A stretch of DNA of 36,144 bases from the IMG/VR virus record IMGVR_UViG_3300004807_000007, positions 1 to 36,144 of that record; one strand, 5' to 3'. This document shows positions 1 through 36,144 of the stretch, piece by piece. This stretch comes from a virus. Position numbers and translations under genes: made by a program. The notes under the pieces are model-generated. The model ran no database searches. It saw nothing but the letters and a program-made list of their open reading frames with translations, and was not told the DNA's origin. The stretch's first letter is position 1; every line of letters starts with the position of its first letter.

Positions 1-120
1 TGTTATGGTTACGCTTGATGAGTTTTGAAACTACTGAATCAGGTAGATTCTTAAAGCATCCTGTGTTAAACATAAAACATTTACATTTGGATAGCGTTTT
101 AGATCAATTGTTAGAAATTA
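1..120. repeat. Left copy of 120-bp terminal direct repeat
   Basis: These 120 bases are identical to 36025-36144. The two copies run exactly to the two ends of the sequence, so it closes on itself to a 36,024-base circle. Joining the ends keeps a small reading frame open (starts 35859, ends 137). It may be a genuine terminal redundancy or the overlap an assembler leaves on a circular or circularly permuted molecule; the sequence alone cannot decide. Confidence 0.95.
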
Positions 121-137
121 AAAAGGCACTGAAATGA
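1..137 (+). CDS. 3' part of a small gene that starts at 35859 (unknown function)
   Basis: In-frame continuation of the reading frame that opens at 35859, cut by the linear ends; bases 1-2 are the second and third positions of a Leu codon. Closed across the repeat, the gene is 303 bases and codes for 100 residues ending KKALK. The stop TGA (135-137) overlaps the ATG of the next gene (134-136), a usual sign of translational coupling, which supports this as a true gene. It has no recognisable domain. Confidence 0.8.
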   Translation, partial: LWLRLMSFETTESGRFLKHPVLNIKHLHLDSVLDQLLEIKKALK

Positions 138-325
138 AAACATATGATATGATACAAAAATTAAAAGAGATACAAGACGGTCTTGATCATAGTCTTGATT
201 GGTTGCAAGAAGGTATGGGCGAACGATGTAGTTTTCTAAAATTAGAACGAAGGCAATTGCAAGAACTCATTACAGAATTAGAATCTGATCATAATAGATA
301 TATTGCTGACAGAATTAAAACCTAG
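134..325 (+). CDS. Small helical protein, 63 aa, unknown
   Basis: I do not recognise a family. The 63 residues are charged and rich in Leu, Glu, Gln and Arg (for example FLKLERRQLQELITELES), predicting a helical hairpin or coiled coil with no membrane segment. The start overlaps the stop of the preceding frame as ATGA and is preceded by AAGGCACTGAA, a variant of the AAGGAACTGAA ribosome-binding cassette used by several genes here. The last codons and stop (ATTAAAACCTAG, giving IKT) recur at the ends of two other small genes (759 and 35552). Probably an early gene in a polycistronic block that runs across the sequence joint. Confidence 0.75.
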   Translation: MKTYDMIQKLKEIQDGLDHSLDWLQEGMGERCSFLKLERRQLQELITELESDHNRYIADRIKT

Positions 326-340
326 CTTAAAGGAACTGAA

Positions 341-472
341 ATGAATAAAATTATACAGCAACTCGCTGAACAAGCACAAGCCACAACTGTCAATGACCAA
401 CAATTAGATCTTGTTATTCAAATATTACAAGATGCTATTCGTAGATTAGAATTACTAAAGGAACTGAAATGA
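341..472 (+). CDS. Very small helical protein, 43 aa, unknown
   Basis: A frame of 44 codons from ATG at 341 to TGA at 470-472. It reads MNKIIQQLAEQAQATTVNDQ, then a leucine- and isoleucine-rich amphipathic helix ending LLKELK. It is supported by an excellent ribosome-binding site (AAGGAACTGAA) and by the four-base ATGA overlap with the next gene at 469; the DNA coding for its last residues is itself the ribosome-binding cassette of that next gene. No function can be assigned. Confidence 0.7.
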   Translation: MNKIIQQLAEQAQATTVNDQQLDLVIQILQDAIRRLELLKELK

Positions 473-759
473 ATTTAATTGACAAAATTGACCAAACACA
501 CAAACGAGTTTTAGAATTAAAAGAAAAACTCCAACAGGCCCACCAGGAAAAAAATGAAAAAGATATTAAATTATTTACGGACAGGGTATTGTCCGTGGCT
601 AACGAACGCTATTTGTTAAAATCATTATATTTTGAAACTGTATGTCAGACATTTGGGATTGAATTATCTGATCTTATGATGATAACTGGTGCAGAATTAG
701 ATCTCAGTAAATTACGGGACGAATATCAGGTCGTGATTCAAGCAACAATTAAAACCTAA
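469..759 (+). CDS. Small helical protein, 96 aa, unknown
   Basis: Ninety-six residues, highly charged and helical in the first half (KRVLELKEKLQQAHQEKNEK), then a mixed segment around QTFGIELSDLMMITGAELDL. No family recognised. The start overlaps the preceding stop as ATGA, downstream of AAGGAACTGAA. It ends with the same IKT codons and flanking DNA (ATTAAAACCTA) as the genes ending at 325 and 35552. It is the last gene before the conserved hairpin at 786-814 and so probably closes the small-gene operon. Confidence 0.75.
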   Translation: MNLIDKIDQTHKRVLELKEKLQQAHQEKNEKDIKLFTDRVLSVANERYLLKSLYFETVCQTFGIELSDLMMITGAELDLSKLRDEYQVVIQATIKT

Positions 760-780
760 CTTCTCCCAAGGTGTTTAAGG

Positions 781-830
781 TTTTGGCCCTGCCCTAAGAC
801 AGTTACGGTAGGGCATTTTCTTGACCAAAA
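781..830 (+). terminator. Conserved hairpin, copy A (probable terminator or processed RNA end)
   Basis: GCCCTGCC (786-793) pairs with GGTAGGGC (807-814) across a 13-base loop beginning CTAAGACAG, followed by ATTTTCTTGAC. A weaker outer pairing TTTTGG/CCAAAA (781-786 with 825-830) is possible. A second copy lies at 35609-35637 with the same stem length and nearly the same loop, and with compensatory stem changes. The site lies between the small-gene block and the late genes. Only four T residues follow, so a classical intrinsic terminator is likely but not certain. Confidence 0.65.
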
Positions 831-878
831 CGCACAGCCACCAGCCGCTCACGGAAAAGGTTTCACTTTGCCTGACAC

Positions 879-886
879 CATAAATA
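879..886 (+). promoter_or_regulatory. T4-late-like promoter box CATAAATA
   Basis: CATAAATA ends six bases before the ATG at 893. The same octamer lies in front of genes at 2092, 6741, 9072 and 12201. It resembles the T4 late promoter TATAAATA and the related motif of T4-like cyanophages. If transcription starts at the usual distance after the box, the mRNA would begin at or next to the start codon, agreeing with the absence of a Shine-Dalgarno sequence here. Confidence 0.55.
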
Positions 887-892
887 AATTAT

Positions 893-1291
893 ATGACAAC
901 AACCAACGCAATCATCAACGCCACTGGAGAAACCTTACGCCAAGGTCGTTACAAGATTAAGACACCATCAAGAGGTGGTGCACGTCCAGGCGCTGGTCGT
1001 CCCAAGGGCTCTACGGCTCTTATTACCGCTCGTACCTTGGTAGAAGCCATTGAACAAGAAAGTGGTAAACCATTTGAAGTTATGTTGGCAGAAGGTTATG
1101 TTGACGCTGTCGTCAATAATGATGCCCGCACACGCTTAGAGTATGAGCGTATGATACTAGGCAAGGTTGTTAGTGATCGCACAGCAGTAGAAGTAACAGA
1201 ATCAGAAGACGTAGCGGCTGCCAAGGCTGAAGCTTTTGCTCAAGCATTATTAGCCTTGAACACCGTGGAACGCAAAGGTAACGCACAATGA
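893..1291 (+). CDS. Probable terminase small subunit (TerS-like)
   Basis: Protein of 132 residues. After a short leader it has RGGARPGAGRPKGS (about residues 27-40), a basic Gly/Pro/Arg motif very common at the N-terminus of phage small terminases, then a helical region ending in a segment (LEYERMILGKVVSDRTAVEV, about 83-102) of the kind seen in podoviral TerS proteins. TerS recognises phage DNA and regulates the large terminase motor. The gene is first in the late block and sits about 3.8 kb before the large terminase, an unusual separation; the helical protein at 4795 is the rival candidate. No Shine-Dalgarno is visible; the start is chosen because it lies just after the CATAAATA box. Confidence 0.55.
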   Translation: MTTTNAIINATGETLRQGRYKIKTPSRGGARPGAGRPKGSTALITARTLVEAIEQESGKPFEVMLAEGYVDAVVNNDARTRLEYERMILGKVVSDRTAVEVTESEDVAAAKAEAFAQALLALNTVERKGNAQ

Positions 1292-1779
1292 GTCAAGGTA
1301 AACTTAATGGTCTGGCCAGTAACCTAAGCAACTACAACACCGCTAGCCAACCTGGCGCTAACCTAGCTGGCCAAATAGCACAGCAAGGTGTGGCACCACA
1401 GCCCAATCAAAGTCAGGTTGGCGAGTTTGGCAACAGCTTTGGTCAACCTTCACCTAACACACCTTATCAACCCTCACCTAGTGGACAACATCCCTTGGGT
1501 GGTTCACAGGCTCAGATTGATGCTTGGAATAGTCTACAAGGCCTTGTACAACAGGGTAATCAGATGTTTGGTCAGAGTAAACAAAGTAATGCAGGTAGCT
1601 TAGGATCACCAGTGGCACCACAGCCACCCACAGACTCAAGCCTAGCACAAGGTCCTGGTCCTAACTTTGTTGCTCCTGGTCCAGTGCCACCCACTAACTT
1701 AGATGGCCTAAACAGTTTGCCAGGTCCAGACAATTACGCAACCACAGGATCATTTAACACAGGCTATAGAGGATTCTAA
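1288..1779 (+). CDS. Gln/Pro/Gly/Ser-rich virion-type protein, 163 aa
   Basis: Low-complexity protein of 163 residues rich in Gln, Pro, Gly, Ser and Asn, with no predicted membrane segment. No family recognised. It begins MSQGKLNG, almost the same as the start of the protein at 23907 (MSQGKLGG), also rich in Gln, Gly and Pro. The start overlaps the preceding stop as ATGA. Composition and place in the late block suggest a flexible minor virion protein, but this is inference. Codons and frame continuity support it over the overlapping shorter frames. Confidence 0.7.
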   Translation: MSQGKLNGLASNLSNYNTASQPGANLAGQIAQQGVAPQPNQSQVGEFGNSFGQPSPNTPYQPSPSGQHPLGGSQAQIDAWNSLQGLVQQGNQMFGQSKQSNAGSLGSPVAPQPPTDSSLAQGPGPNFVAPGPVPPTNLDGLNSLPGPDNYATTGSFNTGYRGF

Positions 1780-1782
1780 ACT

Positions 1783-2058
1783 ATGCAGGTCAAACCCTTA
1801 AATGAACTTAAACGCCCAAGTGGCACAAGCACAGCCACGCCCAGGTCAGGCAAGAGCTTTGTGGAGAGCCCTGAACCTCCACATTCCATAGACAACTATG
1901 AACCACACAGTCGTCACAGTGACGCACGTGGCAAGCACTATAAAGAGGTAGTCATAGGTAAGACTGATACAGGACAGTATGGTGATCGTGCCATAGCCAA
2001 ATTAAATCCAACCACAGCAGGTCCAGCCATACGCAGTTATCCTGGCCTAGCTAACTGA
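1783..2058 (+). CDS. Small hydrophilic protein, 91 aa, unknown
   Basis: Ninety-one residues, rich in Ser, Thr, Arg, His and Pro (for example PHSRHSDARGKHYKEVVIG), with no hydrophobic core evident and no family recognised. It starts three bases after the preceding stop, inside a tightly packed series of small late genes. The stop TGA (2056-2058) lies directly before the CATAAATA box at 2059. A segment with the pattern SRHSDARGKHY resembles STRSEHYHKH in the next protein, hinting at a shared origin or binding role. Confidence 0.7.
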   Translation: MQVKPLNELKRPSGTSTATPRSGKSFVESPEPPHSIDNYEPHSRHSDARGKHYKEVVIGKTDTGQYGDRAIAKLNPTTAGPAIRSYPGLAN

Positions 2059-2066
2059 CATAAATA
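2059..2066 (+). promoter_or_regulatory. T4-late-like promoter box CATAAATA
   Basis: CATAAATA directly follows the stop of the preceding gene and continues as ATAAATAAACTTAT, a 14-base string found identically at 34032-34045 before another small gene. The ATG of the downstream gene is at 2092, leaving a short leader (TATAATATAGGACAAGC) that contains AGGA as a possible ribosome-binding site. Confidence 0.55.
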
Positions 2067-2091
2067 AACTTATAATATAGGACAAGCAACA

Positions 2092-2391
2092 ATGCCATTA
2101 ATTAAGAGTACAAGCAAACAAGCATTTGGTGAAAACATCAAACGTGAAATGGCTGCTGGTAAACCACAGAAGCAGGCAGTTGCTATTGCCTACAGTGAAA
2201 AGCGTGAAGCTGGGAAAGCTCATCCACACCATAGCGACCATTCAAGCACACGCAGTGAACACTATCACAAGCACGTGGCAGGTGATATGATTCGCCCAGT
2301 AGAAGTCCTAGGTATGACGACCAAGGCACACAAATCAGAACACGCACCTCAAACGGCTGAAGATATCTCAGAAAAAGGACATAAACTATAA
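2092..2391 (+). CDS. Small basic His-rich protein, 99 aa (MPLIKS-type phage protein)
   Basis: The N-terminus MPLIKSTSKQAFGENIKREM, followed by AGKPQKQAVAIAYSEKREAG, is a pattern found in many phages as a small protein of unknown role. The second half is unusually rich in His, Lys and Ser (for example HPHHSDHSSTRSEHYHKH, about residues 44-61), which would suit metal or nucleic-acid binding. The gene lies after its own CATAAATA box, and its stop overlaps the next start by one base (TAATG). The family resemblance is from memory; the function is unknown. Confidence 0.75.
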   Translation: MPLIKSTSKQAFGENIKREMAAGKPQKQAVAIAYSEKREAGKAHPHHSDHSSTRSEHYHKHVAGDMIRPVEVLGMTTKAHKSEHAPQTAEDISEKGHKL

Positions 2392-2687
2392 TGACCGCCA
2401 AGCACTTAAAAGGTGAATACAACCTAAACCCAACCTCAATGGTTATGAAATCAGGATCAGAACAGGCACGTGAAGCACAGCGTCCTGTCAAAGAATATGT
2501 ACGTGGTAAGAACCCTGCAGTCAAAGAAGCACACCAAGTTAGTGCAGACACCTGTACAGAATGTGCGGATATGACGCATCCTGCTATGCAGACTCGTCAT
2601 AGCCATCCACGCAATATCAAACACACAGATGGACGAGTACACGAAGATGATCACCACGCAGTACGCAAAATGAAGGGTATGATGTAA
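2391..2687 (+). CDS. Small His/Cys-containing basic protein, 98 aa
   Basis: Ninety-eight residues. The central part holds DTCTEC followed by several His (THPAMQTRHSHPRN, then HEDDHH near the C-terminus), a spacing that could bind a metal ion, although no classical zinc finger is complete. The rest is basic. No family recognised. It starts at the last base of the preceding stop (TAATG), a typical coupled start. Part of the cluster of small late proteins between the small terminase and the head module. Confidence 0.72.
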   Translation: MTAKHLKGEYNLNPTSMVMKSGSEQAREAQRPVKEYVRGKNPAVKEAHQVSADTCTECADMTHPAMQTRHSHPRNIKHTDGRVHEDDHHAVRKMKGMM

Positions 2688-2688
2688 T

Positions 2689-3111
2689 ATGAAAAACAAT
2701 ACAACTTTGGCTCGTAAGGCCAGCAACACAATGAAGACGAATGCGGGCCAGGTTAAGCCACATCGCCGTAGTGACCAAGCAGGTGATGGTGCAGACTTTG
2801 CCTTTAATGGTCAGATGGGCGATGGCGTTAATCGTGACAGTTCACGTGATGGCATTTGTGTAAACCAATACGCACATTTGGTCAAGAACCCAGATCGTAT
2901 CAACCACGGCCTAGACACAGTTAACCGTCGTGGTAACGCTAGTGACAGTAGTTACGACCGTATGACAAGCGTTGGTCCAAGTGCTACCAAAGACGCCAAT
3001 CGTCACACAGTGGCCACAGCCAGCCAAGGTCACCCCGTTGAATCTGGTTACAACCGTGTTCCACACGTGGCTAACCCAGACAAGATTTATATTACAAAGG
3101 CCGCACGATAA
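2689..3111 (+). CDS. Hydrophilic Asn/Asp/Arg/His-rich protein, 140 aa
   Basis: Protein of 140 residues with many Asn, Asp, Arg, His, Ser and Gly (for example NGQMGDGVNRDSSRDGI), no hydrophobic stretch and no family recognised. Several motifs of the type NPDRINHG and NPDKIYIT recur near residues 68 and 132. It begins one base after the previous stop, and its stop overlaps the next start (TAATG). It looks like a disordered or extended minor virion component; that is inference from composition and neighbours. Confidence 0.7.
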   Translation: MKNNTTLARKASNTMKTNAGQVKPHRRSDQAGDGADFAFNGQMGDGVNRDSSRDGICVNQYAHLVKNPDRINHGLDTVNRRGNASDSSYDRMTSVGPSATKDANRHTVATASQGHPVESGYNRVPHVANPDKIYITKAAR

Positions 3112-3470
3112 TGGCATTAAGTACATCAACAAACATTTATCCAATTGGCAATTCAGTGTTTATTGGAGCAACCACAGCCAGTCAACAGGTTTATGTTACA
3201 GCACCAGGCTCTAACATTTCAGCTTTGTTAATTGAAAACCTAGATGCTACCAATGATGTGTTTGTAAACTACAGCACAGGCTCAACCAGCACAGCCACAG
3301 TACCTACCACTGGCACACCACAACCTGGTGTTGCTGTACAGGCCAATTCAAACAAGGTCATTAACATTGCCGCAGTTGGAGCCACATTTGATTCAAACGT
3401 AACTGTCAGCCTGGCATTGGCAATACCAGGAGCAACAGCCGCTAACGTATTAATTACACCAGTGGTATAA
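3111..3470 (+). CDS. Small beta-rich protein, possible head decoration protein
   Basis: Protein of 119 residues dominated by Thr, Val, Ala, Ser and Asn in alternating patterns (LLIENLDATNDVFVNYS, VNIAAVGATFDSNVTVSLAL-like strands), which predicts a single beta-sandwich. It is the only clearly beta-rich protein in a cluster of basic small proteins. Size, fold type and place before the head genes would suit a capsid decoration or head-fibre protein; this is inference and no sequence family is recognised. The start overlaps the preceding stop by one base. Confidence 0.7.
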   Translation: MALSTSTNIYPIGNSVFIGATTASQQVYVTAPGSNISALLIENLDATNDVFVNYSTGSTSTATVPTTGTPQPGVAVQANSNKVINIAAVGATFDSNVTVSLALAIPGATAANVLITPVV

Positions 3471-3479
3471 GGACACACA

Positions 3480-3674
3480 ATGGAACACAAATCAAAAGGA
3501 CGAATGTGGATCGCAGGTGCCGTCAAGCATCCTGGTATTCTACACAAAGAGTTGCACGTGCCCAAGGGCGAAACTATTCCTGCTAAGAAATTAAAAGCCG
3601 CAGAGAAGAAAGGTGGCGTGATTGCTCGTCGTGCTCACCTAGCAGAAACATTGAAAGGTTTCCATAAAAAATAA
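3480..3674 (+). CDS. Small basic protein, widespread phage family, 64 aa
   Basis: Sixty-four residues with the pattern WIAGAVKHPGILHKELHVPK followed by GETIPAKKLKAAEKKGG and ending AHLAETLKGFHKK. Short proteins with this KHPG-LH-EL plus IPAKKL signature occur in many unrelated phages, to my recollection always as unknown. Strong positive charge suggests nucleic-acid or acidic-partner binding. AAGGACACACA upstream is a fair ribosome-binding site. Another member of the basic small-protein cluster. Confidence 0.78.
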   Translation: MEHKSKGRMWIAGAVKHPGILHKELHVPKGETIPAKKLKAAEKKGGVIARRAHLAETLKGFHKK

Positions 3675-3676
3675 TT

Positions 3677-4012
3677 ATGGCAAAAGTATACATAGAACAA
3701 CATTCATCAGCAGATCGTCCTGATCGTCGTGATGAAACACGTGGTCGTAATCCACACGCTCGTGACAACGTTAATGTCGCACAAGGTCCACGTGTAGGTA
3801 ATACAGGTGCACACAAGGCCAAACGTGGCCGTTTCTTGGATCAGAAAGCAGAACGTCAACCCCTAGCAGATATGGTAGAACGTGCCTTTGCTAGACGTGC
3901 TGGAGAACTAGAAGCCAATCCAGGCGAACACGAAATACCTGGCGAAGGTGGCATTGACTCAAATAGTCAGATCAAGCGTTTTGCCGCACGTAAGAACAAG
4001 TACAAAGATTAA
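3677..4012 (+). CDS. Small Arg/Lys-rich protein, 111 aa, unknown
   Basis: Protein of 111 residues, rich in Arg, Asp, Glu and Lys; N-terminal half with DRPDRRDETRGRNPHARDN and a basic patch near residue 47 (AHKAKRGR), then a helical middle (ADMVERAFARRAGELEA) and a basic C-terminus. No family recognised. It starts two bases after the preceding stop and is the last gene of the small basic cluster, directly followed by a hairpin terminator. Confidence 0.7.
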   Translation: MAKVYIEQHSSADRPDRRDETRGRNPHARDNVNVAQGPRVGNTGAHKAKRGRFLDQKAERQPLADMVERAFARRAGELEANPGEHEIPGEGGIDSNSQIKRFAARKNKYKD

Positions 4013-4032
4013 CCTACCTTAGGGTTACAGTT

Positions 4033-4064
4033 TGGGCGTCTGTAAAATGCCCACATTTTATTTT
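4033..4064 (+). terminator. Intrinsic terminator after the small-protein cluster
   Basis: TGGGCGT (4033-4039) pairs with ATGCCCA (4047-4053), with one G-T pair and a seven-base loop, followed by CATTTTATTTT. It lies between the stop at 4012 and the start at 4076, so it separates the small-protein cluster from the packaging and head module. Confidence 0.75.
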
Positions 4065-4075
4065 AAGGAACTGTA

Positions 4076-4795
4076 ATGAAAAAAGAAACACGAACTCTAG
4101 AACCCGCATTCGCGGAATCACATCCACAAGCAGGAAAACCAGTAGACCTAGGCTTTGATTTAGAAGGCCTAATGAGTGATTTTCCTACGGCACGTGAATT
4201 AGAAAAGTTTGTATTTGATCAAACTGGCGTAGTGCTAGATCTCAAAGGTCGTAGCAACAAGGTCAAATATCAAATTGCACTTGATGTATTAAATGGTGCG
4301 GCTCCGCCAGCGGCTGTGTTAGGCAAAGAAAATCCCTATGTGGACAAGAATGAAATTGTGCCTATTGAACCACCTAAGAATATTCCACCACGTGAAAATG
4401 TAACTCCAGTGGCACAGTTTCAATGTGATACATTCCCACATCCAGACAAAGAATGGTCAGCACAGGGACAAAAGTGTTCAGTAATATTCCGCAAATACAT
4501 TGACAACATCATTACCTATGAAATCATTGGTCCTATGGCTTTACGTGCTGTTGGATCACGTATTAATAAATTTGGACAAAACACTCCAGAAAAATATGTA
4601 TGGGTTGATCCACGCACAGGCGAACAGGTCATTCAAGATGATCGTGGACGTCTAACTCCTATTGGCACACGCTTAAAAAACTTTATGAGCAAGATGAAAG
4701 TTGGCAATAAGACACAATGGGAAACCTGGATTGACCGTGACTTTGTTTTGGGTGGTGATAGTGCTGCCGCATTAGATAATCCTTGGAATGTCTAA
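4076..4795 (+). CDS. Unknown protein of the packaging module, 239 aa
   Basis: Protein of 239 residues, soluble and mixed alpha/beta, not recognised. N-terminal third helical (SDFPTARELEKFVFDQTGVV), a Pro-rich linker near residues 97-107 (VPIEPPKNIPPRENVTP), then a C-terminal region with WVDPRTGEQVIQDDRGRLTP and aromatic residues. AAGGAACTGTA precedes the ATG, the same ribosome-binding cassette used by many small genes here. It ends TAATG, coupled to the next gene, and sits two genes before the large terminase, so a role in packaging or head assembly is possible but unproven. Confidence 0.8.
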   Translation: MKKETRTLEPAFAESHPQAGKPVDLGFDLEGLMSDFPTARELEKFVFDQTGVVLDLKGRSNKVKYQIALDVLNGAAPPAAVLGKENPYVDKNEIVPIEPPKNIPPRENVTPVAQFQCDTFPHPDKEWSAQGQKCSVIFRKYIDNIITYEIIGPMALRAVGSRINKFGQNTPEKYVWVDPRTGEQVIQDDRGRLTPIGTRLKNFMSKMKVGNKTQWETWIDRDFVLGGDSAAALDNPWNV

Positions 4796-5079
4796 TGAAT
4801 GAGTTTGGCAAAGCTCTAGCACAAGAACAGGAACGACTAGTGCAGGATACCAAAATCCTGCAAAAGGTCAATGCTATACACCGTGATGCTTTTCCTGAAA
4901 AATACCCCCGTCAAGTAGAGCATTGCCTGCGCCTGGTTATGGAACGCTTACAAAAAAGCCTAGAGAAACGTGTAGGCGAAGATCCAGCAGACCCTGCCAC
5001 CTGGCGCATTACCACACAAGAATTAGCTGAACTGGCCACGGCTGCATACTCACTTGATCAAATCCGCAAAGGACTCTAA
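4795..5079 (+). CDS. Helical protein before the large terminase, alternative TerS candidate
   Basis: Ninety-four residues, almost wholly helical and charged (QEQERLVQDTKILQKVNAIH, then EHCLRLVMERLQKSLEKRV, then TTQELAELATAAYSLDQIRK). The ATG at 4795 overlaps the preceding stop by one base; an in-frame TTG at 4783 would lie inside that gene and is less likely. The stop directly abuts the ATG of the large terminase. Position immediately before terL is where a small terminase is often found, so this gene competes with the one at 893 for that role. Confidence 0.78.
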   Translation: MNEFGKALAQEQERLVQDTKILQKVNAIHRDAFPEKYPRQVEHCLRLVMERLQKSLEKRVGEDPADPATWRITTQELAELATAAYSLDQIRKGL

Positions 5080-6705
5080 ATGTTAGATCCTGCTGTACTA
5101 ATGCGTCGTGCCATACGTTATGTTTGTGATGAACATAAGGTTGATCCTGTGGCCATTCAACAACTACCCAGGCCAGTACAAGACAAGTTTCAGGACCTGG
5201 CGATCGCTGTACGCGATGATATGGAATTCAATCAATTAAAGTATTTCCGTCCATTCCAACATCAACTACGATTTTTCGCAACTGGTACAAGCGATCGCCG
5301 TGGTATCCTGGCTGCCAACCGTATTGGTAAAACAGTATCAACCTGTTATGAAACTGCTATGCACCTAACTGGCCTATATCCTAGCTGGTGGACAGGTAAA
5401 CGTTATGCCAAACCTATCACTGCTATGGTAGCTGGTGAAGGTTGGAGTCAGGTAGCACTAGTATTACAAAATGAATTGTTAGGAACCAATGATGTTAAAA
5501 TCAAAGACCATATTGGCACTGGTGCTATACCCCGTGCTTGTATTATTACAGAAACTATGCGAAGCGATGGCGCTAATTGTATTGGCGTTGAGATACGTCA
5601 CACTAGCGGCAGTAAAAGTTATTTGCTATTTGCTAACTATACACAGGAAGTTAGACAAATGCAGGGTTTCAAACTCAACCTGGCCGTTTTTGATGAGCAA
5701 CCGCCAGATGACTTTTTCAGTGAGATTGTTACGCGAACTGCTACTACACAAGGACAGGTACTGTGTTCGTTTACCCCACTCAAAGGACTCAACGGACTAG
5801 TATCAAAGTTTTGGCATCAAGAAGAAGGATACAGTCACATACGTGTGAGCTGGGATGACGTGCCTGAATATGATCCTTGGGGTGAAGCATTCTTATTAAA
5901 CGAAACAAGACTACAACTTGAGCGAGATTATCTTCCACACGAGCGTGATGCTCGCCGCAATGGTGTTCCTGTTATGGGTAAAGGCGCAGTATTTCAAATA
6001 CGTAATTGGCCCACCTATAAAACTGGCACATATGATTTTCGCAATACTAGCGGTCTATTGCGTCTTATTGCTCTTGATCTAGGCCTGGTCAATGATAAAA
6101 CTGTTCTTAGTATGATGTATTGGGAACCTAATGAACGTACGGCTTGGTTGGATCGTCAAATTGTGGTCAAAGGCACAGAAGAAGCCAATCCTATGAATTA
6201 TATCAATCATCTAATGCGTCCAGAAGTATTTGGCACTCCTATTGTGCTACCTCCAGACGCAGGTACAGTGGGTCGTTATACTATGAGCAGTCTAAGCATA
6301 CGTCAGCTGTTTGAAAGTTATGAATTAAATGTCTATCCAGAGCCTATACGCAATCCACCTGATGATCAAGGACGTACTACCAATCACAAAGCATTTGGTA
6401 TTAACACTATGCGACAAATGATGGAAATAGGCACGTTTATGATCAACGAAAACTGTGTTGAATTCCTACGTGAAGCACAAAACTACTATGTAGATGACAA
6501 AGGTCGCTTTAGTGATCCAGATGACTGCATTGACTCTGCACGTTACGCCTTGTTAGGCTGCCTAAATGGCTGGGCTGAACCTTGGGATAGTCGCAGTCCT
6601 AGTCAACGTTTCCGCGATGCCGCACACAATATGAAAGTACGCAAACAACAACAGGCCTTAATAGAACGTCCTGCTTGGAAGAGGGTTTACTCCGCTGATG
6701 AGTAG
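5080..6705 (+). CDS. terL: Terminase large subunit (packaging ATPase and nuclease)
   Basis: Motor that drives DNA into the prohead and cuts it. The 541 residues show both expected domains. The ATPase has a Walker-A-type AANRIGKT (78-85), with the deviant form usual in terminases, and a Walker B ending in Asp205-Glu206 (LNLAVFDEQ). The nuclease has acidic residues at ALDLG (Asp333) and DPDDCIDSARYAL (Asp482 and Asp485). Length is normal. The ATG follows directly on the preceding stop and the portal gene comes next, the usual packaging order. Identification is firm; cos, pac or terminal-repeat mode cannot be read from it. Confidence 0.95.
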   Translation: MLDPAVLMRRAIRYVCDEHKVDPVAIQQLPRPVQDKFQDLAIAVRDDMEFNQLKYFRPFQHQLRFFATGTSDRRGILAANRIGKTVSTCYETAMHLTGLYPSWWTGKRYAKPITAMVAGEGWSQVALVLQNELLGTNDVKIKDHIGTGAIPRACIITETMRSDGANCIGVEIRHTSGSKSYLLFANYTQEVRQMQGFKLNLAVFDEQPPDDFFSEIVTRTATTQGQVLCSFTPLKGLNGLVSKFWHQEEGYSHIRVSWDDVPEYDPWGEAFLLNETRLQLERDYLPHERDARRNGVPVMGKGAVFQIRNWPTYKTGTYDFRNTSGLLRLIALDLGLVNDKTVLSMMYWEPNERTAWLDRQIVVKGTEEANPMNYINHLMRPEVFGTPIVLPPDAGTVGRYTMSSLSIRQLFESYELNVYPEPIRNPPDDQGRTTNHKAFGINTMRQMMEIGTFMINENCVEFLREAQNYYVDDKGRFSDPDDCIDSARYALLGCLNGWAEPWDSRSPSQRFRDAAHNMKVRKQQQALIERPAWKRVYSADE

Positions 6706-6707
6706 GC

Positions 6708-6715
6708 CATAAATA
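6708..6715 (+). promoter_or_regulatory. T4-late-like promoter box CATAAATA before the portal
   Basis: CATAAATA, preceded by GGC exactly as at 12185-12195, begins two bases after the terminase stop and is followed by AATAAAATAAACAAAGG leading to the portal ATG at 6741. The predicted leader holds AAAGG as a ribosome-binding site. Confidence 0.55.
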
Positions 6716-6740
6716 ATAAAATAAACAAAGGTACCTTATA

Positions 6741-9041
6741 ATGTTGGATCTTAAAAACGTAGTTGTTAGTAATCTAAATACAAATTCAGGCTCGTTGGCT
6801 CGCTTTGTTAAGATGAAATCCTTATTGGACCAAAAATGTGCCGCTAACTTACGTTTGTTAGCTACTAAAAATAATATTAACCGTACAAGTGACTATCATT
6901 ACCTTGTATTGGCAATGACACAGTCAACAGAGCCTGTTAATGGCATTGACTATATTCATCCTGTTGTAAAACCCACTGTAGATTATGCTACGTCAGTTAT
7001 TGTCAAAGGTATGGCACAAAATGGCGAAGTTAATTTTGAATTTGTACCAGACAATGAAGCAGATGAAGAAGCCGCACGTCAGGCTACCAATATGGTACAC
7101 AAGTTGATCAATCAAAACAATGATCCACACTTTATTCTACAGCATTGGGTAATGGATGCTTGCCTACACAAAAACGGTGAAATGCTAATTGCGCCAATGC
7201 GTGAACAGGTTACACGCTATGTTACAACATCAGGTACACTAGACCAATTAAAAGCCTTTGAACAACAGGCTGAAGAAGCTGGCCTAACTGCCAAACGCAA
7301 CAGTCGCCGTAAGAAATCAGTTAATATGACACAGGTCGTAGCTGAAACACAACAATTTTTACAAACAGCAGATCAAACACAGGCTGAACAACAAATTCAG
7401 GCACGTATTGATCGCAGTCGCAAGATTGCCGCAGGTGATACGGCTGTTAATCCTGTAGAAGATTTTGCAGAAGAAAATAACGTACAATTACAAGAAGGTG
7501 AAGACGCACTAGATGAGGCAATTGCTCGCAACACTATCTATGATGCTGAATATAAACTAACAGGTTATACTCTTAACATCAAATTCCGTCCTATAGCACA
7601 ACATTATTGGATGTGTGATCCTACAGTAATTGAAATCCAAGAACAACCATTTTGTGGTTTCTACAAACCAATGAGCATTCAAGAAGCAACTGAATTGTAT
7701 CCAGATATTGATCTGGAGGAGTTTAAGATTTATGCTGAATACTCAAACGTGGGCAGTTATCAGGCTGGTAGCCTCCTCAATAATTTGGCCATTCACGCTC
7801 GTGATAGTGTGCCTATTAATGGACTCCCCGCCCAAGGATATGCGGCGCAAGAACCAGAAGCACGTCAGGTTACTGTTCTTACTGTTTGGAATCGCTATGA
7901 CATTGACGGCGACGGCGAGTTGGAACTTGTTGAATTAGTTTATTCAGGACAATATGTTATCAGTGCCAAAGAAGTAGAATTTATTCCTGTGGCCAATATG
8001 TGTCCAAAACCATTGCCACAAAACTTCTATGGTATGAGTATTGCTGAATCAGTTACTCCAATGCAGGAGTATATGACATCAGGTTATCGTGCTGAATTGT
8101 TAATGGGCTTGCTACAATCAACTCCACGTGTTGGTGTCAAACCAGATCGTGTAGACTTTGAAGAAATGCAGGACGGCGAAGCCGCAATATTCATTCTAGA
8201 CAGCAAGTTTGATCCTGCCAAAGACATCTATCCAATGCCTGTACCACAAGGTAATCCAACATTTATGGACAATACCTTGAATCGTATGCAACAAGATCAA
8301 ATGGCTATGGTTGGTATGACAGCACCACAAGATGTATTCAATCCAGAAGTTATGGATCCAGGTAATTCAGGAGCAAAATTAAATCTAGCCTTAAGTCCAA
8401 ATCAAATTATTCAAGACAATACAGTTAAAAACTGTGCTGAAGGTTTGAAAGATGCTATTTGGTTGGTATGGCGTACATTAGTAGCACACGCAGATGATTA
8501 TGGCGTTAAAAAATTAGCACAAGAATTCAATCCAGAAGGCAAACCTGTATTCTTAGATGGTGAAAGTTTTGACAATATGGATTTTAATGATCGTAAAACA
8601 ATTCATATTGATCTAGCCTTGGGAATGAAGTCAGAAGAAAACAGTCTACAACGCAGTCAAATTATTAAACAGGCACAGACACAATTAAATGCTGAAGTAG
8701 CACAGGCTGTACAAATGGGCCTAACAGATCCTACGCTGTTTAAGAAAATGCGTAAGCCATATGAAGATACATTATATGTATTAGGTGTTAAAGATGCTGA
8801 TGCTTACTTGGTAACCTTAGATGAAGTAACTAAGATGGCACAAGAAACACAACAAAAAGCACAGGCCGCACAAGAAGCCGCTAAAAATAATCCAAATCCA
8901 GATGATCAGAAGAAATTAGCTGGAGCACAACTAGATAAAGTACGTGCTCAAGAAATTGTTGCTGATATGAATGGTAATGATGCTAAACGCCAACTAGAAG
9001 GTCTAGCATTAGTAGGTGAACATAAAGCACGTGCTTATTAA
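6741..9041 (+). CDS. Portal protein (P22-like family)
   Basis: The portal is the dodecameric ring at the head vertex through which DNA passes. At 766 residues it is close to the P22 type (about 725). It shows the expected order: a mainly alpha/beta core (HPVVKPTVDYATSVIVKGMA, about 73-92), an acidic and Gln-rich insertion (about 175-270), a segment typical of this family (DIDGDGELELVELVYSGQYV, about 388-407, then NFYGMSIAESVTPMQEYMTSGYRAELLMG), and a Gln/Ala-rich helical C-terminus that may form a barrel (KMAQETQQKAQAAQEAAKNN). It follows the large terminase and precedes scaffold and capsid. Confidence 0.9.
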   Translation: MLDLKNVVVSNLNTNSGSLARFVKMKSLLDQKCAANLRLLATKNNINRTSDYHYLVLAMTQSTEPVNGIDYIHPVVKPTVDYATSVIVKGMAQNGEVNFEFVPDNEADEEAARQATNMVHKLINQNNDPHFILQHWVMDACLHKNGEMLIAPMREQVTRYVTTSGTLDQLKAFEQQAEEAGLTAKRNSRRKKSVNMTQVVAETQQFLQTADQTQAEQQIQARIDRSRKIAAGDTAVNPVEDFAEENNVQLQEGEDALDEAIARNTIYDAEYKLTGYTLNIKFRPIAQHYWMCDPTVIEIQEQPFCGFYKPMSIQEATELYPDIDLEEFKIYAEYSNVGSYQAGSLLNNLAIHARDSVPINGLPAQGYAAQEPEARQVTVLTVWNRYDIDGDGELELVELVYSGQYVISAKEVEFIPVANMCPKPLPQNFYGMSIAESVTPMQEYMTSGYRAELLMGLLQSTPRVGVKPDRVDFEEMQDGEAAIFILDSKFDPAKDIYPMPVPQGNPTFMDNTLNRMQQDQMAMVGMTAPQDVFNPEVMDPGNSGAKLNLALSPNQIIQDNTVKNCAEGLKDAIWLVWRTLVAHADDYGVKKLAQEFNPEGKPVFLDGESFDNMDFNDRKTIHIDLALGMKSEENSLQRSQIIKQAQTQLNAEVAQAVQMGLTDPTLFKKMRKPYEDTLYVLGVKDADAYLVTLDEVTKMAQETQQKAQAAQEAAKNNPNPDDQKKLAGAQLDKVRAQEIVADMNGNDAKRQLEGLALVGEHKARAY

Positions 9042-9042
9042 A

Positions 9043-9050
9043 CATAAATA
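9043..9050 (+). promoter_or_regulatory. T4-late-like promoter box CATAAATA
   Basis: CATAAATA lies two bases after the portal stop. It is followed by ATTTTACGGCAAGGAAATGAA and the ATG at 9072, so the leader would contain a good ribosome-binding site (AAGGAA). Confidence 0.55.
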
Positions 9051-9071
9051 ATTTTACGGCAAGGAAATGAA

Positions 9072-9431
9072 ATGATTGAAAATAACGTTGTAGAAGCGTT
9101 TAACAACCGCTTGACTATTGATCTTAACAACATCAAAAAGATGACTCCAGGTCAATTGGACCGTGTTAAGGAATTAGGTAGTCAGGCAGAGAATTTATTA
9201 AAGAACAAAGACTTTGCGTACTTTGTTCATACATTCAAATTTGAATGTGTTGATGTGTTAACAGAGATTAACACACATACTGAAGCAGATAATGCTCAGC
9301 GAGTTGCCGTTAGCAACCAACTTGCTGGGATAGATGGGTTCATTAAATCGCTCAAACGAGCTGTTTATTTTAGGAACCGCGTGGTAAGTCAACAATCAGG
9401 TCAAATGACTACTGAAGACCCCATAGCGTAA
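9072..9431 (+). CDS. Helical protein between portal and scaffold, 119 aa
   Basis: Protein of 119 residues, strongly helical (LDRVKELGSQAENLLKNKDF, then VAVSNQLAGIDGFIKSLKRA), with no membrane segment and no family I can name. It has its own CATAAATA box and the AAGGAAATGAA ribosome-binding cassette. The place between portal and scaffold suggests a head-assembly or internal head role; a product of unknown function is common at this site in small podoviruses. Confidence 0.8.
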   Translation: MIENNVVEAFNNRLTIDLNNIKKMTPGQLDRVKELGSQAENLLKNKDFAYFVHTFKFECVDVLTEINTHTEADNAQRVAVSNQLAGIDGFIKSLKRAVYFRNRVVSQQSGQMTTEDPIA

Positions 9432-9449
9432 CATTAAAAAGGAGTATCA

Positions 9450-10643
9450 ATGGATACTATTGTTGCTGACATACCTAATGTCCCTGTGGACACGGTCCCT
9501 GTCAAAGAAGCCAGTGTTGGATTGGATGCAATAGCTCAGAAAATGGCCGCAATGCGTAACCAAATTCAAGCTACCATACCAGCTGGGACAGGTTCTTCTG
9601 ATGAGGCAAAAGCAGAAGCCCCTGTGGCACCCAAAGGTGTTGAGGTAAAGGAAGAGATTCCTGAGAACGATACCAATTTGATTGAGCCAGAAGTTGCAGA
9701 ACCAGAAGCAGAGTATGGTGAAGACAGCATTGATGAAGGTCTAGCCCCACAAGAAGAACTTGAGGTAAGCGAACCAGATTCAACAGAAGCAGAAGTTATT
9801 GATTTCTTAGAGTTTGCAGAAAACAACCCTAACGCTAAATTCAAATTTATGCGTAATGGTAAAGAAATTGAAATAGATGCTAAAAAAGCTGCCGCTATAT
9901 TAGGTCAAGGTGCCGCAATTAGTGAAGAAGCAAGACAGTTAAAAATTCAGAAGGCTGAATTTGATGAATATTTGACATCAAAGAAAGCTGAGACTGATGG
10001 TTTAATGTTAGCGATGGAATTTACAGTACGCCCACAGTTACAAAAAGCGTACGATGAGGTTATTAAGGTACAACAATACCAAAATACCTTTAGACAACAA
10101 TTAGCACAGACTCAAGATCCTGTACAACAGGCTCAGATTCAAGCTAATATGCAACAGAATGATAGATACCTACAACAAATTGGTCAAACTATCAATCGTC
10201 TAAAGCCTAATTTGGAACAGTTTTACCAATTGCGTAGTAATCAGGTTCGCGAAATTCTTGATACTAACCGCAAGCAATTCCAAGACAAGGAATTGCGTAA
10301 TGCGGCTATCTACAATGAAGTTCGTGAAAAGGTAAGTAAGGGTTGGTCAGCTGCCAAGAACCAATTGGTTCCAGGTGTTGATAACTTAGATCTAGTAACA
10401 AGTGATGAGCATATCTTATCCTTGATACGAGATGGTCTAAAGTATCGTGATCGTCCCAAGGCCAAGGCCGCTGGTAACAGCATTGCCGCACTAACTACTC
10501 GCAAAACCGCAGGTTCCATTAATCCAGGCCGTCAGCAGGATAACGTGTCTAGTCTTCGCGAACAAGCCAAGCGTGGCGACACAAAAGCCGCAGACAATCT
10601 ACTAGTAGCTCAATTAGCGGCGCTAAGAGCACAACGTAGATAA
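9450..10643 (+). CDS. Scaffolding protein
   Basis: Scaffold proteins guide capsid assembly and leave or are degraded before packaging. The 397 residues are acidic and low-complexity in the first third (EVAEPEAEYGEDSIDEGL and similar, about residues 60-125), then Gln-rich and helical (QKAYDEVIKVQQYQNTFRQQ, about 195-214), with a basic C-terminus (LAALRAQRR) of the type that contacts the capsid protein. It lies between the portal region and the major capsid gene, with a strong AAAAGGAG site. Identification rests on composition, length and position, not on a conserved motif. Confidence 0.8.
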   Translation: MDTIVADIPNVPVDTVPVKEASVGLDAIAQKMAAMRNQIQATIPAGTGSSDEAKAEAPVAPKGVEVKEEIPENDTNLIEPEVAEPEAEYGEDSIDEGLAPQEELEVSEPDSTEAEVIDFLEFAENNPNAKFKFMRNGKEIEIDAKKAAAILGQGAAISEEARQLKIQKAEFDEYLTSKKAETDGLMLAMEFTVRPQLQKAYDEVIKVQQYQNTFRQQLAQTQDPVQQAQIQANMQQNDRYLQQIGQTINRLKPNLEQFYQLRSNQVREILDTNRKQFQDKELRNAAIYNEVREKVSKGWSAAKNQLVPGVDNLDLVTSDEHILSLIRDGLKYRDRPKAKAAGNSIAALTTRKTAGSINPGRQQDNVSSLREQAKRGDTKAADNLLVAQLAALRAQRR

Positions 10644-10672
10644 AGATAAGCCAAAATTAAAGGAGAAATATT

Positions 10673-12130
10673 ATGGCAGCTCAAGGTTATAACTCAACCG
10701 CAGTCATTGGCAATGGTACTACAGGCTATCAAACTGATATCGTTGTTAAAGACTTAGACTTAGATGTATCCAACCGTGTTAAGGATGACACACCAGTCCT
10801 AAATATGTGTATGGCTAAAAAGCGTAAAGTTGTTAGCACTTTACCACTATGGACAAACGACGTTTATCGTTTACCACAGATTCAAGCTAACCAAGAAGGT
10901 CAAGCAGTTAGTGGTGGTTTAGTTGAACAACAATCACGTGCTAACTTAGGTAACTACACACAGATTTTCAGTACAGTTGTTGGTGCTACTGGTACCGCAC
11001 GTGCTGTTGAACAATCTGGTGGAGATCCTCAGGCCTACCAAGAAGTCAAGCAATTAATTGAATTGATGTTTGACGTTGAAGCACAGATCGTTCGTGCAGA
11101 CCAAATTGGTACAAAGTATAGTGGTCAATCAGGTTCAGCAGTTGGTTTTGCTGGTAACTTGACAGCTCCATATACAACATCAACAACAACTTATACAGCA
11201 GTTGGTCAAGGTGCCACTGAATATGTGTATACAGCTTCTGGTAACGTAAGTACATTATCTTCATTTGTATCTAACGTTGGCGGTCAACAAGGTGCTAACG
11301 TTCAGTATCAATCACAAACTTCAGTAACAGCTCCAAGTTCAACACCTCCAGTAGCAAACGTAAGTGGTCAAACAACAACCACATACGGTCCACAAACTGG
11401 TCGTCGTATGGGTTCATTAAACGCATTCGCTGGTACACACAGTTTCAACCCAGCACCTTGGACAAACTTCTACACAGTTTACAATAACGAAAACACTGAC
11501 GTTACAACTAACGGTACAGCTAACGTTTTAGTTATTGGTGGTCAAGCTGGTACAAACAACGGTGAAGGTTTAGGTTCTAACTACTATTCTTATAGTGGTG
11601 CCCTACAACAATTTGCTCCTAGCTTGTACAAGCAATTGGTTACTACAGCTGAGCAACGTTTCAATGCTAAGATTCGTACTATCGTTTGCCCAACAAGCCT
11701 ACGTACACATCTAAGCGATACAATGCCTACAAGCCGTAGCATCAACCGTGTAAACAGTGAGCGTGGTGACACAATCGCTACTTACGAAGGTGACTTCAAC
11801 TATACATATGAAATTTTTGATAGTTGGATTATGGACCAGGTTGGTGTTGGTAATCAGATCTACTTCTTAAACGACGAAGTACTTCAGTGGGGTTCATTGC
11901 GTGATCTAGGTCCTAACAATGAAGTGTTTAGTAATGCGGATGCATCACTAGATCAGTTCATCTTGGAAGGTACATTGATTGTACGTAACCCAGCTGGTGT
12001 AGCTGTTCTACACGACATTAGCCCATCAGGTACATACGTTGGTGTTAACCCATCAACTGGTGCATCTGGTTCACTACGTTCTACAACATACGTACAACGT
12101 TTGAACGCTTGGGATGGCAACACTTTCTAA
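10673..12130 (+). CDS. Major capsid protein (HK97 fold, SU10/DUF5309-like)
   Basis: Forms the head shell. The N-terminal region (VSNRVKDDTPVLNMCMAKKR, then LPLWTNDVYRLPQIQANQEG, NYTQIFSTVVGATGTA) resembles the SU10-type major capsid family as I remember it. The C-terminal part (AEQRFNAKIRTIVCPTSLRT; FILEGTLIVRNPAGVAVLHD) fits the end of such proteins. About residues 160-240 and 265-300 are unusually rich in Thr, Ser, Gln, Asn and Tyr and look like an inserted surface domain. Codons are strongly biased (GGT, CGT, AAC), as expected for the most abundant product. It has the strongest ribosome-binding site in the window (AAAGGAG) and is followed by two hairpins. Confidence 0.9.
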   Translation: MAAQGYNSTAVIGNGTTGYQTDIVVKDLDLDVSNRVKDDTPVLNMCMAKKRKVVSTLPLWTNDVYRLPQIQANQEGQAVSGGLVEQQSRANLGNYTQIFSTVVGATGTARAVEQSGGDPQAYQEVKQLIELMFDVEAQIVRADQIGTKYSGQSGSAVGFAGNLTAPYTTSTTTYTAVGQGATEYVYTASGNVSTLSSFVSNVGGQQGANVQYQSQTSVTAPSSTPPVANVSGQTTTTYGPQTGRRMGSLNAFAGTHSFNPAPWTNFYTVYNNENTDVTTNGTANVLVIGGQAGTNNGEGLGSNYYSYSGALQQFAPSLYKQLVTTAEQRFNAKIRTIVCPTSLRTHLSDTMPTSRSINRVNSERGDTIATYEGDFNYTYEIFDSWIMDQVGVGNQIYFLNDEVLQWGSLRDLGPNNEVFSNADASLDQFILEGTLIVRNPAGVAVLHDISPSGTYVGVNPSTGASGSLRSTTYVQRLNAWDGNTF

Positions 12131-12148
12131 TTAAGTTTTACTTAATTA
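12128..12148 (+). terminator. Hairpin overlapping the capsid stop codon
   Basis: TAATTAAG (12128-12135) pairs with CTTAATTA (12141-12148) around the five-base loop TTTTA; the stop codon is part of the stem. It is AT-rich and weak alone. It may protect the capsid mRNA 3' end or act together with the GC-rich terminator just downstream. Confidence 0.6.
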
Positions 12149-12159
12149 AAAGTATGGAC

Positions 12160-12184
12160 AAGGGCCTTAGGGCCCTTTTCCTTT
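12160..12184 (+). terminator. Strong intrinsic terminator after the capsid gene
   Basis: AAGGGCC (12160-12166) pairs with GGCCCTT (12171-12177) across the tetraloop TTAG, followed by TTCCTTT. Placed straight after the capsid gene and before a new CATAAATA box, it marks the end of the head transcription unit. Confidence 0.85.
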
Positions 12185-12187
12185 GGC

Positions 12188-12195
12188 CATAAATA
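12188..12195 (+). promoter_or_regulatory. T4-late-like promoter box CATAAATA, leaderless start
   Basis: GGCCATAAATAGATATATG: the box ends five bases before the ATG at 12201 and lies just after the capsid terminator. There is no Shine-Dalgarno sequence between them, so initiation at the usual distance would give an mRNA starting at or next to the start codon. Confidence 0.55.
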
Positions 12196-12200
12196 GATAT

Positions 12201-12800
12201 ATGAACGAATTTGACAATTACCAAGATAAATCCATCCTAGATGGTCCAGAACCAGAGTTTAATGAAGACGCACACCGTTGGGACAAAGGCGGATTAGTAA
12301 CAGAAGATAACGGTATTGCTGATCGCCTGCTACAAAATGACAAATTGTACAATCAACTCAAAGGTGATTGGGAACGAAGTGATTTTAATTTAAGTAAAAA
12401 TATTAAAACTACAACTAGACGTGATCACGGCAAGTTGTATATGACACGTGAACAGTTGAATATTCCGCATATCATAGAAGTTTGCCAGGAATATCGTAAA
12501 CGTGCTGAAGCAGGATTTATGGATCCTCTGGCTCCTGTTATGCCAGATGGTAAATTAGGTTACAAATGGATGGAATTACCAGAAGTAATCGCATTTGAAA
12601 TCTCTAACAAATATTTTGGTGGTATGCCTTGGGCCGCAATCAAACGTGATCGCACACTAAAGGCACAGTTTTACAAAGTAGTAGAAAAAGAATATAATTC
12701 CTTTGTCTGCTATCCAGGTGGGCGATTGCCAATTCCTGTTGAGGTCCCATATCCAAACCCAGTGGGCTCAGAAAAATTCTTTAAGGGCCATACGGTATGA
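12201..12800 (+). CDS. Head-tail region protein, 199 aa, unknown
   Basis: Protein of 199 residues, hydrophilic at the N-terminus and aromatic in the middle (GYKWMELPEVIAFEISNKYF; GGMPWAAIKRDRTLKAQFYK). Not assigned to a family. The ATG at 12201 is preferred over an in-frame TTG at 12183, which would lie upstream of and within the promoter box. The four-base overlap with the next gene (ATGA) and position directly after the capsid gene suggest a head-completion or head-to-tail role. Confidence 0.75.
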   Translation: MNEFDNYQDKSILDGPEPEFNEDAHRWDKGGLVTEDNGIADRLLQNDKLYNQLKGDWERSDFNLSKNIKTTTRRDHGKLYMTREQLNIPHIIEVCQEYRKRAEAGFMDPLAPVMPDGKLGYKWMELPEVIAFEISNKYFGGMPWAAIKRDRTLKAQFYKVVEKEYNSFVCYPGGRLPIPVEVPYPNPVGSEKFFKGHTV

Positions 12801-13540
12801 GCAACAATTTCCCAATCAGCACTGGAACAGATCTAGTAGCTTATGTTGAGGCATTTACAGGTTCAAGCAATGATACAGAAGTTAAACAATGTATCTACTT
12901 GACAGAATTAATGATGCGTAACATTGAGTTACCAGCACTACGTACAGATCCATATAACACATTTGGCGTAGCAGATTCAAATGGATTTGTACCTATTCCT
13001 GCTGATATGAATAGACCAATCCTGTTTTTTAATCAAGGTCTAACTAGCACAACTGGCAACAGTACAGCAACAGGTGGTCCTTGGATTGTTTATGATCGTA
13101 TTGGTGATCGCGATATGATTGGCGATCAAATGATTGAAAATTTATATTTGAAACCAATTAATATTCCACAGGTCTATCGCGGTAAGTTTAGTGAAGTTGG
13201 ACAGGTATATGAATTCTTGCCTGGACTAACACAAGGCACAGTAATTAATATGTATTACTTTACTACTTGGCCATTTTTATTTACAACAGATTCAAATAAC
13301 AATCCAGTAGACACTAATGTAGTATTACAAAGTTTTCCAGAGGGCTATGTCTATGGTACTCTACACAATTACTATCTAAAACGCAAAATGGCAGATGATG
13401 CCAACAACTGGTTAGCTAAATTTAATTTGGCCTGGGATACAGTTGAAGACCAAAACAACAAAGGCAAATGGTCTGGCGGTCATAATCGTTTGACTTCAAT
13501 ATTCCAACCACGTAAAGATAGACGCTACACAGCAAGATAA
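12797..13540 (+). CDS. Tail adaptor-like protein (gp4 / tail tubular A type)
   Basis: Protein of 247 residues. The start (ISTGTDLVAYVEAFTGSSND, then VKQCIYLTELMMRNIELPAL) and the end (NYYLKRKMADDANNWLAKFN, LAWDTVEDQNNKGKWSGG) form helical pairs around a beta-rich middle, the pattern of head-to-tail adaptor proteins in short-tailed phages (P22 gp4, T7 gp11). Those proteins form a ring under the portal. Homology is inferred from layout and position, not from a diagnostic motif. It overlaps the preceding gene by four bases. Confidence 0.6.
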   Translation: MSNNFPISTGTDLVAYVEAFTGSSNDTEVKQCIYLTELMMRNIELPALRTDPYNTFGVADSNGFVPIPADMNRPILFFNQGLTSTTGNSTATGGPWIVYDRIGDRDMIGDQMIENLYLKPINIPQVYRGKFSEVGQVYEFLPGLTQGTVINMYYFTTWPFLFTTDSNNNPVDTNVVLQSFPEGYVYGTLHNYYLKRKMADDANNWLAKFNLAWDTVEDQNNKGKWSGGHNRLTSIFQPRKDRRYTAR

Positions 13541-13554
13541 CAAGGATTAATAAG

Positions 13555-16500
13555 ATGGCCAACGTTTCAGTAGGAAGTACACCAGGTTTATATATAGGAT
13601 CTGGTTCATCCACAATATTAAATAATGCTCAACAATTAAATTCGTTGTTGGCCAATAGTAGTAGTGTTGGATTTTATTTAACCAATTCTAATCAATCAGA
13701 AACTGCTGTAGTATTAGCATCTGGAGTTACCGCTGGATCATTTGGTAATGCTACATATTATCCAACATTTACTGTTGGCGCAGATGGTCGCTTAACTGCG
13801 GCTGGTGCGATTCAATCAGCCGCGGCTAACACCTATGGCAATGCCAACGTAGCCGCTTATTTGCCAACAGATCCAACGTTTACTGGATATCTAACATACG
13901 CCAACGCCAATGCGGCAAGCCAAGCGGTAAGCATCAATACAATCAATGCTAATCTTGGTGCATTTGAAATTTATGCCAATGCTACATTTGGTACAAGTAA
14001 CTATGGTAATGCCAACGTAGCCGCTTATTTGCCAACAGATCCAACGTTTACTGGATATTTAACATACGCTAACGCCAATGCGGCAAGTCAAGCCGTAAGC
14101 ATTAACACAATTAATGCTAACCTTGGTGCATTTGAAATTTATGCCAATGCTACATTTGGTACAAGTAACTATGGTAATGCCAACGTAGCAGGTTATCTAC
14201 CAACTTACACAGGTAACATTGGTGCAGGCAACGTTAATGTATCAGGTAATGTTATAGCCAGTTATCATTTAGGTAATGGTGGCAAATTAACTAGTTTAAC
14301 TGGAGCTGCCGCTGGCACATACGGTAGCGATGTATTAATTCCAAGTATTGTTGTTGATGCAACAGGACGTATTACACAAATTACTACTAATGCTATTTCA
14401 GGTGGTGGCAGTTATGGTAACGCTAACGTTGCCGCATATCTATCTAGCAATACAGTTACAACAATTTTTACAACTGGTAATATTACAACCAGTGCCAACG
14501 TTAATGCCACTGGCAATTTCTATGGCAATTTGATTGCGGCCAATATTTTAGTAGCCAACATTGGTATCCAATCTTATACAACATATCAAACTGCAACAAC
14601 ACCTCAGTATAGTAAAGGTGTAGTATGGTATGACAACACCCAAGACAGTTTAGCCTATTACAATAGCGTGACCAATAATGAAGTTAACATTGGTCAAGAA
14701 ACACAGTTCCAGGCTTATAATAACACTGGTTCAACTATTGTTCAAGGCGCTCCTGTTTATATTAATGGATCATTTGGATCCTGGCCTAATATTGCATTAG
14801 CACAAGGCAATAATTTAACATCAGCACAAGTAGCTGGTGTTGCTAATCAGGCTATTCCAGCTGGCTCATATGGTTATGTGGTTTCATCAGGTACAGTAGC
14901 TAATATTTTATTAGTCTCATATTCCGCTGGCGATAACTTATATCTAAGTAGCACCACTCCTGGAGTCTTACAAAATTTTGCTCCATCAACAGGTTATGTA
15001 ACTCGTGTTGGTGTTGTTAGTTACAATGGCGCACAGGGTCGTTTTATAGTCAGCTTAATAAATCCAGTTAATAATCAACAATTTGGTAACTTGACCTTAA
15101 CAGGCAATTTGACAGCTAATAATGCAAGCATTACTAATCAACTATCAACAGGTAGTGTATTAACTTCTGGAGCAGTAACCGCTGGTAATTTGATTACTAC
15201 CAATGGTGTATATTGGGCCAACGGGGTAAGTTATGCATCAACAATCCCAGGCACTTATGGCAATACGCAAGTAGCCGCTTATTTGTTAGCTCCAGGACCA
15301 ATTGGCAGCGGTACACCAAATACAGGTGCGTTTACTACCTTGGCTGGTACATTATCAACTGCCGCACAAACAAACATTACATCAGTTGGCACATTAACTG
15401 GTCTAACAGTTAGCGGTAATATCAGTGCAGGCAACGTGGCAGTTACTACAAAAACACAAACTGGAAGTTTATATACTACTAATGGTGTATATTGGACAGG
15501 TAATGGTGCCGCCTATTCAACAGGTGGCGGCAGTTCATTTACTGGTGATCTAGCTGGATCTATTTTAGATGACAGCACCAACAATCGTATATTTGCCAAT
15601 GCTTATCCATTAAGCACACCAGTAGCAACCTGGAACGGCAACGTATTCATTAACCAAATTGCAGTTAAACCAACTTATTCAGGTGGTGCATTACAACCAC
15701 CTAGCAGTGGTAATCAAATTGGTCAAATTGTTGGTCAAGTAGTATCAGGTAACATTGGTTACCAAAGCCGTTATGGTACACAAACAAGTGCCCAAACAAT
15801 GATGGGTTACTTGCAGTCGTGGCCTGTTACTGCCAACACAATGAACAACAACGATCGCATTCGTGCTATTCAAGGTGTTAACGAAGTTAACCTAAACGGT
15901 TATACTTGGGGCTCAATGACTACCGCAGCCAATACAGCAACAACTTTAGTTGGTACAAGTGGTTTAAGCCAAATTGTTGGTTCAGGTCAGGCTGGTGCGG
16001 TCATTGGAACGCTAGGTGCTATTATTAGTATTCCAGTAACAGGATCAGCAAACATTCAATATGCCACAAACTTTATGGCAACAACCAGTTACAATGCTAC
16101 CAATGCATACACAGCAAGTAATATTGCTTATGCTCGTATGTTGGGCGGCACACTACAACAAACTGGTAATTTAACAATACAAAATGCTGTTGGTCTACAT
16201 ACCACAACAGGTTGGGCTACTGCCACAAACAAATATGTGGTATTGAATGATGACCCAACCAGCGTAATCCAAACATCTGGTAACGTTGCTGTTACTGGTA
16301 ACTTGCAGATGCAGGCCTACCAAGAAACTGTAGTTGCTACTGGATTTACTGGTGGTGCTTGGACAGCTAACGTTGCGGCTGGAACTGTTCAATCAGCTAC
16401 TTTAACTAGCAATATTAGCAGTTTGACGTTTACTAATATGCCAAAAGGTGGATCAGTAACATTAATTATTACACAAGGTGGATCAGGTAGTTACACATTG

Positions 16501-16629
16501 ACCACAACTGGTATCAAATATGCTGGTGGTAGCAATACTTTATCAACAGCAGTTGGTGCCATTGACATACTAAACGTATTATTTGATGGCACCAATTATT
16601 ATGCTAGTTTGGTCAAAGGATATGCATAA
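13555..16629 (+). CDS. Long repetitive tail fibre protein, 1024 aa
   Basis: Receptor-binding or fibre protein of 1024 residues, rich in Asn, Ala, Thr, Gly and Val, almost without Cys, with many beta-type repeats. YGNANVAAYL or close variants occur five times (from about residues 94, 150, 206, 286, 568); the first two repeats are identical over most of 56 residues. Segments like NLTLTGNLTANNASI and VSGNISAGNVAV suggest a trimeric beta-helix. The C-terminus (GGSGSYTLTTTGIKYAGGSN to YYASLVKGYA) resembles the end domains of phage fibres. A fair ribosome-binding site (AAGGA) precedes it; the stop overlaps the next ATG. Confidence 0.8.
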   Translation: MANVSVGSTPGLYIGSGSSTILNNAQQLNSLLANSSSVGFYLTNSNQSETAVVLASGVTAGSFGNATYYPTFTVGADGRLTAAGAIQSAAANTYGNANVAAYLPTDPTFTGYLTYANANAASQAVSINTINANLGAFEIYANATFGTSNYGNANVAAYLPTDPTFTGYLTYANANAASQAVSINTINANLGAFEIYANATFGTSNYGNANVAGYLPTYTGNIGAGNVNVSGNVIASYHLGNGGKLTSLTGAAAGTYGSDVLIPSIVVDATGRITQITTNAISGGGSYGNANVAAYLSSNTVTTIFTTGNITTSANVNATGNFYGNLIAANILVANIGIQSYTTYQTATTPQYSKGVVWYDNTQDSLAYYNSVTNNEVNIGQETQFQAYNNTGSTIVQGAPVYINGSFGSWPNIALAQGNNLTSAQVAGVANQAIPAGSYGYVVSSGTVANILLVSYSAGDNLYLSSTTPGVLQNFAPSTGYVTRVGVVSYNGAQGRFIVSLINPVNNQQFGNLTLTGNLTANNASITNQLSTGSVLTSGAVTAGNLITTNGVYWANGVSYASTIPGTYGNTQVAAYLLAPGPIGSGTPNTGAFTTLAGTLSTAAQTNITSVGTLTGLTVSGNISAGNVAVTTKTQTGSLYTTNGVYWTGNGAAYSTGGGSSFTGDLAGSILDDSTNNRIFANAYPLSTPVATWNGNVFINQIAVKPTYSGGALQPPSSGNQIGQIVGQVVSGNIGYQSRYGTQTSAQTMMGYLQSWPVTANTMNNNDRIRAIQGVNEVNLNGYTWGSMTTAANTATTLVGTSGLSQIVGSGQAGAVIGTLGAIISIPVTGSANIQYATNFMATTSYNATNAYTASNIAYARMLGGTLQQTGNLTIQNAVGLHTTTGWATATNKYVVLNDDPTSVIQTSGNVAVTGNLQMQAYQETVVATGFTGGAWTANVAAGTVQSATLTSNISSLTFTNMPKGGSVTLIITQGGSGSYTLTTTGIKYAGGSNTLSTAVGAIDILNVLFDGTNYYASLVKGYA
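13834..14001 (+). repeat. 168-bp tandem repeat in the fibre gene, unit 1
   Basis: Unit of 168 bases (56 codons) starting TATGGCAATGCCAACGTAGC, repeated at 14002-14169 with only scattered, mostly third-position differences; a partial third unit starts at 14170. The frame is kept, so repeat number can change without breaking the fibre. Confidence 0.9.
14002..14169 (+). repeat. 168-bp tandem repeat in the fibre gene, unit 2
   Basis: Second unit, starting TATGGTAATGCCAACGTAGC, followed at 14170 by the first part of another unit before the sequence diverges at GTAGCAGGTTAT. Confidence 0.9.
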
Positions 16630-17501
16630 TGTTTGGAGCGATGCGTCAATCGTGGTATGATGCTCAACCATCAGCAATAACTGCCACATATCTAATTGTT
16701 GGTGGTGGTGGCGGTGCCAGCTGTTCAGATGGTGGTGGTGGCGGTGCTGGCGGTTTATTAACTGGCACAACAACTTTAACTCCTGGAACTACTTATAATT
16801 TTGTTATTGGTGCAGGCGGTGCAGGAACAACTAATAACGGTGTCACAGGTACCACAGGTGCAAATTCTACAGGTTTTGGTTTAACCGCATATGGCGGTGG
16901 CGGCGGCGGTGGCGGCGGAGCACAAAATGGTGGCAATGGTGGTTCAGGTGGCGGTTCTGGTAACGGTGGCGGCGGAGCAAACACAGCTGGAACAGGTGTT
17001 TCTGGACAAGGTTATGCTGGCGGAACATCAACGGGTAGTGCTGGCAATGGTGGCCTAGCTTATTGCGGTGGCGGTGGTGGTGGCGCTGGTGGAACTGGCG
17101 GCAACGGAACAACAACCAATGGTGGTAATGGTGGCCCAGGTGTTCAAAATTCAATTACAGGATCAGCTAACTATTATGCCGCAGGCGGTGGCGGAGCTGC
17201 CTTTAACGTTGGGTTTGGTACAGCAGGTGCTGGAGGCACAGGTGGAGGAGGCGCAGGTGGCCAGGGTGACAGCGGCAATGCCAATGGCCCAGGTGGTAAT
17301 GGTTCAACTCCTGGTTCAGGTGGCGGTGGCGGTGCTGGTAATGGAGTATCAGGTGGCAATGGTGCTACTGGCATTGTTATTATTTCTATACCAACTGGTC
17401 AATATTCAGGAACCTATACAGGATCACCAAGCGTGTTTACATCAGGTGGTAATACAATTTTACAATGGGCCTCATCAGGTTCAGGAAGCTATACAGCCTA
17501 A
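16629..17501 (+). CDS. Glycine-rich tail adhesin-type protein, 290 aa
   Basis: Protein of 290 residues, most of it runs of Gly with Ala, Asn, Ser and Thr. The opening (TATYLIVGGGGGASCSDGGG, about residues 19-38, then LTPGTTYNFVIGAGGAG) matches the pattern of phage glycine-rich domains. Glycine-rich adhesins such as the tip protein of some T-even phages form packed polyglycine helices; a similar receptor-binding tip is plausible here. The C-terminus (GATGIVIISIPTGQYSG, ending GGNTILQWASSGSGSYTA) is a short beta unit. It starts on the last base of the preceding fibre stop, suggesting joint expression with it. Confidence 0.75.
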   Translation: MFGAMRQSWYDAQPSAITATYLIVGGGGGASCSDGGGGGAGGLLTGTTTLTPGTTYNFVIGAGGAGTTNNGVTGTTGANSTGFGLTAYGGGGGGGGGAQNGGNGGSGGGSGNGGGGANTAGTGVSGQGYAGGTSTGSAGNGGLAYCGGGGGGAGGTGGNGTTTNGGNGGPGVQNSITGSANYYAAGGGGAAFNVGFGTAGAGGTGGGGAGGQGDSGNANGPGGNGSTPGSGGGGGAGNGVSGGNGATGIVIISIPTGQYSGTYTGSPSVFTSGGNTILQWASSGSGSYTA

Positions 17502-17510
17502 GGACATATT

Positions 17511-19499
17511 ATGCCAATGCAAGCAGTTAAAACACCTTTTACCAATATGAGTTATACTCCTGATGTGCCATCAAGTGCATTAGGTGCCAATGAATACAAT
17601 GCTGGTCAAAATATTGAAACCAATGTACGTGGTATTAATAGTGTTGCTGGTGATGAATATATATTAAGTCAAATTCCAGGTAATACTATATTTGTAACAT
17701 CAGGATTTGATATTAATGGTACCTATTGGTTTATTGTAGCTACTGAACAAGGCAAATGGTATGCTATTGATTCAGCAGGTATTACAGACATTACTCCATC
17801 TCAAGGTATTGGTGGTGTAATTACAACATCAACAGCTTTTGATGCTCCTAGCGGAACTAGTAGTTCAATTGCCAATACACATACCTACTGGACTGTAACA
17901 CCTACAGGTGGATCAGGTTCAGGAGCAATATTACAAGTTAGTATTGCCAATAACAATGCATCATATGCAGGTGGTAATTATAACATATATGGTGTTGTTA
18001 ATGGTGGTACTTTATATGCTCAAGGAGATGTATTACATATTTCAGGTACTCAGGTTGGTGGCACAACACCAGCTAACGATATTACAACACCAATTTCTAA
18101 TTATGCCACATTTGGTACTACACCTGGAATAGGAAATTTTACAGGTTATAATTCTAGTACAGTTATTACTGCTAGTTGGAATGGTGGAGTAGTATTCTTA
18201 AATGATCAAATCAATCCACCAATGTATTTTGCTCCAGGACAATGGAGTCAAATACGCCTGTATGATAATTTGCCAGACAATTATGTTTGGAATTATGATG
18301 TCATTGTTCCTACATCAGGTCCACAGGCAGGCAATACAATTCCTTTGTATTCAAGTTTGACAGCAGGATTTATTCGTGTATACAATAGTCCTAACCTAGG
18401 TTCATTATTGGTCTCTGGTAATTTAACAGGCACTATTGCCGCAAACGTAGTTACACCAACACCAGGAACTATACAACATTTACCAACTACAGTACGTTGG
18501 AGTCAAAACTTTGGTTTGAACTCAGGTCCAACTACCTGGGCACCTACTGTTACCAACGTAGCCAACGAAGTTGAAATGCCAGTACGTGGTCCAGTTATTG
18601 ATGGTTTCCCATTGAATGGTAACTTTTATATTTGTAGTTATTGGGACACCTGTTTAATGAGTCCTATTGCTTATCAGTCAAGTTATGCACCTGTGTTTGG
18701 TATTAAACTTGTTAACCAAGGTCGCGGCCTACTGAATGAAAATTGCTGGGCCAACGTAGACAATACTGTGTTTGGTCTAGATGCACGTGACATTTGGCAA
18801 TTTGATGGCGGTAACTTCAAGGCCATTGGTAACCAACGTGTTAAAACTTATTTCTATAACAATTTGAATCCAAGTTATACAAATCAAGTTTTTATGCAAC
18901 ACAATAGTGCCAAATATCAAATTGAAATTTATTATCCTGATCTAACATCAACTGGTCAATGTAATCAAATGATTGCTTATCGTTATGACCTAGATGCGTG
19001 GCAACCACCACGTCAGGTTACAGCGGCAACACAATCAACAGAAGCTCCACGCTGGACAGGCACAGATTTTAACTTAGCCACTCGTGGTGTTGTTTATAGT
19101 ACCTTTGCTAATGTTGCTACAACTAACAATACAAGTTTGATACAAAAAGATACAGGAACAAGTTTTATTGGCAATACTGCTATTAACAGCCTGTTCCAAC
19201 GCAACAACATTTCGTATGGTCAACCATACTCTGCTAGCGTATTAGTACATCGCGTATTGCCAGAAGTTTATGGCACAGGTAATATTACTGTAACTGTAGG
19301 TGGAGCAGATTCAGTGGCCAATGCTGTTGTTTATAGCGCCAATGTAACAATGCCAATACAAACAAGTAATCCTTGGACACAAATTAATCAAAACGAATCT
19401 CGCGTTGTTACAATGCAGGTAGGAGCCAATAGTGCTGTTGATAGCTGGCAAATGACTGCGGCCAATTGGCAAGTGACAGTCGTACAAGACACAAGGTAA
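17511..19499 (+). CDS. Tail hub / nozzle-like protein, 662 aa (gp10-like)
   Basis: Beta-rich protein of 662 residues with repeated aromatic and Asp/Gly turns (WFIVATEQGKWYAIDSAGI; VFGLDARDIWQFDGGNFKAI; MIAYRYDLDAWQPPRQV), reminiscent of a beta-propeller. Length, opening and context resemble the tail-hub or stabilisation proteins of short-tailed phages (P22 gp10, T7 gp12 class), which extend the tail below the adaptor. The family call is from general pattern and remains moderate. AAGGA lies a few bases before the ATG. It lies among fibre genes, as expected for a fibre-anchoring protein. Confidence 0.6.
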   Translation: MPMQAVKTPFTNMSYTPDVPSSALGANEYNAGQNIETNVRGINSVAGDEYILSQIPGNTIFVTSGFDINGTYWFIVATEQGKWYAIDSAGITDITPSQGIGGVITTSTAFDAPSGTSSSIANTHTYWTVTPTGGSGSGAILQVSIANNNASYAGGNYNIYGVVNGGTLYAQGDVLHISGTQVGGTTPANDITTPISNYATFGTTPGIGNFTGYNSSTVITASWNGGVVFLNDQINPPMYFAPGQWSQIRLYDNLPDNYVWNYDVIVPTSGPQAGNTIPLYSSLTAGFIRVYNSPNLGSLLVSGNLTGTIAANVVTPTPGTIQHLPTTVRWSQNFGLNSGPTTWAPTVTNVANEVEMPVRGPVIDGFPLNGNFYICSYWDTCLMSPIAYQSSYAPVFGIKLVNQGRGLLNENCWANVDNTVFGLDARDIWQFDGGNFKAIGNQRVKTYFYNNLNPSYTNQVFMQHNSAKYQIEIYYPDLTSTGQCNQMIAYRYDLDAWQPPRQVTAATQSTEAPRWTGTDFNLATRGVVYSTFANVATTNNTSLIQKDTGTSFIGNTAINSLFQRNNISYGQPYSASVLVHRVLPEVYGTGNITVTVGGADSVANAVVYSANVTMPIQTSNPWTQINQNESRVVTMQVGANSAVDSWQMTAANWQVTVVQDTR

Positions 19500-19503
19500 T
19501 TTA

Positions 19504-22500
19504 ATGAGCAATTTTGCTTTAGATGTTGGAAGTAGTCAAGGCGATATTATATCCAGCCTCAACTATGCTTTGGCTAACTTAGGCCAAGGCACAGGCACAA
19601 CTGCTAATTTAGGAAATGTATTAACAGCCAACGTAACCACTGGTAATATTACTACCATTGGTAATAGTACTGTTATTGGTTATCTATATCAATATATGGA
19701 TGTGGCCTATGCCAACACAGCCACTGGTGGTAGTTTTTCAAGTAACAGTCAAAACAAAAGTTATTTTGGTTTAAGAAACCTTACAGCCAATGTATGGGAT
19801 ACCAATCCTGTTGACTACACTTGGTATCAATTGGCAGGTGGTTTTGGCACAACAAAAAGTCTATACTATCAAACTACAGGTGGTCGCCAAATTAATTTTC
19901 AGGCGGCTACAACAAGTCCTGGTTATTATTATAGAACGGTACAAGATAGTGTTCCTATCAATTTAGATAACGTAAGTTCAACACAAACAATTAGTACACA
20001 GGCAGTTTATTTAGATTGGCAATACACACCAGCAACGCCAACTGGCGGTACTTATAACTTTGGTAATTTGTATCTAACTGCTCCTACAGGATGGTCAGCT
20101 AATATTCCAAATGCCAGTCCAGGTAATGTAATTTACATTAGTGAAAATACATTCTCAAGTAGTCAAAATTTTATAGTTCCACCAAATGGTGCTTGGACAT
20201 TCCCAGTTATATTTTCTGCCAATGGCGCCGCTGGAGCAAACGGTCTTCCAGCCATAAGCACATATTATTTCCCTGCTTATACCACAGGCAATGTTATACC
20301 AACAACACCAATAGGTGGTAGTTGGGATTTTGGTAATGTATCAGGAACTCCTCCACACGATCCATTTGATTATCTTATACCATATCAATATATCAAGCCT
20401 AGTACTATTACTGTTACTGCTGGTAATACCAATGTTATCAGTTTAGCAAATCTTAATCTTGGTAATACCTATATAAACTATAACTATTATACCGTTTATG
20501 CCAATACATATAATCCTGGTCCTAATACCAGTTATGCTGTTGGTTCAGCTATCTATGGTGGCAAATACATTACTGACTTTACAGTTTCACAAAATACTGC
20601 TTATGTAGATTTACTATTAGTAGGTGCTGGTGGTGCAGGTTCAGCAGGTGAAGAAGGATACGATCCATACATATTTGAAGTTTGTGCTGCCAGTGGTGGT
20701 AATGTTTGTATAGTTAGTAATATTGCTTTACCAGTTGGTGCATATCGTATTGTACACGGTCCAGGTTGTGATACAGTATTATTAAAAAATGATAATTCAA
20801 TTAGTTATACAGCCACACAAGGTACATCAGGTCACGTAAACCGTGCCGCCAATGTGGCAGCTGGTTATGGTGGCGGATTAAATGGTGGCGCAAGAACACC
20901 AGGAACTCCTTATCCTTTAGGTACTGTAGATAACACAGGCAATTATCAAGGTGGTTATGGCGTTGCAGATCCTTGGAATCAAATTACTTGGGCAGGCAAT
21001 ATTGCTGGCAATGGTGTAGCATACTTTGGTGGTGGTGGTTCAGCTGGTAAAACACTTCCAGCTGTATATGCTGGACCATATCCTGCTACTCCTGGTGGCT
21101 TAGGTGGTGGTGGAGCTGGACAAGGTATTACAAGTTCTACTACTTATAGTTTTGCTGTTTCTGGTCAATTTAGCACTGGTGGTGGCGGTGGCGGCGGTGC
21201 CGCAACTAATGGTAATTTTGGACAACCGCCAATAAACAATTTTCAAGGCACACTTGGATATAGTATCTATGATACATTTAGCGTAGGTGGTGTTGCTGTT
21301 ATTCGTCAACACAATCCATTGCCTGCTAACTTGGTAATTAATACTTGGTCAACTACACCTATATCAACTGCATCTAATATTTTATATTCTTGTTATAGTG
21401 TGCCTAGTGTGGCTGGTAACGTAGGTAATGTTACAAGTTTGACCTGGACAACTCCTGTACAATTTAGTGGTAACACAGGTGCTAACGGCGCACCAGGAAC
21501 AAATGGTAACGTAGGTAGTCGTGGATTTATTCCAATGGCCTATGTTGTAACCGCAAGTGATCCTACTAGTTATACAGACGCACAATATACCTATGCGTTT
21601 ACTGCTAATCGTGCTAACATATCGCCTCCTATTGGTACAGGTTATAGCCCAATTGATGGTGACGTAGCACAGTTTGTTTATCCTAGTACTAATGTATTAA
21701 CTGTTAAAACATTCCAAACTAATACCAGCCCACAATGGCAAGCAGTTAATGGACAAGTTATTTCAGGTAACGTATTTGTTACAGGTTCTATCAATGCCAG
21801 CGCCTTAAATGCCAATGATGTTTATGCATTAAACATAGCAAGCACAAGTGCCAATGTAGGTAATGTTACAAGTCCAGGTTTCTGGTTACAGGCCAGTTCA
21901 GGTGATGCTCGCTTTGCTGGTAATACCAATATTGGTAATAGTTTAATTGTTGGCGCCAATGCACAGATTGGCGGTAATCTTAATGTTGGTACCAATGCTA
22001 CAATTGGATCAAATTTAACTGTAGGTAATAATACTAGCATTGGTGCTAATTTATCAGTGGGCACAAATGCCAACATTGGAGCAAATGCTATTATTGGTGG
22101 CAATTTAACTGTTGGTTCAAATGCCAACATTGGTGGTAACTTAAACGTAGTTGGTCTAATTACAGCAGGTAATTTACAGAGTAATACTGTTTCTACTACC
22201 ACAATGCAAATTAATAGTGTTACTACTACATCTGGTTTTACCACTCCAGGATATTTTGACAGCAGTCCTAACAGCAGTATGAGTTATGCTGGTTTTGATG
22301 GAACTTATTATATCTATTTGACAAGTAATATAGTACCAATCAGCACAAATACTATAATCACAACTGCCAACGTAGTTAACGTTATCAGCGGATTTATGGA
22401 TGTTAGTGGATACACAAATTTTGGTAGTTATACTGGAATTCCACAAATATATGGAGAAATACTTCGTTATGTTAATGGTAGTTTTTCTGGGGTAGTTAAT

Positions 22501-22746
22501 AACACTACGGTGTTTACTCCAGCATATAATGCCTTTACTGGACTAGCCCTAACTACACAAACTCAATTGGCATATAGATTAAATGAAGTAGCCATTGTTG
22601 ATGCTGGTACGGTTACGCCACCTGCGTATATTCAATACTATTGGGCCTATGGTGCTTATCTTAGTATGACCAGTAATCATCAACCATCACAACCAAACAT
22701 CACAGTTAGTAGTTATGGTATGACATCTACCAATTATAAGAGATAA
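19504..22746 (+). CDS. Large tail fibre / tip protein with collagen-like and glycine-rich parts, 1080 aa
   Basis: Long structural protein of 1080 residues. In order: an N-terminal region (DVGSSQGDIISSLNYALANL), beta-rich modules with YTWYQLAGGFGTTKSLYYQT, glycine-rich blocks (about 367-380 and 500-575), a short collagen-like stretch of six Gly-X-Y triplets (GNTGANGAPGTNGNVGSRG, about 657-675), a segment like the C-terminal part of tail-tip proteins (NGQVISGNVFVTGSINASAL), then a dodecapeptide repeat (about 809-885, for example NLNVGTNATIGSNLTVG) predicting a beta-helix. Probably a host-recognition fibre. The ATG lies five bases after the preceding stop; no strong ribosome-binding site is seen. 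Confidence 0.75.
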   Translation: MSNFALDVGSSQGDIISSLNYALANLGQGTGTTANLGNVLTANVTTGNITTIGNSTVIGYLYQYMDVAYANTATGGSFSSNSQNKSYFGLRNLTANVWDTNPVDYTWYQLAGGFGTTKSLYYQTTGGRQINFQAATTSPGYYYRTVQDSVPINLDNVSSTQTISTQAVYLDWQYTPATPTGGTYNFGNLYLTAPTGWSANIPNASPGNVIYISENTFSSSQNFIVPPNGAWTFPVIFSANGAAGANGLPAISTYYFPAYTTGNVIPTTPIGGSWDFGNVSGTPPHDPFDYLIPYQYIKPSTITVTAGNTNVISLANLNLGNTYINYNYYTVYANTYNPGPNTSYAVGSAIYGGKYITDFTVSQNTAYVDLLLVGAGGAGSAGEEGYDPYIFEVCAASGGNVCIVSNIALPVGAYRIVHGPGCDTVLLKNDNSISYTATQGTSGHVNRAANVAAGYGGGLNGGARTPGTPYPLGTVDNTGNYQGGYGVADPWNQITWAGNIAGNGVAYFGGGGSAGKTLPAVYAGPYPATPGGLGGGGAGQGITSSTTYSFAVSGQFSTGGGGGGGAATNGNFGQPPINNFQGTLGYSIYDTFSVGGVAVIRQHNPLPANLVINTWSTTPISTASNILYSCYSVPSVAGNVGNVTSLTWTTPVQFSGNTGANGAPGTNGNVGSRGFIPMAYVVTASDPTSYTDAQYTYAFTANRANISPPIGTGYSPIDGDVAQFVYPSTNVLTVKTFQTNTSPQWQAVNGQVISGNVFVTGSINASALNANDVYALNIASTSANVGNVTSPGFWLQASSGDARFAGNTNIGNSLIVGANAQIGGNLNVGTNATIGSNLTVGNNTSIGANLSVGTNANIGANAIIGGNLTVGSNANIGGNLNVVGLITAGNLQSNTVSTTTMQINSVTTTSGFTTPGYFDSSPNSSMSYAGFDGTYYIYLTSNIVPISTNTIITTANVVNVISGFMDVSGYTNFGSYTGIPQIYGEILRYVNGSFSGVVNNTTVFTPAYNAFTGLALTTQTQLAYRLNEVAIVDAGTVTPPAYIQYYWAYGAYLSMTSNHQPSQPNITVSSYGMTSTNYKR
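21930..22150 (+). repeat. Dodecapeptide (36-bp) repeat array in the fibre gene
   Basis: About six imperfect units of 12 residues with the pattern N-A-x-I-G-x-N-L-x-V-G-x code for alternating IG and VG turns. The regular hydrophobic spacing suggests a left- or right-handed beta-helix near the fibre tip. Limits are approximate. Confidence 0.7.
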
Positions 22747-22750
22747 CTTT

Positions 22751-23008
22751 ATGGATTTTACTAACAGTACTAATACTTCTCCATTTCCTATTGCTAATAA
22801 TCGCGTAGATATAACAACGGCCATACGCAACACACGTAATCAATTATTGCGAGACAATGTTGATACTGTAAATCCTGTACGTTATGCTGCCTTGACTGCT
22901 GATCAACAAGCAGAATTGGCAGCTTATAGACAAGCATTACTTAATATTCCGCAACAAACAGGTTGGCCAAATACAATTGACTGGCCAACTAAACCCACTT
23001 GGCTATAA
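22751..23008 (+). CDS. Tail fibre assembly chaperone-like protein, 85 aa
   Basis: Eighty-five residues. The second half (ALTADQQAELAAYRQALLNI, then PQQTGWPNTIDWPTKP) has the AYRQAL...P...G.P..I.WP..P signature of the phage tail assembly chaperone domain found after fibre genes and at the ends of some fibres. Such proteins help fibres fold or trimerise. It lies directly after the 1080-residue fibre, which is the natural client. No clear ribosome-binding site precedes it, so translation is probably coupled to the fibre gene. Confidence 0.7.
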   Translation: MDFTNSTNTSPFPIANNRVDITTAIRNTRNQLLRDNVDTVNPVRYAALTADQQAELAAYRQALLNIPQQTGWPNTIDWPTKPTWL

Positions 23009-23012
23009 AGGG

Positions 23013-23019
23013 TTAAATA
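23013..23019 (+). promoter_or_regulatory. TTAAATA box five bases before an ATG
   Basis: GGTTAAATA lies in the gap before the gene at 23042 and ends five bases before the ATG at 23025. The same string and spacing occur at 32681-32695, and GTTAAATA is also found before the gene at 24890. It resembles the CATAAATA boxes at other late genes. Confidence 0.4.
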
Positions 23020-23024
23020 TAGAT

Positions 23025-23042
23025 ATGAAAGAGAAACGATAA
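23025..23042 (+). CDS. Possible five-codon leader peptide (MKEKR)
   Basis: ATG AAA GAG AAA CGA TAA. Its ATG has the same five-base distance from a TAAATA box as the ATG codons of the genes at 12201 and 32695. Its stop overlaps the ATG of the next gene by one base (TAATG at 23040-23044). It could serve to bring ribosomes to that start. No other evidence supports it. Confidence 0.3.
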   Translation: MKEKR

Positions 23043-23905
23043 TGGACGATTTTACCTGGTATGATCCAACAACTTGGTGGGGAGATACAAGCACTACTCC
23101 TGTAGCGCCAACGGACACCTCTACAACTCCAACAGATACTTCTGCAACTCCAACCCCAACCTATACACCTAGTACTGATACTGGCATTTACCCAGATCCA
23201 GGTAGTCCAACTGGTTACAGTGATATTAATGGTAATATGGTTGACAGTACTGGACAACCAGTAAATTATGATAACAGTGGTCAGTTAATTGATAGTAATG
23301 GCAACGTTATTGGTAATGCAGGTCCATATCAACCACTGCCTACAGATACAACAACTACTACAGATGCCAATGGTAATTTAGTTACTGTAGATAGTAATGG
23401 TAATGTAGTAAATCAAAATCAAAGTGGTGGTTATGATCAGTATGGTAATCCAATTCCATCAACTCCTGCATCAACTGCGGCTGCAACAAGATCTATTGCT
23501 CAACAACAAGGTGGACAACAAGGTGGATCCAATAATGGACTGCTAGGTAGTTTGTTTGGCGGTGGTGATCAAACTGGTGGCGGTGGTAGCAGTAGTGGCT
23601 TATTAGGCACGTTAGGTATGTTGGCCGCTGGCGCAGGCGTAGGTGCTTTATTAAGCAATATGCTAGGCAACAAAGCCAGCAGTGGTGGTTCATCAAGTGT
23701 TGCCCCTGCTCAGGCAGCGACCATTGCTCCAAGCAATTTAACTTCAACACCGTTGGCTAGTCCTGGCATTAATCCAGGCTATGCTATGGGACAACCTGTA
23801 GCACAGGCACAACCATTACCTAGCAATCTTGGTAATTTGCCTACACCAAGTCAAATACAAACAATTAATCCACAGACATTAGCACCTGTGGCACCAAAGG
23901 TATAA
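23042..23905 (+). CDS. Thr/Pro-rich virion-type protein with a hydrophobic glycine-rich segment, 287 aa
   Basis: Protein of 287 residues: a Thr/Pro/Asp-rich N-terminus (TSTTPTDTSATPTPTYTPS), Asp/Asn/Gly turns of the type DSNGNVV repeated several times (about 70-135), then a Gly/Ala/Leu stretch (GLLGTLGMLAAGAGVGALLS, about 188-207) that could enter a membrane, and a Pro/Gln-rich tail. No family recognised. Neighbours are ejection-type proteins, so a role in crossing the host envelope is possible. The ATG overlaps the stop of the mini-frame at 23025. Confidence 0.7.
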   Translation: MDDFTWYDPTTWWGDTSTTPVAPTDTSTTPTDTSATPTPTYTPSTDTGIYPDPGSPTGYSDINGNMVDSTGQPVNYDNSGQLIDSNGNVIGNAGPYQPLPTDTTTTTDANGNLVTVDSNGNVVNQNQSGGYDQYGNPIPSTPASTAAATRSIAQQQGGQQGGSNNGLLGSLFGGGDQTGGGGSSSGLLGTLGMLAAGAGVGALLSNMLGNKASSGGSSSVAPAQAATIAPSNLTSTPLASPGINPGYAMGQPVAQAQPLPSNLGNLPTPSQIQTINPQTLAPVAPKV

Positions 23906-23906
23906 T

Positions 23907-24854
23907 ATGAGTCAAGGTAAATTAGGCGGCAGTTCAGGCGGCACTAACACAGCACAAGGCGGTGGTAATGATCTAATGACCTTTTTGTTTGGTAATACTT
24001 TTTCAGGTACTCATAACAACGCAAATACATATAATCAACCAAGTTATGGTGGTACTAATTATTCGCGTCCAACAAATACTGGAGGTCAGCAATCATCCAC
24101 AATGGCCAACCTAGGCAATCACTTATTAGCCAATACATTATTTGCTCCTACACCTCAGCCAGTTGCACAGCCAGTTGCACAGCCTTCGCCTTATACACCA
24201 CAACAACAAGCTATCTATCAACAACATCCACAGTGGGCGCCAAATTATGGAATGGCACAACAACAAACTTTACAACAGAATTTAGCAAAACAATATGGAT
24301 TACCTGTTCCTCAATATGGAACAACGCCCGCACAACCTGTGGCACATCCAACAACAGGTGGTACAAGTATTCCAGGCGGTGGAGCATTTGCTAACAAAAT
24401 TGGCGGTAGTGCTGGGTCAGCTGTGGGCAAAGGACTGTTTGGCGGACAAGGACAGACTCCTGCTGGACAAACTCCTGGAGAACAAACTCCTACTGGTCCA
24501 GGTATGGGTGGCGTAGCATATGATGAAGAAGGTAACCTAATGCCTGGTTATCAACTAGATGAAAACAATAATCCTGTATGGACAGGACAAAATGAACCAA
24601 CTGCTCCAATTGCACCTACTACACCTGAAGTACCAACTAATCCAGTAGCATATGATGACAATGGTAATTTAATGCCTGGTTATCAACTGAATGAAGAAAA
24701 CAATCCTGTTTGGACAGGACAATATGAACCAACGCAGTTTGATCCAACACAATTCCAATATGATCCAACGCAATTTCAGTTTGATCCAACACAATTCCAA
24801 TATGATCCAACATCATTTGATTCAAGCGGCATTGACTTCAGTGGCGGTTGGTAA
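23907..24854 (+). CDS. Gln/Pro-rich protein with two repeat types, 315 aa
   Basis: Low-complexity protein of 315 residues. Its start MSQGKLGG matches that of the protein at 1288. Near the C-terminus it carries two copies of a unit of about 30 residues (GNLMPGYQL and NNPVWTGQ with EPT; about residues 203-232 and 247-276), followed by a heptapeptide series DPTQFQY / DPTQFQF / DPTQFQY / DPTSFDS. No family recognised. It lies between other Gly/Gln-rich virion-type genes and may be an elongated or disordered internal virion protein. It starts two bases after the preceding stop. Confidence 0.7.
   Translation: MSQGKLGGSSGGTNTAQGGGNDLMTFLFGNTFSGTHNNANTYNQPSYGGTNYSRPTNTGGQQSSTMANLGNHLLANTLFAPTPQPVAQPVAQPSPYTPQQQAIYQQHPQWAPNYGMAQQQTLQQNLAKQYGLPVPQYGTTPAQPVAHPTTGGTSIPGGGAFANKIGGSAGSAVGKGLFGGQGQTPAGQTPGEQTPTGPGMGGVAYDEEGNLMPGYQLDENNNPVWTGQNEPTAPIAPTTPEVPTNPVAYDDNGNLMPGYQLNEENNPVWTGQYEPTQFDPTQFQYDPTQFQFDPTQFQYDPTSFDSSGIDFSGGW
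24513..24821 (+). repeat. In-frame repeats: two 132-bp-spaced units and four 21-bp units
   Basis: The first repeat (24513 and 24645, period 132 bases) codes for AYD(E/D)-x-GNLMPGYQL-x-E-x-NNPVWTGQ. The second is a 21-base unit beginning GATCCAAC at 24741, 24762, 24783 and 24804, the last one incomplete. All keep the frame. Confidence 0.85.
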
Positions 24855-24889
24855 ACGAGTTAAATACATAATAGACAAGGATAAGAATT

Positions 24890-25630
24890 ATGAGTTATAA
24901 TCAGGGTAAAACAAGTAGCAGTGGATCAACTTCTACTAGCCCAACAATCAGCGGAACACAAAGTCAATATTTAGGCAATCAGGCCGCTGTTGGTACACAG
25001 GCTATGCAGGGTCTAAGCAATTTATTAGGTAGTGCTACAGACCTGTATAACCAAAGTGCTGGTGGTGTTAACAACGCCGCAACCAATTATGCTCAAACAG
25101 GTAATGCTATTAGTCAAAACCTAGGACAAGGTGGTGCTGGTGCTTATGCTACTGGTATCAATGCCCTAAGCAATATCAGCAATCCTGCTTATCAACAAGC
25201 AGAAATTAATGCGGCCTTGATCCCCGCACAACAACAATACGCACAAAACTTAGCCGCACAAGGCGCACAGTTTGGTGGAGCTGGACAAATGGGATCAGCA
25301 CGTCAGGCCTTAGCTGGACAACAACTAGCTGGTCAAAACCAATTAAACCAACAACAAGCTGTTGCCAATGTATTAAACAACATTACAAACCAACAATTAA
25401 CAGCAGGACAAGCACTTACTGGCGCTGGCGTGTCAGGTGGACAACTTGGCCTACAAGGAGCACAGGCTGGCATTACTGCAAGTCAATTGCCAATGCAATA
25501 CTTACAAAACCTGGGCAATTTATATGGTGGCATTTATGGACAGGTCAATCCAAGTTTTGCTGGTACTATTGGTCAAACTACACAAACAGGTCAGGCAGGT
25601 AATACTACAAACGCTGGCATACAAATTTAA
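24890..25630 (+). CDS. Gln/Ala/Gly-rich internal virion-type protein, 246 aa
   Basis: Protein of 246 residues rich in Gln, Ala, Gly, Asn and Leu, helical in the centre (EINAALIPAQQQYAQNLAAQ, then RQALAGQQLAGQNQLNQQQA). It begins MSYNQGKTSSSG, loosely like the MSQGKL starts at 1288 and 23907. Proteins with this composition just before a transglycosylase-bearing ejection protein are common in short-tailed phages and are taken as DNA-ejection proteins; here that is inference. ACAAGGATAAGAATT precedes the ATG. Confidence 0.7.
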   Translation: MSYNQGKTSSSGSTSTSPTISGTQSQYLGNQAAVGTQAMQGLSNLLGSATDLYNQSAGGVNNAATNYAQTGNAISQNLGQGGAGAYATGINALSNISNPAYQQAEINAALIPAQQQYAQNLAAQGAQFGGAGQMGSARQALAGQQLAGQNQLNQQQAVANVLNNITNQQLTAGQALTGAGVSGGQLGLQGAQAGITASQLPMQYLQNLGNLYGGIYGQVNPSFAGTIGQTTQTGQAGNTTNAGIQI

Positions 25631-25639
25631 GGACCTACG

Positions 25640-28165
25640 ATGGGAATTTTAACTTCATACATAGGCAACCAAATGGGCAACAACCCAAGTAATGCCAGTG
25701 ACTTTTTAAGCAATTACTTTGGTCAACGTCTTGCCAATGACAACAATACAAATCCACAGGCTAATGTAACACCACAATCAACAACTATCAGTTACAATTC
25801 AGATGGTAGTGCTGATGTTACACATAAACAAACTATTCAAAAGGATAGTGCGGTTCCTGGCACAGCGCCACAACCACAAGTGCAAGCGCCACAGTTTATT
25901 AACTTGGCTAATAGTGCTGGTCCTAATGTTAACTATCAACCGCCAGCACCTGCTGTTCCTGTGCAAGGAACACAACCATTACAAAATGCTACACAGGCTG
26001 CCGTGCCTGCTCCTGTAGCACCACAACCTTATCAACCACCACAGGCACCACAAGGTGTATTTGGTCGTATGATACAGGCTGAATCAGGTGGACAACAATT
26101 TGGTCCTAATGGACAAATTTTAACAAGTCCAAAAGGCGCACAAGGCATCGCACAAATTATGCCTTCAACAGGTGCCAATCCAGGTTATGGTATTGCTCCT
26201 GCTACGCCACAAGAACTAGCAACACCACAAGGTAATATGTTGTTTGGTCAACGTTACTTTGAAGGTATGTATAACAAATTTGGACAAGATCCAGAAAAGG
26301 CCGCTGCCGCTTATAACGCAGGCCCTGGTACTATTGAAAAGGCTATGCGTCAGGCAGATGCTCAAGGTGGTACTTGGAAAGATTATATTCCAGATGAAAC
26401 TAAAAAGTATCTAGCCAAAGTCATTCCAGCAGGCGAAGAAACTAAAAAGAAATTTGGTCCAATGTTAGCTATGGCTGACACAGGCACACGCACTGACGTG
26501 GGTATGAATCCAGAGGAACAAATTATTCACCATATGGTGTTAAACAGTAAAGATGTAAATGCTTTAGGTATGGGCACTTATGCTGGCGATCATTTAATTG
26601 ATCCTGCTACTAAAAAGGCCTATGCGGATCAACACGCTACTGTTTTACAACAAAATAAAATGGAAAAAGATGCTGAAGTACGAGCACAAAACATTGTTGC
26701 TGATGGCGGCGTTGGTCTACAACGTGCTCTTAAAGATGATTCAGAAGAAGGCAGTTATCTAAAAGCCTATCTGTTCCAGCGTCTTGGCCTACACGACCTG
26801 GCCAAAAACGAACAACAAAAATTAGGTGCTGGTGATCAATGGGCACAAACAATGATTAATGGCACACCTGCTTGGGTCAAGTTCAATGGCCAAGGCGCAC
26901 CTGTTAAAGGTTATACAGCTGAAGGCGAATTGTCTGGCAAAGATTTGATTAACACTATGAATATGAAAGGTGTTACTCAGCACACAGGTAAAATGCAAGA
27001 CGTTACCACAGGCGAAATTTATTACGAACAAACAACCCCATTTGGTCCACGCTTAGTTGACAACCAAGGTAAAGTATACAGTGGTTCTAGCGCCAACTTA
27101 CGTGCTTACGGTATTGGTTCAGACGTAGCGACGAAAAATATTATACAATTACAGACCTTACGTAATAGATTGCTTAACGAACCAGCTATTAATCAGGCCA
27201 ATTTCTTGGCTAAGTTTAATGCTGAAAATGGCACAAACTATACATTACCACAGGTAATTAACAGTCAGGCTCCAATGACAGCGGCTCCTAATCAGGCTCC
27301 TATCACTGGCGCACAACCAGCTCCAGCCGCACCTACAGCTCCTACACAAGGTGGTCCAGCAGTTCCACAAGCGGCACCACAGCCAGCTCCTGCGGCAGGT
27401 CCAGCTGTTCCAGGCCAGGTACCACAGGCAGCTCCTGCGCCTGTTACAACAGGCCAAACACAACCAGGACGTGGTCCAAGTCCTACACCTGGAATGCCAG
27501 GTACCAAACCACCTCCTGTTCCTTATGCCAATGAATCGCCTGCGGCATTTGCGGCACGTAAGAAATTGTATGATGAAGAAATGGGCAAGGTTGCCGCTGA
27601 AGTTGGTGAACTTAAAACCAAGTTTCCTGATTATCAAGCGCAGGTTGATAAAACATTACGCACAATTGATGATGTATTATATTACACTGATCCTAAGACA
27701 GGCAAAGTTGATTATTCAAAACCAAATCCAGGTTTTGAAACCAACGTTGGCTTAAAAGGCATTACAGGTTATTTACAAATACCAGGAACAGCCGCACGTG
27801 ATTGGCAGAGCAAATACAAACAACTTACTGGCGAAACATTCTTGTCAGCATTTAACAGCCTACGTGGAGGCGGTGCTATCAGTGATCGCGAAGGTAATGC
27901 CGCAACTGAAGCACAAGCCGCACTAAAAGATCCAGGCATTAGCGAAGAAGAATTTAAGCGTAATGCTAAGATTCTTGAAGATACACTCAAACGTGGTATC
28001 AATCGTGCTCGCTTGAAGATTGGTCAACAACCTGACACCAAGTATATGCTAGGTGATCAAAAGCCAGAAGAGAAAAAGAAAGCCTATGAATGGGCTATGG
28101 GACATCCACAAGATCCACGCAGTCGTGATATCTTAGACAGACTAGGACTAGTGATCAATGAATGA
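25640..28165 (+). CDS. Internal virion / ejection protein with lytic transglycosylase domain, 841 aa
   Basis: Large protein likely injected with the DNA and able to open the peptidoglycan. Residues about 137-260 form a soluble lytic transglycosylase domain: MIQAESGGQQFGPNG with catalytic Glu148, GAQGIAQIMPSTG, and AAAYNAGPG (221-229). A Pro/Ala/Gln-rich linker follows at about 540-635, then a C-terminal helical region with FLSAFNSLRGGGAISDREGN typical of ejection proteins (about 733-752). It is the only peptidoglycan-cleaving domain I can recognise in the window. AAGGACC precedes the ATG. It overlaps the next gene by eight bases. Confidence 0.88.
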   Translation: MGILTSYIGNQMGNNPSNASDFLSNYFGQRLANDNNTNPQANVTPQSTTISYNSDGSADVTHKQTIQKDSAVPGTAPQPQVQAPQFINLANSAGPNVNYQPPAPAVPVQGTQPLQNATQAAVPAPVAPQPYQPPQAPQGVFGRMIQAESGGQQFGPNGQILTSPKGAQGIAQIMPSTGANPGYGIAPATPQELATPQGNMLFGQRYFEGMYNKFGQDPEKAAAAYNAGPGTIEKAMRQADAQGGTWKDYIPDETKKYLAKVIPAGEETKKKFGPMLAMADTGTRTDVGMNPEEQIIHHMVLNSKDVNALGMGTYAGDHLIDPATKKAYADQHATVLQQNKMEKDAEVRAQNIVADGGVGLQRALKDDSEEGSYLKAYLFQRLGLHDLAKNEQQKLGAGDQWAQTMINGTPAWVKFNGQGAPVKGYTAEGELSGKDLINTMNMKGVTQHTGKMQDVTTGEIYYEQTTPFGPRLVDNQGKVYSGSSANLRAYGIGSDVATKNIIQLQTLRNRLLNEPAINQANFLAKFNAENGTNYTLPQVINSQAPMTAAPNQAPITGAQPAPAAPTAPTQGGPAVPQAAPQPAPAAGPAVPGQVPQAAPAPVTTGQTQPGRGPSPTPGMPGTKPPPVPYANESPAAFAARKKLYDEEMGKVAAEVGELKTKFPDYQAQVDKTLRTIDDVLYYTDPKTGKVDYSKPNPGFETNVGLKGITGYLQIPGTAARDWQSKYKQLTGETFLSAFNSLRGGGAISDREGNAATEAQAALKDPGISEEEFKRNAKILEDTLKRGINRARLKIGQQPDTKYMLGDQKPEEKKKAYEWAMGHPQDPRSRDILDRLGLVINE

Positions 28166-29168
28166 TTTTGATCCAGATGCATTCCTAAGTGGTGCACCTG
28201 CCACACCTCAAACTGCTGTCAAAGCTGAAAAGCCTGCCAGCGATTTTGATCCAGATGCGTTTTTAGGTGAAACTAAAACGCAGGCGGAAGCCACACAAAC
28301 ACAACAGTTCAAACCAGAAGGTCCTGCACCACAAGGTTATGTTTCAGGTCCAGCTGGATACAATTGGCAAGGAATTAAACAAACAGTTAGTCCTTTAGCT
28401 GAAGCGGCCAAAGGTACTGTTGGTGGTTATGTGCGTAATCCTATACAAGGTATTGTTGACGTTGGTGCTATGCATATGGGATTACCTCCCCCTTACGCAA
28501 CCACTGATGCCGCTAAAGGTTTATACAATACGTACAATGCTGCCAAAACAGCTATGAATACCGCACAAGGTCTAGCAAGTAAAATTGCTGAAACACCAGG
28601 TGTTGAAACTGCGTTTAACAAACTTATTGATTCATTACCTAAAGCAGAAGCATTACGTATGAATGATCTTATTAATAAGCGTGGTGCACAAGGTCTTAAA
28701 GAATTTATTGATTCATCCAGTGATGCTATTAAAGCTATGCCAGAAGTTAAAGAACTATCAGGTATGGTTCCAAGTCGTATGGCACAGGCAGGCAAAGTTG
28801 TTGCTCCAGTGTTACGAACAGCAGGCAAAGTTTTAGGCCCAGCAGGCTTGGCAATGAACGCATATGATGCCAGTCAATACGCACAGGCCGCTGAATTAGG
28901 CAAACGTCTTGCTGAAGGCCAAGGTGGCATAGCACAACAAGCATTCCGTAATGTACAGCACAATATGGGTAGCCAATATCAACTGCAACCACAAGAAGCG
29001 GCTAATGTTTTAGCATCTGGTGATCAGGCAACGATAAATTTATATGGCGGTCCTCAAAGATTAAATCAAATCGCTGGAGGCCAAAGTCCAAGTGCTCCTC
29101 CTACTTCAACTAATTTTATTGAACGTATGAAGGCAATAGCACATCAATATGGAATGATTAAACAATGA
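28158..29168 (+). CDS. Probable ejection / internal virion protein, 336 aa
   Basis: Protein of 336 residues. The N-terminus carries DFDPDAFL twice (residues 3-10 and 28-35), a motif often seen at the start of phage internal or ejection proteins. A Gly/Ala-rich helical middle (LRTAGKVLGPAGLAMNAYDA, about 227-246) could interact with membranes. The C-terminus is Pro/Ser-rich and then helical. It overlaps the transglycosylase protein by eight bases and the Dps-like gene by four, so it is part of one late transcript. Function is inferred from neighbours. Confidence 0.72.
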   Translation: MNDFDPDAFLSGAPATPQTAVKAEKPASDFDPDAFLGETKTQAEATQTQQFKPEGPAPQGYVSGPAGYNWQGIKQTVSPLAEAAKGTVGGYVRNPIQGIVDVGAMHMGLPPPYATTDAAKGLYNTYNAAKTAMNTAQGLASKIAETPGVETAFNKLIDSLPKAEALRMNDLINKRGAQGLKEFIDSSSDAIKAMPEVKELSGMVPSRMAQAGKVVAPVLRTAGKVLGPAGLAMNAYDASQYAQAAELGKRLAEGQGGIAQQAFRNVQHNMGSQYQLQPQEAANVLASGDQATINLYGGPQRLNQIAGGQSPSAPPTSTNFIERMKAIAHQYGMIKQ

Positions 29169-29647
29169 CATTAAAAACCTTACACGATACACTAGAACGA
29201 GTTTATGCCAGTAACTTTGTAGCATACCAACGTGCTCACGCCAGCCATATGAACATACGTGGACGCAATTTTATGAGCGATCATAAGTTGTTAAAACATA
29301 TCTATCAATACTTAGAAAACAATGTAGATGTCTTAGGCGAAGAAATACAGGCCTGTGGTGTTGGTCGTGTGCCAGAAACCATTGATATGATTTTGACTTT
29401 GAGTGCCATTGAAGATACAATGACAGAAATGGATGCTAATAGCCTATTAATGGATACTTTAGACAATCTATATAAAATGATTGATCTATATCACGAAATG
29501 GACCAAGCAGGCATTGAAGCCAACTATCCTGATGTTTGTAATATGGCCGCTGATCATATTCAAAAGATTGCTACTTTCTGTTGGAAGATTGAAGCCACAT
29601 TAGAAATAGAAGGTCGCCATACTGATAGAGGACGTCGCAGTGAGTAA
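29165..29647 (+). CDS. Dps-like miniferritin, 160 aa
   Basis: Dps proteins form 12-subunit shells that oxidise and store iron and often bind DNA. The helix A to B part (AYQRAHASHMNIRGRNFMSD) aligns without gaps to the Dps motif HWN.RG.NF...H. Compared with E. coli Dps, His51, His63, Asp78 and Glu82 of the ferroxidase site match His28, His40, Asp55 and Glu59; Asp67 is replaced by Lys44. Length (160) is normal. The C-terminus is basic (GRHTDRGRRSE); there is no Lys-rich N-terminal tail. The alignment was done by eye. It overlaps the ejection-protein gene by four bases and belongs to the late transcript, so it may be in the virion or act late in the cell. Confidence 0.75.
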   Translation: MTLKTLHDTLERVYASNFVAYQRAHASHMNIRGRNFMSDHKLLKHIYQYLENNVDVLGEEIQACGVGRVPETIDMILTLSAIEDTMTEMDANSLLMDTLDNLYKMIDLYHEMDQAGIEANYPDVCNMAADHIQKIATFCWKIEATLEIEGRHTDRGRRSE

Positions 29648-29813
29648 AGTATTAGAACTTTACAAATTTGAAGATCACATACGTGATTGTGATCAACGTT
29701 ATCGCGATTTAGAAAAGAAAATAGACGCCGTGGATGAGCGTCTATTGCGTTTAGAATTACTGTGCCTAGATATTAAAAATATTGTCAGTAATTCTCATTA
29801 TAAAACTTCTTAA
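29640..29813 (+). CDS. Coiled-coil protein, 57 aa, GTG start
   Basis: Starts with GTG at 29640, overlapping the Dps-like gene by eight bases (GTGAGTAA). It codes for MSKVLELYKFEDHIRDCDQR, then a heptad-patterned helix (LEKKIDAVDERLLRLELLCL) and a short tail. No membrane segment, so it is not a holin. The last 29 bases overlap the 3' end of the opposite-strand gene at 29785. Likely the final gene of the late plus-strand transcript. Confidence 0.65.
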   Translation: MSKVLELYKFEDHIRDCDQRYRDLEKKIDAVDERLLRLELLCLDIKNIVSNSHYKTS

Positions 29814-30048
29814 TTGCTAGTATTAGGCCAGCAAGTTCAAACTGGCCACCTTCTACTCCAACTCCATTTTCCAACATTTCAATTTCCACTCTGTCTGGAT
29901 AGTCTGGATCTGTTGTTATTCTAACATCGTATAAGTCCATAGTTCGTCCTTTTATACCTTCATTTAACCAAGCAACCATTTGTTTGTTTTTCTTTTCTTC
30001 TATGTAGGCCGCCTTTTGTCTAGCGGCTACTTCTTTTATATTATTCAT
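29785..30048 (-). CDS. Small unknown protein, last gene of the minus-strand operon, 87 aa
   Basis: Eighty-seven residues: a basic helical start (NNIKEVAARQKAAYIEEKKN), a beta-type middle (YDVRITTDPDYPDRVEIEML) and a helical end. No family recognised. The start overlaps the methyltransferase stop by four bases (ATGA), so it is translated with it. Its end overlaps the plus-strand gene at 29640 tail to tail by 29 bases. Confidence 0.7.
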   Translation of the reverse strand: MNNIKEVAARQKAAYIEEKKNKQMVAWLNEGIKGRTMDLYDVRITTDPDYPDRVEIEMLENGVGVEGGQFELAGLILAIKKFYNENY

Positions 30049-30746
30049 TTGTAAGCAAATATTTGATCGTGTATAATAGCCTGTACCTGGTAACCTACTC
30101 CACGTAAACGTTGCATTAAAATTTGTCTATTTTTTTCTAAGTTACCAGGCCAAGGTTCATCTGCACGACTAGTTTGATGTACTTCAATAAACCAACTGTC
30201 AACACGATCTGCTACTTCACGTAAACGCAATATATCTAATGCTAACATTTCGCTGCCTTCAATATCACATTTGACGAAATCTACGTGGTCTACATTTAGT
30301 TCATCCAAAATAGTTTTAATTGTTTTGGCAGGTACAGTAATACATTCACCAGACTGGTTAACAGTCAAACTGTTAATAGTTGGATTATTGTGTACATAAA
30401 AATCTACTGTGCCATCTTTGAATGCCAGTGCGGCTTCAACTATTTCTATGCGAGTTCCCACTAACCGTTTAAGAATGCGTAAAGTAGCAGGTGTTGGTTC
30501 AACAGCAATAATTCTACTAGCACTATCTTGTGCATACAAACTAAACAGACCAATATTAGCACCAATGTCTACAATGACCAAATTGTTTTTGTCAGCCAAC
30601 ACAGCATTGTATAAACCTTCTGTATTAATTTGATTAACAATAATATCAGTCATTGTTTCTTGTGGCCTAGCAAACCAATCTGCCACCGCAGGATCTGATA
30701 AATCTAATTCAATTTCACGACCCTTGGTTGTAATAATTTTAGTCAT
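30045..30746 (-). CDS. FkbM-family SAM-dependent methyltransferase, 233 aa
   Basis: FkbM-type enzymes transfer a methyl group from S-adenosylmethionine, often to sugars or other small hydroxylated compounds. The SAM site is clear: VIVDIGANIGLFSL (57-70, the glycine-rich loop), then AVEPTPATLRIL (81-92), and the characteristic FVKCDIEGSEML (157-168). Length fits the family. It overlaps the co-chaperonin gene by eight bases and the next gene by four, within a minus-strand operon opposed to all the structural genes, suggesting an accessory, host- or glycan-directed function. The substrate is unknown. Confidence 0.87.
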   Translation of the reverse strand: MTKIITTKGREIELDLSDPAVADWFARPQETMTDIIVNQINTEGLYNAVLADKNNLVIVDIGANIGLFSLYAQDSASRIIAVEPTPATLRILKRLVGTRIEIVEAALAFKDGTVDFYVHNNPTINSLTVNQSGECITVPAKTIKTILDELNVDHVDFVKCDIEGSEMLALDILRLREVADRVDSWFIEVHQTSRADEPWPGNLEKNRQILMQRLRGVGYQVQAIIHDQIFAYK

Positions 30747-31002
30747 CCTTGACTACACCTAAAATATGATCAGCGTGAATAACAAAATATTCTTTGCCGT
30801 TGACTTTGACTTTGATAACATTATTCCAGTTAACCAAAACGTTGGTACCAACAGCAATAGGATTGCTTATAACATCAGGTCCAATGCTGACAATTTTAGC
30901 TAATTCATTTTCATCACTGCGTTGGATAATAATACCACCTGCTGTTTCTTTTGTTTGCCCTAGGGCTTCAATAATATAATTCTTGTTTGCGGCTTCAATC
31001 AT
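30739..31002 (-). CDS. GroES-like co-chaperonin, 87 aa
   Basis: Co-chaperonins cap the GroEL ring. The mobile-loop segment TKETAGGIIIQ (about residues 17-27) matches the ETKSAGGIVL loop of GroES, and the following strands (LAKIVSIGPDVISNPIAVGT, VNGKEYFVIHADHILGVV) match the rest of the fold. It is shorter than GroES (97 residues), mainly because the roof hairpin is reduced. No GroEL is present, so it would have to work with the host GroEL, as T4 gp31 does for folding its capsid protein. It lies one base after the acetyltransferase stop and overlaps the methyltransferase by eight bases. Confidence 0.8.
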   Translation of the reverse strand: MIEAANKNYIIEALGQTKETAGGIIIQRSDENELAKIVSIGPDVISNPIAVGTNVLVNWNNVIKVKVNGKEYFVIHADHILGVVKDD

Positions 31003-31003
31003 T

Positions 31004-31522
31004 TCATTCTCCTATTTTCTTGTAAGCTATGCTACCTCTAACTACGAATCCAAATTGTTCGTGTAATCGCATAAAAGCAGTTTGATCTGCTCTAATGCTA
31101 CTGCTGGTCAATACTGGAATGTTCCAGCATTTACACCAAAAGATCCATTGTTCTAACGTCTGTGCTACTAGTGTTATACGTTGTCTTAGACTCAATGTCA
31201 AGTCTACGTGTGCGAATTCTGCTGTGGCCAGTTCTTCTACAGCATACACAGTATACTTGCCACGTTCAAGCCAGGCCCAGGCAATGACCTTGCCAGTAGT
31301 TTTATCTTTGGCCACTGTGATCAATACCTGGTTAGGTTCAAATGTTTGTTTTAATAATTCTCTATGTATGTGATAGGCCATACGTGGACGATTAGGTTTG
31401 AGTATGCCATCTATTTCTAATTGATAGTTTGCGGCAACCAAATCCAATATGCCTTCAACATCTGTGTGTTGTGCTGGCGACCATTGCCAAGGGTCTGAGT
31501 AAGAGATTGCGTATTTGTTCAT
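31004..31522 (-). CDS. GNAT-type acetyltransferase, 172 aa
   Basis: GNAT enzymes transfer acetyl from acetyl-CoA to amines. The fold is suggested by central strands (QVLITVAKDKTTGKVIAWAW, about 64-83) and by the C-terminal RLHEQFGFVVRGSIAYKKIG (about 152-171), where FGFV and the closing strand are typical. The canonical Q/RxxGxG/A loop is not obvious, so acetyl-CoA binding may be altered. First gene of the minus-strand operon, with AAGGAAATGTA before the ATG and two TATAAATA boxes upstream. The substrate is unknown. Confidence 0.7.
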   Translation of the reverse strand: MNKYAISYSDPWQWSPAQHTDVEGILDLVAANYQLEIDGILKPNRPRMAYHIHRELLKQTFEPNQVLITVAKDKTTGKVIAWAWLERGKYTVYAVEELATAEFAHVDLTLSLRQRITLVAQTLEQWIFWCKCWNIPVLTSSSIRADQTAFMRLHEQFGFVVRGSIAYKKIGE

Positions 31523-31543
31523 TACATTTCCTTGCTATAATTT

Positions 31544-31551
31544 TATTTATA
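31544..31551 (-). promoter_or_regulatory. T4-late promoter consensus TATAAATA (minus strand), proximal
   Basis: Reads TATAAATA on the minus strand (plus strand TATTTATA), 21 bases before the acetyltransferase ATG. It is a perfect match to the T4 late promoter core. The leader would contain the AAGGAA ribosome-binding site. A second copy lies 16 bases further upstream. Confidence 0.55.
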
Positions 31552-31559
31552 CCTTACAA

Positions 31560-31567
31560 TATTTATA
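31560..31567 (-). promoter_or_regulatory. T4-late promoter consensus TATAAATA (minus strand), distal
   Basis: Second perfect TATAAATA on the minus strand. On the plus strand the overlapping sequence reads TATACTAAATA, an 11-base string found again at 32892-32902, so this divergent gap may drive both the minus-strand operon and the HNH gene. Confidence 0.5.
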
Positions 31568-31597
31568 CTAAATAATATTATACACAAAGGAACTGCA

Positions 31598-32206
31598 ATG
31601 GGTTGGACTAAAGGTAAAAAAAGATTAGATTGGGTAGTAGATCGTTGGGTTAACTTGGATCTGTTTTGGAGCAAGCAACAACCTACAGCAACGGGTTGTA
31701 CGGAATGGATTGGAGTAACCAATAACATTGGCTACGGTTTTATTGGATTTGTCTACGCAGAAGGCAAGACCAGTCCTAGCGGACACCGTTCAGGTATGAT
31801 GACAGCACACCGCCTGGCATTTATGGTACACAATGGTCGTGCTCCTACCAAGCGTAATGTAAATCACACGTGCCATAATAAACTGTGTGTAAATCCTGCT
31901 CACCTCACAGAAGGCACACAGCGTGACAAGTTAACAGATATGAAACGTGATGGCATACACGGCGGACCAGCACTGGGATCCAAGCGTGGCAGTTACAATC
32001 GCAAACAAAATCGTGTTTACAAATACACAGAGGAGGACATACAATGGCATCGTACAGCCACCAGTGAAGCCATTGCTGAACGCTATGGCATAAATCTACA
32101 AAAGGCCGCCAGCAAGCGACATCAATTCAGACACGGATATGCTTGGTTGCCAGCACCTCCATATGAACGACTAAAAACAGGTCCCAAGGGCCCACGAAAT
32201 AAATAA
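31598..32206 (+). CDS. HNH endonuclease, probably homing type, 202 aa
   Basis: DNA-cutting enzyme with a His-Asn-His core: AHRLAFMVHNG (His71), then VNHTCHNKLCVNPAHL (88-103) with His90, Cys92, Cys97, Asn99 and His102, the layout of HNH_3-type homing nucleases with a zinc-like Cys pair. The C-terminal third (EEDIQWHRTATSEAIAERYG, about 149-168) looks like a helix-turn-helix DNA-binding part. AAAGGAACTGCA precedes the ATG. Free-standing, between the divergent promoter region and a strong terminator, so it may be a mobile gene or, less likely here, take part in packaging as some phage HNH proteins do. Confidence 0.88.
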   Translation: MGWTKGKKRLDWVVDRWVNLDLFWSKQQPTATGCTEWIGVTNNIGYGFIGFVYAEGKTSPSGHRSGMMTAHRLAFMVHNGRAPTKRNVNHTCHNKLCVNPAHLTEGTQRDKLTDMKRDGIHGGPALGSKRGSYNRKQNRVYKYTEEDIQWHRTATSEAIAERYGINLQKAASKRHQFRHGYAWLPAPPYERLKTGPKGPRNK

Positions 32207-32270
32207 TTGTGTGGGGCATAATATTTCCTGGGTTACCGCCATTACCCTATTTCCTTTTAGGTCCCGCATT

Positions 32271-32308
32271 GAGCCTGGATGCCGTCATTGACATTCAGGC
32301 TCCTTTTT
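32271..32308 (+). terminator. Strong intrinsic terminator after the HNH gene
   Basis: GAGCCTGGATG (32271-32281) pairs with CATTCAGGCTC (32292-32302), eleven pairs with one G-T, a ten-base loop and CTTTTT after the stem. It ends just before the ribosome-binding site of the next gene, so it could also act as an attenuator for that gene. Confidence 0.88.
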
Positions 32309-32320
32309 GAAAGAAATGAA

Positions 32321-32560
32321 ATGACACAACACAAAAGTTTAATACACGTTTTAGAAGATGTAGTCTTGGCCTTAGAAGCAGAAGGTCAAACAGAGCAAGA
32401 CATTTTTAGCCTTGTGAATATGTGCCTGCGTGGTTTTATTAGAGATGGCGAACTTACTGAAGAATACAAAGTTTTGGCACAACAGGCCATTGCTATGCGT
32501 GAAGGTGCTATGAACCGTCCTGTACTGGCAGATAAAAATGGACGTCCATTAGTAGGGTAA
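32321..32560 (+). CDS. Small helical protein, 79 aa, unknown
   Basis: Seventy-nine residues, largely helical (SLIHVLEDVVLALEAEGQTE; EEYKVLAQQAIAMREGAMNR). No family recognised. The ATG at 32321, after AAAGAAATGAA, is preferred over an upstream in-frame ATG at 32279, which would lie inside the terminator stem-loop. The stop codon is part of a long inverted repeat that starts the next non-coding segment. Confidence 0.72.
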   Translation: MTQHKSLIHVLEDVVLALEAEGQTEQDIFSLVNMCLRGFIRDGELTEEYKVLAQQAIAMREGAMNRPVLADKNGRPLVG

Positions 32561-32642
32561 CGCACTCAAGTTTGCTGTATAGTAGGGGGAAAGGACGAAA
32601 ACCCGCTACGCTTCACTTGACAAGGCCCTTCTTATGCGTTAC
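32557..32642 (+). ncRNA. Candidate structured RNA with three nested stems
   Basis: GTAACGCA (32557-32564) is exactly complementary to TGCGTTAC (32635-32642). Inside it TCAAGT (32566-32571) pairs with ACTTGA (32615-32620), and inside that GTAGGGG (from 32582) pairs with CCC-g-CTAC (32602-32609). Three nested helices in 86 non-coding bases suggest a structured RNA or a regulatory leader for the gene at 32695. No known RNA family is recognised. Confidence 0.45.
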
Positions 32643-32682
32643 TATGTTATTTAAGATCGCACAAAAAACTGCCTCCACAAGG

Positions 32683-32689
32683 TTAAATA
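32683..32689 (+). promoter_or_regulatory. TTAAATA box five bases before an ATG
   Basis: GGTTAAATAATTGTATG: the box ends five bases before the ATG at 32695, the same spacing as at 12188 and 23013. No ribosome-binding site is visible between. Confidence 0.4.
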
Positions 32690-32694
32690 ATTGT

Positions 32695-32877
32695 ATGAAA
32701 GTCGTCCAAGATCCATTCAAAACAACAGTAAAAGGCCTCACAGATGCCAATGTTCGCGTGGCCTGTAGTCGCATACAAGATAAGATAGTAATGTATGGCC
32801 TTTGTTCAGATCGTGAATGGGCCTACTATCAACGACACACAAATGGACAAATCAATCAAAAAGAAGCCTTTTCCTAG
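32695..32877 (+). CDS. Small protein, 60 aa, unknown
   Basis: Sixty residues: MKVVQDPFKTTVKGLTDANV, then RVACSRIQDKIVMYGLCSDR and a polar tail. No family recognised. The frame is open further upstream (to 32572), but that part would run through the nested stems and has no ribosome-binding site, so the ATG at 32695, right after a TTAAATA box, is chosen. The stop codon lies within the loop-to-stem region of a terminator hairpin. Confidence 0.6.
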   Translation: MKVVQDPFKTTVKGLTDANVRVACSRIQDKIVMYGLCSDREWAYYQRHTNGQINQKEAFS

Positions 32878-32888
32878 GCTTATTTTTG
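32864..32888 (+). terminator. Intrinsic terminator overlapping a stop codon
   Basis: AAGCCT (32864-32869) pairs with AGGCTT (32876-32881) across six bases, followed by ATTTTTG. The TAG stop of the gene at 32695 is at 32875-32877. The AGTATACT palindrome begins directly after. Confidence 0.75.
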
Positions 32889-32902
32889 TAGTATACTAAA
32901 TA
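32889..32902 (+). promoter_or_regulatory. AGTATACT palindrome overlapping a TAAATA box
   Basis: TAGTATACTA (32889-32898) is a perfect ten-base palindrome; AGTATACT recurs at 33468 and 34933 in other gaps. It overlaps TATACTAAATA (32892-32902), an 11-base string shared with the divergent region at 31564-31574. TATACT would also suit a -10 element. No convincing -35 is seen. Confidence 0.45.
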
Positions 32903-32924
32903 CTTAAGCACAGCAAAGAATTCA

Positions 32925-32989
32925 CTCACGCAACGTGAGCGTTGTAAGGGCCAGGAACGCTGATTTGGCGTGTGCGGTAAATCCAAATC
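32925..32989 (+). ncRNA. Candidate structured leader with three consecutive hairpins
   Basis: CTCACG-CAA-CGTGAG (32925-32939), AGCGTT/AACGCT (32938-32961, sharing two bases with the first stem) and GATTTGG/CCAAATC (32962-32989) follow one another, the last two directly abutting. The segment lies between the AGTATACT site and the gene at 33014. No known family recognised; it could be a leader that controls that gene or a small RNA. Confidence 0.45.
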
Positions 32990-33013
32990 ATCCTAAAACA
33001 TTACAACGAGATT

Positions 33014-33451
33014 ATGACAAACGAATACTTAACATATCAACAACGCAAACAACATTGGCGTCTAGTAGACTGGCTTAAAGAACGAGGCATCACATCTACA
33101 GATTTGGATACACATCCTTGTATTGATGACCTAATTTTGCTGATTAATATTCGTGATGAATTTTGGTCATTAATGACCTTGAGCGAGCAAGCCACTTGGG
33201 GTGCTCAATGGGGATATACCTATGGCAAACGACAGTTTATAAGACCACGGACCCTAGCCAAGTTTGAACGTATAATATTAACAATAAACAACAGAGAACA
33301 ACTCAAAGCTGAACAAAGGCAATACATTAAGGCATTACGCAACGAACAATTAAAACGGAGTCATAATAGTGAAGCGAAAGGGCTCCGCTCGCACAGTTTA
33401 GATACGCGGACTGTGAACAACGAGTGTGCTGTGGATTGCCCATACTTCTAA
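33014..33451 (+). CDS. Unknown protein, 145 aa
   Basis: Protein of 145 residues. First part helical with many Trp (HWRLVDWLKERGITSTDLDT; DEFWSLMTLSEQATWGAQWG), then basic (NREQLKAEQRQYIKALRNEQ). The last 30 residues have a different, polar composition, and the DNA coding for them is rich in short inverted repeats (CACAGT/ACTGTG at 33395-33418), so the C-terminus may have been extended into a structured region. No family recognised. The start lacks a clear Shine-Dalgarno sequence. Confidence 0.65.
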   Translation: MTNEYLTYQQRKQHWRLVDWLKERGITSTDLDTHPCIDDLILLINIRDEFWSLMTLSEQATWGAQWGYTYGKRQFIRPRTLAKFERIILTINNREQLKAEQRQYIKALRNEQLKRSHNSEAKGLRSHSLDTRTVNNECAVDCPYF

Positions 33452-33462
33452 CAAAGTGTGGG
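33439..33462 (+). terminator. Hairpin overlapping a stop codon (weak terminator candidate)
   Basis: CCCATACTT (33439-33447) pairs with AAGTGTGGG (33454-33462), nine pairs with one T-G, loop CTAACA that holds the stop codon. Only TTG follows, so termination may be weak. The layout matches the terminator at 32864: hairpin over the stop, then AGTATACT. Confidence 0.5.
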
Positions 33463-33467
33463 TTGAG

Positions 33468-33475
33468 AGTATACT
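33468..33475 (+). promoter_or_regulatory. AGTATACT palindrome
   Basis: GAGAGTATACTATAGG; the eight-base palindrome lies six bases after a stem-loop and in front of the structured non-coding segment at 33489-33718. It is flanked by TTGAGAG (33463-33469) and CTCTCAA (33488-33494), an inverted repeat that could form a hairpin around it. Confidence 0.4.
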
Positions 33476-33488
33476 ATAGGCAAAGGTC

Positions 33489-33718
33489 TCTCAAGCAATA
33501 ATCTGTGTATCTCTGAAGTGAAGGGGCCCAAGAAGGCTTTTGAGCTTGAGAACTTGTAAGACTCAAATAGATTGTGATCTATTTTGCTGTCCTACGCTCT
33601 CAAGCCCAAGAGTAATTAAAATTTGTTTTGTTAACAATCACATAATAAATCACAACTTCTACGAAGTAGAGGTTGTTTATTATAGTGATAGGTCTTGTAA
33701 AGACCTCTTATTAATAAG
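33489..33718 (+). ncRNA. Candidate structured non-coding RNA / complex leader, about 230 nt
   Basis: Gene-free segment with many perfect stems. TCTCAAGC (33489-33496) and the identical TCTCAAGC (33598-33605) can each pair with GCTTGAGA (33544-33551), so two folds exclude each other. AAATAGAT-TGTG-ATCTATTT (33565-33584) is a perfect eight-pair hairpin. ACAACTTCTAC (33652-33662) pairs with GTAGAGGTTGT (33666-33676) over a GAA loop, extended by ATAATAA/TTATTAT to 18 pairs with a three-base bulge (33642-33683). AGGTCTT-GTA-AAGACCT (33690-33706) and the palindrome CTTATTAATAAG (33707-33718) run up to the ribosome-binding site of the next gene. Not a tRNA and no known family. Confidence 0.5.
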
Positions 33719-33726
33719 GAAATGAA

Positions 33727-34032
33727 ATGAGAACTGTAGATGTAATAGAATCTTTGTCTTATGACAAAGCACATCTTACGCCTAACCAATTAGGTCAAGT
33801 AGTTAATAGTTATACAGATGATGAATGGGCTCGTGTAGCTGAAATATTTCTTAGAGGTATTGGCAAAGAACATCAGGTACCTGGTAAGGTTGTTGGTATA
33901 TGTATGGGTATATGTGACTTCTATCGCGAAACTCAAATGCTAACACATAAACAAAAAATTTGGTTATTGGATCACCTGATCAAACATTGGAACCAAGTAG
34001 GAGTTGTTATGCGTAGTCAATTAATGTTATAA
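33727..34032 (+). CDS. Unknown protein, 101 aa, after a structured leader
   Basis: Protein of 101 residues, mixed helical (VVNSYTDDEWARVAEIFLRG; YRETQMLTHKQKIWLLDHLI). No family recognised. ATAAGGAAATGAA precedes the ATG, with AAGGA at the edge of the CTTATTAATAAG palindrome, so folding of the leader could affect translation. The stop is followed at once by AATAAATA and TATAAT-like sequence. Confidence 0.72.
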   Translation: MRTVDVIESLSYDKAHLTPNQLGQVVNSYTDDEWARVAEIFLRGIGKEHQVPGKVVGICMGICDFYRETQMLTHKQKIWLLDHLIKHWNQVGVVMRSQLML

Positions 34033-34045
34033 TAAATAAACTTAT
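34031..34045 (+). promoter_or_regulatory. AATAAATA box with conserved flank
   Basis: AATAAATA (34031-34038) continues as ATAAATAAACTTAT, identical over 14 bases to 2060-2073. TATAAT (34028-34033) overlaps its left edge and could be a conventional -10. It precedes the gene at 34058. Confidence 0.4.
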
Positions 34046-34057
34046 TAAGGAAATGTA

Positions 34058-34237
34058 ATGACCAAACAACTGGTGCAGAAATTATTGGATGAGATGCGTG
34101 AACAGGCCTACAACGAATGGCTAGGTCTGGACACATTTGAACAAATCAAACGTTTAGGTCAGACAGCGACACCCACAACGGCCACACGCGAATACCTGCG
34201 TGAAATCATAGCTGTACTTAGAAAGCAAAGGCGATGA
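34058..34237 (+). CDS. Small helical protein, 59 aa, unknown
   Basis: ATG at 34058 after AAGGAAATGTA, stop TGA at 34235-34237, giving 59 residues: MTKQLVQKLLDEMREQAYNE, then WLGLDTFEQIKRLGQTATPT and a basic helical end (REYLREIIAVLRKQRR). No family recognised. The next gene starts one base after its stop. Confidence 0.7.
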   Translation: MTKQLVQKLLDEMREQAYNEWLGLDTFEQIKRLGQTATPTTATREYLREIIAVLRKQRR

Positions 34238-34238
34238 G

Positions 34239-34697
34239 ATGACTCCAGACATTATAAGAGGCGGTGAACTAGTACAAACCACAGTTAAAATTCTAAATGA
34301 AATATGTCGCTATGATGGTGGCATAGAAACAGATGATGCTAGAATTTGGGATCATTGGCTACACACACTGACCAATCAAGACTGGCTAGATATGTTGGCT
34401 GCCGTGACAGCAGTCTACGAAGACGCACCTGGCGTATTTTACACAGCAGACACAGCAGTATTTGATCGTGCCAGTAAAGACCTAGCACGTAGCATAGCCA
34501 AAGACAAAGACTTTGTGGGCAGACCTAAGATCCGTGCCAGTGGCAATAAGAACACAGCCTGGCAAACCATTATGCGGATACGTGAAGTTGTTAATCGCTA
34601 TCGTGGACAGAACATACCAAATCGCCCTCCAAGCACGTATGGAGCCGCCAAACCGCCGCCTAACAAGGCCTTTGACGATAACTTTACGCAGGAGTAA
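34239..34697 (+). CDS. Unknown protein, 152 aa
   Basis: Protein of 152 residues with a helical, Trp-containing first two thirds (DARIWDHWLHTLTNQDWLDM; LAAVTAVYEDAPGVFYTADT) and a basic, Pro/Asn-rich tail (RGQNIPNRPPSTYGAAKPPP). No family recognised. It starts one base after the preceding stop and is probably co-translated with it. The basic tail may contact nucleic acid, but this is only from composition. Confidence 0.72.
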   Translation: MTPDIIRGGELVQTTVKILNEICRYDGGIETDDARIWDHWLHTLTNQDWLDMLAAVTAVYEDAPGVFYTADTAVFDRASKDLARSIAKDKDFVGRPKIRASGNKNTAWQTIMRIREVVNRYRGQNIPNRPPSTYGAAKPPPNKAFDDNFTQE

Positions 34698-34711
34698 TCA
34701 TATGCCTAAAT

Positions 34712-34903
34712 ATGGGTATGCCTGCCAAAACACCCCCAGCACCTGAACCAGAATACATACAACTACCAGATGGACGTAGATTTAGAGTCACGGATCTACT
34801 TAGGCCACCCAAGGATAAAATCAGCTACAACCTAAGAACACGCCTAATGTATGGTGCTAGAGGCCGTGGACGTAGTGGTAAAATTCCCCCTAGAGTGTTG
34901 TAA
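34712..34903 (+). CDS. Small basic protein, 63 aa, start uncertain
   Basis: Sixty-three residues: MGMPAKTPPAPEPEYIQLPD, then GRRFRVTDLLRPPKDKISYN and a basic end (RLMYGARGRGRSGKIPPRVL). No family recognised. The only good Shine-Dalgarno sequence (AGGAG, 34690-34694) is spaced for an ATG at 34702 in another frame, which gives just 14 codons (MPKYGYACQNTPST, to 34746) overlapping this gene. Either this gene starts at 34712 or 34718 by coupling, or ribosomes shift from the 34702 frame. Confidence 0.6.
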   Translation: MGMPAKTPPAPEPEYIQLPDGRRFRVTDLLRPPKDKISYNLRTRLMYGARGRGRSGKIPPRVL

Positions 34904-34930
34904 AAAAACCACAGACCAATTAATCCCAAT

Positions 34931-34942
34931 ATAGTATACTAT
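34931..34942 (+). promoter_or_regulatory. Palindrome ATAGTATACTAT (AGTATACT site)
   Basis: Perfect 12-base palindrome containing AGTATACT, in the 68-base gap before the gene at 34972. It is the third and longest copy of this motif. The leader after it holds AAAAAGGAG as ribosome-binding site. TATACT could act as a -10 element. Confidence 0.45.
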
Positions 34943-34971
34943 GCTTATCGTAACTAAAAAGGAGCGGCAAA

Positions 34972-35193
34972 ATGTCATACACAGATACAGTATTAGCAGG
35001 TGATCGTTTGGTAGCAAAACGCAAAGATGATGTAAAAACATTCACGGTAGCCTGGATCACACACAATGACGGTTGGGCTCGCAGTTTAGAACCAATGGGC
35101 TACCACGGTCCAGGTAAAGTATTTAAGATCAGTCGCAGAGGCAACGATGGACGTTTATTTGTTGGTCAGTACAAAGTTGTTGGTAGAATCTAA
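34972..35193 (+). CDS. Small basic beta-rich protein, 73 aa, unknown
   Basis: Seventy-three residues with alternating beta-type strands (DRLVAKRKDDVKTFTVAWIT; GKVFKISRRGNDGRLFVGQY) and a net positive charge, like a small beta-barrel nucleic-acid binder, although no family is recognised. AAAAAGGAGCGGCAAA precedes the ATG. It has its own AGTATACT site upstream and heads a run of small genes. Confidence 0.72.
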   Translation: MSYTDTVLAGDRLVAKRKDDVKTFTVAWITHNDGWARSLEPMGYHGPGKVFKISRRGNDGRLFVGQYKVVGRI

Positions 35194-35205
35194 GGAGGCC
35201 GCAGA

Positions 35206-35382
35206 ATGAAACCCAATCAAGATCGTTTAGATTCAGACTTAGAACTGTTAGATCTAGCTAGTGAACGAGCACGTCAGGCACTAGCACAAAACACACAGTA
35301 TCTTGTGCGACACGCAGAACGCATACTCAAAGCTACCAAACAACTTGAATTATTGGTTAAAGAGTTGGAGGCCGCAGAATGA
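35206..35382 (+). CDS. Small coiled-coil protein, 58 aa
   Basis: ATG at 35206, stop TGA at 35380-35382; 58 residues, wholly helical and Leu/Glu/Ala-rich (LDSDLELLDLASERARQALA; HAERILKATKQLELLVKELE). No family recognised. AAGGAGGCCGCAGA before the ATG is an unusually strong Shine-Dalgarno sequence; a 16-base copy (GGAGGCCGCAGAATGA) recurs at the end of this gene as the start region of the next one, which it overlaps as ATGA. Confidence 0.72.
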   Translation: MKPNQDRLDSDLELLDLASERARQALAQNTQYLVRHAERILKATKQLELLVKELEAAE

Positions 35383-35552
35383 CTTGGGAATATATGTTTT
35401 ATAGAGAGCCAAATCCATTTCAACACAAGTTGGATGGACAATTAACACGCAAATTATTACTAGAGGATCTTAATAGATTAGGTTCAGAAGGATGGGAAGT
35501 TATTAGATATAAAGATTCAGAGTATATGCTAAAAAGATTGATTAAAACCTAG
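35379..35552 (+). CDS. DUF4177-like small protein, 57 aa
   Basis: ATG at 35379, stop TAG at 35550-35552; 57 residues. WEYMFY at the start, LLLEDLNRLGSEGWEVIRYK in the middle and YMLKRL at the end match the pattern of DUF4177 proteins (short beta-alpha-beta, with LN.LG.EGWE), whose role is unknown. It overlaps the preceding stop by four bases and ends with the shared IKT codons and ATTAAAACCTA sequence. Confidence 0.72.
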   Translation: MTWEYMFYREPNPFQHKLDGQLTRKLLLEDLNRLGSEGWEVIRYKDSEYMLKRLIKT

Positions 35553-35581
35553 TATCTCCTTAGACATTTGACCTAGGTTTA

Positions 35582-35602
35582 CAGATCTACGCAGAAGATC
35601 TG
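35582..35602 (+). other. Hairpin CAGATCT / AGATCTG
   Basis: CAGATCT (35582-35588) pairs with AGATCTG (35596-35602) around a seven-base loop. It lies seven bases before the conserved hairpin copy B and has no counterpart in copy A, so it is an insertion or lineage-specific addition. Confidence 0.5.
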
Positions 35603-35604
35603 CT

Positions 35605-35647
35605 TGTGGCCCTGCTCTAAGACAGCGACAGCGGGGCATTTTCTTGA
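35605..35647 (+). terminator. Conserved hairpin, copy B (probable terminator or processed RNA end)
   Basis: GCCCTGCT (35609-35616) pairs with AGCGGGGC (35630-35637); the 13-base loop differs from copy A at two positions, and ATTTTCTTGAC follows in both. At the last stem pair, T-A here replaces C-G in copy A; at two other pairs only G-T exchanges are seen. It follows the DUF4177-like gene, as copy A follows the gene ending at 759, with ATTAAAACCTA and TCTCC upstream in both. Confidence 0.65.
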
Positions 35648-35660
35648 CTATAAGTATGTA

Positions 35661-35816
35661 ATGACAGCCAACACCATTCCAGGTACACAAACAACACCGT
35701 TTGGCATAGTGATTACAGATATAAAGATCTTTTACAGTCACGCTGAAAGAACCATTGATTTGGTAGAGATGCGTAGATTGTGGATAGATAAACAATTGAC
35801 TCGCAAAGATCAATAA
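35661..35816 (+). CDS. Small protein, 51 aa, unknown
   Basis: Fifty-one residues: MTANTIPGTQTTPFGIVITD, then IKIFYSHAERTIDLVEMRRL and WIDKQLTRKDQ. No family recognised. The ATG at 35661 is chosen; an upstream in-frame extension to 35604 would run through the conserved hairpin. The ribosome-binding site is weak, so confidence is moderate. Confidence 0.5.
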   Translation: MTANTIPGTQTTPFGIVITDIKIFYSHAERTIDLVEMRRLWIDKQLTRKDQ

Positions 35817-35858
35817 TGTATAATATACATATAGTTTAACACAAAGGGAGAAGAGACT

Positions 35859-36144
35859 ATGAGCACCAAATTTTTAGTATTATTTCAAAACGAAATACAA
35901 GTAGACAAAGACCCAGACTGGACATTGAGTTTTGAATTGGGTATGGCATTTGATCAACAAATCTCGCGAGATGAACCCTTACACACACATTATGTATTGC
36001 CTATTCAACAGTATAGTGAACTGCTGTTATGGTTACGCTTGATGAGTTTTGAAACTACTGAATCAGGTAGATTCTTAAAGCATCCTGTGTTAAACATAAA
36101 ACATTTACATTTGGATAGCGTTTTAGATCAATTGTTAGAAATTA
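35859..36144 (+). CDS. 5' part of a small gene that runs across the joint (unknown)
   Basis: ATG at 35859 after AAAGGGAGAAGAGACT, a strong Shine-Dalgarno. It opens MSTKFLVLFQNEIQVDKDPD, continues through MAFDQQISRDEPLHTHYVLP, and at 36144 is cut by the linear end; the rest lies at 1-137. The whole product is 100 residues, mixed alpha/beta, of unknown family. TATAATATACATATAG some 25 bases upstream could supply a promoter -10. Confidence 0.78.
   Translation, partial: MSTKFLVLFQNEIQVDKDPDWTLSFELGMAFDQQISRDEPLHTHYVLPIQQYSELLLWLRLMSFETTESGRFLKHPVLNIKHLHLDSVLDQLLEI
36025..36144. repeat. Right copy of 120-bp terminal direct repeat
   Basis: Identical to bases 1-120 and running to the last base. 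It lies inside the small gene that starts at 35859, so closure of the circle restores this gene. Confidence 0.95.

Follow-up and report, generated by a model that had tools for sequence, protein, structure and literature searches.

The window analysed here, the whole 36,144-nucleotide stretch of a freshwater phage record, carries a 120-bp direct terminal repeat and is apparently a complete genome, with genes for terminase, portal, major head protein and other virion proteins. Its nearest annotated relative by terminase is MW202484.1 (Podoviridae sp. ctfne034, 52% identity). Near its right end, a gap of about 280 bases separates two small plus-strand genes, ORF33014 and ORF33727, and belongs to an accessory module of about 1.2 kb comprising a promoter (P1), a pseudoknot leader, ORF33014, the folded gap and ORF33727. 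Homologues of the module were found in one independent lineage, represented by two IMG/VR contigs (L002 and L003) that are identical across the module and are referred to below as the relative. The features of the locus are as follows.

32889–32898, 33468–33476 and 34932–34941: AGTATACTA sites, all upstream of early genes; probably −10 elements
32892–32897, plus strand: TATACT, putative −10 of promoter P1, assigned from sequence and alignment
32899–33013, plus strand: structured 5' leader of ORF33014, beginning just after the P1 TATACT
33014–33451, plus strand: ORF33014, 145 aa, all-helical by low-confidence prediction; 90% identical in the relative
33439–33462, plus strand: nine-pair hairpin CCCATACTT/AAGTGTGGG, spanning the ORF33014 TAA; −11.1 kcal/mol alone; identical in the relative
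33449–33451, plus strand: ORF33014 stop codon TAA
33463–33494, plus strand: hairpin TTGAGAG (33463–33469)/CTCTCAA (33488–33494); identical in the relative
33468, plus strand: AGTATACT, inside the TTGAGAG/CTCTCAA inverted repeat
33470–33475, plus strand: TATACT in the loop of that hairpin, possible −10 of an internal promoter (P2)
33489 (proximal) and 33598 (distal), plus strand: copies of TCTCAAGC, with a single complement, GCTTGAGA, at 33544
33495–33535, plus strand: weakly structured, mostly unpaired linker; 0 of 41 positions differ in the relative
33536–33612, plus strand: long interrupted hairpin of ~77 nt and ~31 pairs, holding GCTTGAGA and the distal TCTCAAGC
33566–33583, plus strand: AATAGAT/ATCTATT hairpin
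33636–33688, plus strand: A+T-rich hairpin of ~18–23 pairs, −19.9 kcal/mol, terminator-like with a weak U tract; no substitutions in the relative
33642–33683, plus strand: A+T-rich 18-pair hairpin with one internal offset
33690–33706, plus strand: seven-pair hairpin AGGTCTT/AAGACCT, terminator-like; identical in the relative
33707–33718, plus strand: palindrome CTTATTAATAAG, touching the AAGGA of ORF33727 and overlapping its Shine-Dalgarno region; CTTATAGATAAG in the relative
33727–34032, plus strand: ORF33727, 101 aa, all-helical by low-confidence prediction; 88% identical in the relative

All the hairpins, repeats and palindromes that an initial annotation had reported in the gap are present where it placed them. 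Two of its points need correction: the ~77-nt hairpin at 33536–33612 is the strongest single feature, and the conserved stretch begins at about 33329, already within ORF33014. An A+T-rich stretch occupies 33613–33650. An octamer occurring twice with its complement once, as TCTCAAGC and GCTTGAGA do, arises in 1.4% of shuffles. The direct repeats found include no tandem repeats of the kind that mark a type III toxin-antitoxin RNA upstream of a ToxN, CptN or TenpN toxin gene.

The gap folds far better than shuffled sequence, and so passes the folding check that the annotation had called for. The minimum free energy of 33439–33726 is −86.6 kcal/mol, compared with −61.3 ± 5.0 for 200 dinucleotide shuffles (z = −5.0), none of which reaches the observed stability, and the corresponding gap of the relative has z = −6.0. 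The minus strand also folds strongly (−85.8 kcal/mol, z = −6.8), as expected because many of the stems are perfect. When the whole 36-kb genome was scanned in 720 windows, only in the gap did several windows in succession fall below z = −4, and it forms the longest run of strongly folded windows. Isolated strong hairpins were seen elsewhere, at 9101–9250 (z = −6.9, inside an ORF at 9072–9431) and at 13751–13900 (z = −5.5, inside an ORF at 13555–16629), with 20 shuffles each.

Comparison with the relative shows that the gap changes slowly. Ten of its 278 sites differ, compared with 16 of 77 fourfold-degenerate sites in the flanking ORFs (P = 5e-6). Identity is 71% upstream of the promoter, 95% in the leader, 85–90% over the first two thirds of ORF33014, 98% over its last 120 nt, 96% in the gap and 88% in ORF33727; only two sites differ in the last 120 nt of ORF33014, so the conserved element may extend into this gene. 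Eight of the ten gap differences fall at unpaired positions, and the two at paired positions both yield G-U pairs. The annotation had looked to homologous gaps for covariation; the complementary pairs do persist, since no consensus pair is broken (P = 0.12 on a restricted pair set, which is not significant by itself), but covariation within the gap is nil, both paired changes being one-sided. The long hairpin has acquired five substitutions, none pair-breaking, and its free energy, calculated for 33532–33616, is −31.0 kcal/mol in the window and −34.3 in the relative. From the window to the relative the whole plus strand becomes more stable (−86.6 to −91.9 kcal/mol) and the minus strand less stable (−85.8 to −77.7 kcal/mol). 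Measured against random substitutions, P is 0.02 for the strand asymmetry of the long hairpin, 0.05 for its plus-strand stability and 0.055 for the plus-strand stability of the entire gap. The opposite behavior of the two strands speaks for a plus-strand RNA rather than for an antisense RNA or a DNA cruciform. Together these results lend moderate, though not decisive, support to selection on the plus-strand fold. The window and the relative share no reading frame that stays open across the gap.

Unusual folding together with slower change than in the adjacent genes indicates that the gap probably encodes a working RNA, and the designation of candidate novel RNA given in the initial annotation holds, with a strong fold conserved in an independent relative without a broken pair. 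The searched collections contain two independent sequences, the window and the L002/L003 lineage, and the element therefore stays a candidate. The module had no blastn or tblastn match in phage records and no blastn match in plasmids; peptide patterns of ORF33014 and ORF33727, scanned against viral contigs and GTDB genomes, and DNA-pattern scans matched the L002 and L003 contigs only. When the long hairpin and the leader were searched as covariance models in 40 loci and 16 whole records, only the same lineage was recovered, and neither the two proteins nor the two RNA models were found in 14 other related records. Rfam 15 gave no match in the window at the gathering score, and at permissive thresholds (E up to 5) gave only chance-level eukaryotic and archaeal models (E 0.45–2.4); a tRNA/tmRNA search found none.

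A second structured element precedes ORF33014. In the relative, P1 reads TTTACA – 17 nt – TATACT, and conservation between the two sequences starts at the TATACT element. The leader that follows includes a pseudoknot, AGGA-ACGC-TGATTTG-GCGT...CAAATCA-TCCT, along with a hairpin (CTCACG/CGTGAG) and a closing stem (GTTGTAA/TTACAAC). The relative retains all 28 pairs, two adjacent ones through double changes (A-U to C-G and C-G to U-A from window to relative). The chance of at least two compensatory pairs is P = 1.5e-4; in shuffles of the pair counter 126 of 500 reach the observed value, a comparison that has low power with two sequences. The free energy of the leader is unremarkable (z = −1.4) because the pseudoknot lies outside the energy model. 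The leader presents a conserved pseudoknot upstream of a gene, as in a T4 gene 32-type operator. Around it, segments 32789–32809 and 33309–33329 form a 21-nt inverted repeat whose arms, 500 nt apart, are complementary at 20 of 21 positions; none of 300 shuffles has such a repeat. Both sites are altered in the relative and the pairing is lost, which suggests a template-switch copy.

At the thresholds used, PHROGs, Pfam and PADLOC gave no match for ORF33014 or ORF33727; NCBIfam gave a chance-level match for ORF33014 only, and this protein matched no toxin family. The AlphaFold models are poor (pLDDT 44 and 57, respectively), and ORF33014 was not recognised as a single-strand binding protein. Block 32843–34051 is 90.5% identical in the relative and the genes flanking it are more divergent or absent, while other relatives hold different cassettes between the same flanking genes. 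The region is called early here on the basis of gene position and of the small unknown genes. In L015 the slot holds a DUF3987 helicase (E 7e-32) adjoining a primase-like protein (genes at 1748–4186), followed by non-coding DNA at 4187–4480 with GTCAAC/GTTGAC repeats, a candidate origin at the same locus in a close relative. In L044 and L056 it holds proteins of ~515 aa and no known family (1403–2977, 524 aa, and 2566–4104, 512 aa), which are 27% identical to each other. Strong folding recurs in the variable region of several relatives, without detectable homology to the gap; in L077, which has a 123-base end repeat, an apparently non-coding, hairpin-rich stretch of ~600 nt (9830–10440, minus strand) contains repeated AGATGTCAAGAGA motifs, with z down to −5.6. 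We also considered the module as the phage's own replication system, replacing a replication cassette, but this idea is weakened by the complete relatives G004 and G014, which show neither the module nor an obvious replication cassette at the locus. Elsewhere in the window, an 87-aa ORF at 30739–31002 on the minus strand resembles a GroES-type co-chaperonin, judged by eye from its translation.

Our leading interpretation, which we hold tentatively and at somewhat short of even confidence, is that the gap functions as a plus-strand RNA element within an early operon of the phage, most likely acting in cis. A cis role is the likeliest because the element spans the distance from one stop codon to the next Shine-Dalgarno sequence and ends in two terminator-like hairpins. 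In the operon order P1, pseudoknot leader, ORF33014, folded gap and ORF33727, a read-through transcript would carry a row of stable hairpins directly after the ORF33014 stop codon, and this row would separate the two messages and set the output of ORF33727. It might do so through duplex-specific processing of the RNase III type, through polymerase pausing or partial termination at 33636–33706, or by controlling access to the ORF33727 start. Long near-perfect intergenic duplexes, as at RNase III sites, are found at 33536–33612 and 33636–33688, and the latter hairpin is a candidate either for a terminator-like element or for a duplex-processing substrate. Terminator-like sites are frequent in 30000–36144 (11 compared with 3.8 expected), and 33652–33676 and 33690–33706 pass a loose terminator scan; their stems are A+T-rich and their U tracts interrupted, so that neither terminator-like hairpin has a good U tract, which counts against the cis reading. 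The leader would probably serve as another cis-acting site, perhaps recognised by a small protein that the module itself encodes, in the manner of T4 gene 32. The fold, its conservation, the covariation in the leader pseudoknot and the module context are observed, whereas transcription, processing, any effect on regulation and any protein binding are steps that we infer.

The main rival to the cis-acting element is a free small RNA of ~130–205 nt, starting near 33482 from the TATACT at 33470–33475, ending at ~33612 or 33688, and acting in trans on a protein or on messages of the host or the phage. We regard this as possible, though on balance unlikely. The TATACT lies within fully conserved sequence, terminator-like hairpins follow downstream, and AGTATACTA occurs more often in the window than expected (five strand hits, compared with 0.41), its three sites all lying before early genes. 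A palindromic operator was also considered for AGTATACTA, but at P1 the relative does not preserve the left half, and a −10 element is therefore preferred. The invariance of the unpaired linker at 33495–33535 is at least as compatible with a trans-acting or protein-binding RNA as with simple punctuation. Against the small RNA, P2 (CTAACA – 16 nt – TATACT, identical in the relative) scores 9 of 12 to sigma-70 in its −35 and −10 elements, the level expected by chance, the gap contains no strong terminator, and Rfam gave no match. A bistable switch, as proposed in the annotation, is the least probable reading of all; here the choice between the proximal and the distal TCTCAAGC as partner of GCTTGAGA would control ORF33727. 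All copies of both motifs are conserved in the relative, and the proximal pairing is the best or tied fold until the distal copy is made, at RNA ends 33551 and 33596 (not at 33570 or 33590), so that it may have, briefly at most, a transient co-transcriptional role. At equilibrium the switch finds no support: in full-length RNA, starting at 33439 or at the possible start 33482 and running through the end of the gap, GCTTGAGA pairs with the distal copy with a probability of ~1.0. Forcing the proximal pairing costs 6.1 kcal/mol in the window and 11.3 in the relative, and a riboswitch would instead have two exclusive folds of similar stability affecting a terminator or start, not an alternative 6–11 kcal/mol worse. 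The TCTCAAGC/GCTTGAGA pairing also leaves the ORF33727 start site uninvolved, and a second possible switch, pairing loop 33572–33586 with 33641–33655, is broken in the relative by T33575C.

A replication origin, another suggestion of the annotation, or a protein-binding site that works as DNA seems improbable to us. The gap has several palindromes and the A+T-rich stretch at 33613–33650, the scans made of the phage recognised no replication protein, and the same locus of L015 combines helicase and primase-like genes with repeat-rich non-coding DNA. Weighing against an origin, 33449–33726 contains no DnaA box with 0–1 mismatch, none of the other related records tested, complete ones included, carries the module, and the changes within helices preserve G-U pairs of RNA rather than DNA palindromes, with a weakened minus-strand fold. 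It is very unlikely, in our judgement, that the gap has no specific function, its hairpins being chance structures or generic terminators and its low divergence a result of recent recombination. Such a tract, at about 33329–33711, could partly explain the low divergence, which does begin at 33329 within coding sequence and run on into the gap, and single strong hairpins do occur elsewhere in the genome. A recombination tract would not account for the leader, which is conserved separately and with covariation though most of the intervening ORF33014 is only 85–90% identical, nor does chance structure agree with z values of −5 to −6 across 288 nt in both lineages. A broader proposal is a two-RNA, two-protein early-phage system of a new kind, in which the leader and a structured RNA of ~280–380 nt would act with the ORF33014 and ORF33727 proteins, perhaps forming a ribonucleoprotein regulator. 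The slot that such a system would occupy holds a primase-helicase cassette in a relative. We consider this proposal a long shot.

If the cis-acting element works as proposed, an uncatalogued structured RNA, together with a covarying pseudoknot leader, would be added to what is known of this group of small podophages, in several members of which no replication genes were recognised. It would also offer a small system in which RNA-level control of an early operon can be put to the test, and would suggest that relatives exchange the early-region slot as a unit. For the present the element serves as a clearly delimited target for RNA-seq and wider metagenome searches.

The element resembles known intergenic punctuation or small RNAs, with members in two lineages and outside the Rfam families. 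GOLLD, ROOL and similar large structured RNAs of bacteria show kinship with phages. Large structured RNAs of this type occur in metagenomic DNA (PMC12286853), and the gap is likewise a candidate structured RNA in metagenomic DNA; it is much shorter, and Rfam at E up to 5 gives chance matches only. Phage-encoded small regulatory RNAs have been reviewed (PMC12197685), and the gap would resemble them in being a short, folded plus-strand RNA that lies between early genes and may have a promoter of its own; unlike them, it has no family match. In T7-like phages, RNase III processing hairpins and terminators lie between early genes. As in those operons, long intergenic hairpins stand directly before the ribosome-binding site of the next gene, but the gap has several hairpins in a row and an invariant unpaired linker, there is no sequence match, and cleavage of its hairpins is a proposal. 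T4 gp32 represses its own message by binding a pseudoknot of ~28 nt (PMC535899). The ORF33014 pseudoknot differs from it in make-up, and the likeness covers the leader rather than the gap, but the leader, like the gene 32 operator, places a pseudoknot upstream of a small phage gene.
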